A stretch of DNA of 64,000 nucleotides, from assembly GCF_018777395.1 (NCBI RefSeq), contig NZ_JAFJYC010000001.1, positions 2,046,001 to 2,110,000 of the forward strand, in the 5' to 3' direction. The stretch is from Candidatus Sodalis endolongispinus (GTDB lineage Bacteria; Pseudomonadota; Gammaproteobacteria; Enterobacterales; Enterobacteriaceae). The position numbers were made by a program, and so were the translations under genes. Within the stretch, counting starts at the first letter, position 1, and each line of letters opens with the position of its first letter. The notes beneath the pieces are model-generated. The model made no database searches, was not told where the DNA came from, and was given only the letters and a program-made list of their open reading frames with translations. Shown in pieces: positions 1 through 64,000 of the stretch.

Positions 1-1172
1 TCGGAAGCGATGGCGCGCCCGGAGGCCGCCCACGGGAACGTGGCGGCTTCATAGCTGATGCCTTTTTCTTTCGCTTCTTTTTCCGTCAGGCCAACCCATG
101 CCACTTCCGGTTCGGTATAGGCGATGGACGGAATGACTTTAGGATCGAAATAGTGTTTCTTGCCGGCGATGACTTCCGCCGCCACGTGGCCCTCGTGGGT
201 GCCTTTGTGCGCCAGCATCGGCTGGCCGACGATATCACCGATAGCGTAGATGTGCGGCACATTGGTGCGCATTTGTTTGTCGACGCGGATAAAACCGCGA
301 TCGTCCACCTCGACCCCGGCCTGGCCGGCATCCAGCAGCTTGCCGTTCGGCACGCGGCCAATGGCGACCAGCACGGCGTCATAGCGCTGGGCTTCTGAGG
401 GCGCTTTTTTCCCTTCCATGCTGACGTACACGCCGTCTTCCCGGGCTTCCACCGCGGTGACTTTGGTTTCCAGCATCAGGTTAAATTGGGAACTGATGCG
501 CTTGGTGAACACTTTCACCACGTCTTTATCGGCCGCCTGGATGACCTGATCAAACATTTCCACCACGTCGATTTCCGAACCCAGCGCGTGGTAAACGGTG
601 GCCATTTCCAGACCGATGATCCCGCCGCCCATCACCAGCAGGCGCTCTGGCACCGACGTCATGGCGAGCGCATCGGTAGAATCCCATACGCGGGGATCAT
701 CATGGGGGATAAACGGCAGTTGGATCGGACGCGAGCCTGCGGCGATAATGGCATTGTCAAAGGTGACGGTAGTGGTACCGTTCTCGCCTTCCACTTGCAG
801 CGTGTTGGCGCCGGTGAATTTACCGTAACCGTTTACCACCTTAACCTTACGCGCTTTGGCCATACCGCTCAGGCCGCCGGTCAGCTGATTGACCACCTTT
901 TCCTTCCAGGTGCGCACTTTGTCGATATCGGTTTGCGGCTCGCCAAAGACGATACCGTTTTTGCTCAGCGCCTTGGCCTCTTCGATGACCTTAGCGACGT
1001 GCAGTAATGCTTTGGAGGGGATACAGCCTACGTTCAGGCAAACCCCGCCGAGGGTGGAGTAACGTTCCACCAGGACGGTCTCCAGACCTAAATCCGCACA
1101 GCGGAATGCAGCGGAATACCCGCCCGGTCCCGCCCCAAGTACCACGACCTGAGTTTTTATTTCAGTACTCAT
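1..1172 (-). CDS. lpd: Dihydrolipoamide dehydrogenase (E3), 3' end outside window
   Basis: FAD- and NAD-dependent E3 subunit that reoxidises dihydrolipoyl groups of pyruvate and 2-oxoglutarate dehydrogenases and of the glycine cleavage system, in the cytoplasm. The first 390 or so codons are present; about 84 of the usual 474 lie beyond base 1. The start reads MSTEIKTQVVVLGAGPAG, with the dinucleotide-binding glycines, followed near residue 45 by the redox-active disulfide motif GGVCLNVGCIPSK. The last visible part reads SYEAATFPWAASGRAIAS and is in the same frame as the start, so no net frameshift exists in this portion. An adjacent upstream ATG (1175) is an alternative start; 1172 matches the enteric proteins. 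It is the last gene of pdhR-aceE-aceF-lpd, and the 229-nt gap to aceF leaves room for its own promoter, as in E. coli. Confidence 0.97.
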   Translation of the reverse strand, partial: MSTEIKTQVVVLGAGPGGYSAAFRCADLGLETVLVERYSTLGGVCLNVGCIPSKALLHVAKVIEEAKALSKNGIVFGEPQTDIDKVRTWKEKVVNQLTGGLSGMAKARKVKVVNGYGKFTGANTLQVEGENGTTTVTFDNAIIAAGSRPIQLPFIPHDDPRVWDSTDALAMTSVPERLLVMGGGIIGLEMATVYHALGSEIDVVEMFDQVIQAADKDVVKVFTKRISSQFNLMLETKVTAVEAREDGVYVSMEGKKAPSEAQRYDAVLVAIGRVPNGKLLDAGQAGVEVDDRGFIRVDKQMRTNVPHIYAIGDIVGQPMLAHKGTHEGHVAAEVIAGKKHYFDPKVIPSIAYTEPEVAWVGLTEKEAKEKGISYEAATFPWAASGRAIAS

Positions 1173-1330
1173 CATGACCTCTTAGTTGATTGTCCGGCGG
1201 GTCAGACGTCTATTTTATCGCCTGTGTTTGCATAACGCGCTGTGTCCACCGGGACGTCTCCATCGCGCATAGTTTACAGAAATGTTAATAGACTGCAAAG
1301 TATGTTACGATGACGCATGTTTAGTTGGTA

Positions 1331-1396
1331 CCGCCGACGACCTCTTCGTCATCGGCGGCGACGCGGAAACAAGCAGGCCGACCCGCGGGCCGGCCT
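1331..1396 (-). terminator. Two stem-loops between aceF and lpd
   Basis: Two strong inverted repeats follow the aceF stop. One is a near-perfect 22-nt palindrome at 1375-1396, six bases after the stop. The second, at 1331-1358, pairs CCGCCGA with TCGGCGG around a short loop. Neither is followed by a clear T run, so they may act as 3'-end stabilisers or attenuators between aceF and lpd rather than as full terminators. Confidence 0.45.
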
Positions 1397-1401
1397 GGCG
1401 G

Positions 1402-3318
1402 TTACATTACCAAGTGACGGATATCAGACATCACGTTGCTGATGAAGCTGATAAAACGCGCGCCTTCGGCGCCGTCGATGACCCGGTGGTCATAGGACAG
1501 CGACAGCGGCAGCATCAGTCGCGGCGCAAACTCTTTACCGTTCCATACCGGTTTCATTGCCGATTTTGACACGCCGAGTATCGCCACTTCCGGCGCATTG
1601 ACGATAGGCGTGAACGCCGTACCGCCGATGCCGCCTAGGCTGGAGATGGTGAAGCAGCCGCCCTGCATATCCGACGATGTCAGCTTGCCGGCGCGGGCCT
1701 TTTTCGAGATCTCCGTCAGCTCGCGCGACAGCTCTACAATGCCTTTCTTGTTCACATCGCGGAACACCGGCACGACCAGACCGTTCGGCGTATCAACCGC
1801 CACGCCGATATTGATGTACTTCTTCAGCGTCAGTTTCTGGGCGTCCGCTGACAGCGAGCTGTTGAAACGCGGCAGCTCTTCCAAGGCCTTGGCAACCGCT
1901 TTCATGATAAACACCAGCGGGGTGATTTTCACATCCAGCTTCTTCTTCTCGGCTTCGGCGTTCTGCTGTTTGCGGAAGGTTTCCACTTCGGTGATATCGG
2001 CTTCGTCGAATTGGGTCACATGGGGGATCATGACCCAGTTGCGGTGCAGGTTGGCGCCGGAGATTTTCTGGATCCGGCCCAGCTCCACCTCTTCAGTGTC
2101 GCCGAACTTGCTGAAGTCCACCTTCGGCCACGGCAGCAGCCCCGGCAGTGAACCACCGCCGGCAGCGGCAGGCGCGGCCTCGGCGCGTTTAACCGCCTCT
2201 TTGACGTAAGTCTGGATATCTTCACGCAGGATACGGCCTTTGCGTCCGGTGCCCTTCACCTTAGCCAGGTTGACGCCGAACTCGCGCGCCAGACGGCGAA
2301 TCACCGGTGTGGCGTGCACATAGGCATCGTTTTCGGCAAATTCACCTTTGCCTGCGGACGACGACGGGGCGGCAGCCGCGCTTTTATTGGCGTCGGATGC
2401 CGGCTCAGGGGCCACAGCCGCAGCGCTTTCCTTGGCGGCGGCCGGGGCCGGGGCAGCGCCTTCCACCTCGAACACCATAATTTGCGAACCGGTGCTGACC
2501 TTGTCGCCGACGTTAATCTTGATCTCTTTGACGATACCCGCGAACGGCGCCGGCACCTCCATCGATGCTTTGTCACCTTCCACGGTAATCAGCGACTGCT
2601 CGGCGCTTATCTTATCGCCCACTTTGGCCATGACCTCGGTGACTTCCACTTCGTCGCCGCCGATATCCGGTACATTGACGTCTTGGCTACCGCCGGATTG
2701 AGCGGGCGCGCTCTGCTGCTGCGCCTGCGGCGCTTCGGCCTCGGCCGGAACGGCGTCGCTGCCGCCACCTGCGACCTCAAAGACCATAATAAGCGAACCC
2801 GTGTTCACTTTATCGCCGGTGTTGACCTTCAGCTCTTTGACCGTCCCCGCGAACGGCGCCGGTACTTCCATCGACGCCTTATCTCCCTCGACGGTGATAA
2901 GCGACTGTTCGGCTTCAACCTTGTCGCCCACCTTGACCAGCACTTCGGTGACTTCCACCTCGTCGCCGCCGATATCAGGAACGTTAACCTCTTTACTCTG
3001 TGCGGCACCGTCGGCGGCGGCCGGATTGGCCGCCGGCGCGCTGTCGGCCTGCTCCGGCGCGGCGGCAGGCTTCTCATCGCCACCCTCGGCTTCCTCGAAG
3101 ACCATAATCAGTTTGCCGGTGGTGACTTTATCGCCCACCGCCACCTTCAACTCTTTCACCACCCCCGCCTGCGGCGAGGGAACTTCCATGGACGCTTTGT
3201 CGCCTTCCACGGTAATCAGCGACTGCTCGGCGTCAACTTTATCGCCCACGCTGACTAGGACTTCGGTGACTTCCGCTTCATCTGCACCGATATCCGGTAC
3301 GTTGATTTCAATAGCCAT
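1402..3318 (-). CDS. aceF: Pyruvate dehydrogenase E2, dihydrolipoyl acetyltransferase, three lipoyl domains
   Basis: Core of the pyruvate dehydrogenase complex; transfers the acetyl group from lipoate to CoA. The 638-residue protein is close to the usual 630. Three lipoyl domains lie at about residues 1-78, 106-183 and 210-287, each with the lipoylated lysine in GDKASMEVP, separated by Ala/Pro-rich linkers. A peripheral subunit-binding domain follows at about 330-370 ([14 protein letters not shown], then [11 protein letters not shown]). The catalytic domain runs from about 400 to the end, with the active-site signature DHRVIDG. It starts 15 nt after aceE in the same operon and is intact. The lipoyl repeats are highly alike at DNA level, so repeat-mediated copy change is possible, but three copies is the enteric norm. 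Confidence 0.98.
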
Positions 3319-3333
3319 GATTTACTCTACCTC

Positions 3334-6000
3334 TTACGCCAGACGCGGGTTGACTTTGTCAGCATCGATGCCGAATTTGCTGATGGCCTGCGCCACCACA
3401 TCAGCGCCGATATCGCCGCGTTTGGCCAATTCACCCAGCGCCGCCACCACCACATAGCTGGCGTCCACTTCAAAGTGATGACGCAGGTTCTCGCGGCTGT
3501 CGGAACGGCCGAAACCGTCGGTGCCCAGAACGCGGAACTCGCTGGCAGGAATAAAGTTGCGGATCTGCTCGGCGAACAGTTTCATATAGTCGGTGGACGC
3601 TACCGCCGGCGCATCGTTCAGCACGGTGGCCACATAGGGTACGCGCGGCGTTTCGGTCGGATGCAGCATGTTCCAGCGTTCGCAATCCTGGCCATCGCGC
3701 GCCAGTTCGGTGAACGAGGTCACGCTGTACACATCGGAGCCGACACCATAGTCTTTCGACAGGATCTGCGCCGCTTCGCGCACGTGGCGTAGAATGGCGC
3801 CGGAGCCCATCAGTTGCACTTTGCCTTTGCCGCCTTCCAGCGTTTCCAGCTTGTGGATACCTTTGCGAATACCCTCTTCCGCGCCTTTCGGCATGGCGGG
3901 CATGGCGTAGTTTTCGTTCAGCGTGGTCAGATAGTAGTAAACGTTTTCCGGCTTATCACCGTACATTCGGGTGAGACCGTCATGCATGATGACCGCGACT
4001 TCATAGGCATAGGCCGGATCGTAGGAGATGCAGTTCGGGATGGTCAGCGACTGAATATGGCTGTGGCCGTCTTCGTGCTGCAAGCCTTCACCGTTCAGCG
4101 TCGTGCGCCCCGAGGTGCCGCCGATAAGGAAGCCGCGCGCCTGCTGGTCGCCCGCCGCCCAGCACAGATCGCCGATCCGCTGGAAACCGAACATCGAATA
4201 ATAGATGTAGAACGGAATCATCGGCAAATCGTTGGTGCTGTAGGAGGTCGCCGCCGCCAGCCAGGAGGAGGCCGCGCCCAGCTCATTGATCCCTTCTTGC
4301 AGGATCTGCCCTTTTTCATCTTCGCGGTAATAAGCGACCTGCTCGCGGTCTTGCGGCGTGTACTGCTGACCGTTCGGACTGTAGATGCCTATCTGGCGGA
4401 AAAGACCTTCCATGCCGAAGGTACGGGCTTCGTCGGCAATGATCGGGACCAGACGATCTTTGATCGACTTGTTCTTCAACATCACATTCAGCACGCGGAC
4501 AAAAGCGATGGTGGTGGAAATTTCTTTCTTTTGCTCTTCCAGCAGCGGCGCAAAGTCCTCAAGCGTCGGCAGCTCCAGCGGCTTGGTGAAATCCTTCAGG
4601 CGGCTCGGCAAATAGCCGTGCAGCGCTTTACGGCGCTCGTGCAAATAGGTGTGCTCTTCGGACCCTTCGTCAAAAGTGATGTAGGGCAGCGCTTCAATCT
4701 TTTCGTCGGTAATGGTGTTCAGGTTGAAACGATCGCGGAAGTAACGCACCTCTTCCATGTTCATTTTCTTCACCTGATGGGCAATGTTCATGCCTTCCGC
4801 GGTCACACCCATGCCGTAGCCTTTGATGGTGTGCGCCAGGATAACCACGGGCTTGCCGGTGGTTTTCTTGGCTTTTTGCAGAGCGGCATAGATTTTCTTC
4901 GGATCGTGGCCGCCGCGGTTGAGCGCCCAAATCTCGTCGTCGCTCATGTCTTTCACCAGCGCCGCGGTTTCCGGGTATTTGCCAAAGAAGTGCTCGCGGA
5001 CATAGGCGCCGTTTTTCGATTTGAAGGTCTGATAGTCGCCGTCGACGGTTTCGTTCATCAGCTGAATCAGCTTGCCGGAGGTGTCTTTGCGCAGCAGCTC
5101 ATCCCAGCGGCTGCCCCAGACCACCTTGATCACTTCCCAACCGGCGCCGCCGAACACGCCTTCCAGCTCGTTGATGATCTTGCCGTTACCGGTGACCGGG
5201 CCGTCCAGACGCTGCAGGTTACAGTTAATGATGAATACCAGGTTGTCCAGCTTCTCGCGGGTCGCGATGGTGATGGCGCCCTTGGATTCCGACTCGTCCA
5301 TCTCACCGTCGCCCAGGAAGGCGTACACGGTCTGATTGCTGGTGTCCTTCAGCGCGCGATGGTCCAGGTACTTGAGGAATTTGGCCTGATAGATGGCGCT
5401 TATCGGGCCGAGGCCCATCGACACCGTCGGGAACTGCCAGAACTCCGGCATCAGCTTCGGATGCGGATAGGATGACAACCCTTTACCGTGCACTTCCTGG
5501 CGGAAATTGTTCATCTGATCTTCGCTCAGACGGCCTTCAAGGAAAGCGCGGGCGTACACGCCGGGGGAGATGTGCCCCTGGAAGTAGACCAGGTCGCCGC
5601 CGTCTTTGTCGTTACGCGCGCGGAAGAAATGGTTGAAGCACACTTCATAAATGGTGGCGGACGACTGGAATGATGCCATGTGGCCGCCCAGTTCCAAATC
5701 TTTCTTCGACGCGTGCAGCACGGTCATCACGGCATTCCAGCGAATAGCGGAACGGATGCGGCGCTCTAATTCCAGATTGCCGGGATACTCTGGCTCCTCT
5801 TCGACCGGAATCGTGTTGATGTAGTTGCGTCCGGCGGCACCTTGCGCAATGCTTACCCCACCTTTACGCGCTTCATCCAGCACCTGATCAATCAGGAATT
5901 GCGCGCGTTCAATACCTTCTTCACGGATAACCGATTCGATCGCCTGGAGCCAGTCGCGTGTTTCGATCGGATCCACGTCATTGTACAAACGTTCTGACAT
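3334..6000 (-). CDS. aceE: Pyruvate dehydrogenase E1 component
   Basis: Thiamine diphosphate-dependent homodimeric E1 that decarboxylates pyruvate and acetylates the E2 lipoyl groups. It is 888 residues long against 887 in E. coli and starts MSERLYNDVDPIETRDW. The ThDP-binding motif GDGEMDESESKGAI followed by NCNLQRLDGPV lies at about residues 230-270. The C-terminal transketolase-like part contains FGFQRIGDLCWAAGDQ and GLQHEDGHS. No frameshift is seen. It lies 127 nt downstream of pdhR and should be co-transcribed from the PdhR-controlled promoter. ThDP dependence is notable because the thiamine importer later in this window is broken. Confidence 0.98.
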   Translation of the reverse strand: MSERLYNDVDPIETRDWLQAIESVIREEGIERAQFLIDQVLDEARKGGVSIAQGAAGRNYINTIPVEEEPEYPGNLELERRIRSAIRWNAVMTVLHASKKDLELGGHMASFQSSATIYEVCFNHFFRARNDKDGGDLVYFQGHISPGVYARAFLEGRLSEDQMNNFRQEVHGKGLSSYPHPKLMPEFWQFPTVSMGLGPISAIYQAKFLKYLDHRALKDTSNQTVYAFLGDGEMDESESKGAITIATREKLDNLVFIINCNLQRLDGPVTGNGKIINELEGVFGGAGWEVIKVVWGSRWDELLRKDTSGKLIQLMNETVDGDYQTFKSKNGAYVREHFFGKYPETAALVKDMSDDEIWALNRGGHDPKKIYAALQKAKKTTGKPVVILAHTIKGYGMGVTAEGMNIAHQVKKMNMEEVRYFRDRFNLNTITDEKIEALPYITFDEGSEEHTYLHERRKALHGYLPSRLKDFTKPLELPTLEDFAPLLEEQKKEISTTIAFVRVLNVMLKNKSIKDRLVPIIADEARTFGMEGLFRQIGIYSPNGQQYTPQDREQVAYYREDEKGQILQEGINELGAASSWLAAATSYSTNDLPMIPFYIYYSMFGFQRIGDLCWAAGDQQARGFLIGGTSGRTTLNGEGLQHEDGHSHIQSLTIPNCISYDPAYAYEVAVIMHDGLTRMYGDKPENVYYYLTTLNENYAMPAMPKGAEEGIRKGIHKLETLEGGKGKVQLMGSGAILRHVREAAQILSKDYGVGSDVYSVTSFTELARDGQDCERWNMLHPTETPRVPYVATVLNDAPAVASTDYMKLFAEQIRNFIPASEFRVLGTDGFGRSDSRENLRHHFEVDASYVVVAALGELAKRGDIGADVVAQAISKFGIDADKVNPRLA

Positions 6001-6127
6001 GGTGGTGTTCCTTATCTATCTTTAATATTGGTTTAGTTGTAGCCTGTCTTCCTATGCTCTGGCCGTCAGAACATACGAAGACAGGCCCATAGCTTCTGCT
6101 GCCGCGTGGGCCGCCGTTCCCGGAGGC

Positions 6128-6892
6128 TTAATCCTTGCGTTGCTGGAGACGTCGAAGCGATCGTTCGCGCCGGCTATGTTCCCGGCCAAGGTCCAGCAAA
6201 ATTTCCTCAATAAACGCCAGATGGCGATGTGACGCCTCGCGCGCCTTTTCCGGCTCGCGCGCAACTATCGCCGCGAAAATTCCGGCGCGGTGGCTGCTCA
6301 CCTGCGCCAGCATTTCCCGGCGCGAGTAGAGCAATTCAAAATTCTGACGCACGTTGTTTTCCAACATCGGTCCCATACAGCGCACCAGATGTAATAAAAC
6401 CGCATTATGCGCGGCTTCGGTGACGGCAATTTGATAATTCATGACGGCATCGGCTTCCGCGTCGAGATCGCCGCTGTCCTGCGCCGCCTGAATCGCCTGA
6501 TGGCATTCACGGATATGCTCGAAATCCTGCTCGGTACCGCGCAGCGCCGCATAATAGGCAGCAATACCTTCAAGGGCGTGGCGGGTCTCCAGCAGGTCGT
6601 ATTGCGATTCAGGGTGTTCCGCCAACAGTTCAGTCAGCGGATCGCTGAAGCTTTGCCATAAATTGCTTTGCACAAACGTCCCTCCGCCCTGCCGACGCAG
6701 CAGCAGGCCTTTGGCTTCCAATCGCTGGATGGCTTCCCGCAGCGAGGGGCGGGATACGTCAAACTGCTTGGCCAGTTCACGCTCGGGGGGCAGTTTTTCG
6801 CCGGGGCGCAGCGTCCCTTCCAGAATCAAATATTCCAACTGTTGTTCTATGACATCCGATAACTTGGGTTGGCGGATCTTACTATAGGCCAT
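6128..6892 (-). CDS. pdhR: Pyruvate dehydrogenase complex repressor PdhR
   Basis: GntR/FadR-family repressor of its own operon, with pyruvate as the known inducer. The protein has an N-terminal winged helix at about residues 8-75 ([20 protein letters not shown], then [15 protein letters not shown]) and a C-terminal FCD ligand domain ([39 protein letters not shown]). I chose the start [15 protein letters not shown] at 6892, giving 254 residues exactly as in E. coli. An in-frame ATG 28 codons upstream would place the operator inside the coding region and is unlikely. A textbook PdhR operator lies 32 bp upstream of this start. The gene is intact and leads the aceEF-lpd operon. Confidence 0.96.
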
Positions 6893-6923
6893 TTCTTGTC
6901 TTCTCAGCGGATGGCGCGGAGTC

Positions 6924-6940
6924 AATTGGTAATACCAATT
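6924..6940. promoter_or_regulatory. PdhR operator upstream of pdhR
   Basis: A perfect 17-bp palindrome, AATTGGTAATACCAATT, matches the known PdhR box (ATTGGTnnnACCAAT). It sits 32 bp before the chosen pdhR start, where PdhR autoregulation of the pdh operon is expected. Confidence 0.93.
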
Positions 6941-6976
6941 ACATTTACACGGTGCTAAAAGTAACAAAGTATTCAC

Positions 6977-7429
6977 CTTCTGTCCATCGTGGCCTTGACC
7001 TAAATCATCAAATCGCGCACATTCTCACAAAAGCCTTACATCTGTCTGTGCTGCGCCAGGCCCGTACGACAGCACAATCTTGTTTATGATATAAAAGGTT
7101 ATTAACCTCTGTGAAACCTAATGTGCGTCCGGCCAAGGGATTTCCACGCGCATTTGGGGCAAAAAACCGCAGCGAAATGCGTAACCATGCACGCCCATGA
7201 TCACCCTGCCAAGGCCGGCGGTTTTCGCGGAAGGCAACCTTGCTCGTCCGCCTGTCGACGTGCGCGATTTATTCCTTAGCCGCCATCATAAATTCCGTGC
7301 AAACCTTTCGACATATCACTATTCTGTTGCCCGCGACAGCCCGGACGCGAAAATACCACGCCGCGGCGCGTAAATTAAAACGTACAACAACCGTAACCGT
7401 GGACAGACACAGCGCAGGTCGGCATCCAG
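6977..7429. other. pdhR-aroP divergent intergenic region
   Basis: About 450 bp between the pdhR promoter and the inserted IS. No convincing gene is present. It should hold the pdhR promoter and the ancestral aroP promoter. A possible TyrR box is listed separately. Short open frames here lack ribosome sites and family resemblance. Confidence 0.6.
7369..7386 (-). promoter_or_regulatory. Possible TyrR box of the ancestral aroP promoter
   Basis: The minus-strand sequence TGTACGTTTTAATTTACG fits the TyrR box layout TGTAAA-N6-TTTACA with three mismatches. aroP is TyrR-regulated in E. coli. In this window the site is now about 1.4 kb from aroP because an IS lies between them. The call rests on a short degenerate motif. 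Confidence 0.35.
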
Positions 7430-7444
7430 GTATCTGCCCGCCTT
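7430..7444 (+). repeat. Left 15-bp direct repeat flanking the IS
   Basis: GTATCTGCCCGCCTT directly abuts the left tip of the IS and recurs exactly at the right tip (8775-8789). It looks like a target-site duplication, but is longer than the 3-5 bp typical of IS3-family elements. Confidence 0.8.
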
Positions 7445-7508
7445 TGATTTAGCCCCCTGAAATACCAGACAGTAGCTGTATCTCCAGATAAGAGATAGGC
7501 TTGAATAT

Positions 7509-7904
7509 ATGTCTAACACTAACGCCAATTTTGATATGACCGGGATCCCGTTAGGTCAAGAAGTCCGTAAACGTAAAACTCCTCAGGAAAAAATGGCCAT
7601 TATTCAGCAGAGGATGGAGCCCGGCATGAATGTCTCCCATCTCGCACGACTGCACGGTATCCAGCCCAGCCTGCTGTTTAAGTGGAAAAAGCAATATCAG
7701 GAAGGCAGCCTCACCGCCGTGGCTGCCGGGGAGGACGTTGTTCCTGCCTCTGAGCTTGCAGCTGCATTGAAGCAGGTCCGGGAGCTCCAGCGCCTTCTGG
7801 GTAAGAAGACGATGGAGGTTGAGATCCTAAAAGAAGCCGTGGAGTACGGCCAGTCACGAAAATGGATAGCGCACGCGCCCTTGTTGCCAAAGGCCGGGGA
7901 ATAG
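7509..7904 (+). CDS. IS2-type OrfA (InsC-like DNA-binding protein)
   Basis: 131-residue IS3-family OrfA. An N-terminal helix-turn-helix of the HTH_Tnp_1 type spans about residues 25-70 ([31 protein letters not shown]). A leucine-zipper-like region follows at about 80-115 ([20 protein letters not shown]), used in OrfA/OrfAB multimerisation. The segment [14 protein letters not shown] is a hallmark of IS2 InsC. It overlaps orfB by 43 nt in the -1 phase, which suits production of an OrfAB fusion transposase. The frame is intact. Confidence 0.88.
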
Positions 7905-8737
7905 CACAGGTCAGCCGCGCCATGAGCGTGTCGCGTGCGCCGCTGTCACTGCGGATTAAGCGTTCTGCCGACTGGCAGGACAGGCGCTGTAACCGGCGTA
8001 ATGACGAAGCAGACGCTGAAATACTGTCGGACATCCTCGACATCATCAGCGATATGCCCAGCTACGGCTATCGGCGGGTGTGGGGCATCCTGCGTAAACA
8101 ACGTCGCGCAGAGGGACTGCCGCCGGTAAATGCGAAACGACTTTACAGGATCATGTGTGAGCATAACCTGCTGTTATTACATTGAAAACCAGAGCGGCCG
8201 AGGCGTGAGCATAAGGGCAGGATCGCGGTGGCAGAAAGCGATATGCGCTGGTGTTCAGATGGCTTCGAGTTCGGCTGCGACAACGGTGAAAAACTGCGGG
8301 TCACCTTCGCACTGGACTGCTGCGACAGAGAGGCCATAGACTGGGCTGCGAGCACTGGAGGCTACGACAGTTCGACCGTGCAGGATGTGATGCTGATGTC
8401 GGTAGAAAAGCGCTTCGGCGACAGGTTACCCGATACAGCGGTGCAGTGGTTGACGGACAACGGTTCAGCGTATACCGCGCATGAAACGCAGAGGTTCGCC
8501 AGAGAACTGGATCTGGAGCCCTGCACAACAGCGGTGAGCAGCCCGCAGAGAATGGCCGAACGGTTCGTGAAGACGATGAAGGAAGACTATATCGAGTTCA
8601 TGCCAAAACCGGATGCGAGAACAGCCCTGCGAAACCTTGCAGCAGCGTTCACGCATTACAATGAAAACCATCCGCACAGCGCGCTGGGATATCACTCTCC
8701 GAGAGAATACCGGCGGCAGCGGGCTTCGTTAACTTAA
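7862..8737 (+). pseudogene. IS2-type OrfB transposase with in-frame stop
   Basis: InsD-like DDE integrase-fold transposase. The first part ([13 protein letters not shown] to MCEHNLLLLH) ends at an in-frame TGA at 8183-8185. The same frame continues immediately with [15 protein letters not shown] and the catalytic domain: D in [10 protein letters not shown] in WLTDNGSAY and E in MAERFVKTM. The stop probably arose from CGA to TGA, since IS2 has Arg there. The usual SPQSNG before the catalytic Glu reads SPQR, a 6-bp loss. Without readthrough this copy should be unable to make a full transposase, although active copies elsewhere could act on its ends. Confidence 0.85.
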
Positions 8738-8774
8738 GATACAAAAGCTGTACGGAGATGGCGGGGCAAGATCA

Positions 8775-8789
8775 GTATCTGCCCGCCTT
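8775..8789 (+). repeat. Right 15-bp direct repeat flanking the IS
   Basis: Exact second copy of the 15-bp repeat at 7430-7444. It begins at the base after the IS right tip and lies 20 bp before the aroP start. Confidence 0.8.
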
Positions 8790-8808
8790 AACGACAGAGG
8801 ATTCGATG

Positions 8809-10176
8809 ATGGAAGGTCAACAGCGCGATGAGACGCTGAAACGCGGGCTAAAAAACCGCCATATACAGCTTATTGCTTTGGGCGGGGCGATTGGCACCGG
8901 CCTGTTTCTGGGGATTGCACAAACCATACAAATGGCCGGCCCTTCGGTTATTCTTAGCTATGCTATCGGCGGTTTAATCGCATTCCTTATCATGCGCCAG
9001 CTGGGCGAGATGGTGGTGGAAGAGCCAGTGGCGGGCTCTTTTAGCCACTTCGCCTATAAATACTGGGGTAACTTCGCCGGCTTCGCCTCCGGCTGGAACT
9101 ACTGGGTGCTGTATGTGCTGGTGGCGATGGCGGAATTGTCCGCGGTAGGCATCTATATGCAATATTGGTGGCCCTGGCTGCCGACCTGGGTATCGGCGGC
9201 GGTGTTTTTCCTGCTGATTAATGCCATCAATCTGGCCAACGTAAAGCTTTACGGTGAAATGGAATTCTGGTTTGCCATTATCAAGGTTGCCGCCATCGTC
9301 GCGATGATCGTGTTTGGCGCCTGGCTCCTGCTCAGCGGACGTGGCGGCCCGGAGGCCAGCGTCAGCAATTTATGGGCGCAGGGGGGCTTTTTCCCGCACG
9401 GAGGCAAAGGGTTGCTGATGGCCATGGCGGTCATCATGTTTTCCTTTGGCGGTCTGGAGCTGGTGGGGATTACCGCCGCCGAGGCCGATGACCCGACGCG
9501 CAATATTCCTAAAGCCACCAATCAGGTCATTTACCGCATCCTGATATTCTACATCGGCGCGCTGGCGATCCTGCTTTCGCTTTACCCCTGGACCAAAGTG
9601 GTGGAAGGTGGCAGCCCGTTTGTCCTGATTTTCCAAGCCCTCAACAGCTATTGGGTGGCCAATATCCTTAATCTGGTGGTCTTGACCGCCGCGCTGTCGG
9701 TCTATAACAGCTGCGTTTACAGTAATAGCCGCATGCTGTACGGTCTGGCCCGTCAAGGCAATGGCCCACAATCGCTGGCGAAAGTAGACCGGCGCGGCGT
9801 GCCGGTTGCCGCGCTCGGCGTCTCGGCGGTGGCGACCGCGATTTGCGTGTTGCTTAATTATTTCATGCCAGGCGAGGCGTTTGGTCTGCTGATGGCGCTG
9901 GTGGTGTCAGCGCTGGTGATCAATTGGAGCATGATTAGCCTGGCGCATTGGAAATTCCGCCGCAAAAAAATGCAACAGGGCGCCGTCCCGCGCTTTCCGG
10001 CGCTGTGGTATCCGGTCGGCAACTGTCTTTGCTTGCTCTTCATGGCGGGTATTCTAGCGATTATGCTGCTCACCCCGGGCATGGCGATATCGGTGTATTT
10101 GATTCCGGTATGGTTAGTGGTGTTGGGTATCGGCTTCGCGCTAAAAACCTCCGGCCCGCGCGCAGACGCACGCTGA
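8809..10176 (+). CDS. aroP: Aromatic amino acid permease
   Basis: Inner-membrane APC-superfamily proton symporter for Phe, Tyr and Trp. The 455-residue protein starts MEGQQRDETLKRGLKNRHIQ and continues with the first-helix motif LIALGGAIGTGLFLG. Twelve hydrophobic segments are visible, plus family motifs EEPVAGSFSHFAYKYWG and GGLELVGITAAEADDP. I prefer the second of two adjacent ATGs (8806, 8809), 8 nt after AGAGG, because enteric AroP starts MEGQQ. A longer frame from 8758 would begin inside the IS end and is rejected. The coding frame is intact, but the native promoter region is displaced by the IS; expression may depend on an outward promoter in the IS right end. Confidence 0.95.
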   Translation: MEGQQRDETLKRGLKNRHIQLIALGGAIGTGLFLGIAQTIQMAGPSVILSYAIGGLIAFLIMRQLGEMVVEEPVAGSFSHFAYKYWGNFAGFASGWNYWVLYVLVAMAELSAVGIYMQYWWPWLPTWVSAAVFFLLINAINLANVKLYGEMEFWFAIIKVAAIVAMIVFGAWLLLSGRGGPEASVSNLWAQGGFFPHGGKGLLMAMAVIMFSFGGLELVGITAAEADDPTRNIPKATNQVIYRILIFYIGALAILLSLYPWTKVVEGGSPFVLIFQALNSYWVANILNLVVLTAALSVYNSCVYSNSRMLYGLARQGNGPQSLAKVDRRGVPVAALGVSAVATAICVLLNYFMPGEAFGLLMALVVSALVINWSMISLAHWKFRRKKMQQGAVPRFPALWYPVGNCLCLLFMAGILAIMLLTPGMAISVYLIPVWLVVLGIGFALKTSGPRADAR

Positions 10177-10188
10177 TCCCCGTCCCCG

Positions 10189-10214
10189 CGCCGGCCGGTG
10201 TTACCGTGCCGGCG
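10189..10214. terminator. Hairpin between convergent aroP and ampE
   Basis: CGCCGG pairs with CCGGCG, with an inner GGT/ACC stem, in the 51-bp gap between the convergent 3' ends of aroP and ampE. There is no T run, so this is only a possible bidirectional terminator. Confidence 0.35.
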
Positions 10215-10227
10215 ACGGGCGGGCAGC

Positions 10228-11079
10228 TTAGACCAGCGCGCCGTAGATGGTCAACAGCGCCACTACCACCACAATCACTAACGTGACTTTTTTCGCCAGC
10301 GCTACCGCGGCGCGGGGCGTTTGCACCGCATCCAGATGCGGCTCACGCGCCAGCGAAAACTGTGCCAGCCTTGTCAGCACCTGATATTGACTGCTGTGAA
10401 TATCCCATAATGAGGCAAACCAGGCCGGCAGCGCCTTCTCACCATGCCCCAGCAAAGCATAGGCCGCGCCCGCCAGCCGCACCGGCAGCCAATCCAGCCA
10501 GTGCAACAGCGTATCGATGCCGGAGCGTGCGCGTTTTAACGGCGTGGAGCGGCGCGCCAGCCAGGTTTGCCAGGCGCGCAGAAAGGCATAGCCCGCCAGA
10601 GGCACCGGCCCCCAGGGGCCGCCGATGACCAGCCAAAACAGCGGCGCCAGATAAAACCGGAAGTTGATCCACAGCAGCGCGTTTTGCAGTTCGCGCAAGC
10701 GCTCGGCCGGAGCACCTTCCACCGGCAAGCCGTGAATCAGCGCTAGCTCCTCGCTCATCGCCGCACTGGCGTCGATGTCGCCGCGGGCGGCGGCAACCAG
10801 ATAGTCACGATAATGGCAACGGATCCCGCCCGCGCCGATGCACAATAGCGCCAGGATGACCCACAGCAGCAGGGGGATTTGGTAAAACCAACCCGATACC
10901 AGCCGCAGGCAGACCGCGACCAATAACATCCAGCACAGCGCCAGCATCAGCGTCTGCGCCAGCGACGTCTCGCGCAGGCGGCTGAACGGCCGCTCAAGCC
11001 AGCGATCCAGTTGCCAATGTTCACCGTGCTTGAATAACCGCTCCCAGGCCAGCACCAATAGTAATGTAAACAGCGTCAT
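10228..11079 (-). CDS. ampE: AmpE, regulatory inner-membrane protein
   Basis: Polytopic inner-membrane protein encoded with AmpD and historically linked to beta-lactamase regulation; its biochemical role is uncertain. I chose the start [20 protein letters not shown] at 11079 (283 residues, E. coli 284), not the frame start 37 codons upstream, which lies inside ampD. Conserved stretches include [20 protein letters not shown] and [16 protein letters not shown], and it ends LLTIYGALV as in E. coli. Hydrophobic segments lie near residues 45-80, 150-170 and at the C-terminus. It begins 16 nt after ampD and is intact. Confidence 0.93.
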
Positions 11080-11095
11080 AACCCGCGTCTCCTTG

Positions 11096-12635
<1,540 letters not shown>

Positions 12636-12744
12636 CGAAATACTGCGCGCGGCCACGCAATTTGCATGTCATAACCTGCCGCCGCGCGGTGTATAGCTGG
12701 ATCCGTCTGCCACTTTTTCTTTCCGCCGCTATCGTGGCGTCTGC

Positions 12745-12788
12745 CGGGCCGCTAGGGTGAAGGGGTTTTCGTTCACCCAAGGGGCCCG
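12745..12788 (+). promoter_or_regulatory. Stem-loop covering the ppdD ribosome-binding site
   Basis: An outer stem CGGGCC/GGCCCG (12745-12750 with 12783-12788) and an inner stem GGGTGAA/TTCACCC (12755-12761 with 12772-12778) are separated by a symmetric 4/4 internal loop. The 3' strand includes AAGGGG, the likely Shine-Dalgarno of ppdD, and ends 2 nt before its ATG. It could hold back ppdD translation or serve as a nadC transcript end. No experimental parallel is claimed. Confidence 0.45.
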
Positions 12789-12790
12789 AC

Positions 12791-13231
12791 ATGCATCGCC
12801 AGTGTGGATTTACTCTTATGGAGTTGATGGTGGTGATCGCCATCATCGCTATTCTTAGCGCTATTGCGCTGCCCGGATATCAACGTTATCTGGATCGCGC
12901 GGCACTGACCGAAATGCTGCACATCGCCAGCCCCTACCGTCTGGCGGTTGAGCTGTGCGCCATGCAGCAGGGCGATGTTGATAGTTGCAACGCCGGTCAA
13001 CAGGGTATTCCGGCCACTCATCGCTCCCGTTATGTCAGCGGCGTCAGCGTGCGTCAGGGCATGATAAGTCTGACCGGCCGCCAAACCCTGGCTGGGCTGA
13101 CGTTGGTGATGACGCCCGCGACACACGGCGATGGCCTGCTCTGGCACCATCGCTGCGACGCCGCGGCGGGCAGCCATCTCGCCGCGCCGTGTGGGGCGCT
13201 ATTCCAGAACCCCGAACGCGAGGATGAGTAA
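12791..13231 (+). CDS. ppdD: Type IV major prepilin-like protein
   Basis: Prepilin of the type IV pilus/type II secretion class, 146 residues as in E. coli PpdD. A short basic leader MHRQCG precedes the processing site G|FTLMELMVVIAIIAILSAIA, with Glu5 of the mature protein conserved, followed by the hydrophobic N-terminal helix. Two Cys pairs are available for pilin disulfides (about residues 56 and 65, 118 and 130). The stop codon overlaps the next ATG (TAATG), showing translational coupling to hofB. Intact, although its assembly ATPase gene is broken. Confidence 0.9.
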   Translation: MHRQCGFTLMELMVVIAIIAILSAIALPGYQRYLDRAALTEMLHIASPYRLAVELCAMQQGDVDSCNAGQQGIPATHRSRYVSGVSVRQGMISLTGRQTLAGLTLVMTPATHGDGLLWHHRCDAAAGSHLAAPCGALFQNPEREDE

Positions 13232-14344
13232 TGTTCAACCGCACGCATACTGATGCGCGCTGGCAGGTGACCGGCACCCCGCTGCGCGACGATATGCCGG
13301 TGACCGGTACGTTGGATCTGCTGCTGCAGCGCGCTGTGCCGCGAAGCGTCGGATATCCACATTGAGTCCTGTTCGCCCGCAGGCTACCGGCTGCGATTGC
13401 GCGTCGATGGTCTGATGACCACCGCTCAGGGTTGTCCCGCCGCGCTGGCGGAGGGTCTGGTCGCGCGTCTGAAGGTTTTGGCGCGGTTGGATATCGCCGA
13501 ACGCCGCCAGCCCCAGGATGGACAATTCAGCGCCGGCGGCGATGGCCCGCCGTGTTCGCTGCGGCTTTCCACGCTGCCCACCCTGTACGGAGAAAAAGCG
13601 GTACTGCGTCTGTTACGCTGCTCGCCGGAGCGTCTGACGCTGAAAAGACCGGGCATGCCGGCGACGCTGCGGCGGCGGGTGATACGCGTGCTGCGTCAAC
13701 CCCACGGGCTAATGTTGATAACCGTCCCCACCGGTAGCGGTAAAACGCTGACGCTCTACGCCATGCTAAATATGCTGCGCCGCCGTCCGCTCAATATTTG
13801 CAGCATGGAGGATCCGGTTGAGCTGCCGTTGAGCGGTATCAACCAGTGTCAGGTCAATTTCAGGGCACAACTGGATTTTCCGCTGCTGCTGCGGGCGCTG
13901 CTGCGCCAGGATCCAGACGTGCTGATGGTGGGCGAGATCCGCGATCATGAAACCGCCGCCGTGGCGCTGAACGCCGCCCGCACCGGCCATCTGGTGCTCT
14001 CAACGCTGCATACGCTATGCGCCGACGACGCCATAAGCCGGCTGCGCCAGCTCGGGCTGGATGCGACGCAGGCAGGACCGGCGCTGAGCCTGGTTCGCCA
14101 GCTGTGCCCCGACTGCCGGCGCGCGCCACGGTTTGAAGCTCCCCGGCAGGACGCGACAGGCGGTTGGCAGGCGCAAGGTTGCGTCCGCTGCCGGCGCGGC
14201 TATACCGGCCGCTGTGGCCTGTTCGCGCTGCTGGAGGATGACGCCAGCGGGGGCCAGGGACTGTGGTGCGCCGGCATGGCGCTGGCGCAGCAGGGCACAA
14301 CCTCGTTGGCCGAGCTCAGGCGCGTCTTGGGTAATCCGCCGTGA
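13231..14344 (+). pseudogene. hofB: Type IV pilus assembly ATPase HofB, frameshifted and eroded
   Basis: GspE/PilB-type secretion ATPase. Frame 1 (MFNRTHTDARWQV to SVGYPH) stops at 13365 after 44 codons. The family sequence resumes one frame over at about 13331 (ALCREASDIHIESC), so one indel lies near 13331. The N-terminal region before that point is about 50 residues shorter than in E. coli. The rest keeps a Walker A, PTGSGKT (13726 region), a Walker B in DPDVLMVGEIRD and the CPDC/CVRC zinc pairs. Small internal losses show as ALSLVRQLCPDC where the family has an extra IAQRLV-like segment, and a further gap near the C-terminus. Translation of the 315-residue remainder from an internal start is possible but would lack the N-terminal domain. 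Its stop overlaps the hofC start. Confidence 0.88.
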
Positions 14345-15519
14345 GCGGCTGCTGGCTCTGGCGTTGGCAGGGTTTGTCCGCCGAAGGCCAACTCTGTCGG
14401 GGTGAAGTAATAGGCCGCAGCCGCCGCGACTGCGGTCTGCGTTTAGTGGCGTTGGGCCACCAGCCCTTTCGCCTACGTATTCACGGCTGGCTGCCGGCGC
14501 GCTATTGGCAACGCAGGGTGCTGATTGACCTTACCGACCGGCTCGCCTCGCTGCTGCAGACCGGCCTGACGCTGCTGGGAGCCGAATACCCCCGCGCCGG
14601 CTGGCGCTGTCTGCTGGCGCAGATCGGCGCGGATATCGAACGGGGAGTGACGCTATCACGGGCCTGCGCCGCCTGGCCGCAGGTCTTTCCGCCGGTGTGG
14701 TGCGCCATGTTCGCCCTGGGCGAGCTTACCGGCAGGTTGGATAGCTGCTGCGCCGAACTGGTGCAAAGCGAAGCCCGCCTGTGGCGTCTCAGACAGCAGG
14801 TCATGCGGTCGCTACGCTATCCGCTGCTGGTCAGTATGGGCGCGGTTGGCGTACTGCTGCTAATGCTGTTGCCGGCCTTCGCCCGCATCTATGCCAGCGC
14901 AGGCGTCCCCCTACCGTCCACCGCCGCCCTGCTGCTGCGTTTCGCGGCGCACGCGGGGGAACAGGGGCTGGTTTATCTCGCCGTCGCGCTGGCGCTGTAC
15001 GCCGTTTGGCGGCGATTGTGCCACTATCACCCGCGCTGGCGTCATCGGCTGCGCGCCACCGCGCTGTGGCTGCCGCTGGCGGGCCCGCTGTTGCGACATC
15101 ACGCGCTTCATCAGTTGTTACAGACGCTGTCAATGACCCATCGCGCCGGCATCGCTCTCGATCGGGCGCTGGCGGTCGCGGCCCGCGCGGAGGGGCACCC
15201 GCGCTATCGTCAGGCCGTGCTGCGCTGCCGGCAGGATCTGCGCCGCGGCAAGGCACTGCATCAAACGCTGGCGCCAACATCGCTGTTTCCGGCGCATTGC
15301 CGCTGGCTCATTCGCAACGGCGAGCTTACCGGCACGCTGGATGAGGTATTATCGCAGCTGGCGCGGTTACACGGCGAGCAGGCGCGGGAAAAGGCCGAAC
15401 AGCTGGCGCAGTTGGCCGAGCCTGCGCTGCTGCTGCTGACAGGTGCCATGGTGTGCGGACTGGTGGTGATTCTTTATCTACCCCTGCTGCAGTTAGGAGA
15501 AGTATTTAGCCAGTTCTGA
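14341..15519 (+). CDS. hofC: Type IV pilus inner-membrane platform protein HofC
   Basis: GspF/PilC-type polytopic platform protein, 392 residues (E. coli 400). It starts GTG at 14341 (MSGCWLWRWQGL), overlapping the hofB stop by 4 nt. Two GspF domains are visible, at about residues 55-175 and 255-375, each with a typical TGEL-like motif (ALGELTGRLDSCC; IRNGELTGTLDEVL). Hydrophobic segments lie at about 155-185, 200-225 and 360-385. The frame is intact. With hofB broken it may be an orphan. GC content is very high, as for its neighbours. Confidence 0.87.
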   Translation: MSGCWLWRWQGLSAEGQLCRGEVIGRSRRDCGLRLVALGHQPFRLRIHGWLPARYWQRRVLIDLTDRLASLLQTGLTLLGAEYPRAGWRCLLAQIGADIERGVTLSRACAAWPQVFPPVWCAMFALGELTGRLDSCCAELVQSEARLWRLRQQVMRSLRYPLLVSMGAVGVLLLMLLPAFARIYASAGVPLPSTAALLLRFAAHAGEQGLVYLAVALALYAVWRRLCHYHPRWRHRLRATALWLPLAGPLLRHHALHQLLQTLSMTHRAGIALDRALAVAARAEGHPRYRQAVLRCRQDLRRGKALHQTLAPTSLFPAHCRWLIRNGELTGTLDEVLSQLARLHGEQAREKAEQLAQLAEPALLLLTGAMVCGLVVILYLPLLQLGEVFSQF

Positions 15520-15836
15520 TGGCGGAAAGGCACCACCGCCACGCGTGTCGACAGGCGGCGAGAAACACTGAACGGTGCAGGCGGAGACAGGGGAAGGTGG
15601 CGAGAAACGTTCAGCGGCGCAGACGGTGACAGGTGAAGGCGGGGAGAAACGCTTAACGACGCAGACGGGGACAGGTGAGCGGCGAGAATCGCTTAACGAC
15701 GCAGACGGGGATAGGTGAAGGCGGCGAGAATCGCTCAACGACGCAGACGGGGACAGGTGCAGGCGGCGAGAAACGCTCAACGGCGCAGGCGGGCACAGGT
15801 GAAGGCGGCGGCGTCCCATCCGCCGCCCGACGCTGA
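15520..15836. other. hofC-guaC intergenic region holding a minisatellite
   Basis: About 317 bp between the convergent hofC and guaC. Nearly all of it is a 42-bp tandem repeat (listed separately). I see no gene with family similarity. Confidence 0.7.
15554..15803. repeat. Six-copy 42-bp tandem repeat
   Basis: Six units of 42 bp, typified by GGCGGCGAGAAACGCTCAAC followed by a GGCGCAGGCGGGCACAGGTGAA-like half. One junction (copies 3/4) lacks 2 bp, making 250 bp in all. Copies differ by several substitutions, so it is not an assembly stutter. The unit is a multiple of three, and on the minus strand the open frame gives a repeating 14-residue Ser/Leu/Arg-rich peptide; no ribosome site supports expression. 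It is a candidate variable-number locus. Confidence 0.92.
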
Positions 15837-16880
15837 TTATAGCTGGGTAAAGATCCGGTTTTCCTGCTCGGCGACGCGGATAAAAGTGGTGCGTTTGGTC
15901 AATTCCTTTAAACGCGACGCGCCAACATAGGTGCAGGCGGAGCGCAGACCGCCGAGGATATCGCGGATGGCATATTCCACCGGCCCGCGCAGCGGCAGCT
16001 TGACGGTTTTGCCCTCCGCTGCGCGGTAATCCGCCACGCCGCCGACATGCCGCTTCATGGCTGACTCTGAGCTCATGCCGTAGAACAGCATAAAGCGTTC
16101 ACCGTTTTCTTCGACGAGGGTGCCTTCACATTCGTCGTGGCCGGCCAGCATGCCACCCAACATCACGAAATCCGCGCCACCGCCGAACGCTTTGGCGACG
16201 TCGCCCGGCACTGAGCAGCCGCCGTCGCTGACAATCTGCCCGCTCAGACCGTGGGCGGCATCGGCACACTCGATGACCGCTGACAGTTGGGGATAGCCGA
16301 CGCCGGTTTTCACCCGCGTGGTACATACCGAGCCGGGGCCGATACCCACTTTGACGATATCGGCGCCGGACAGAATAAGTTCCTCCACCATCTCGCCCGT
16401 CACCACATTGCCGGCGCAAATCACTTTATCCGGGCAGGCCTCGCGAGCTTTTTGCACAAAGTTTACAAAATGCTCCGAATAGCCATTGGCGACATCAATG
16501 CAGATAAAATTCAGCTGCGGCGACAGCGCCAGGACTTGCTTCATTTTCTCGAAGTCGGCGGCGGAGGTGCCGGTGGACACCATCACGTGACGCAGTACCG
16601 ATTCCGGCGCCCGCGCCACAAATTCACGCCACTGATCCACGGTATAATGTTTGTGCACCGCGGTGAGCACGTCGAAGGCGGCCAGCGCCTCCGCCATATG
16701 AAAGGTGCCGACGGTATCCATGTTCGCGGCGATAACCGGCACACCGGACCAGCGAATGCCGGGGTGTTTGAAGGTGAAGTCGCGCTGTAGTTCAACATCG
16801 GAGCGGCTTTTCAGCGTGGAGCGTTTTGGCCGGATAAGGACATCTTTAAAACCTAACTTCACATCTTCTTCAATACGCAT
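15837..16880 (-). CDS. guaC: GMP reductase
   Basis: Reduces GMP to IMP with NADPH in purine salvage. It is 347 residues long, the same as E. coli. An IMPDH/GMPR TIM barrel spans the protein, with the substrate and cation loop [20 protein letters not shown] holding the catalytic Cys (about residue 186), plus [20 protein letters not shown] and [13 protein letters not shown]. It ends [17 protein letters not shown]. Intact. It is monocistronic, convergent with hofC and divergent from coaE. Confidence 0.97.
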
Positions 16881-17064
16881 AGGGTTTTCCTGGTAAAAGG
16901 CGACAAGTCGCTAATCAATATCGGATACAATTTGCCTATTCCAGTAGCGGTATCATACGCGGGATTAAAGTTAGGGCAAGACTGCGAAATCTGCCCGTTT
17001 TACGCTACAATCGTACCAATTTACCTGGTGCCGGGGGATTCTTTTTCAGGGTGAGGCAGTTAAC

Positions 17065-17691
17065 GTGACGCAATTCATTGTCGCCCTGACCGGCGGTATC
17101 GGCAGCGGTAAAAGCACGGTGGCCAACGCCTTTGCCGCGCTTGGCGTGCCTCTGGTGGACGCCGACGTGATCGCTCGGGAGGTGGTGCAACCGGAAAGTC
17201 CGGCCCTGGACGCCATCGTGCAGCGTTTTGGCCCGGCGATGCTAAGCGCGGACGGGTCGCTGGATCGCGCCGCGCTTCGCGCGCGTATTTTCAGCGACCC
17301 GGCAGAGAAAGCCTGGCTTAACGGTCTGCTTCATCCGCTTATTCAGCGGCAAACCGAGCAGCGGTTACGCTCCGCTCGCACCCCGTACGTGCTGTGGGTA
17401 GTGCCGCTGCTGATTGAAAATAACCTGCAGCAGAGCGCCGACCGGGTGCTGGTGGTGGATGTCGACCGCGCCCGCCAGATTGCGCGCACACTCAGCCGGG
17501 ACGGCGTCAGCCGTGCACAGGTAGAAAACATTCTGGCGGCGCAGGTGTCGCGTCAGCAGCTTCTGGCCTGCGCGGACGATATTATTGATAATAGCGGGCG
17601 CCCCGAGGAGATAACGGATCGCGTTGCTACCTTGCATCAACGCTATCTTGCGCTTGCGGCATCAGCAACCCGACAGGATAAATCACCATGA
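17065..17691 (+). CDS. coaE: Dephospho-CoA kinase
   Basis: Last step of coenzyme A synthesis, phosphorylating the 3' hydroxyl of dephospho-CoA. It is 208 residues, with a GTG start at 17065 ([20 protein letters not shown]) that contains the P-loop GGIGSGKS. The CoA-domain features [23 protein letters not shown] and [12 protein letters not shown] are present. Its stop overlaps the next ATG by 4 nt (ATGA), so zapD is translationally coupled. Intact. Confidence 0.96.
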
Positions 17692-18443
17692 GTGACGTTT
17701 ACTCGACAACGGTGCTGTTTGAACACCCGTTAAATGAAAAAATGCGTACCTGGCTTCGACTGGAGTTTCTGTTACAGCAGCTTTATCGACATCCGGCGTT
17801 AAGCGAGACAGCCAACGCGCTGACGTTTTTTCGTACTTTGTCCGATCTGCTGGACGTTTTGGAACGCGGCGATATCCGCAGTGAAATGCTGAAAGAGCTC
17901 GATCGCCAGCAGCAAAAGTTATTGCAGTGGGAAGGCGTGCCCGGCGTCGACAGCGAGCGCGTCAGCGCCCTGCGCACCGAGTTCAAACGTTGCGCCACTA
18001 CGCTGATGTCGGCCCCGCGTCTGGGTCAGTTGCTGCGCGAGGACCGCCTGATCGGCGCCGTGCGCCAGCGGCTTTCTATTCCTGGAGGCGGCTGCAGCTT
18101 CGACCTGCCGGCGCTGCATATCTGGCTCCATCTGCCGCAGCCGCAGCGGGACGCGCAGGTCAACGGCTGGCTGCAAACGCTGGATCCGCTTAACGCCGCG
18201 CTGACCCGCATACTGGATATCGTGCGCCATTCGGGGCCGTTCAAGAATCAAATCAGTTTAAACGGTTTTTTCCAAGACAACGCCGAGGTTGGCGATTTGC
18301 TGCGGCTACGCATCCCTGTTGAGCATCAACTTTATCCACAAGTATCCGGCCATAAAACCCGTTATGCTATCCGTTTTTTATCCCTGGACAGCGAAAACGG
18401 CGTGGTGCCGAACCGCTTGCCGTTTGAACTGGCCTGCTGTTAG
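17688..18443 (+). CDS. zapD: Cell division factor ZapD
   Basis: Cytoplasmic FtsZ-bundling protein (formerly YacF), 251 residues (E. coli 247). Recognised from [27 protein letters not shown]-like [54 protein letters not shown] and the C-terminal [10 protein letters not shown]. The protein is helical with a beta domain near the middle. It overlaps coaE by 4 nt and precedes yacG by 12 nt, forming the operon coaE-zapD-yacG. Intact; its partner FtsZ is encoded in the dcw cluster of this window. Confidence 0.95.
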
Positions 18444-18455
18444 GAGAACGCTACC

Positions 18456-18656
18456 ATGAGCGACGATATCATTAACGTCCCCTGCCCCACCTGCGGTAAA
18501 GCGGTGGAATGGAGCCAGAAAAGCCTGTTTCGGCCGTTTTGCAGCAAACGCTGTCAGCTGATTGATTTGGGCGAATGGGCGGAAGAAGAAAAACGCATTC
18601 CAAGCGATGTGCACATTACCGACAGCGACGAGTGGAGCGATGAAACCCGCCATTAA
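18456..18656 (+). CDS. yacG: DNA gyrase inhibitor YacG, zinc protein
   Basis: 66-residue zinc-binding protein reported in E. coli to inhibit DNA gyrase. Four Cys ligands are visible: CPTCGK near residue 9-12 and FCSKRCQL near 28-32, followed by [15 protein letters not shown]. It is the third gene of the coaE operon and is intact. The acidic C-terminal tail (DSDEWSDE) is typical. Confidence 0.93.
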
Positions 18657-18819
18657 TAAGGCCGCATAGGCGGCGGTTGACTTTGCCGTTGTAGGCGACA
18701 CGCTTCATCCCCGGATGCCGCATTAGCCCACCAGCTTACCCTGGTTATCCCCGCCAGTCGGCGGCGGCACGGTGCGCTTGCCGCCTGCTACCACCTGCGC
18801 GCGACATCAATGCACCAGC

Positions 18820-18915
18820 CGCTGACTCTCGCGCGGTATCGATGTGCTGTCCGCTGGATCTCGCGCGGCATCGATATGCTGCCCCATGACTCTTAAGCGG
18901 CATCGTTGCGCTACT
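18820..18915. repeat. Three-copy 32-bp tandem repeat
   Basis: Three head-to-tail 32-bp units at 18820-18851, 18852-18883 and 18884-18915, sharing a core like CTCGCGCGGCATCGATATGC. A weaker fourth unit may lie at 18788-18819. There are no spacers between units, so this is not a CRISPR. It fills the gap between the convergent yacG and mutT. Confidence 0.8.
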
Positions 18916-18935
18916 GACTGAATGAGCGCGCGCTT

Positions 18936-19325
18936 TTAATCCGCCGTCAGTTGGCGGATGATGGCCGCGTTGGCCTGTGGGAACTCATCCGCGCGCAGCG
19001 CCTGCTGCGGGCACCAGCGCACCGGCTGTCCTTCGTTGCCGCAGGGCGTGCCGCGCCACTGCTCCACCAGATAGAAATAAAACGCCATCTGCCGCTCGGC
19101 GAAAGCATGCTGCGTGGTCGCCAACAGCCGGGCACGTTCGACGTCAATGCCGGTCTCTTCGCGCAATTCGCGATACAGCGCCTGTTCGGGGGTTTCTCCC
19201 GGCTCGACCTTACCGCCTGGAAACTCCCAAAAGCCCCCCATGTGGACATCCGCCGCCCGGCGGGCGATGAAGATCTCCCGCCGGGCGTTACGTATAATAC
19301 CCACCGCAATGGTTCGTATGGTCAT
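18936..19325 (-). CDS. mutT: 8-oxo-dGTP diphosphatase MutT
   Basis: Nudix hydrolase that clears 8-oxo-dGTP to prevent A:T to C:G transversions. It is 129 residues, as in E. coli. The Nudix box GGKVEPGETPEQALYRELRE continues EETGI, with every catalytic Glu and Arg kept (residues 37-59). The N-terminus TIRTIAVGIIRNARREIFIA matches the family. It lies 129 nt downstream of secA on the same strand. Intact. Confidence 0.95.
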   Translation of the reverse strand: MTIRTIAVGIIRNARREIFIARRAADVHMGGFWEFPGGKVEPGETPEQALYRELREETGIDVERARLLATTQHAFAERQMAFYFYLVEQWRGTPCGNEGQPVRWCPQQALRADEFPQANAAIIRQLTAD

Positions 19326-19403
19326 AGCTGTCAGCGCTCCTTCACGTTGTCCCGCACAGCCAGGCCGCGCTCCTTAGAAAAAGTGTAACCCGTTTTTGCT
19401 AAA

Positions 19404-19423
19404 ACGCCCGGCGAACCGGGCGT
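19404..19423 (-). terminator. Stem-loop after secA
   Basis: A perfect 8-bp stem, ACGCCCGG/CCGGGCGT, with a 4-nt loop lies between the secA stop and the mutT start. On the minus strand it is followed by TTTT and then, after a few bases, TTTTT. It is a good candidate for a partial terminator between secA and mutT. Confidence 0.65.
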
Positions 19424-19454
19424 AATGTGCGACTAACGGCCAAGTGGTGCCGTG

Positions 19455-22163
<2,709 letters not shown>

Positions 22164-22240
22164 AGTCAGTCACATCTCATCACGGCCCCGTCCATCGGCG
22201 GCCAAAAAGTCGTTTGCGGGAAAGTTAAGGTCCTTTAGCG

Positions 22241-22732
22241 TCAGGCGATGGCGGGCGGGCCGGCGCGTATTCCCTGCAGCTGCGCCAGAAGAATGCCGCT
22301 GCGGTTGTCGATGAAAGCGACGTGGTCCGTTAACCGCAGCCGGCGGACCAGCACCGGCGGCCGCGCTTCGCGGTTGAGTAACAGACCCAGCGTGGTCAGC
22401 AGCACCTGATGCTGTACGCGCAGCGGCGCGACGGCCTCGGGCGCCCAGGCAATGGAGAGATGACGGATGACGGTACGTATGGCATGCTGATGCCAGTAGT
22501 CAACAGCGTAGGTGGGGCGACGCGGGACATCTTTCAGCCGTGCCAGCTGGCTGAAGCCGGCCTGAAAGGCGCTTTGCCGGCTAAGGCTGGGGCAATTGTC
22601 GGCCTGGTGCAGCATCTCCTGGCCAACGCCTGGCAACAAAGGCACGCCAAAAACGGCCGCGACCATCCCCAACAGGAGATGCGGCCAGAAATAACGTCTG
22701 CCAATTTGTCGCCAACGATTTAGAATACCCAT
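22241..22732 (-). CDS. secM: Secretion monitor SecM, with an altered arrest motif
   Basis: Regulatory nascent peptide that stalls the ribosome when secretion is poor and so raises SecA synthesis. It is 163 residues (E. coli 170). The N-terminal signal (MGILNRWRQIGRRYFWPHLL, then LGMVAAVFGV) and VDYWHQHAIRTVIRHLS match SecM. The C-terminus ends QGIRAGPPAIA. Aligned to the E. coli arrest sequence, the QGIRAGP block is kept (Arg163, Gly165, Pro166 equivalents). The upstream block reads RSGILLAQL, so the key Phe150, Trp155 and Ile156 equivalents are Asn, Leu and Leu. Stalling strength is therefore uncertain. It is divergent from the DUF721 gene. Confidence 0.88.
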   Translation of the reverse strand: MGILNRWRQIGRRYFWPHLLLGMVAAVFGVPLLPGVGQEMLHQADNCPSLSRQSAFQAGFSQLARLKDVPRRPTYAVDYWHQHAIRTVIRHLSIAWAPEAVAPLRVQHQVLLTTLGLLLNREARPPVLVRRLRLTDHVAFIDNRSGILLAQLQGIRAGPPAIA

Positions 22733-22764
22733 TACCCGATCATGTCTTCCGCCGGAGTGTTGTT

Positions 22765-23292
22765 ATGCGCGATAGTCGTCCACATCCCATCGACAGCCTG
22801 TTTAGCGACGCCGCCGAAACGGGCCGCGTGTCCCTCTCAAAGATTCAGCAGCGCGCCATCCTGCTGCTAAAGCTCAACCGCGCGGTCAACGCGCTGTTGC
22901 CGGCACCGCTGCGTCCCTGGTGCCGTGTTGCCAACGTCAGCCAGGGGGTGCTGGTACTGGAAACGGCTAATGCCAGCTGGAAGATGCGGTTACGCTATGA
23001 ACAACCTCAAATATTGTCTGCGCTAAGAGCGCAGATTCTACCATCATTGTCGTCTATCGACATTAGGATTAACCCTGGCCTGGCGAGAAAACAGGAATTG
23101 AATGCGCAAAACAACGACAGCGGCCGGCAACATGGCCGGCCGCTGGGGGAAAAGCCACGGCGTTTGAGTGTCCAAAGCGCGGCGTCTATTCGCCATGTGG
23201 CGGCGCGCAGCGAAGGTAAATTAAAGAACGCGCTAGAACGACTGGCAGAGCTGGCCGGAGAGAGTGCCGACCCCGCACTTCGCGGGAAATAG
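22765..23292 (+). CDS. DUF721 / DciA-like protein
   Basis: 175-residue protein with an N-terminal DUF721 domain at about residues 10-105 (SKIQQRAILLLKLNRAVNAL, LRPWCRVANVSQGVLVLETA, ASWKMRLRYEQPQIL), then a basic, low-complexity tail. DUF721 includes DciA, the ancestral loader of the DnaB helicase; enterics normally use DnaC for that job, and the role of this protein in enterics is not established. It sits between secM and lpxC, as in related enterics such as Yersinia and Serratia by my recollection. A perfect 10-bp inverted repeat lies inside the tail coding region. The frame is intact and begins ATG at 22765. Confidence 0.8.
   Translation: MRDSRPHPIDSLFSDAAETGRVSLSKIQQRAILLLKLNRAVNALLPAPLRPWCRVANVSQGVLVLETANASWKMRLRYEQPQILSALRAQILPSLSSIDIRINPGLARKQELNAQNNDSGRQHGRPLGEKPRRLSVQSAASIRHVAARSEGKLKNALERLAELAGESADPALRGK
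23119..23144. repeat. Perfect 10-bp inverted repeat inside the DUF721 gene
   Basis: AGCGGCCGGC and GCCGGCCGCT flank a 6-nt loop. It lies inside the coding sequence for the tail and would form a very stable RNA hairpin. Confidence 0.85.
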
Positions 23293-23365
23293 ACGCCAGA
23301 TGGCTAACCTTGCCGGTGCAAAACCGGGACGCCGCCGTAAAGCACTGCGTCATCGACGTTAACGC

Positions 23366-24301
<936 letters not shown>

Positions 24302-24388
24302 TTAACCATGCCGCCTACTCCACCCAGTATAGAGAAGAGCGGGCGGGCCAGTTTAGCACAAAGAGCGCGTTTCCCAAAACAACACGGT

Positions 24389-25549
24389 TTAATCCGCCTG
24401 TTTACGCAAAAATGCCGGGATATCCAGGTAGTCGGGTTTCTTACCCCCCTGGGCGTTTTGCTCATTGACCGCCTTGGCCGCCGTTTTCTGCTCTTGATTG
24501 AGCGAAGACATGCCCGCGGTGTGATCGCGGTAGCGGTTATCCATCACCGGCTGGCTGCTCTGCTTACTGGTCACCAGCGTGATTTCCGGCCGTTTGTCCA
24601 TGCCGATGCCGGTCGCGACTACGGTAACGCGCAGTTCGTCGTTCATGTCGGGATCCAGCGAAGTACCGATAACCACCGTGGCATTGTCGGAGGCGAAGGC
24701 GCGGATGGTATTACCCACGGTTTCAAATTCGTCCAGACGCAGGTCGAATCCCGCGGTAATGTTGACCATAACCCCACGGGCGCCGGACAGATCGATATCT
24801 TCCAGTAGCGGGCTGGAGATGGCCATTTCCGCCGCTTCTTCCGCGCGATCTTCGCCGCAGGCAACGCCGGAGCCCATCATGGCATAGCCCATTTCCGACA
24901 TCACGGTGCGCACGTCGGCAAAGTCGACGTTCATCAGTCCCGGGCGGGTGATAAGCTCGGCGATACCCTGCACCGCGCCTTTCAGTACATCGTTGGCGGC
25001 GCCGAACGCGTCGAGCAGTGAAATACCGCGCCCCAGGACTTTCAGCAGCTTGTCGTTAGGGATGGTGATAAGCGAGTCGACATGCTTGGAGAGTTCAGCA
25101 ATGCCCTGCTCGGCGAACGCCATACGTTTTTTGCCCTCAAAATTAAAGGGCTTAGTGACCACAGCCACGATCAGGATACCCAGATCCTTGGCGACTTCCG
25201 CGACAACCGGCGCGGCGCCGGTACCTGTACCACCGCCCATACCGGCGGCGATAAACACCATATCGGCCCCTTCGAGCGCGGCCCGCAGCGCTTCGCGGTC
25301 CTCTTCGGCGGAGTTGCGGCCCACTTCGGGATTGGCGCCGGCTCCCAGCCCTTTGGTAATGCCGCTGCCGATTTGAATGGTCTGGCCCACCGCCGTCTTA
25401 CGCAATGCCTGCGCATCGGTATTCACCGCGAAGAAGTCCACGCCTTCGATGCGCTCGCGCACCATATGCTCGACGGCGTTGCCGCCACCGCCGCCGACGC
25501 CGATGACTTTAATCACCGCGTCGTTGGTTAATTCCATAGGTTCAAACAT
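24389..25549 (-). CDS. ftsZ: Cell division GTPase FtsZ
   Basis: Tubulin homologue that forms the Z-ring. The start [20 protein letters not shown] at 25549 gives 386 residues (E. coli 383); the frame extends 16 codons upstream without similarity. The tubulin signature [11 protein letters not shown] lies at about residues 103-113, with the T7 loop [11 protein letters not shown] at about 207. The conserved C-terminal peptide [15 protein letters not shown], which binds FtsA and ZipA, is present. It lies 72 nt downstream of ftsA. Intact. Confidence 0.98.
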
Positions 25550-25621
25550 AATTTCTCTCCGTTTTGTGCCTGTCGCTTCGGAATCGGCCGCCTGCACAGC
25601 CGGGCCACGTCTTGAAAATCG

Positions 25622-26878
25622 TTAAAATTCTTTTCGCAGCCAGCCGCTGAACCGCTTAAACCATGTGCTGACTGACGTTCGTTTTTCCACGTCTACTTCG
25701 CCGCTTAAATGTGACTCTTTACCGTAATGCAGTAGCCCCACGGCGGTAGAATAATAGGGCGCCTGCGCATAATCCGTCAGACCGGTGATATTCAGCGGCT
25801 GGCCGATACGCACCTGGGTATGAAATACCCGCTGCGCGCACGCCGCCAAACCGTCGATTTGCGCCGCGCCGCCGGTCAGGACGATGCCGGCGGCCAGATG
25901 GTGTTTCACCCCCTGCGCCCGCAGTTGCTCCTGCAGTTGCAAAATTTCGTCATTGACCAGATTCAGCAGCTCGGTGTAACGCGGCTCGATCACCTCGGCC
26001 AGGGTCTGGCGCTGCAAGCTGCGCGGCGGCCGGCCGCCGACGCTCGGCACCTCCACGCTCTCGTCCTTGCTGACCATCGCGCCCAATGCGCAGCCGTGGC
26101 GGACTTTGGTCGCCTCGGCGTCGGTGGGCGGCGTGCCGAAGGCGTAGGCGATGTCGCTGGTGACCACATTGCCGGCGTAAGGGATCACCTTGGTATGGCG
26201 CAGTGCGCCGGCGGTATACACCGCCATGTCCATGGTGCCGCCGCCGATGTCGACCACGCATACGCCCAGTTCGCGTTCATTCTCGGTCAGAACCGCGTAA
26301 CTTGACGCCAGTCCGGCGAAAATAAGTTGGTCAACTTTCAGCCCGCAACGTTCAACCGCTTTGACAATGTTCTTTGCCATATCATTATGGCAGGTAATCA
26401 GATGGACCTTGGCCTGCATGCGTACGCCGGACAGACCCACCGGATTTTTTATTCCTTCCTGATAGTCAATCGCATAGTCCTGCGGGATGACGTGCAAGAT
26501 ACGGTGCTCATCGCGCACCCGCACCGATTTGGCGGTATGCACCACATTTTCCACGTCTTCCTGGGTCACTTCTTCTTCCGAAATCGGCACCATGCCGATT
26601 TCATTCTGGCAGCTGATATGTTCGCCGGACAGGGCAAGATACACCGACGAGATCTGGCAGTCCGCCATCAGCTCCGCCTGATCAATAGCGCGCTGGACGC
26701 ATTTCACCACCGATTCCAGATCGTTAACGCCACCTTTGTCCATGCCGCGCGACGGGCAACTGCCGACGCCGATGATATTCACCATACCATCGGGCAGCAC
26801 CTCCCCTACCAACGCGGCCACCTTGGCCGTGCCGATCTCCAGTCCTACTACCAGTTTTCTGTCCGTCGCCTTGATCAT
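25622..26878 (-). CDS. ftsA: Cell division protein FtsA
   Basis: Actin-like protein that tethers FtsZ to the membrane, 418 residues (E. coli 420). The ATPase core shows VVGLEIGTAKVAALVGEV and CVVDIGGGTMDMAVYTAG, with adenosine contacts in GIVLTGGAAQIDGL. The 1C domain includes CQNEIGMVPISEEEVTQED. The membrane-targeting amphipathic C-terminus FKRFSGWLRKEF is kept. Its ATG overlaps the ftsQ stop by one base. Intact. Confidence 0.98.
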   Translation of the reverse strand: MIKATDRKLVVGLEIGTAKVAALVGEVLPDGMVNIIGVGSCPSRGMDKGGVNDLESVVKCVQRAIDQAELMADCQISSVYLALSGEHISCQNEIGMVPISEEEVTQEDVENVVHTAKSVRVRDEHRILHVIPQDYAIDYQEGIKNPVGLSGVRMQAKVHLITCHNDMAKNIVKAVERCGLKVDQLIFAGLASSYAVLTENERELGVCVVDIGGGTMDMAVYTAGALRHTKVIPYAGNVVTSDIAYAFGTPPTDAEATKVRHGCALGAMVSKDESVEVPSVGGRPPRSLQRQTLAEVIEPRYTELLNLVNDEILQLQEQLRAQGVKHHLAAGIVLTGGAAQIDGLAACAQRVFHTQVRIGQPLNITGLTDYAQAPYYSTAVGLLHYGKESHLSGEVDVEKRTSVSTWFKRFSGWLRKEF

Positions 26879-27711
26879 TATTGTTCTGCCTGTGCCTGAG
26901 TCTGTTGCTGATTACTGTTTTCCGGTTCGATATAGGCCGCGGCCCATCCGACAGCCAAGCCCGAGTCATAGCGCAGGTCCACATAGCTGATGCGCTTATT
27001 ATCGTTCCGGGCCTGCTGGAGAAGAACCGGATAAATCCCGATAAAACGCTGCAGGCGCCTGGCTCTGTCGTCCCGGCCCAGCTCCAGCCGGGTATCGTCC
27101 CGTAACGTCAACTGCCACGAATGGCGGGCGCTCATGCTGACCGCCTTGAGCTGAAACTTGGCCGCCGTCAGCACCGCGTTCATGGTGCGATAGCCGCTCA
27201 GCACATCTTGCTCACTGCCCTCCGGGCCATAAAGCATCGGCATGGGCTGATTGCCGATACGCTCCGCCGGCGCGCTAAATACCTCGCCGCTGCCGTCCAG
27301 CAGATGTTGATCGTTCCAGCGCGCCACCGGCACATATTCCACCAGGTGGATTTTCAACTCGTCCGGCCACTGTTTACGCACGCTAACCTGCTTTATCCAC
27401 GGCATGCGCTCAATTTGCTGCTGAATGACGTTGACGTCCTGCGTCATAGAGGTGCCGGGCGCTCCCAGCGCCGGAATCGCCTGGCGGATATCGTCATTGG
27501 TGGTGTAATGACGTTCTCCGGTCACCACCAGCCGGGACAGCGGTAAACGGTGGGCATCTTTCATCCAGCCCACGACCATCCAACCCCCCCAGAAGATGGT
27601 GCCGAGCACCATCAACAAGAAGATCAGACCCGCGAGCTGGCCGCCGTTGCTGCGTCCCGCAGCGGCTCTCTCCGTCTCACGGTTGCGTACGTTTATCGCC
27701 GCCTGCGACAT
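26878..27711 (-). CDS. ftsQ: Cell division protein FtsQ
   Basis: Bitopic inner-membrane divisome protein that recruits FtsB and FtsL. I start at [19 protein letters not shown] (27711), giving 277 residues (E. coli 276). One membrane span lies at about residues 28-48 ([20 protein letters not shown]). The POTRA domain begins [20 protein letters not shown] and the beta domain includes [20 protein letters not shown]. It should normally follow ddlB, but here lies 56 nt after the murC stop. Overlaps ftsA by one base. Intact. Confidence 0.95.
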
Positions 27712-27767
27712 GTCAGGCCGCTCCCGCCGCGACGACCGTCTGCGCATGCCGCTGAAAATCGAGCCGT

Positions 27768-29240
27768 TTACCCATGACATCCCTCGCCCGGCTGCGGCTG
27801 CAGCCTGCTGTCAGCCAATTTACGGGCGATTTTGCCCACCGTACCGGCGCCCTGCATCAGCACCAAATCGTTGTCTTGCAGCGCCAGCGCCAGCGTCGCG
27901 GGAAGCGCATCCATATCCGGCACCAGAATCGGGTCCACCTTGCCGCGGCCGCGAATAGTGCGGCATAAAGAGCGGCTGTCGGCACCGGGGATCGGCGCTT
28001 CTCCGGCGGGATAGACGTCCAGCATCAGCAGGACATCCACGCCGGAGAGGACGTTGGCGAAATCGTCGTACAAGTCCCGCGTGCGGGTATAGCGGTGCGG
28101 CTGAAACACCATCACCAGCCGCTTGTCCGGCCAGCCGGCACGCGCCGCTTTAATCGTGGCGTCCACCTCGGTCGGGTGATGGCCGTAATCGTCCACCAGC
28201 ATCACTTCGCCCGTTTTGCCGTTGACGTTGGCCAAATCGTAACGGCCCAAATCATCAAAGCGGCGTCCGGTGCCCTGAAATTGCAGCATCGCCTGCAAAA
28301 TGCTCTCGTCGTTGATGCCTTCTTTGGTCGCCACCGCAATCGCCGCCACCGCATTCAGCGCGTTGTGGCGACCCGGTGCGTTGAGCTCCACCCGTAAATC
28401 GGCTTTTTCCTGCCGGGTGAGGGTAAAGCTGCCGCGCGCACCGTCCTGACGGTAATCGGTGATCCGCAAATCGGCATCGTCGCTGAAGCCATACGTGGTG
28501 ATCTGGCGCCCGACGCGGGTCAGCAGTTCGCGGATCACCGGATCGTCGATACACATCACCGCACGGCCGTAAAACGGCAGATTGTGCAGAAAGTTGATAA
28601 ACGTCTGCTTGAGATTTTCAAAGTCGCCCTGATAAGTATCCATATGGTCGGCTTCGATATTGGTAATAATCGCCACAATCGGCTGCAAATGCAGGAAGGA
28701 GGCGTCGCTTTCGTCGGCCTCGGCAATCAGGTAGCGACTGCAGCCCAAACGGGCATGCACGCCGGCGGCTTTCACCAGTCCGCCGTTCACGAAGGTCGGA
28801 TCTAGGCCGGCCTCGGCATAAATACTGGCCACCATCGCGGTGGTGGTGGTTTTACCGTGCGTACCGGCAATAGCAATACCGTGGCGAAAACGCATCAGCT
28901 CCGCCAGCATCTCCGCACGCTGAATGACCGGAATACGCGCCTCTTTGGCCGCCACAATTTCCGGGTTATCGGCCGCGATGGCGCTCGACACCACCACCAC
29001 GCTGGCGTCGCTGATATTCTCCTGGCGGTGGTTGAAATAAATCTGCGCACCCAGGTCCGTCAGTTGCTGCGTCACCGCGTTCGGCGCCAGATCGGAGCCG
29101 CTGATTTGATAGCCCTCGTTCGCCAGCACTTCCGCGATACCGCCCATGCCGGCACCGCCGATGCCGACAAAATGGATTTGCCTGACGCGGCGCATCTCGG
29201 GGACAAACGTTCGCAGTTTAGCCAGTTGTTGTGTATTCAC
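27768..29240 (-). CDS. murC: UDP-N-acetylmuramate-L-alanine ligase
   Basis: Adds L-Ala to UDP-MurNAc, the first amino acid of the peptidoglycan stem. It is 490 residues (E. coli 491). The N-terminal domain has [20 protein letters not shown], the ATP loop is [12 protein letters not shown] (about residue 125) and the central domain has [14 protein letters not shown] and [10 protein letters not shown]. The C-terminal domain includes [16 protein letters not shown] and [18 protein letters not shown]. It is followed directly by ftsQ because ddlB is missing; the extreme C-terminus [10 protein letters not shown] differs from E. coli, and the deletion may have touched it. Confidence 0.96.
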
Positions 29241-29311
29241 AGTCTCATCGCTTAAGTCAAAAAAACGCTCAAGACGGCACGCCCGGCCCGTCCGGTGTTA
29301 TCGGTGCACGC

Positions 29312-30379
29312 TCAGGCGCGCACCGCTGCCGCCACTTCCCGCGCCACGCGCTCCGTAGCATCGGGTATCGCCACCGCCCGGGCGCGTTGCGCCATGGTCA
29401 GCAACGTCGGCCGATCCCAGCCGGCCAGTACGTCGCTGACCCGCTCAACGTTAAAGGCCGGCTGCTCAATAATTTTCGCCGCGCCGGCCTGCTCCAGCGG
29501 CCGCGCGTTCCAGTACTGCTGACGATCTTTGTGCATAAACGGCACAAACAGGGCCGGCAGGCCGGCGGCGGCGATTTCGCTCACCGTCAGCGCCCCGGAG
29601 CGGCACACCACCACATCTGCCCAGGCGTAGGCGGCGGCCATATCGTCGATGAATTCCACCATCTTGTGCTGCGTCTCGCCGCTCGCCGCGTAGGCCCGGT
29701 TAACCTCATCCAGCGCCCCTTTCCCTACCTGATGCCACAGCGTCAAGCTGCCCGCTAACCGGGCGGCGACCGCCGGCATGGTCTGATTGAGCACCCGCGC
29801 GCCCTGGCTGCCGCCGATAATCAGTACCCGAATCGGCCCTGTGCGATCGCGAAAGCGCGCTTCGGGCGCCGGCAGCGCCAGCACCGCATCACGTACCGGA
29901 TTGCCCACCACCTCGGCATGGGGGAAGGCGCCGGGAAACGCCTGCAGCACTTTGCGGGCAATTTTCGCCAGGCCGCGGTTGGTCAGGCCGGCGATACCGT
30001 TCTGCTCGTGCAGGACCACCGGAATGCCGCAGCTCCAGGCCGCCAGACCGCCGGGCCCGGAGACATAACCGCCCATGCCCAGTACCACATCCGGCCGCCA
30101 GGCGCGCATAATCCGCCGCGCCTGACGCCAGGCGCGCCAGATGCGCACCGGCGCCAGCAGTTGCGCTTTCAATCCCTTGCCGCGCAGGCCGCTGATGCGG
30201 ATGACATCGATTTCAATGCCGTGCTGCGGCACTAGATCGGCTTCCATGCGATCGGCGGTGCCGAGCCAGCGGACCCGCCAGCCCTGCGCCATCAGGTGAT
30301 GCGCGACCGCCAGCCCCGGTAACACATGTCCGCCGGTACCGCCCGCCATCACCATCAACCGCCTGGTCTTTGCCGTCAT
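29312..30379 (-). CDS. murG: Lipid II synthase MurG
   Basis: Peripheral inner-membrane glycosyltransferase that adds GlcNAc to lipid I. It is 355 residues, identical in length to E. coli. The N-terminal Rossmann domain has the G-loop [17 protein letters not shown] and [15 protein letters not shown]. The C-terminal UDP-GlcNAc domain has [16 protein letters not shown] and [20 protein letters not shown]. It overlaps ftsW by 4 nt. Intact. Confidence 0.97.
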
Positions 30380-31578
30380 CGCGGTCCCCTCGCAAACGCC
30401 TGCGCCTTGGCCAGACGCGTCTCAAAATCCACTCTCAGCAGCAGGACTATCGCCGTCGACATGATAAGCAGGCTCGAACCACCGTAGCTGATTAACGGCA
30501 GGGTCAAGCCTTTGGTCGGCAGCATGCCGGCGGCGGCGCCCACGTTGACCAGCGCCTGGAAGCTAAACCAGATACCGATGGAACAGGCCAGAAAACCGGA
30601 AAAGCGCTGGTCGATTTCAAGCGCTTTGCGGCCGATCGACATGGCGCGGAACGCAACCAAAAACACCATTAGTAGCGCCAGCACCACGCCGAAGTAACCC
30701 AGCTCTTCGCCCAAAATGGCGAAGATAAAGTCGGTATGGGCTTCCGGTAAATACTCCAGTTTCTGTACCGAGTTGCCCAGTCCCTGTCCCCAGAACTCGC
30801 CGCGGCCAAACGCCATGAGCGACTGGGTAAGCTGGTAGCCGCTGCCGAAGGGATCATCCCACGGGTTCCAAAATGACGTCACGCGCCGCATACGGTAGGG
30901 CTCAGCGATGATGAGCAATACCACCGCGAAAATGCCCGAACCGATAATCGATAAGAATTGCCATAGCTTGGCGCCGGCCAAAAACAACATCGCCAGGGTG
31001 GTGACGAACACCACCACCACGGTGCCGAGATCGGGCTGCGCGAGCAGCAGTACCGCCAGAAGCACCATCACGCCCATCGGTTTGCAAAATCCCCAGAAGT
31101 TAGTACGTACTTCCTCTACCTTACGCACCAGATAACTGGCCAGATAGCAAAACAGTGCCAGCTTGGATAATTCCGCCGGCTGGATGCGCAGCGGCCCGAG
31201 CGCTATCCAGCGCGACGCGCCGTTAACCGAACTACCGACCACCAGCACCACCAACAGCATCACCAGCGTGATAAGCAGCATCACCGAGCTGTAGCGCTGC
31301 CAGACCGCCATCGGGATCCTGAGCGTTGCCAGCGACAGCACAAACGCCAGACCGAGATAAAACGCATCACGTTTGGCAAAGTAGAACGGGTCGTCCGACA
31401 GGCGCGCCCCGATCGGCATCGACGCCGAGGTCACCATCACGAAACCGATACCGGCCAGCCCCAGCGTCAGCCACAGCAGCGTACGATCGTAGAGCAGATG
31501 GGTCGGTGCCTCAGGCTCGCGCGCCCCCATCACCCACGCCTTCAGGCGGGGGATCATGCCTAAACCGGGAAAGCGCAT
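30376..31578 (-). CDS. ftsW: Septal peptidoglycan glycosyltransferase FtsW
   Basis: SEDS-family polytopic membrane polymerase of septal lipid II, 400 residues (E. coli 414; the N-terminal cytoplasmic part is shorter). About ten hydrophobic spans are present. Conserved motifs are [70 protein letters not shown] and [15 protein letters not shown]. It starts where the murD stop ends (one-base overlap) and overlaps murG by 4 nt. Intact. Confidence 0.97.
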
Positions 31579-32894
31579 CAGCCTACCTCCCGCGCCAGGC
31601 GGGTGAACACGTCACCACGCACTTCAAAATTGCTGAACTGGTCCAGGCTGGCGCAGGCCGGCGACAGTAGCACCAGATCCCCTGCCCTCACCCGGGAACC
31701 GATGATGCGCATCGCCTGCTCCAGCGTCTCGGTGAGCGTCGCGGCGTCGGGACGCAGGGACGCCAACTGCGCGCCATCCTGGCCGAAACAATACAGTTGC
31801 ACCCGGTCGCCCTGCAGCCACGGCGAGAGCGGCATGAAATCGGCGGATTTACCATCGCCGCCCAACAGCAAATGCAGCGTACCCGCCACATCGAGTCCGT
31901 TCAGCGCCGCCTCGGTACTGCCCACATTGGTCGCTTTGGAATCATTAATCCAGCGTACGCCGCGGCGTTCATGCACCAACTCAAAACGGTGCGCCAGACC
32001 GCGGAACTGCCGCAGCGCCGCCAGACTTGCCGCGCGCGGGATGCCCACTGCATCCGCCAGCGCCAGTGCCGCCAGGGCGTTGGTGTAATTATGGCGGCCG
32101 CCGATGCGCAGTTCCGCACCTTCCAGCAGCGGCTCGCCGTTCGCCATCAGCCAGGTCTGCCCCGCATGCCGGCGGAGGCAATAGTCGCCGCGCTCCGCGC
32201 AGAAGCTGACGCAGCGCGCGTCATGTCCGCGCACCGGCAGGGTAAGCGCATCCTCTGCGTTGACCACGCAGACCGTAGCATCGTGGTAAATTTCCAGCTT
32301 GGCCGCCCGGTACTGTTGCAGGCCAAGCGGATAGCGGTTCATGTGGTCTTCACTGATATTGAGAACCGTCGCCGCCGCCGCTTTCAGGCTATGGGTGGTT
32401 TCCAGCTGGAAGCTCGACAGCTCCAGAACATACAGCTGGCACGGCGATTCCAAAAGCGTCAGCGCCGGCAGACCGATATTGCCACCAACGCCCACCTGCC
32501 AGCCGGCGGCGGCAGCCATTTCGCCCACCATACGGGTGACGGTGCTTTTGCCGTTGGAACCGGTTATCGCCACCACCGGCGCCGATGCCTCACGCGCGAA
32601 CAGCTCGATATCGCCGACAATGGCAACGCCGGCCGTCGCGGCCGCGGCCAGCGCGGGATGCGACAGGGGAACGCCGGGGCTGGTGACGATAAGCGTCGCG
32701 TCGAGAAACCACGCCTCGTTCAGCGACCCCAGGTGGCGCAGCACCTCGGCCGGCAGTTTCTCAAGACCCGGCGGCGTAAAACGGGTGTCCATCACCCGCG
32801 CCGTCATGCCACGGCGGCGGAAGAAGCCAACGCAGGAAAGGCCGGTAAGCCCCAGCCCGATGATGACCACTTGTTCGCCCCGATAGTCCGTCAT
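31578..32894 (-). CDS. murD: UDP-N-acetylmuramoyl-L-alanine-D-glutamate ligase
   Basis: Adds D-Glu to UDP-MurNAc-L-Ala. The start [20 protein letters not shown] at 32894 gives 438 residues, the E. coli length; 20 codons of open frame upstream are mraY 3' sequence. The ATP loop is [16 protein letters not shown] (about residues 111-126). Other signatures are [27 protein letters not shown] (active-site His), [17 protein letters not shown] and [12 protein letters not shown]. It begins 2 nt after mraY. Intact. Confidence 0.97.
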
Positions 32895-32896
32895 TA

Positions 32897-33979
32897 TTAC
32901 CGTACCTTCAGCGTTGCCAGTCCGATGATGACCAGCATCAGGGAAATAATCCAAAAACGCACGATGACGCGCGGCTCCGGCCAGCCCTTCAATTCATAAT
33001 GGTGATGGATGGGCGCCATACGGAAAATGCGCTGACCGCGCAATTTGAACGAGCCCACCTGTAAAATCACCGACAGGGTTTCCACCACGAACACCCCGCC
33101 CATAATCAGCAGTAAAAACTCCTGGCGCAGCAGCACGGCGATAGTGCCGAGCGCGCCGCCCAGCGCCAGCGAACCGACGTCGCCCATAAACACCTGCGCG
33201 GGGTAGGTGTTGAACCACAAAAAGCCCAGCCCGGCGCCGACAATGGCCGTGCACACCACCACCAGCTCACCCGCTAAGCGCACATAAGGTATGTGCAAAT
33301 AGCCGGCAAAATTCATGTTGCCGGTCGCCCACGCCACCAGCGCCAGACCGGCGGCGACAAACACCGTCGGCATAATCGCCAGACCGTCCAGACCGTCGGT
33401 CAAGTTGACCGCATTACTGGTGCCGACGATGACAAAGTAGGCTAAAAGCATATACCACAGCCCTAGCTGCGGCATGATGTCCTTGAAAAACGGCACCACC
33501 AACTGGGTCGCCGGCGTGTCTTTGCCCACCGCGAACATGGTGAAGGCAACCGCCAGCGCTATTACCGACTGCCAGAAATATTTCCAGCGGGCGATAAGCC
33601 CCTTGGTGTCTTTGCGTACCACCTTGCGATAATCGTCGATAAAGCCGACGATGCCGTAGCCCACCAGGACAAACAGCACACACCAGACATACGGGTTGGA
33701 CGGATAGGCCCACATCAATACCGAAATCGTGATCGAGGTGAGGATCATCAACCCACCCATGGTCGGCGTGCCGCGTTTGGTGAAATGCGATTCCGGGCCA
33801 TCATTGCGCAACACCTGTCCGATCTGCAGTTTTTGCAGCCAGGCGATAAGGCGCGGTCCCATCCACAGCGACAGGAACAGCGCGGTCAGCAGGCTGACGA
33901 TGGCGCGAAACGTCAAGTAAGAGAAGACGTTAAATCCTGAATAAAATTTGACCAGATGTTCGGCCAGCCACACTAACAT
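32897..33979 (-). CDS. mraY: Phospho-MurNAc-pentapeptide translocase MraY
   Basis: Integral membrane enzyme that transfers phospho-MurNAc-pentapeptide to undecaprenyl phosphate, making lipid I. It is 360 residues, as in E. coli, with ten hydrophobic spans. Catalytic motifs are [27 protein letters not shown] (catalytic Asp pair), [13 protein letters not shown] and the [15 protein letters not shown] loop. It overlaps the murF stop by 7 nt. Intact. Confidence 0.98.
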
Positions 33980-35339
33980 GGTGCTTTCTCCTGTAACGCG
34001 CGCACCACCTGCTCCATCGCGGCACTACGTGAACCCTTCACTAATACGGTTATTACCGCCTGTTCGGACAGCAGCTGCGCCAGTCGGGCGGTCAGCGCTG
34101 TTTTGTCCTGGAAATGTTTGCCCCGGCCGCTGGCCTCACCGATAAGATGGCTCAGACTGCCGACGCTTAAGACTTTGTCGATACCGGCCAGGGCGACGGC
34201 TTCGCCGACCTGTCGATGGCATTCCGCCGCTTCCTCTCCCAGCTCGGCCATATCGCCGACCACCATCACCCGGTAGCCCGGCATTTCCGCTAGTACCTGC
34301 GCGGCAGCGGTCATGGAGCCAACATTGGCGTTATAGCTATCGTCCAGCAGCAGCCGGCCGGCGCCGAGCGCAATAGGGAACAACCGTCCCGGCACGGCCT
34401 GCAACTGCGCCAGACCGGCGGCAACCGCCGGCAGTCCCGCCCCCACAGACAGCGCCAGTGCGCAGGCGGCCAGGGCATTGGCGACATTATGCTTGCCTGG
34501 CAGCGGTAGCCGCACCGGGCATTCTCCCTGCGGACTGTGCAGGGTGAAACGCACGCCCTGCTGATCGCTTGCGATGTCGCTGGCAAAAAATCCACGCCGT
34601 CGGCGGCCTGTACGGCAAAACGCCAGACCGCCTTGTGGCCCAGTACCTGTTGCCAGTGCGGCCAATCATGACTGTCGGCGTTAAGAATGCCACGTCCATT
34701 GGCCGGCAGGCCGGCGAAAATTTCGCCCTTGGCCTGCGCCACGCCCGACAACGAGCCGAACCCGGCCAGATGGGCCGCGGAAAGGTTGTTCACCAGCGCG
34801 GTTTCCGGGCGCACCAAATCGGTGGTCCAGGCGATTTCGCCAAGATGATTGGCTCCCAGCTCGATAACCGCAAAATCATGCGCCGGCGTCAGGCGCAGCA
34901 GCGTCAGCGGTACGCCAATATCGTTGTTAAAATTACCTTCGGTCGCCAGCACCTGCCCGCATTGGCGCAGGATGGCGGCGGTCATTTCCTTGACCGACGT
35001 TTTGCCGGAGGACCCCGTCAGGGCCACAACCCGCGAAGGGACCTGCTGGCGCACCCAGGCGCCCAATTGGCCCAGCGCGCGTCGGGTATCGGCGACAACC
35101 AACTGCGGCACGTCCAGCGGCAGCCGGCGGTTGACCAGCAGCGCGGTGGCACCGGCGGCGACCGCCTGCTCGGCGAAATCATGGGCGTCGAACTGATCGC
35201 CTTTCAGCGCGACAAATAAACACCGCTGCGCCGCCGCCGGCGCCCGCGAGTCGGTGACGAGGGTTTCGATGGTGCCATCACTGCCCACCCGTTCGGCATT
35301 TAGCACCGGCGCGATAGCGCTGAGCGTAAAGGGGATCAT
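33973..35339 (-). pseudogene. murF: UDP-MurNAc-tripeptide:D-Ala-D-Ala ligase MurF, split by a -1 frameshift
   Basis: Adds D-Ala-D-Ala to complete the UDP-MurNAc pentapeptide; normally essential. Frame 1 from [14 protein letters not shown] (35339) gives the N-terminal and ATP domains (VALTGSSGKTSVKEMTAAIL, NFNNDIGVPLTLLRL, IELGANHLGEIAW) and then turns nonsense after AADGVDF. The family sequence resumes in another frame at FFASDIASDQQGVRF and runs intact to ALQEKAPC (33973), including DDSYNANVGSMTAA and ILVKGSRS-like [18 protein letters not shown]. The break is a run of six T on the coding strand (34585-34590). Seven T would restore a gap-free alignment. It could be a true null, a recoded gene or a sequencing error. 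The flanking dcw genes are intact. Confidence 0.9.
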
Positions 35340-36823
35340 GCCACCACCCCCAACAGCCGCGCCACGGTAGTACGGTCGGAATAGTCCAGCCGCTGCTGGC
35401 CGATTATCTGGTAATCCTCATGGCCCTTACCGGCCACCAGCACCAGATCCGCCGGCGCGGCCTGCATAATGGCGCTGGTAACCGCTTCGGCGCGGCCGGA
35501 AATCGCCTGCACCCGGCCCGCATCCAGCAGGCCGCTCTTAATGTCGTTGATGATATCCTGCGCCGCTTCGCCGCGCGGATTATCATCGGTGATGATCACC
35601 CGGTCGGCGAACTGCTCTGCGATAGCGCCCATCAGCGGCCGTTTACCCTTATCACGATCGCCGCCGCAGCCGAACACGCACCACAGTTTGCCGTGGCAAT
35701 GCAGTCTGGCCGCCGCCAACGCCTTTTCCAGCGCGTCAGGGGTGTGGGCATAATCCACCAGCACCGTAGGGCGGCCTTCGGTATGAAACACCTCCATGCG
35801 ACCGCAGACCGACTGCAGGCGGCTGGCGCACTCAAGCAGCGCCGGCAGCGGATAGCCGAGCGCCAGCAGCGTGGTGAGCGCCAGCAACAGATTGCTGACG
35901 TTGAATTGCCCCACCAATGGGCTGTTGAGCGTCCCTTCGCCCCAGCTGGAGCGAAAAGGGATCTCCGCGCCGCGCGCATGATAACGTACCTCGCCGGCGC
36001 ACAGCCAGTCGCCATGGCGTTCCATCGGCAGCGCCTCGCTGACCGCGACCGCAATCGCCTGCGGCAACCTTTCGAGCCAGCGCCGGCCGGTGGCATCATC
36101 GGCGTTGATGATGCGCTGACTCACGTCCAACTCGCTAAACAGCCGCCATTTGGCCGCTTCGTACTGCGCCATGTCGCCGTGATAATCAAGATGGTCGCGG
36201 CTTAAATTGGTAAACACCGCGGCGGCAAAATGCACATCGCTGACCCGATGCTGCACCAGGCCGTGGGAGGAGACTTCCATCGCCGCGAAGCGCGCGCCTT
36301 GCCGCTGCAGCTGTGACAGCAGCTGTTGGACTTCAATCGGTGAACCGGTGGTATTGTCGGCCGGATGGATATGGCCCAGCACGCCGTTGCCGACGGTGCC
36401 CATCACCGCGCTAGTTTCACCTAATAGCTGCGCCCACTGCGCCAGAAGATGGGTGGTGGTGGTTTTGCCGTTGGTGCCGGTGACGCCCACCAGGCGCAAC
36501 GCGCGCGACGGCTGCTGATAAAAGCGCCCCGCCAGCGCGGATAAACGCGCATGTAGATGGTGGAGATAGATGACCGGCACGCCACGCAGCTCACTGATTT
36601 CACCCTCTTCAGCCTCACCTTCCGCTTGTGCCACGACGGCGGCAACGCCCTGCGCGATCGCCTGGGGAATATAGCGACGCCCGTCCGTCTGATGGCCGGC
36701 GACGGCCACAAACAGATCGCCCGCAGCCGCGATTCGGCTATCCAGCGTCATTTCCCTCAGCACGCGTTCCGTGGCATCAGGTACCCAGGGCACGAGCAGC
36801 TCACGCAAATTACGATCGGTCAC
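35336..36823 (-). CDS. murE: UDP-MurNAc-L-Ala-D-Glu:meso-diaminopimelate ligase
   Basis: Adds meso-diaminopimelate to the stem peptide. I chose the GTG at 36823 ([20 protein letters not shown]), giving 495 residues exactly as in E. coli; the upstream part of the frame is ftsI 3' coding sequence. The ATP loop is [18 protein letters not shown] (about residues 111-128). Also seen are [55 protein letters not shown], and the DAP-specificity motif TDDNPRGE (DNPR). It overlaps ftsI by 14 nt and murF by 4 nt. Intact. Confidence 0.97.
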
Positions 36824-38582
36824 CGGATGCCTCTTTTCGATTATTGACCACCATGTCGGATTTCTCACCGGGCTGCGGCAACGCATCCGGCTCTATGTTC
36901 ATTGTCCGCAGTACACCGTCCATAATGGCGCCAAATACCGGCGCGGAGACCGCCCCGCCGTAGTATTTGCCGCCCTGCGGATCGTTAATCACCACCACCA
37001 GCGCAAAGCGCGGATTGCTGGCCGGCGCGACACCGGCGGTATAGGCGATATATTTATTAATGTAATTGCCATCCGGCCCGACCTTTTTGGCGGTACCGGT
37101 TTTAATAGCGATACGGTAGCCCTTAATGGCGGCTTTAGTGCCGCCGCCGCCCGGCAGCGCCACACTTTCCATCATGTGAACCACGGTACGTACCAGCGCT
37201 TCGGGAAACACCCGCTCTCCCGCCACGGGCGGATCGACCCGAGTGATGGAAAGCGGGCGTAGCACACCCATGCCGCCGATCGTGGCGTAGACCCGCGCTA
37301 ATTGTAACGGCGTTACCATTAGCCCGTAGCCGTAAGAGAAGGCGGCCTTCTCCATGTCGGACCACCGTTGTTTATGGGGATATAAGCCACTGCTTTCTCC
37401 GACCAGACCCAAATTGGTCGCCTTACCCAATCCAAAGCGCGAGTAAGTTTCTACCAGCGCCGAGGAGGGCATCGCTAACGCCAGCTTAGACACACCGACG
37501 TTACTCGATTTTTGCAAAATCCCGGTCACGGTCAATTCGGCATAGCGCGCCACGTCCTTAATTTGGTGGCCGCTAATCATGTAGGGCAGCGTATTTATTA
37601 CGCTGTTTTCTCGCACCACGCCGCGCTGTAGCGCGGTCATCACCACCATCGGCTTGACCGTCGAGCCCGGCTCGAAAATATCGGTGATAGCGCGGTTGCG
37701 CATCACGTCCATCGTGGTTCCGGTCAGGTTGTTGGGGTTGTAGGAGGGGCTATTGGCCATGGCCAGTACTTCGCCGGTATTAACATCCACCAGCACTGCG
37801 GTGCCGGACTCGGCTTTATTGAACGCCACCGCGTTGTTCAACTCGCGATAAACCAGCGCCTGTAGACGCTCGTCGATGCTGAGCGCCAGATTGTGCGCCG
37901 CCTGGCTGTCCACCGAGAAAATATCCTCTATGACCAGGCCGAACCGGTCTTTGCGCACCGTACGCTCGCCGGGCTGGCCGGTCAGCCAGCGGTCAAAGCT
38001 CTTCTCTATGCCCTCAATGCCCTGGCTATCGATATTGGTCACACCGATGAGATGCGCGGTCACCTGACCTGCGGGATAGTAGCGCCGCGACTCTTGGCGC
38101 AGGTAAATGCCCGGCAGTTTAAGTTTATGGATGTAATCGCCGATAGCAGGATTAACCTGGCGCGCCAGATAGATAAAACGCCCTTTGGGATTGGCGTTAA
38201 TGCGCGATGATAGCTGATCGAGAGGGATGGAAAGCGCATCCGACAGCGCCTTCCAGCGGCTGTCGGCGCTGATGCCGCCATGATCGTTAAGCTCTTTCGG
38301 ATCGGCCAAGATGGCGTTGACCGGCACGCTCACCGCCAGCGGACGGCCGGCGCGGTCGCTTATCATACCGCGCGCGGTGGGAACCTGCTGCACGCGCAGC
38401 GAACGCATATCCCCTTCGCGCACCAGTTTGTCGGGATTAATTACCTGCAAATAGGCCACCCGCAGCATCAGCCCTACCAACGCCAGCAGGATGCAACCGC
38501 ACAGCAAGGCGAAACGCCAGCTGACAAAGCTGGTCTGGTTCTCCTGGCGTTTCAGTTTCATCGTGCGTGCTGCGGCTTTCAT
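36810..38582 (-). CDS. ftsI: Septal transpeptidase FtsI (PBP3)
   Basis: Class B penicillin-binding protein that cross-links septal peptidoglycan. It is 590 residues (E. coli 588). A single membrane anchor lies at about residues 22-44 ([20 protein letters not shown]). The transpeptidase motifs are GSTVKP (SxxK, about residue 308), SSN (about 360) and KTGTAK (about 495). The class B signature [15 protein letters not shown] follows the anchor. It lies 25 nt after ftsL and overlaps murE by 14 nt. Intact. Confidence 0.98.
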
Positions 38583-38607
38583 GTATCGTTATCGATCCCT
38601 GTGTAGA

Positions 38608-38928
38608 TTACGGTTGAACCACAATATTTTCTTGTGACGGACTCACATGCTGCATCTGAAGTTTCTCGGTGGCGATACGCTCCACGCGGCTGTGATCCCC
38701 CAGCGCGTTCTCTTCCAGGATCAGGTTGCGCCATTCGATATCCAGCGCGTCCTTCTCCAGCACCATCTGTTCACGTTCCGCGGTCAGCCGCCGGGTCTGG
38801 TGGGTCGTCATCACCACCAAAACTGCGGAGACCAGGACCGCAATCAGCAACAATAGCGGCAGCTTGCCTTGGCGCAGCAAATCGCTGCCGATAACGCCTA
38901 TCAGGCCGTGACGTTCGTTGCCGATCAT
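38608..38928 (-). CDS. ftsL: Cell division protein FtsL
   Basis: Small bitopic divisome protein of the FtsQLB complex, 106 residues (E. coli 121; the cytoplasmic tail is shorter). A membrane span lies at about residues 22-43 ([20 protein letters not shown]), then a periplasmic coiled coil ([20 protein letters not shown]). The C-terminal [20 protein letters not shown], then [17 protein letters not shown], is almost identical to E. coli. The start at 38928 overlaps the rsmH stop by 4 nt. Intact. Confidence 0.95.
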
Positions 38929-39872
38929 GGCGCCAGCTTCTCAGCGAAACGCAGCACCGAACTGCGCGCGCGCGGGTTATCGCTTATCTCCCGCGCCGAA
39001 GGCTGCATTTTGCCCGCCGCTTTCAGTTGGCGCTGGTCCCGGTACTGTGCGGCGATCTGCGCTTCCGTGAGCGGCAACCCCGCCGGCACTTGCGGTCCGC
39101 GGCTGTGCTGACGAATAAATTGTTTCACCAATCGATCCTCCAGCGAATGGAAGCTGATAACCGACAACCTGCCCCCGGGGGCCAACACCCTGAGCGCGCC
39201 GTCCAGCGCCCGTTCGATCTCTTCCAGCTCGCTGTTGATGTAAATGCGGATCGCCTGGAAACTACGCGTCGCCGGATGCTTATGCTTGTCGCGAAACGGG
39301 CTGGCGTCGGCAATCAGCGCCGCCAGTTCGCGGGTGCGGGTCATCGGCTGCTGGAGGTTGTGCGCCACGATGGCCTGCGCAATTCGCTTGGCGAAGCGCT
39401 CTTCGCCAAAGGTCTTCAACACCCAGGCAATGTCCTCCGCTGACGCCTGCGCCAGCCACTGCGCGGCAGACTGGCCGCGCGTGGTATCCATACGCATATC
39501 CAGCGGTCCATCGCGCATAAACGAAAAACCGCGTTCCGGGTCGTCGAGCTGAGGCGAAGAGACGCCGAGATCCAGCAATATACCGTCAACCTTGCCCAGC
39601 AGGTCCCGTTGCGCCATGTACTCCGCCATGGCGGAAAATGGCCCGTGGATAATGGTAAAACGCGCATCGTCGCTGGCCTGCGCCGCCTCGATGGCCGCCG
39701 GATCGCGATCGATAGCGAACAGCCGTCCCTGCGCGCCCAGCTTTGATAAAATAAGACGCGAATGCCCGCCGCGCCCGAATGTCCCGTCCAGATAGACGCC
39801 GTCTGGCCGAAGATCCAGCCCCTTCACCGCTTCATCCAGCAGCACGGTGGTATGTAAATAATTTTCTGACAT
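38925..39872 (-). CDS. rsmH: 16S rRNA (cytosine1402-N4)-methyltransferase
   Basis: SAM-dependent methyltransferase (formerly MraW) acting on C1402 in the ribosomal P site. It is 315 residues (E. coli 313). The SAM-binding region is [20 protein letters not shown], with [14 protein letters not shown]. Family motifs [33 protein letters not shown] and [16 protein letters not shown] are all present. It starts 2 nt after the mraZ stop. Intact. Confidence 0.97.
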
Positions 39873-39874
39873 GG

Positions 39875-40333
39875 CTATAGCGATAAGTCTTGCAGCCGGT
39901 CGGTAAGCGGTAGCTTCGCCGACAGCTCAGCGTCGATGTCATCCTTGACTTGTTGATACCAGGTCTGTTCGTCCCACAACTCGAACTTATTGAATTGCCC
40001 AACCAGCATCACTTCTTTTGACAGCCCGGCGTGCTGCCGGAGCGTCGGCGCCAGCAGAATTCTGCCTGCGCCATCCATCTGGCACTCGCTCGCATGCCCC
40101 AGCAACAAACGCTGCACCCGGCGTTCCGCGGGGTTCATGCTCGACAATCGCGACAGCTTTTGTTCAATGATTTCCCAGGCCGGCAAGGGGTAAAGCAACA
40201 GACATGGCTGATGGAGGTCAATGGTACACACCATTAAACCTGCCGATTCCTCATTCAGCTTTTCCCGGTGACGGGTAGGCACGGCGAGCCGGCCTTTGCT
40301 GTCAAGGTTAACCAAGGTTGCGCCACGAAACAT
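39875..40333 (-). CDS. mraZ: Transcriptional regulator MraZ
   Basis: AbrB-fold (SpoVT/AbrB) DNA-binding protein that represses the dcw operon, 152 residues as in E. coli. The two tandem motifs [14 protein letters not shown] (about residues 11-24) and [14 protein letters not shown] (about 88-101) are the hallmark. It begins [15 protein letters not shown]. It is the first gene of the dcw operon, and three MraZ boxes lie 31-55 bp upstream. Intact. Confidence 0.97.
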
Positions 40334-40363
40334 ACGTCCGTTTACCCCTTAAAAACCTTAATC

Positions 40364-40388
40364 ACCACTTTTCCCCACAAATTCCCAC
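40364..40388 (-). promoter_or_regulatory. MraZ boxes and dcw promoter region
   Basis: On the minus strand, GTGGGAATTTGTGGGGAAAA and then GTGGT give three GTGG(G) repeats with 10-bp period (40384-40388, 40374-40378, 40364-40368). This matches the described MraZ operator of TGGG-N5-TGGG-N5-TGG. It lies upstream of mraZ, so autoregulation of the dcw operon is expected. Confidence 0.88.
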
Positions 40389-41167
40389 GCAAAAGAGTGT
40401 ACGAATGGTGTCAAAACATTGTCAAGCGACTAAATGACTCAGAGGGGATTATTTACGTCGGTAATTACCATTCGTGAGGAGAATGCGTAATACATCACGA
40501 AAAAAGCTAAAAATAACATCACTCTATTCATCGTCATTCTGTACGGATTAAAAAATATAAATATTCGCGCCTGCGAAACCATCGCCGGCCAAAAACCGGT
40601 CTGATGGACTTCCTGGCAGCGAGACAACGCTAGGCAACACGAGGGCGGATGAAGCAAGGGGGGAGTAACAGAAGGGTTTACTATTCCTCTTTTTTCATAC
40701 TGCGCAGATATTTTAACGCCTTTATTAATCCGCTGAAAGCGTTCTGTTCGACGGCTTAAAATACACCGTTACTTTTATATACCCTAATCTTTGTTGATTT
40801 TACCATCAGATGTTTATTGGTAACCGTCCGCTTTATTTTATCACCAGACTAATCCTAAAAATAGCGCAATTTTTTGACACCGCTGCGGTAGTTAAAACCC
40901 CCCACGACCTATCTCAGAAATCATTCCGCCCAACCATTTGATTCTCATTATTTTTCATTAACTGACGGCGAGAAATCGCCTAAATGGCGAACGACGGATA
41001 TTTTATCGGCACAAAAACTGTCTTTTATCATAAAAATAAAAATTATTAACTAGTTAACTTAGGGTAAGCAGTGATGTAATCTACACTGCATAAATTAAGC
41101 ATTACAAATCACTCCGTCATCAGTCTCGCTGACCGGAGATTTCTTTTCTCGCTGGAGCCGTCAACTC
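40389..41167. other. AT-rich mraZ-alaE intergenic region
   Basis: About 780 bp, clearly more AT-rich than the rest of the window. It separates divergent mraZ and alaE. No gene is convincing: a 72-codon minus-strand frame (40439-40657) has a hydrophobic end but no ribosome site or recognised family. A palindromic CAGTG-N10-CACTG lies at 41069-41088, close to where the alaE promoter is expected. The composition suggests a decayed or acquired segment. Confidence 0.5.
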
Positions 41168-41635
41168 ATGTCTGCTGCATCATCTCGTCTACGCAGTGCT
41201 ACGGCGGACACCTTCGCGCTGGTGGTATACTGCTTTTTTACCGGGATGGCGATTGAGATCCTATTGTCTGGCATGAGCCTGCAGCAGTCGCTATCTTCAC
41301 GAGTGCTGGCGATCCCGGTTAATGTGATTATCGCCTGGCCGTTTGGTCAGTATCGCGATGCGGTGCTGCGTCTGGCATGGCGCCACGGTCCCAAACAAGT
41401 CTGGAACCGTAACCTGGCGGATCTGCTGGCGTATGTCAGTTTTCAATCACCGGTGTATGCGGCGATTTTGCTGGTGGTGGGGGTGGAGTGGGGGCAGCTG
41501 ATAGCGGCGGTGGCCAGCAATGCGGTGGCCTCTATGGTGCTCGGCGTGGTGTACGGCTACTTCCTGGATTATTGCCGCCGGCTGTTCCGGGTGACCGGGA
41601 CGCTGCCGGTCGCCTCGGCGCCGTCTCGGCAGTAA
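41168..41635 (+). CDS. alaE: L-alanine exporter AlaE
   Basis: Inner-membrane exporter that relieves toxic alanine build-up (formerly YgaW). It is 155 residues (E. coli 149). Recognised from [79 protein letters not shown] and [15 protein letters not shown]. Four hydrophobic spans are visible, at about residues 15-35, 45-65, 88-105 and 110-135. In E. coli the gene lies elsewhere, near stpA, so its position between mraZ and cra is unusual. Intact. Confidence 0.9.
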
Positions 41636-41662
41636 TCCCGGCTCACGGCCCGGCGGCGCAGG

Positions 41663-42655
41663 TTAATTACGACTAAGCTGACCGCGCCGGAACAGGCTGC
41701 GGCGAATACGCGTCAGACCCGGCTTGGGTCGGTGGGGCTCGTCGAGGCTGGCGAGCACCCGCTCCGCCACTTCCCGATGGCGCTGGGCGACCGCCAGCAC
41801 CGGACACTCTAGAAAATCCAGCAGTTCATTATCGCCAAAAGTGGCGATGGCCAGATGGGTCGGCAGCCGGCCGCTGCGTTTCAGCGTCACATCCATCACT
41901 CCCTGCAGCAGTGAAAATGACGTGGTGAACAGCGCCTGCGGCATCGGATTGCTCTCCAGATAGCGGCCAAACAGCCCTGCCGCCGCTGAACGCTCATAGC
42001 TGTTGGCATAGAGAAAGTCCGGCTTGCGCCGATCTTGCCCCCAGCCGCGCCGGAAACCCTGCTCGCGCAGGAAACTCACCGACAGCTCCGGCAGAGCGCC
42101 AAGATACAACACGTGCTCCCCCGGGAACTTACTCAGCTCCTGAGACAGCATTTCCGCATCTTCCTCATCCGCACCGACGACGCTGATAAAGTGCTCGCGA
42201 TCCAGCGCACGGTCGAGGGCAATAATGGGGAACGCGTCATTGGCCCAGCGTTGGTAGAACGGATGCTCCGGCGGCAAGGCGGTTGAGACGATAATAGCGT
42301 CAACCTGCCGCTGAAGCAGATGCTCCACGCAGCGCATCTCGTTGTCCGGCTGGTCTTCCGAACAGGCGATCAATAGCTGATAGCCGCGCTGACGCGCCTG
42401 GCGTTCGAGATAGTTGGCGATGCGGGTATAACTGGTATTTTCCAGATCGGGGATAACCAGGCCGATGGAGCGGGTGCGCCCGGCGCGCAGGCCGGCTGCG
42501 ACCGCATTGGGATGGTAATTATGCTCCCTGACCACTGCCATAACCTTTTCCACGGTTTTATCGCTGACGCGGTATTGTTTCGCTTTGCCGTTAATGACAT
42601 AACTGGCGGTTGTGCGCGAAACACCAGCCAGGCGCGCGATTTCATCCAGTTTCAC
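41663..42655 (-). CDS. cra: Catabolite repressor/activator Cra (FruR)
   Basis: LacI-family regulator of carbon flow, released from DNA by fructose phosphates. It is 330 residues (E. coli 334). The N-terminal helix-turn-helix is [20 protein letters not shown], followed by a hinge ([20 protein letters not shown]). The sugar-binding core includes [20 protein letters not shown] and [20 protein letters not shown]. Three residues are missing near the C-terminus (RVLASLDE where E. coli has VLEIVLASLDE). It is convergent with alaE and downstream of ilvIH, with a 529-bp gap. It is probably functional. Confidence 0.94.
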
Positions 42656-43184
42656 ATAGACCCCTTTATGCTTATCAATTAACCCTTTGCCCGAGTGTCC
42701 ATAGTCGCACCGGGGAATTCAACCATGCTACAACTATCAGCACAAAATGCTAAGCGAAAATCCGGCGGCCGTTGCCGAAGCGGCGTCAGCGCCCGACTTA
42801 TAAGGCTTATAGGGCCGGTACAGCGGGTAAGCTGATAAAGCTTATACGGCTGATGCGGTTAATACGGCTGATACGGCTTATAGCATAATTTCAGCGGAAG
42901 AAACGGCAACAGGGCACTGCACGCTGTCAGGGCCGGTAGGGCCTGAGCACCTGTCTTGTCGTCCCGTGAGAACGGGCCGGACAATGTTTGAGACTGATAA
43001 TGCACAGCAGAGGACAGCGCCCGCTAAGGCCTGTCAGCCCGCCATGCCGGCCCGGGGGACGCGCCGTGCGCAGGAGTTCAGCTCGGCGTCAGGGTAGATC
43101 CGCCGGGCGAGCCAGATTTTCCGACCAGCGTATACAAGGGGGGGTGCCGGTAATGCCGGTTTCAGCCCCCAGTGCGAGACGCGT
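42656..43184. other. cra-ilvH intergenic region
   Basis: 529 bp. It should hold the cra promoter. A short tandem repeat (42832-42885) is listed separately. I see no FruL-like leader peptide that I could support and no other gene. Confidence 0.55.
42832..42885. repeat. Three-copy 18-bp tandem repeat
   Basis: Three head-to-tail 18-bp units at 42832-42849, 42850-42867 and 42868-42885: CTGATAAAGCTTATACGG, CTGATGCGGTTAATACGG and CTGATACGGCTTATAGCA. They share CTGAT at the start and TA near the end, 150-200 bp upstream of cra. No known binding motif was recognised. Confidence 0.75.
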
Positions 43185-43682
43185 TCAGCGCATCACTTTA
43201 TCGCCGCGCGAAAGGCCGACGATGCCCGAACGGGCGACTTCCACTATCTCCGCCACCTCACGCACGGTGGCGAGAAAAGCGTCCAGTTTTTCACTGGTGC
43301 CCGCCAGCTGTACGGTATAGATAGCCGGCGTGACGTCAACAATCTGACCGCGGAAGATTTCGGCGCAGCGTTTCACCTCTTCGCGCCCGAAACCGCTGGC
43401 CTGCACTTTCACCAGCATAATTTCCCGTTCAACGTGGGTCCCGCCGCCCTGCCCCAGCTCGCTGACGCGCAGAACGTCCACCAGCTTATGCAGTTGCTTT
43501 TCAATCTGCTCCAGCACCTTCTCGTCGCCCACGGTCTGAATAGTCATGCGTGAGAGGGTCGGATCGTCGGTAGGGGCCACGGTCAGACTTTCGATATTGT
43601 AGCCACGCTGGGAAAATAGCCCGATAACCCGGGATAATGCGCCGGATTCGTTTTCCAGTAACACTGATAAAATACGGCGCAT
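43185..43682 (-). CDS. ilvH: Acetolactate synthase III small (regulatory) subunit
   Basis: Valine-sensing regulatory subunit of acetohydroxyacid synthase III, 165 residues (E. coli 163). The N-terminal ACT domain reads [20 protein letters not shown], then [16 protein letters not shown], and the C-terminal domain includes ERELMLVKV-like [19 protein letters not shown]. It begins 2 nt after the residual ilvI stop. Intact, but its catalytic partner ilvI is frameshifted. Confidence 0.95.
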
Positions 43683-43684
43683 GA

Positions 43685-45389
43685 TCAGGTCCTCTCCGTT
43701 TTACTTAGCCACATTTCATCCATGCCGCCGCCGCGAATTTGCATGGGGTAAACGTGTTCCGTGCCATCCACCATCACGTCCACGAACAACAGACGGTTTT
43801 TCACCGCCAGCGCCTGTGCCAGCTTGGATTCCAGCTCATCGTGCCGCTCAATGGCGATACCAACCCGCCAACTTCACGAAGTCCGGCAGGGACGCCATAT
43901 AGGATTGGGAGTGGCGGCCGGAATAAATCATGTCCTGCCACTGTTTCACCATGCCGAGATAGCGGTTGTTCAAACTGACCACCACCACCGGCAGATCATA
44001 TTGCAGTGCGGTGGACAACTCCTGAATATTCATCTGGATACTGCCATCGCCGGTGATGCACAGCACGGTTTCCTGGGGAAAGGCCATCTTCACCCCGAGC
44101 GCCGCCGGCAGGCCAAAGCCCATGGTGCCCAGACCGCCGGAGTTGATCCAGCGCCGCGGTTCATCGAATGGATAATACAGCGCGGCAAACATCTGATGCT
44201 GACCGACGTCGGAGGTCACGTAAGCGTTACCTTGCGTCAGCCGGTACAGCGTCTCGATCACCGCCTGGGGTTTAATTTTATCGCTGCTGCTGTCGTAGTT
44301 TAGGCAGGCGCGGGCGCGCCACTGTTCGATATCACGCCACCAATCACGTAGCGCGTCGAACGGCTGACGGTTTTCTCCGGCCGCCAGCAGCTCCAGCATC
44401 TGTTCAAGGACTTGGCGGGCGTCGCCAACAATCGGTACGTCGGCGGTGACGGTTTTGGAAATCGACGCCGGATCGATATCGATATGCAGTACCGTCGCAT
44501 CTGGACAGTATTTCGCCAGATTGTTGGTAGTGCGATCGTCAAATCGAACCCAGACGGCGAAAATTACGTCGGCGCGATGCATCGCCATATTCGCCTCGTA
44601 GGTGCCGTGCATCCCCAGCATACCCAGGCTTTGCCGATGGCTGCCGGGGAAACTGCCCAACCCCATCAGCGAGCTCACCACCGGCAAATTCAGCTGTTCG
44701 GCCAGTTGACGCAGCGCGTGATGGCAGGCGGAGGTAATGGCACCGCCACCGGTATACACCACCGGCCGCCCGGCGGCGAGCAGGGTTGTGAGCGCGCGCC
44801 GGATTTGCCCCTTATGGCCCTGCACGGTCGGGTTGTACGAGCGCATCGACACCGCATCGGTATAAAGGTAGGGAAGCTTGTGCGCCGCGCTCAGTATGTC
44901 TTTGGGTAAATCGATCACTACCGGTCCCGGCCGGCCGCTGGCGGCCAGAAATAAGGCTTTTTTCAGCACCAGTGGAATATCTTCGGTTTTCTTCACCAGA
45001 AAGCTGTGTTTCACCACCGGGCGCGAGATGCCTATCATGTCGCATTCCTGAAAGGCGTCGTAGCCAATCAACGAGCTGGCTACCTGGCCGGACAACACCA
45101 CCAATGGAATCGAGTCCATATAGGCGGTGGCGATACCGGTGATCGCATTGGTGGCGCCTGGACCAGAGGTCACCAGCACCACGCCGACCTCGCCGGTGGC
45201 GCGGGCGTAGCCGTCGGCCATGTGTACCGCGCCATGTTCGTGACGCACCAGCACATGATCGATGCCGCCGACCGTGTACAACGCGTCATAAATATCCAGC
45301 ACGGCACCGCCGGGATAACCGAATACCTGCTTTACGCCCTGATCAATCAATGACCGGACCACCATCTCGGCTCCTGACAACATCTCCAT
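43685..45389 (-). pseudogene. ilvI: Acetolactate synthase III large subunit, frameshifted near the 3' end
   Basis: ThDP-dependent enzyme forming acetolactate and acetohydroxybutyrate for Ile/Val/Leu. Frame 1 from [20 protein letters not shown] gives 513 residues and ends [10 protein letters not shown] at 43848. The family C-terminus resumes in another frame ([20 protein letters not shown] to [12 protein letters not shown]) and stops at 43685. At the join about 14 nt are missing, where E. coli has EAYGHV after VRLA. About 60 C-terminal residues are lost from the main frame. The otherwise invariant Gly of AVGVRFDDR is Trp here (AVWVRFDDR). ThDP motifs ([18 protein letters not shown]) persist. 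It is likely non-functional or weak. Confidence 0.88.
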
Positions 45390-45738
45390 GGTTTGCCTCC
45401 AGGCTTACAGTGTTACGCCGACAGCGGAACGCCTTTCCGATTGTCGTGATGGACAGGGTAATAAGCACCCTGAATACTGTGTTGTTATATTTTATGGCCG
45501 ATTACGATAGCGCCTGTTAATGATGCAGGCAAACAGCAAAAAACCCTGCGCTATAAACGGGTATATTTAATACGCTATCCTAACGCGACTCTACAAGATA
45601 ATTCACTGGATAAGACCCTTTTTACGGCAGGTTATTTCTGCCGGTGGGTCAATTTTAGCAGGGGTGCATAAAAGCGCGCGCCGGATGCGGTACCAATAAC
45701 TCTACTAAACGAATTCATTACTGGAATGCACAGAATCT
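45390..45738. other. ilvI-leuL divergent intergenic region, leuO absent
   Basis: About 350 bp between divergent ilvI and leuL. It should carry the ilvIH promoter with Lrp sites and the leu promoter. leuO, which lies here in E. coli, is absent, with no remnant that I can read. Confidence 0.65.
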
Positions 45739-45831
45739 ATGTCCACGTCTCTCCGTCTACTAAGACTACTACTACACGCAAAATTGATGCGCGGTAGGCT
45801 GGTGCACGGAATTCTGGCCACTCCAGATTAA
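45739..45831 (+). CDS. leuL: leu operon leader peptide
   Basis: 30-residue leader peptide. After ATG the frame reads MSTSLRLLRLLLHAKLMRGR. Five of the Leu codons are the rare CUA in the block CTA CTA AGA CTA CTA CTA, the classic leucine-control cluster. The stop TAA overlaps the rising arm of the attenuator hairpin. The alternative ATG at 45726 opens a frame with no Leu codons. Ribosome stalling at the CUA codons under leucine shortage should prevent attenuation, so the regulatory device is still readable although leuA-C are broken. Confidence 0.88.
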   Translation: MSTSLRLLRLLLHAKLMRGRLVHGILATPD

Positions 45832-45833
45832 AA

Positions 45834-45857
45834 CCCGCGCACTGCGCAGGTTTTTTT
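45834..45857 (+). terminator. leu operon attenuator
   Basis: CCCGCGC pairs with GCGCAGG across a 3-base loop and is followed by seven T. It is an intrinsic terminator directly after the leuL stop, fitting the attenuator. It lies about 40 nt before leuA. Confidence 0.88.
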
Positions 45858-45898
45858 ATGCCTGGCGTGTGCGGCAACCAACAGAATAAGGATCCACC

Positions 45899-48497
<2,599 letters not shown>

Positions 48498-48502
48498 TTA
48501 AC

Positions 48503-49850
48503 ATGGGCAAGTCGTTATATCAAAAATTATACAATGCACACGTGGTCTATGAAGCGGAGAATGAAACGCCGCTTTTGTATATCGACCGCCATTTAGTGCA
48601 TGAAGTGACCTCGCCGCAGGCGTTCGACGGCTTGCGCGCTCAGGGCCGCAGAGTACGTCAACCGGGCAAAACCTTCGCCACCATGGACCACAACGTTTCC
48701 ACGCAAACCAAGGATATTAACGCCTGTGGCGAGATGGCCCGTATTCAGATGCAGGAGTTAATGAAAAACTGCGCCGAATTCGGCGTGCAGCTGTATGACC
48801 TGAACCACCCTTATCAAGGGATCGTCCACGTCATCGGCCCGGAGCAAGGGATGACTTTGCCGGGCATGACTATCGTCTGCGGCGATTCCCATACCGCAAC
48901 CCACGGCGCCTTCGGCGCGTTGGCGTTCGGTATTGGCACCTCGGAAGTGGAACACGTGCTGGCGACCCAGACCCTGAAACAGGGCCGGGCCAAAACCATG
49001 CAAGTGGACGTGACCGGCCACGCCGCCCCCGGCATTACCGCCAAGGATATCGTCCTGGCGATTATCGGTAAAATCGGCTCCGCCGGCGGTACCGGCCATG
49101 TAGTGGAATTCAGCGGCGCCGCCATCCGCGCGCTGAGCGTGGAAGGCCGCATGACGCTTTGCAATATGGCGATCGAAATGGGCGCCAAGGCGGGCCTGGT
49201 CGCCCTGGACCACACCACTTACGCCTACCTGCAAAACCGGCAGTTCGCGCCCAAAGGCGATGACTGGCATCAGGCCGTGATGTATTGGGACACCCTGAAA
49301 TCCGACGATGATGCCCGCTTCGACAAAGTCGTGACGCTGGATGCGCAGGACATCGCGCCGCAGGTGACCTGGGGCACCAACCCCGGCCAGGTGATTGCCG
49401 TCAATCAGGTTATCCCGTCGCCGGAGTCATTCAGCGATACGGTAGAGCGCAATTCCGCCGCCAAGGCGCTGGCCTACATGGATTTGCAGCCCGGCATTCG
49501 CCTTACCGACGTGACGATTGACAAGGTCTTCATCGGTTCTTGCACCAACTCGCGCATCGAAGACTTGCGCGCCGCCGCCGCCGTTGCCCGCGGCCGCCGC
49601 GTTGCCGCCAGCGTACAGGCGATCGTGGTGCCAGGTTCCGGTCCGGTCAAGGCGCAGGCGGAAGGGCTGGATAGAATTTTTCTCGACGCCGGCTTTGAAT
49701 GGCGCCTGCCGGGCTGCTCCATGTGTCTGGCGATGAACAATGACCGCCTGAACCCCGGTGAGCGCTGCGCGTCAACCAGCAATCGTAACTTTGAAGGCCG
49801 TCAGGGCCGCGGCGGCCGGCCGTTTCGCCGATATCCGCGAATTGAATTAA
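48503..49850 (+). pseudogene. leuC: 3-isopropylmalate dehydratase large subunit, 3'-end deletion and frameshift
   Basis: Aconitase-family isomerase subunit with a [4Fe-4S] cluster. It starts [20 protein letters not shown]. The three cluster Cys are present in [17 protein letters not shown] and [11 protein letters not shown]. The frame is correct to [10 protein letters not shown], then turns into [14 protein letters not shown] and runs on inside leuD to 49960. The real C-terminus [13 protein letters not shown] ends at 49850 in another frame. About 30 nt with the THLVSPAMA segment are missing between two GCGGCGGCC-like stretches, suggesting deletion across microhomology. Activity with the replaced tail is doubtful. 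Confidence 0.87.
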
Positions 49851-49860
49851 GGAAACAGAG

Positions 49861-50463
49861 ATGGCTAAATTTACCCAACATACCGGCATCGTGGTACCCC
49901 TTGACGCCGCCAACGTTGACACCGATGCGATTATCCCCAAGCAGTTTCTGCAGAAGGTGACCCGTACCGGTTTCGGCCAGCATTTATTCAACGATTGGCG
50001 CTTTCTGGACGACGCCGGGCAACAGCCTAACCCGGATTTCGTGCTGAATCAGCCGCGCTATCGCGGCGCCAGTATCCTGCTGGCGCGCGAAAACTTCGGC
50101 TGCGGCTCCTCCCGCGAGCATGCGCCCTGGGCGTTGACCGATTACGGCTTTCATGCCGTGATAGCACCAAGCTTTGCCGATATTTTCTATGGCAACAGCT
50201 TTAACAATCAGCTGCTACCGATTACGCTGCCGGAAGAACAGGTCAACGCGCTGTTTGCCCTGGTCGCGGCGCAAGAAGGGGTGACGTTTACCGTCGATCT
50301 GGAACGGCAGCAGGTCGTGGCCGGCGAAAAGATTTATCCTTTCGAGATAGACAGCTTCCGCCGCCATTGCCTGATAAACGGCCTCGACAGTATCGGCCTG
50401 ACGCTGATGCATGACGAGGCGATAGGCCAATACGAGAGCCGCCAGCCGGCGTTCCTGAACTGA
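49861..50463 (+). CDS. leuD: 3-isopropylmalate dehydratase small subunit
   Basis: Swivelling domain subunit of isopropylmalate isomerase, 200 residues (E. coli 201). Signatures are [20 protein letters not shown], the substrate-binding [14 protein letters not shown] and the [10 protein letters not shown] region. Intact and in the correct operon position, although leuA, leuB and leuC before it are broken; it would have no partner here unless leuC still works. Confidence 0.95.
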
Positions 50464-50833
50464 GCACCGCCGCCGCCCGACGGCGGTGATTGCCGGGCGG
50501 GGAGGCAGCGCCACCGGCCGGGTTCCGCCATTCCGCCGCCGCCCCAGTATCGAATACTCACCGCTCATGCGCAATGCATCGCTGCACACCGCGCCGGCAT
50601 GCCGCTTTTTCTCTCGTCAGAGCGCGTATCTTCCCCCTTCGCCCGGTCCTCTCCACCTACCTCCGCAGCGTGTCACGTTATCCCCGTTTCGCGCAGCCTA
50701 TGGTGGCCACCCTTACTCGGTTAACCATTACTGCTACCGCCTTCCGGCTTTATGCGTTACCGTCCCCCCTTCGCCACCGTGCACCAATGCTTCGCCCCTG
50801 ACTTGCCAGCTTGCTGCGCAACGGTCGATGGTT
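50464..50833. other. leuD-sgrS intergenic region, setA absent
   Basis: 370 bp of GC-rich sequence. A GC hairpin (CACCGCCG/CGGCGGTG, 50464-50487) directly follows leuD and may end the operon transcript. setA, the sugar efflux gene found here in E. coli, is missing, and I cannot read any remnant. Open frames in this stretch lack similarity. Confidence 0.55.
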
Positions 50834-51032
50834 AAAAAAAGCCGGCGCCCTGGGGGTTGCCGGCCGGTGATCTTCACCTGATTCAAGAGTTAGGGTGTCT
50901 AGGCGCTTGTCCATTGCATCGTTTGCACCACGGCATTGTCGGCTGACTAACGGTCGAAGTATTGAGGAGGTACAGCCGCTTAACCGCGGCGCAGCGAGGG
51001 TGCATCCTGCCGCGCTTTCGGCCTCTACAGTA
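50834..51032 (-). ncRNA. sgrS: Probable SgrS small RNA
   Basis: Divergent from sgrR, as sgrS is. On the minus strand a TATATT -10-like box (51040-51045) precedes about 199 nt ending in a perfect terminator (GCCGGC/GCCGGC, 50841-50864, then seven T). Just before the terminator stands GGTGAAGATCACC, resembling E. coli GGTGTAAAATCACC at the same place, preceded by TAACTCTTGAATCA where the ptsG-pairing segment is expected. An internal 40-codon frame (51005 to 50883) is in the SgrT position but shows no clear SgrT sequence and has no good ribosome site. SgrS normally limits sugar-phosphate stress by pairing with ptsG mRNA through Hfq. Confidence 0.5.
50841..50864 (-). terminator. Intrinsic terminator of the sgrS transcript
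   Basis: Six-bp GCCGGC/GCCGGC stem (extendable) followed on the minus strand by TTTTTTT (50834-50840). It is a strong rho-independent terminator. Confidence 0.8.
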
Positions 51033-51088
51033 TCGGCGTAATATACGGAAAGAAAAATAGATGACTTTTCAGGGAGGGTTCCTCTTTT

Positions 51089-52766
51089 ATGACCTCACCG
51101 CGTTTACAGCAGCAATTTATCCGCCTGTGGCAAAGCTGCCAGGGCGAGTTGCGCGACACCACCATCAGCGAGTTGGCGTTACAGCTCAATTGCTCGCGCC
51201 GCCACGTCCTTTTGCTGCTGAAAAACATGCAGCAGGTAGGTTGGCTCAGTTGGCATTCCCAGGCCGGGCGCGGTAAACGTTCTCGACTGGACTTCCACTA
51301 TACCGGCTTGGGGTTGCAGGGAGAGAGCGCCAGCGAGCTGCTGGAGCAGGATCGTATCGATCAGTTGGTACAGCTGGTTGGGGATCGCGAGAGCCTGCGC
51401 ACCATGCTGCTTTCTCATCTGGGCCGGGGATTCCGTCAGGGTAAGCATATCCTGCGGGCGCTCTACTATCGCCCGCTGAGCAATTTGCTGCCCGGTACAC
51501 CGCTGCGGCGCTCGGACAACCATATCGTCCGATTTTCAGCGGCCTGACGCGCATAAATGAGGAAAACGGGGAACTGGAGGCGGATCTGGCCCACCACTGG
51601 CAAGCGCTGGCGCCCGACCATTGGCGTTTCTATCTGCGGCCGGCGGTGTGTTTTCATCACGGCCGGGAAATGACCGTCGACGATGTCATTCAATCGCTGT
51701 CGCGCATGACCGGCAACCCGCTGTTTGCCCCCATTCTGTCTCTGAATTCGCCGGCCCCACACACAATGGATATTCGGCTCGCCGAGCGCGACGATTGGCT
51801 GCCCTGGTTGCTGGCGAGCGTACCGGCGATGATCCTGCCTGCCGAATGGCGGACCCTGCCGGATTTTCCCCGCCTGCCGGTTGGTACCGGACCCTATTGC
51901 GTGGTGCGTAACCACCCGATCCAGCTCACCATCCGCGCCTTCGATGATTATTTCGGCTACCGGGCGCTTATCGATGAAGTCAATATCTGGGTATTACCAG
52001 AGCTTTCCCATGAACTCAGCTACAGCGTGGTTCAGTTGCAAAACGTGGGTGTTCCGCCTGCAGAGGACGGCAGCGACGGCGCCGCCGCGGAAATACGTCA
52101 GGAAGATGGTGCTACTTTCTCCTCTACGACCAGCGCTCACCGCTCATGCAGCAACCAGAGATACGTCGCTGGCTCGGTGACTATCTCAATCCGCTGGCGC
52201 TGTTGCCCCATACCCCGCCCCCAAGCCAGCATTTCTGGTCGCCGGCCTACGGGCTCCTACCGCGCTGGCATCATCGCCGTCATCAATCGCCGGCGGCCAA
52301 ACCGCCGGAACTAACCCGCCTGACTCTCACCCTTTATCGCCATCATGCCGAATTCGACGTGCTGGCCACCGCGTTAACGGCGCTATTAGCTGCACAGTCC
52401 ATCCAGTTGGACATTAACGCCGTGGACTATGAGCAGTGGTATCGCGGCGACGCCAGCACGGATATTTGGCTGGGCAGCGCCAATTTCTCGCTGCCGCTGT
52501 CGTTTTCGCTATTCGCCACCCTGTATGAGATGCCGCTGCTGCATCGCTGCCTGCCGCCGGCGCTGTTTGATGCGGCTGAACGTTGGCGCAAACGGCAACT
52601 GCCGATGGCGGAGTGGAGTCGATCGTTGGTCGACGAACATTGGCTGCACCCGCTATACCACAATTGGCTCAGCCTACAGGGCAGCCGCAGCATGCGCGGG
52701 ATCCGTATGAACACCCTGGGCTGGTTTGATTTCAAATCGGCCTGGTTCGCGCCGCCGGCGCCTTAG
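51089..52766 (+). pseudogene. sgrR: Sugar-phosphate stress regulator SgrR, two frameshifts
   Basis: Transcription factor with an N-terminal winged-helix ([36 protein letters not shown]) and a C-terminal solute-binding-protein-like domain. Frame 1 ends at 51547 after [10 protein letters not shown]. The family sequence resumes one frame over at [20 protein letters not shown] (about 51532), consistent with a 4-nt loss near 51530. It shifts again near 52109 (EIRQEDG to [12 protein letters not shown]; 1 nt lost) and then runs to GWFDFKSAWFAPPAP. All three parts are highly recognisable, so inactivation is recent. An isolated DNA-binding domain of 152 residues could be made but would lack the sensor. 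Confidence 0.9.
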
Positions 52767-52874
52767 CGCCTGCACGCCGCCTGAAGTATCATTTCTTTTA
52801 TTTTCTCTATTTGTGACACCAAATAGGGGATTTACTGTCAACCAGACTCGTAAGCATTTACAATCAATGCCGTT

Positions 52875-52975
52875 CTCAACGGGGTGCCACCTCCACCGCC
52901 AGCTGCGGCTGGAGTGAGCTGAGAGAAGACCCGTCGAACCTGATCCGGTTAATACCGGCGAAGGGATTTGAGAGT
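52875..52975 (+). promoter_or_regulatory. TPP riboswitch (THI element)
   Basis: The classical thi-box order is present: ACGGGGTGCC, a hairpin (GCCAGCTGCGGCTGG), then GAGCTGAGAGAAGACCCG, TCGAACCTGATCCGGTTAAT and ACCGGCGAAGGGATTTGAG. The core CTGAGA and GAACCTGATC bind thiamine pyrophosphate. It ends about 50 nt before the thiB GTG, so TPP should repress thiBPQ. Confidence 0.96.
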
Positions 52976-53023
52976 GCGCATTGCTGCCTCAAGTCCTTTG
53001 CAACCTTGTTCTAGGAGCGCAAA

Positions 53024-53986
53024 GTGTTGAAAAAATGGTTATTCTGCCTGTTACTGGCCACGGCCGCTCCGGCGCTGGCCAAACCCATCCTAAGGGTGTA
53101 CACCTATGACTCGTTCTCTTCGGAATGGGGTCCGGGACCGGCGATAAAAACGACGTTTGAAAAGGAGTGCGGCTGCGAACTGAAGTTCGTCGCGCTGGAA
53201 GACGGCGTGGCGCTTTTGAACCGCTTACGTCTGGAAGGGAAAAACAGCCGCGCGGACATCGTGCTTGGTTTGGACAACAACCTGCTACAAGCGGCGCGCG
53301 ACAACGGGCTGTTCGTGCCCCATGCCATCGCGACCAAAGCGCTTACCCTTCCCGGCGGCTGGCATGACGACACCTTCCTGCCCTACGATTATGGCTATTT
53401 CGCGTTTGTCTATGACCAGACCAAACTCAAGAACCCGGCCCGCAGCCTGCATGAACTGGTGGACGCCCCCCCGTCGCTGAAGATCATTTACGAAGATCCG
53501 CGCACCAGCACTCCGGGGCTGGGGCTGCTGCTGTGGGTGCAAAAAGTCTATGGCGACCATGCGCCGGCGGCCTGGGAAAAGTTGGCCGCGAAAACCGTGA
53601 CCGTGACCAAAGGCTGGAGCGAAGCCTATGGTCTTTTCCTGAAAGGGGAAGCGGACATGGTGCTAAGCTATACCACCTCGCCGGCCTATCATATTATCGA
53701 AGAAAAGAAGAATCAGTACGCGGCGGCGGCCTTCAGCGAATGGCACTATCAGCAGGTGGAGGTGGCCGGGCAACTGGCCCTGGCACATCGCTTTATGCAA
53801 TTTATCCTCACTCCGGCCTTCCAGCAGGCCATTCCGACCGGCAACTGGATGTATCCGGTGATTGATACCGCGCTGCCCGCCGGTTTCACCCCGCCACCGC
53901 AGCAAACATTAAGCTTTACCCCGCAGCAGGTGGCCACCGAGCGCGCCGGGTGGGTCAGCAGTTGGCAGCAGGCCGTCAGCCGCTAA
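53024..53986 (+). CDS. thiB: Thiamine/TPP-binding periplasmic protein
   Basis: Substrate-binding protein of the ThiBPQ ABC importer, 320 residues (E. coli 327). The GTG start at 53024 follows AGGAG by 6 nt. A signal peptide MLKKWLFCLLLATAAPALA is evident, with cleavage likely before KPILRVYTY. Conserved blocks are ADIVLGLDNNLLQAA, PYDYGYFAFVYDQTKLKNPA, EDPRTSTPGLGLLLWVQKVY, TVTVTKGWSEAYGLFLKGEA and AIPTGNWMYPV. About seven residues are missing after QVEVAG relative to E. coli (ARTAASKQPE region), in frame. Controlled by the TPP riboswitch. Coding frame intact. Confidence 0.94.
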   Translation: MLKKWLFCLLLATAAPALAKPILRVYTYDSFSSEWGPGPAIKTTFEKECGCELKFVALEDGVALLNRLRLEGKNSRADIVLGLDNNLLQAARDNGLFVPHAIATKALTLPGGWHDDTFLPYDYGYFAFVYDQTKLKNPARSLHELVDAPPSLKIIYEDPRTSTPGLGLLLWVQKVYGDHAPAAWEKLAAKTVTVTKGWSEAYGLFLKGEADMVLSYTTSPAYHIIEEKKNQYAAAAFSEWHYQQVEVAGQLALAHRFMQFILTPAFQQAIPTGNWMYPVIDTALPAGFTPPPQQTLSFTPQQVATERAGWVSSWQQAVSR

Positions 53987-55715
53987 TGTCTGCCGCTGGT
54001 CGTCGCGGCGGCTCGCTTTCGCACCGCCGGCCCTCGCCGCCGGCGCAATCGACCCGGCGCCGGGGCTGGCGCTTCAGGTCTGCAACGCTGCTCGCCCGGT
54101 CTGCGGCAGTCGCGGGCCGCGTCAAAGCCCTACCCGGTTGGCTGTGGCCCGGCGCTACGGCGGCGGCGGTGATTGCCGTTATCGCCCTCGCCGCCTTCAG
54201 CGCCTTGTGGCGCCACGCGCCCGCCCATCCCTGGCGTCCCCTGCTGGCGGATCGTTACCTTTGGCATGTGGTGTCTTTTACCTTTACCCAGGCCCTGCTA
54301 TCGGCGCTGTGCTCCACCCTGCCGGCCGTGGCGCTGGCCCGGGCGCTGTACCGCCGGCGGTTTCCCGGCCGCGCCTTGCTGCTGCGGTTCTGCGGTATGA
54401 CGCTGGTGCTGCCGGTATTAGTGGGCGTTTTCGGCATTATGAGCGTTTTTGGCCAGCAAGGCTGGCTGGCGCAGCTGTGACGCATGCTGCAGGTGGAATA
54501 CGGTTTTTCCCCCTACGGTCTGGGCGGCATTCTGCTGGCGCATGTTTTTTTTAATCTGCCTCTGGCGACGCGATTATTGCTGCAAGCGCTGGAAAGTATT
54601 CCGGTAGAGCAACGGCAACTGGCGGCCCAGTTAGGCATGGCCGCCGGACCGTTTTTCCGCCTGGTCGAATGGCCCTACTTGCGCCGTCAACTGCTGCCGG
54701 CGGCCGCGCTGATTTTTATGCTCTGTTTCGCCAGTTTCGCCACCGTACTGGCGCTGGGCGGCGGCCCGCGCGCGACGACCATCGAGTTGGCGATTTATCA
54801 GGCCCTCAGCTACGACTACGACGTCGGCCGCGCCGCTTTGCTGGCGCTGGTGCAAATGGTCTGCTGCCTCGGGCTGGTAATGCTCAGCCAACGGCTGGCC
54901 GGCGCGCTGCCGGTTGGCCATTCCCACCATGCCCGCTGGCGCGATCGCCAGACGGCGATGGCAGGCAGAGTGGGTGACGCGTTGATTATCCTGGCGGCGC
55001 TGCTCTTGTTGCTGCCGCCGTTGCTGGCGGTGGTCACCGGCGGCGTCAACGGCTCTCTGCCGGCGGTATTGCGGCAAACGGCGCTATGGCGGGCGCTATT
55101 CACCTCGCTGGGTGTTGCGCTGTGCGCCGGTCTGCTGTGCCTACTGCTTACCGCTATGCTGCTCTGGAGCAGCCGCGAACTGCGCCTGCGCCGACAACGG
55201 CTGGGCGCCCAACTTTTGGATCTGAGCGGCATGGTGATCCTGGCGATGCCCGGTATCGTGCTGGCGACAGGTTTTTTCTGCTGGCAACCGATAACGGCGG
55301 ACTGCCCGCCTCGCCGGCGCCGATAGTGATCCTCGCTAATGCCCTGATGGCCATTCCCTATGCGCTGAAGGTATTGGAAAGCCCGATGCAGGACGTGGCC
55401 GAACGCTACCGGCAACTGTGCCTCGCGCTGAACATCATTGGCCTTAACCGGTTACGTTTGGTGGAATGGCGCGCGCTGCGCCAGCCGGCTGGGCGCGCGC
55501 TGGCTTTCGCCAGTATCTTGTCCCTAGGTGATTTTGGCGTGATAGCCCTCTTCGGTAGCGAGGATTTCCGTACCCTGCCGATTTATCTTTACCAGCAGTT
55601 CGGCGCCTATCGCAGCCAAGATGGCGCGGTGACCGCTTTGGTATTGCTGTTGCTGTGCCTACTGCTGTTTAGCTTGTTTGAAAAAGGGTCGAAGACCAAT
55701 GATAACGCTGGATAA
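53986..55715 (+). pseudogene. thiP: Thiamine ABC transporter permease, in-frame stop plus -1 frameshift
   Basis: Membrane component of the thiamine importer. It starts at 53986, overlapping the thiB stop (TAATG). The first part (to FGQQGWLAQL) ends at an in-frame TGA (54478-54480) where enterics have Cys. The same frame continues MLQVEYGFSPYGLGGILLAH through two permease segments, then breaks after MPGIVLATGFF at a six-T run (55272-55277). Seven T would restore GFFLL and the family sequence, which continues one frame over (IVILANALMAIPYALKVLES) to 55715. The N-terminus also has about 30 extra Arg/Ser-rich residues. Probably non-functional, so uptake by ThiBPQ is doubtful. Confidence 0.9.
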
Positions 55716-56397
55716 AGTGACCTGGCTTTTCCGCCATTTACCCTTGCGGTTCGACCTGCATGTCGACGCCGGCGAAAAGGTGGCGGTATTGGGCCCGAGC
55801 GGCGCGGGTAAAAGCACCCTACTCAATCTGATAGCGGGTTTCCTGACACCGCACAGCGGCGAGCTGTGGCTGAACGGCGTAAACCACAACAAAACGCCGC
55901 CGGCCCGGCGACCGGTGTCGATGCTGTTTCAGGAAAACAACCTGTTTGCCCACCTGACCGTGGCGGAGAATATCGGCCTCGGCCTGCATCCCGGTTTGCG
56001 AATGACGTCGGCACAACGCGGTCAATTAGCGGACACGGCACTGCAGGTCGGGCTGGAAAATCTGCTCGACCGTCTGCCGGCGGCGATCTCCGGCGGCCAA
56101 CGGCAGCGCACAGCGCTGGCGCGCTGTCTGGTGCGCCAACAGCCGATACTGTTGCTTGATGAGCCTTTTTCCGCGCTGGACCCCGCGCTGCGCGCCGAGA
56201 TGTTAAAATTGCTGGATGAGGTTTGCGCCACGCGCCGGCTGACGCTGCTGATGGTGTCGCATAACTTGGATGATGCCCTGCGGCTGGCGCCCCGCACCTT
56301 GTTAGTGGTCGACGGCCGTATTTATTATGATGGCCCGACCTCGGCGCTGGCGAGCGGCGAGTCCCCGGCGGCTGCGATACTGGGCATCGGTCGCTAA
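55699..56397 (+). CDS. thiQ: Thiamine ABC transporter ATPase
   Basis: ATP-binding subunit of ThiBPQ, 232 residues as in E. coli when started at [20 protein letters not shown] (55699); seven upstream codons are thiP 3' sequence. Walker A is GPSGAGKST (about residue 32), the Q-loop [10 protein letters not shown], the signature [10 protein letters not shown] and Walker [14 protein letters not shown], followed by the switch His in MVSHNLDD. It overlaps the thiP 3' end by 17 nt. Intact, though its membrane partner is broken. Confidence 0.94.
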
Positions 56398-56540
56398 GCG
56401 CCGCGACCGCGCCACCTTTCCCCTTTCACAGCGCTTACCCGTGCCAGCACGACGCCGAAGTCCCCGCCGCGCACTATTGCCGTAACGCCCCATCGGCGTC
56501 ACCTGGCCCAATCGCATTGCCGTAGCCACGCTGACTGTGC

Positions 56541-57860
56541 TCAGCAGCTCAGGGTGATGCGCTCGATTTTCCCCATAATCACAATCCAGGAAAAAATACT
56601 AAGCAGCGCCATACCGCCGACAAACATCAATGCCGGCGCAAAGTTACCGCCGAAGACCAGATAGCCGATAAGAATAGGAACCATAATCCCCATACTGGTG
56701 CCAACGAAATTGAATATACCGCCCGTAATGCCCACCCGATTGATCGGCGCGATGGAGGACACCACCGACCACGAAATAGCCGCCAGCCCGCTGCCAAAAA
56801 AAGCGATGGTCATAAACACGACGATCATCGTCGGCGAGTCAACATAGTTGGCGCCGATAATGGTCGTTGCCAGCAGCAGACCGGTAATGATGGGCGCTTT
56901 GCGCGCGAAAGTGAGCGAATGTCCCCGTTTGATCAATTTGTCGGAAAGATAGCCGGAGAGCAACACGCCACACCAGGCCGCCGCAAAGGGCAGCGTAGCC
57001 ATGAAACCGATTTTGATAAATTCAATATGGCGGTATTTGACCAGATAGATAGGGAACCAGGTCAGGAAAAACCAGTTGGCGCAAGTCTCCCCCATGTGAG
57101 CAATCACTAACCCCCACAATTTTCTGCTGCGCAGAAAACACCTCACCGGCACCTCGTCGTTCTCCCGCGGTTCGCCATTTCTTGCCGCGCTTTTCCATTC
57201 CAGACGCCCGCCGCCTTCGCGAATCAGGTCAAGCTCGGCGGCATTGGCGCGAGATTTCAGCGGATCGCGATATAACAGCCAAAACCCCAATGCCCACACC
57301 ACGCCGATGCCGCCCGTGACGTAAAACATAAAACGCCAGCCGAAGGCCACCTGTAGCCAGACCAATACCGGCGCTAGTAAGGACAGACAGACATATTGAC
57401 CGGAAATATAGACGCCGACGGCGGTAGCCCGCTCGCGCTCAGGCAGCCAGCTGGTAATAATGCGATTATTCATCGGATAGGAGAGAACTTCGCTTGCGCC
57501 TACCCCCAAACGGTAAAACACCAGTTGCCAGACCGTTGACGTGGTGCCCTGTAAACAGGTAAACAGCGACCAGACCCCAATCACAATCGGGTACAACACC
57601 CGCGGCGCAATTTTATCCACCAGAAACGATCCGGGGATTTGAAACGGGGAATAGGCCCAGGCAAAAGCCGAAAAGACAAAGCCCATCTGCACGGAGCTAA
57701 GCCCCAGCTCCTCGACAATATGTGGCGCCGCGATAGACAGGCTGCTGCGATCGACATAGTCGATCACCACCGTAATAAACAACATTAAGACAATAAAGCG
57801 TCTCAGCTGGCTGGATTTGGCGCCCGCCTGGGTGGCCGCTGGCCGTTCTGCTCCCGTCAT
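56541..57860 (-). CDS. MFS transporter of the sugar-acid (galactonate/glucarate) type
   Basis: 439-residue major facilitator with twelve hydrophobic spans, resembling the anion:cation symporter (ACS) family that includes DgoT, GudP and ExuT. Features are DYVDRSSLSIAAPHIVEELG after span 1, GFVFSAFAWAYSPFQIPGSF, the loop RIITSWLPERERATAVGVYI and WSVVSSIAPINRVGITGGIF. It is divergently transcribed from a GntR regulator and a dehydratase, so a sugar-acid substrate is the best guess. Which acid cannot be told from sequence. Intact. It does not occur at this place in E. coli, where ara genes are close by. Confidence 0.85.
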   Translation of the reverse strand: MTGAERPAATQAGAKSSQLRRFIVLMLFITVVIDYVDRSSLSIAAPHIVEELGLSSVQMGFVFSAFAWAYSPFQIPGSFLVDKIAPRVLYPIVIGVWSLFTCLQGTTSTVWQLVFYRLGVGASEVLSYPMNNRIITSWLPERERATAVGVYISGQYVCLSLLAPVLVWLQVAFGWRFMFYVTGGIGVVWALGFWLLYRDPLKSRANAAELDLIREGGGRLEWKSAARNGEPRENDEVPVRCFLRSRKLWGLVIAHMGETCANWFFLTWFPIYLVKYRHIEFIKIGFMATLPFAAAWCGVLLSGYLSDKLIKRGHSLTFARKAPIITGLLLATTIIGANYVDSPTMIVVFMTIAFFGSGLAAISWSVVSSIAPINRVGITGGIFNFVGTSMGIMVPILIGYLVFGGNFAPALMFVGGMALLSIFSWIVIMGKIERITLSC

Positions 57861-57986
57861 GGTTGACCTCGTTTTTTTCGCTGTTTGCTGTAGGTGACGT
57901 TAACTTTGATCAAATAGATAAATTTTTATAGAAAAATATATTATTTTTACGATCGATTGTATAAAACTGTGAGAAGGTTAACACTC
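57861..57986. promoter_or_regulatory. Divergent promoter region of the sugar-acid cluster
   Basis: 126 bp of strongly AT-rich sequence between the transporter and the GntR gene. It is the likely site of both promoters and the GntR operator, but I cannot point to a specific operator palindrome. Confidence 0.45.
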
Positions 57987-58661
57987 ATGAAGCCGCCGAA
58001 AGTCAATTTTAAGCAGCAGATTGTGCAGGACATGGTGTCGGGATTCTGGCAACCGGGTGACCGGCTTACGCTGAGTGACCTGGCAGGGCGTTATCAGGCA
58101 AGCCAAACCCCGGTGCGTGAAGCGCTGCGGGAATTATACGGTGAAGGTTTTTTGGAAATTGGCGCCGGCAAAACATTCCAACTGCGGCCGCTAAGCGTGG
58201 CGTTTATTGAAAATATTTTTGATATCCGCAGCTGTCTGGAAGTGATGCTGGTCAAAACTGCCGCCAATAAATGTCGCGCCGCCGATATTCTGCAGTTGAA
58301 AACCCTCAACCACGCGCTGGCGGAGGCAGTGAGCCAAGTGTTGTTCGACAAAGCGATTGAGAAAAACCGTGAATTCCACGATGTGATTAACGGGTTAGCC
58401 GACAATCCCGAGGCGACCCGCATCCTCAAGATGCACTGGATTTTTATTGCTTCGTTATGGAAACAGGTGGACTACGTGGCGGCGCGTTATACCGGCGTGG
58501 TCAGCGACCATGATGCCATCATCCAGGCTTTTGTGCGCCAGGATGCCGATGCCGCCGCCTCGCTGATGGGGGCACATGTGGTGAAAGCAAAATTTGAATT
58601 GATCGAGAAAGTGAAAAATCAGGCGTTATCTACGGGGGATGGAAATGAGCGATTTGCATGA
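57987..58661 (+). CDS. GntR/FadR-family transcriptional regulator
   Basis: 224-residue regulator, started at MKPPKVNFKQQIVQDMVSGF (57987) because GAGAAGG stands 9 nt upstream; a TTG-type extension of ten codons is less likely. An N-terminal winged helix covers about residues 5-65 (WQPGDRLTLSDLAGRYQASQ, TPVREALRELYGEGFLE). The C-terminal FCD domain has metal-site-like residues DIRSCLEVMLV, KNREFHDVINGLA and SDHDAIIQAFV. It overlaps the dehydratase start by 17 nt, so the two form an operon, and it probably controls the divergent transporter. The ligand is presumably a sugar acid (inference). Intact. Confidence 0.85.
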   Translation: MKPPKVNFKQQIVQDMVSGFWQPGDRLTLSDLAGRYQASQTPVREALRELYGEGFLEIGAGKTFQLRPLSVAFIENIFDIRSCLEVMLVKTAANKCRAADILQLKTLNHALAEAVSQVLFDKAIEKNREFHDVINGLADNPEATRILKMHWIFIASLWKQVDYVAARYTGVVSDHDAIIQAFVRQDADAAASLMGAHVVKAKFELIEKVKNQALSTGDGNERFA

Positions 58662-59787
58662 CAGGCCCGACGAAATCCGTATTGATCTTTGCCGAATCAG
58701 CGAAAAAACCTGCTGGCTCTTCATCTCAATGCTTACGCTTTCCGGCCTGGAAGGGTTTGGCGAAGCCACTCTGTCTGGACGTGAAAAAGAAGTATTGGCG
58801 CTGTTTGATGAGGTTGCCGCCGCGTTACTCAAAGCCCCCGAGATCTCCCCGCGCGCGCACTTTCCATCCGCACCCTCGCTGCCCCTGGCGGCGCTGATAT
58901 CGGCATGCGATCAGGCCCTATGGGACCTCAAGGCGCAAGCGCGGGTGCTGCCGCTGTGCGCCCTGCTAAGCCCGGCACCGGACATCAGCGTTTACGCCAA
59001 TATTAACCGCAAAACCGTCGACCGCTCGCCGGCGGGGTTTGCCGCCAGCGCCCGCACGGCCATCGCCTTCGGGCACACTGCCATCAAAATCGCGCCGTTC
59101 GATGAGGTCAACTGCCGTCGCCAGCCCCCTGCTGAGGCCATCGCAGCGCTGCAAAAAGGAATAGAGCGCATTGATCATGTCAGAAACGCCATCGGCGCGG
59201 ATATCCGCCTGATGGTAGATTGCCATTGGCGCCTGGATTTACCCACGGCGCAAGCATTATTGACCTTAACAGAACGCTATCACCTGCACTGGCTGGAATG
59301 CCCGTTGCCGGAAACGCGCGCCGACTTGGATGATTTGATCGCGGTCAAAGCGCAGGCGAGCGCACAGCGCGTCCTGCTGGCGGGCTGCGAGGAAAACATC
59401 AGGACGGAGAGCTTTGCCCCTTTCTGGGACAAACGCGTTTATGACGTTTATATGCCCGATGCGAAGTATGTCGGCGGCATCGAGGAGATGATGACGGTGG
59501 CCGCAAATATCCAGCAGCAAGGTGCGACCTTTTCTCCGCATAATCCCTCCGGTCCCGTTTGCGATGCCGTCAGCGCCCATGTCTGCGCCGCCGTGAGTGG
59601 CGCGGGCATGCTGGAAATGCGATTTGATGAAACGCCGCTGTTCCCGGCCCTGATTGGCAGCGGGCCAAAGGCCGTCAAGCGCGGAAAGGTGGCTATTTCG
59701 CAATGCCCCGGGCTCGGCGTGTTATTGGATAAGGCACTGGTTGAGAAATATGCACTCACCAGTCAAACGACTAAACGCCGTAGCTGA
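58645..59787 (+). CDS. Enolase-superfamily sugar-acid dehydratase-like protein
   Basis: 380-residue mandelate racemase/muconate lactonizing enzyme family protein. I start at MSDLHDRPDEIRIDLC (58645), 7 nt after GGGGG, rather than two codons earlier. Barrel residues, numbered from this start: Lys148 in HTAIKIAPF, metal ligands Asp192 in LMVDCHWRL, Glu218 in WLECPLPE and Glu249/250 in AGCEENI, then Asp272 in MPDAKYVGG and His299 in SPHNPSGP. The DxH pattern at Asp192/His194 together with His299 is like galactonate-type dehydratases. The family usually has KxK at Lys148; here it is KIA. With the neighbouring transporter and GntR gene it probably acts on an aldonate, unproven. Confidence 0.82.
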   Translation: MSDLHDRPDEIRIDLCRISEKTCWLFISMLTLSGLEGFGEATLSGREKEVLALFDEVAAALLKAPEISPRAHFPSAPSLPLAALISACDQALWDLKAQARVLPLCALLSPAPDISVYANINRKTVDRSPAGFAASARTAIAFGHTAIKIAPFDEVNCRRQPPAEAIAALQKGIERIDHVRNAIGADIRLMVDCHWRLDLPTAQALLTLTERYHLHWLECPLPETRADLDDLIAVKAQASAQRVLLAGCEENIRTESFAPFWDKRVYDVYMPDAKYVGGIEEMMTVAANIQQQGATFSPHNPSGPVCDAVSAHVCAAVSGAGMLEMRFDETPLFPALIGSGPKAVKRGKVAISQCPGLGVLLDKALVEKYALTSQTTKRRS

Positions 59788-59899
59788 CACCTCGCCGGTC
59801 CTGCTTCCCTGGTCAGCGCATTCGGGGAAAACACGGCCGTGGGCCCCCGTCAGCGCGTTAGGCCCCCTCGTCCGGGCGCGCCGCGGTCGCCAGTTAAGC

Positions 59900-60379
59900 T
59901 TAAAACCGCAGCACATGCCACAGCAGGCCGGCGTACAACGGCATCAGCGGATAGCGCACTAGCAGAACGATGGCCGCCACGGCCGCCAGCGCCAGCAGCG
60001 GCGCCAGCCAGCGCAGCCGCGCGGCGGGCAGCCAGCGGCTCAGACGATCCGGCGCCCGCCTGGTGCTGCGCCCCCAGCGCCATAGCAGCCAGCAGGCCAA
60101 CCAGAGCAACAGCGCGCTGCACAGCAGCAGGAGACGGAACTGGCCGGTACTTTCACCCGCCGGGATACTGATCGCCACCCCCGCCAAAATACCGGGCAGC
60201 AGATACACCGGCGGCCAACTCACGCAGCCGATAATGTTCGGTATGGCGAATTTATAGGGCGAGAGATCCAGCATGCCGGCCACCAACGGCACCAGCGGTC
60301 GGGTCGGCCCGATGAAACGCCCCACCAGGATAGTCATCATGCTATGCCGGTGCAGCGCATGCTCGGTTTTAGTTAACAT
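59900..60379 (-). pseudogene. yabI: DedA-family membrane protein YabI, 5' truncated
   Basis: C-terminal 159 residues of a DedA/SNARE-associated membrane protein (E. coli 254). It begins MLTKTEHALHRHSMMTILVG, equivalent to LLDKTEHALHQHSM near residue 98, and keeps the DedA motif GRFIGPTRPLVPLVAGMLDL and the last membrane spans. The first ~97 residues are missing; upstream on this strand the sequence is antisense to the polB fragment. The remaining frame could be translated from 60379, but loses the first half of the fold. The truncation point is the deletion scar described at 60380. Confidence 0.88.
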
Positions 60380-60381
60380 GG

Positions 60382-61338
60382 ATCGGTGCTTTCGTCGACC
60401 AGCTCTGGCAGGGGCGGGAGCGCGCCAAACGCGACCATAACGCGCCGCTGTCCCAAGCGATGAAAATCATCATGAACGCATTTTACGGCGTGCTGGGCGC
60501 GCCAGGCTGTCGGTTTTTTGACAATCGGCTGGCCTCCTCCATCACCCTGCGCGGCCACGCCATCATGCACCAGACGCGGGAGCTTATCGAGGCAGAGGGC
60601 TATCCGGTTATCTACGGCGATACCGACTCCACTTTTGTCTGGCTCAAACGCCCCTTGGCTCAGGACGCGGCGGTGGCCATCGGTCAGGCGCTGGTGAGCA
60701 AAATCAACGACTGGTGGCGAGACCACCTGCGCCAGCAGTGGAACCTCGACAGCGCCCTGGAGCTGGAATTCGAGACGCATTTCAGCCGTTTTTTGATGCC
60801 AACCATCCGCGGCGCGGAGCTGTGCAGTAAAAAACGCTATGCCGGGCTGGTACAGGACGAGCAAGGGGAAAGGATGGTGTTTAAAGGGCTGGAAACGGTT
60901 CGCAGCGATTGGACGCCGCTGGCCCAGCAGTTTCAGCAGCAACTCTATGAGCGCATTTTTCGCCGCCAGCCGTATCAGTCTTTCGTGCGCGATTACGTGC
61001 TTCAAACGCTCGATGGCCGCTTCGACGACAGACTGATTTATCGCAAGCGGCGGCGCAAACTTGGCGAATACGAACGCAACATCCCGCCCCAGGCCCGCGC
61101 GGCGCGCATCGCCGATGATTATAATCAGCGCCAGCAACGCACGCAGTAGTATCAGAATGGCGGTTGGATTAGCTATGCCATGACTACCGCCGGCCACGAG
61201 CCGCTGGAATGCCGCCAGAACCCGCCGGATTATGATCATTATCTCAGCAAGCAGTTGCAGCCGGGGGCGGACGCGATCCTGCCTTTTATGCAGGATGATT
61301 TTGCTACTCTTGTATCGGGTCAAATGGGATTGTTTTGA
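60382..61338 (+). pseudogene. polB: DNA polymerase II, 5' truncated with in-frame amber
   Basis: C-terminal third of family B Pol II. The readable part starts FVDQLWQGRERAKRDHNAPL, then SQAMKIIMNAFYGVLG (motif B), and includes motif C YGDTDSTFVWL, ETHFSRFLMPTIRGAELCS and KKRYAGLVQDEQGERMVFKG. A TAG at 61147-61149 interrupts the frame after QRQQRTQ, and the same frame goes on YQNGGWISYAMTTAGHEPLE to SGQMGLF, ending TGA at 61336-61338. The exonuclease domain and palm start are gone. The 5' end abuts truncated yabI, so the SOS polymerase is lost. Confidence 0.92.
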
Positions 61339-61514
61339 TTGGCGGGGCGATTGGCAGGTGAAGGCGCCGTCGCCATCTATTACCATAGCGCCCTCAACGC
61401 GTAATGTTAACCTCTGACCCCGTTTCATGCCGTGTAAGTTCAGGCTTGCGCCTGCCACGGCCAGCCGCGCTATTGCCGGTAATTTAGCCCAATACAACAC
61501 TGAGCCGAGAATTT
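61339..61514. other. polB-rapA intergenic region
   Basis: 176 bp between the polB remnant and rapA. It should contain the rapA promoter; nothing else is recognised. Confidence 0.5.
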
Positions 61515-64000
61515 ATGCCTTTTACGCTAGGTCAACGCTGGATAAGCGATACTGAAAACGAGCTGGGACTGGGTACCGTCGTTGCCCAGGACGCACGGAT
61601 GGTCACCCTGTTGTTTTCCGCCAGCGGTGAAAACCGCCTCTACGCCCGTAGCGACGCCCCGATTACCCGGGTGATGTTCAATCCCGGTGATACCGTTAGC
61701 AGCCACGAAGGCTGGCAGCTTTTGATCGACACCGTCGAGGAATACAGAGGGCTTGCTGACCTACACCGGTACACGTCTGGATAACGGTGAAACCGGCTGT
61801 GCGCTGCGCGAAGTATTGCTCGATAGCAAACTGACCTTCAGCAAACCGCAAGATCGCCTGTTTGCCGGCCAAATCGACCGCATGGACCGTTTCGCGCTGC
61901 GCTACCGCGCACGCAAGTTTTACAGCGAGCAGTTTCGCGCGTCGTGGAACGGCCTGCGTGGCATCCGCGCCAGCCTTATTCCCCATCAGTTGCATATCGC
62001 CGCCGAAGTAGGCCAGCGCCACGCCCAGCGCTTCCTGCTGGCGGACGAAGTGGGGCTGGGAAAAACCATTGAAGCCGGCATGATAATCCATCAGCAGTTG
62101 CTGACCTGGCGCGCGGAGCGGGTGCTGATTGTCGTTCCGGAATCGCTGCTGCATCAATGGCTCGTGGAGATGCTGCGCCGCTTTAATCTGCATTTTTCTA
62201 TCTTCGACGATGAGCGCTACAGCCAATCCCTGCTCGACAGCGACAACCCTTTTGAAACCGAGCAATTGGTGCTGTGTTCGCTGGATTTCGTGCGGCGCAA
62301 TAAAGAGCGGCTGACGCACTTGACCGAGGCGGAGTGGGACATGCTGGTGGTGGATGAAGCCCACCATCTGGCCTGGAGCGACACCGCCCCCAGACGAGAA
62401 TATCAAGTGGTTGAACAATTGGCGCAACATATCCACGGCGTGCTGCCGCTGACCGCCACGCCGGAGCAATTGGGCATGCAAAGCCATTTCGCCCGTCTGC
62501 GTCTGCTGGACCCGGACCGCTTTCATGACTATCAGGCGTTTGTCGACGAACAGCAGCGCTACCGCCCGATGGCCGATACCGTGGCGTTGCTGCTAAACGA
62601 CGAGCCGCTGGATGCCGCGGCCATGGCGGTGCTGGCTGAGATGCTCGGCGGGCAAAATGCCGATGCGCTGCTGGCCCGCGTCAATGAGCAGGGGGCGGCC
62701 GCCCTGGACGCGCGTCGTCGGCTCACGGCCATGTTAATGGACAGCCACGGCACCAGCCGGGTCATGTTCCGCAATACCCGCCAGGGTTTGAAAGGCTTCC
62801 CGACGCGCCGGCTGCACTCCTGCGCCCTGCCGCTGCCCGCGCAATACCTGACGGCCTTCAAAGTGGCCGGCATCATGGGCGGCAACCAGGGGCTGGATGA
62901 GCGCGCGCGTCATATGCTCTTACCCGGAACAAATCTTTCAGCAATTTGAGGGGCAAAATGCCACCTGGTGGAATTTCGACCCGCGCGTGCAATGGCTGGT
63001 AGACTTCCTGCTCGACCAGCGCCAGGAAAAAGTGCTGGTGATCTGCGCCCATGCCGGCACGGCGCTGCAATTGGAGCAGGTATTACGCGAACGGGAAGGC
63101 ATCCGCGCTGCGGTGTTTCATGAAAGTTTATCGCTGGTGGATCGCGACCGCGCCGCGACGTATTTCGCCTCAGCGGAAGACGGCGCGCAGGTGCTTCTGT
63201 GCTCGGAAATCGGTTCCGAAGGCCGCAACTTCCAGTTCGCCAGCCAGATGGTGATGTTCGACCTGCCCTTTAATCCGGATCTGCTTGAGCAACGTATCGG
63301 TCGTCTGGACCGCATCGGCCAGAGCCGGGACATCCAGATCCATGTTCCTTATCTGGAGCAATCGGCGCAGGCGGTGCTGCTGCGCTGGTACCATGAAGGG
63401 CTGGATGCCTTCGAGCATACTTGCCCCACCGGCCGCGCGCTGTATGACGAGGCGTTCCAGACCTTGCAAGGCTATCTGGCGGAGCCGGGCGCGCTTACCG
63501 GCCTGACGGCGTTTATCCACGATTGCCGCGCGCGTCACGATGCGCTGAAGGCGCAAATGGAGCAGGGCCGCGACCGCTTGCTTGAGCTGCACTCCAACGG
63601 CGGCGAGCCGGCGCGCGTTCTGGCGCAGACCATCGCCGAGCAGGATAACGACAGCCAACTGGTGAATTTTGCCCTTAATCTTTTTGATATCATCGGCATA
63701 AGTCAGGAGGACCGCAGCGACAACCTCCTGGTGCTCAAACCGTCTGATCATATGCTGGTACCTGATTTCCCCGGCGTGCCGGAAGAGGGCTGTACCATTA
63801 CCTTTAACCGCAATCAGGCGCTGGCGCGCGAAGAAACGCAGTTTATCAGTTGGGAACACCAGATCATTCGTAATGGCCTCGATTTGGTTCTGTCGAGCGG
63901 AAGCGTCAGCAGCGCGCTGTCGCTGCTGAAAAACAAAGTCCTACCGGTCGGCACCCTGTTATTGGAGCTGATTTACGTCGTGGAGTCCCAGGCCCCGCGC
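61515..64000 (+). pseudogene. rapA: RNA polymerase-associated ATPase RapA, two frameshifts, 3' end outside window
   Basis: SWI2/SNF2-type protein that recycles RNA polymerase (968 residues in E. coli). Frame 1 ([20 protein letters not shown]) fails after VEEYRG near 61750, and the family sequence resumes at [11 protein letters not shown] one frame over: one extra base. That frame carries Walker [21 protein letters not shown] and the DEAH box [11 protein letters not shown], then fails near 62920 (RHMLLPGTN). Removing one T restores [13 protein letters not shown]. The third frame is clean to the window end ([17 protein letters not shown]) and includes [20 protein letters not shown] and [11 protein letters not shown]. 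About 140 C-terminal residues lie outside. Inactivation looks recent. Confidence 0.9.

Follow-up and report, generated by a model that had tools for sequence, protein, structure and literature searches.

Apparent loss of murF through one missing base in Candidatus Sodalis endolongispinus, a nested symbiont of a mealybug

MurF adds D-Ala-D-Ala to UDP-MurNAc-tripeptide, and the import of a host-encoded MurF into the symbiont Moranella is said to have been described by Bublitz in 2019. In the mealybug Planococcus citri, a horizontally acquired MurF encoded by the host is found in the cytoplasm of Moranella, an intrabacterial symbiont (PMC12176269), and the P. citri host genes of bacterial origin include bioA, bioB, bioD, ribA, ribD, lysA, dapF, cysK, murA-F and ddlB (PMC5664097). 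The same transfers are described in Pseudococcus viburni and dated to before the split of Pseudococcus and Planococcus, and P. longispinus is named among the carriers of such horizontally acquired genes (PMC11032189). A review describes these host genes as lineage-specific and absent from some such mealybugs (PMC12176269). Slippage rescue of one-base frameshifts in homopolymers of otherwise intact essential genes is described for Blochmannia and Buchnera, whose genomes are AT-rich and whose tracts measure at least 9 and as much as 12 bp (PMC3017870), and the -1 frameshifting heptamers studied in Enterobacteriaceae have the form X_XXZ_ZZN (PMC4066793). For Sodalis endolongispinus itself, 303 near-complete pseudogenes are given, the definition being an almost full-length gene present as two ORFs (PMC13345370). 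The murF gene considered here belongs to the same genome and fits that definition, and differs from the general run of these pseudogenes in being normally essential; the main text of PMC13345370 makes no mention of it. In the literature on Sodalis and mealybug symbionts searched for murF and peptidoglycan, the break was not found, and Garber 2021, Husnik and McCutcheon 2016 and Bublitz 2019 may already list a murF pseudogene.

The window, by which is meant the whole stretch of 64,000 nucleotides that was analysed (positions 2,046,001-2,110,000 of contig C1), has a GC content of 59% and belongs to a genome of 3,728,128 bp in 4 contigs that is 85.11% complete. The genome is that of Candidatus Sodalis endolongispinus. 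ARAGORN finds in it a tmRNA with the tag ANDSQFESKTALAA, which is the tag given for Sodalis endolongispinus in PMC13345370, and the tag of G004, the relative that matched best in the initial search, is different. The same source describes a genome of 3.728 Mb with ~90% average identity to Sodalis praecaptivus. The insect host is the mealybug Pseudococcus longispinus, in which the organism shares the interior of Tremblaya with Symbiopectobacterium. An earlier note on this DNA, made from the letters alone, had supposed an insect-endosymbiont setting, and the organism is indeed a mealybug symbiont.

Unless a contig is named, coordinates are those of the window. The murF gene lies on the minus strand and is interrupted by a one-base frameshift at 34585-34590 (-), where A6 on the plus strand is T6 on the coding strand, exactly where the earlier note had placed the break. 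The zero-frame ORF (34311..35339, -) begins with the ATG at 35339, stops at 34311 and encodes 342 aa, against a normal length of 455 aa; it consists of 251 native residues, a Leu and 90 foreign residues. The 3' part (33973..34584, -) continues in the -1 frame and reaches the normal stop. Against the MurF family profile NCBIfam NF008041 (PRK10773), the two parts, each in its own frame, match positions 1-246 and 245-453 of 453, which means that the halves abut and nothing is missing, as the gap-free join proposed earlier implied. The gene therefore matches the MurF profile over its full length, with a frame change at 34585-34590 in place of a single uninterrupted frame. The two halves are 91.7% and 92.1% identical to the G004 protein, stop-free in their two frames, and the length of the ortholog is 1367 nt here as against 1368 nt in G004 and in G026, a second aligned relative. 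A larger rearrangement at the site was considered and ruled out, the surrounding alignment being contiguous. A search of a plasmid collection returned 12 records, all at 60-80% identity. In Candidatus Sodalis endolongispinus, murF appears to have been lost through one missing base.

The state before the break was read from an alignment of murF from 17 relatives (G004, G026 and 15 further), in all of which the gene is without internal stops. The two closest of the 17, G130 (94.8% nucleotide identity) and G127 (93.3%), both carry T7 at the site, as do 9 of the 17 overall. The T7 in the two nearest relatives supports a contraction from T7 to T6, as the earlier note had it; the TTTCTTT of G004 and G026 alone would have pointed to the loss of a C instead.

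The genes around murF are intact and of full length, which agrees with what had been said of the flanking mur and fts genes. All lie on the minus strand: ftsI, ftsL, rsmH and mraZ (36810..40333) and murE (35336..36886) on one side of murF, and mraY (32897..33979), murD (31578..32954, with homology starting at 32894), ftsW (30376..31578), murG (29312..30379), murC (27768..29240) and ftsQ, ftsA and ftsZ (24389..27780) on the other. Neither this genome nor G004 has a ddlB between murC and ftsQ. Outside the window, murA, murB, murI and murJ are open, as is a homologue of alanine racemase that shares 42% identity with E. coli Alr, and the other pathway genes tested are open except for Ddl. A first Ddl copy (contig C1, 831948-833042) is full length but for one in-frame TAG. 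A second can be followed for 298 codons, to the point where contig C1 ends (2691569). The end of contig C4 (857618) faces it at a distance of ~750 bp on the G004 scale, and the missing piece, which lies inside and after this copy, was sought in the rest of the genome and not found. G026 shows the second copy only, so that loss of the first is not telling. The possibility that the D-Ala-D-Ala branch is dead in its entirety was set aside, as one Ddl copy has a single nonsense codon and the other ends at an assembly gap. The earlier note had also allowed for another copy of murF. A search of the organism's own genome found no second murF, and the other two matches sit, by position, on murE and murD.

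Within the family, a murF match at E<=1e-60 is found in 224 of 256 genomes, and two of the 224, among the matches listed, have two murF matches. One is the present genome; the other is G024, where each piece stands at the end of a different contig. On re-check, G028 also has murF split in one contig and in two frames, its second piece falling below the E threshold; this refuted the idea that the present genome is the sole case among the 224 of murF split within one contig. G028 is a single contig of 5.1 Mb that is 49% complete and so looks like an error-ridden assembly. The number of split murF genes is a lower bound, the matches being those listed and G028 being the one genome re-checked among those with a single match. 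Thirty-two genomes have no murF match, and of the 20 of these that were listed, 19 have sizes of 200-600 kb and the other, G075, has 2.2 Mb. A split murF is therefore rare in the family, though not unique. The case of G028 leaves the balance between a real deletion and an error here unchanged, because G028 is visibly a poor assembly and in the present genome the other essential genes are whole.

Gene decay was surveyed in 304 kb of the genome (the window, its flanks and a ribosomal-protein region) aligned to 340 kb of G004. Genes called there by substitution pattern number 243, of which 138 are intact and 105 are flagged with a break or gap, some of the flags being artefacts of over-long starts or end points, as in murC and ftsQ. 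Among the remaining flags are nonsense codons as well as 4-, 14- and 47-bp deletions, so the decay is real. In the window, ilvI (43848-45389) has a 14-bp deletion near 43865 and the adjoining ilvH is intact. At 45899-50460, leuA has an in-frame stop, leuB a frame change and missing codons, and leuC a 47-bp deletion near 49814, and leuD looks whole beside them. Of two genes named by eye at 51089-55712, the one like sgrR is broken by 4-bp and 1-bp deletions, and the one like thiP has a T7 to T6 change near 55278 together with other indels and a stop. At 60346-64000, likewise named by eye, the 5' part of a polB-like gene is gone, and in a rapA-like gene there are two one-base insertions within the window. 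Elsewhere in the genome, the biotin operon (C4, 849348-854441) is decaying, with bioA, bioB, bioF and bioC broken and bioD open, and cysK (C1, 2567778-2568745) is split by a frame change, a weaker cysteine-synthase-like gene at 2561273-2562121 being open.

The age of the break was approached through the ratio of nonsynonymous to synonymous change (N/S) on the organism's own branch, taken at sites where G004 and G026 agree, so that the stem to those two is included. For murF the ratio is 0.35 (0.37 before the break and 0.32 after it), close to that of its intact neighbours murD (0.42), murG (0.41) and murE (0.49), with mraY and ftsI at 0.07 each. The broken genes ilvI (0.19) and leuC (0.12) have values as low or lower, and N/S therefore cannot date the break in murF. 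The break is recent, rescued or false, and N/S cannot choose between these. On the G026 branch, N/S comes close to 1 or exceeds it in many genes of the dcw region, on small counts, which is what a very young symbiont would be expected to show; murF is at 1.71 there and its frame is open.

In the aligned 304 kb, well-aligned stretches hold 135 one-base indels, of which 72 are insertions and 63 are deletions; 11 of the 135 fall within runs of at least six, the indel in murF being counted outside runs because G004 has a C at the site; genes called intact hold none of the 135, which is true by the definition of intact. A set of one-base indels that lie largely outside runs, with insertions about as frequent as deletions, is unlike raw long-read error, and together with the many pseudogenes made by nonsense codons and larger deletions it favours a real deletion over the reading in which the assembly miscounts T7 as T6 and murF is whole. 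One-base changes in runs of at least seven comprise 7 deletions and 1 insertion, and this bias speaks for a miscount, run contraction being the commonest long-read error. Runs of six to eight are nonetheless read in frame throughout the 138 intact genes (126,126 bases; A/T runs comprising 14 of seven, two of eight and 55 of six, and 15 G/C runs of six to seven), a comparison that is weaker evidence than it seems since intactness was the criterion by which these genes were chosen. In 59 genes essential in E. coli and named by eye (55,794 bases), which hold 33 runs of six, the T6 of murF included, and 6 runs of seven, only murF is broken; the minor flags among them are two one-base events before the real start of murC, a stop at the last codon of ftsQ, and 1 and 11 unaligned bases in dapB and folK. 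One error among so many essential genes is still not improbable, all the more as this case was chosen for being striking, and the T7 of the two closest of the 17 aligned relatives, the intact genes that flank murF, the lack of relaxed constraint in murF itself and the error-ridden look of G028, the other family genome with murF split in one contig, are all as a miscount would have them. On balance we infer that the base is truly missing: the deletion is probably real, and the miscounted run is an unlikely, if by no means negligible, explanation.

If the base is missing, some full-length MurF might still be made by slippage of RNA polymerase or by -1 frameshifting on the heptamer U_UUU_UUG (34584..34590, -), which belongs to the class described in PMC4066793 and stands in the zero frame as GAU UUU UUG. 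As in the Enterobacteriaceae heptamers, the X_XXZ_ZZN phase and the direction are right: after a -1 slip at GAU UUU UUG CCA the next codon is GCC and reading returns to the native frame (...VDFL-ASDI...), giving 455 aa with one Phe-to-Leu change. Such a heptamer arises automatically from the loss of one T, so that it bears no sign of design, all 17 aligned relatives have murF in a single frame, and no stimulator of the kind known from these heptamers stands out, folding at and after the site being near the shuffled expectation (z -1.08 and -0.86) and a Shine-Dalgarno-like element upstream having been judged by eye. Unstimulated heptamers in E. coli reach at most ~10x the background of 0.055%, and shifting is poorer on heterogeneous ZZN codons, of which UUG is one (PMC4066793). 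What murF shares with the cases in Blochmannia and Buchnera is an essential gene that is intact apart from a one-base frameshift within a homopolymer, and the frameshifted essential genes of Blochmannia speak for rescue; the tracts there are long, whereas the run in murF is T6, short of the ~9 or more of slippage-rescued homopolymers, in a window of 59% GC (PMC3017870). Short runs are not wholly without precedent, as all three T6 repeats of M.HaeIII, put through drift in the laboratory, still had indels after functional selection (PMC3812077). The nearly equal constraint on the two halves of murF also fits a product that is still made, but it is uninformative given the low N/S of the broken ilvI and leuC. 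Against rescue, peptides of Sodalis pseudogenes in the published proteome are ascribed to 77 truncated pseudogenes, and under the definitions of that source murF would count as near-complete and not as truncated (PMC13345370). Low-level rescue is thus possible, and so much of the earlier suggestion of recoding stands, but with a short run and no outstanding structure downstream it is not favoured, and we regard it as rather improbable. A cell that makes its wall without MurF, or that is losing its wall, would be a further way to dispense with the gene. The Buchnera of an Aphidini aphid, an endosymbiont that lacks murF, as this organism apparently does, lacks murC and murE too and is still labelled for cell wall (PMC9116674); no host MurF is invoked there, which sets it apart from what is proposed for Sodalis. 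The nonsense codon in the first Ddl copy would suit such a bypass in the present niche, but mraY, murG, murJ, ftsW, ftsI and murA-E are intact, which argues that the wall pathway is still in use, and a dispensable MurF seems very unlikely.

The reading that we prefer, if tentatively, is a real and very recent loss of the only murF found, tolerated because MurF activity would be supplied from outside the symbiont. A slippage contraction from T7 to T6 would have inactivated the gene, and the activity would then come most likely from the mealybug's own horizontally acquired MurF, which may reach the cytoplasm of Sodalis as it does that of Moranella in Planococcus citri. The setting is much the same in the two cases, a mealybug with a gammaproteobacterial symbiont that is nested in Tremblaya and has, in Sodalis apparently, no working murF (PMC12176269, PMC7154730), and the statement of the earlier note that MurF has no usual substitute does not hold where a host-encoded enzyme is present in the symbiont. 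As a whole, the interpretation in that note is partly supported. In Moranella the soluble precursor enzymes are said to be lost, whereas in Sodalis the breaks seen are confined to murF and one Ddl copy, with open frames at the other steps tested; the host MurF has been seen inside Moranella (PMC12176269) and is presumed inside Sodalis. Supply by the host would presuppose, by extension from P. citri and P. viburni, that murF is still present and expressed in P. longispinus and that the protein is delivered into Sodalis; if P. longispinus does have murF, its loss from the symbiont would be a change of the kind to be expected. Counted against supply by the host are the lineage-specific occurrence of such host genes and the intact murA-E of Sodalis, which are likewise on the P. 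citri host list.

Genes covered by the host are not lost in clear excess: 4 of 14 symbiont genes with a host counterpart in P. citri, Ddl set aside, are broken (bioA, bioB, cysK and murF), compared with 2 of 8 controls (bioF and bioC broken among bioF, bioC, ribE, ribB, ribC, dapA, dapE and dapD), and the numbers are small. Stops at the joins of joined queries were counted in this comparison as natural gene ends.

What the break means depends on which of these readings holds. In the case of an error, the locus warns how a single base suffices to give an essential gene in a public symbiont genome the appearance of a dead one; in the case of recoding, an essential gene would rest on a slip at T6. 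The murF locus offers a test case of one gene and one base, with data that are already public (P. longispinus genomic reads PRJEB12068, bacteriome RNA reads PRJNA1418813 and bacteriome proteome PXD074041). If the loss is real and the host supplies the enzyme, it would test the generality of host protein import into nested symbionts. The more far-reaching form of this account, which we think less likely than not, is that the break is the first visible step of an enzyme handover, in which a new nested symbiont has just lost murF and an older, imported host MurF now serves Sodalis. If that were true, the delivery of host proteins would extend beyond the symbiont with which the host co-evolved and would reach one that is new and was acquired independently.
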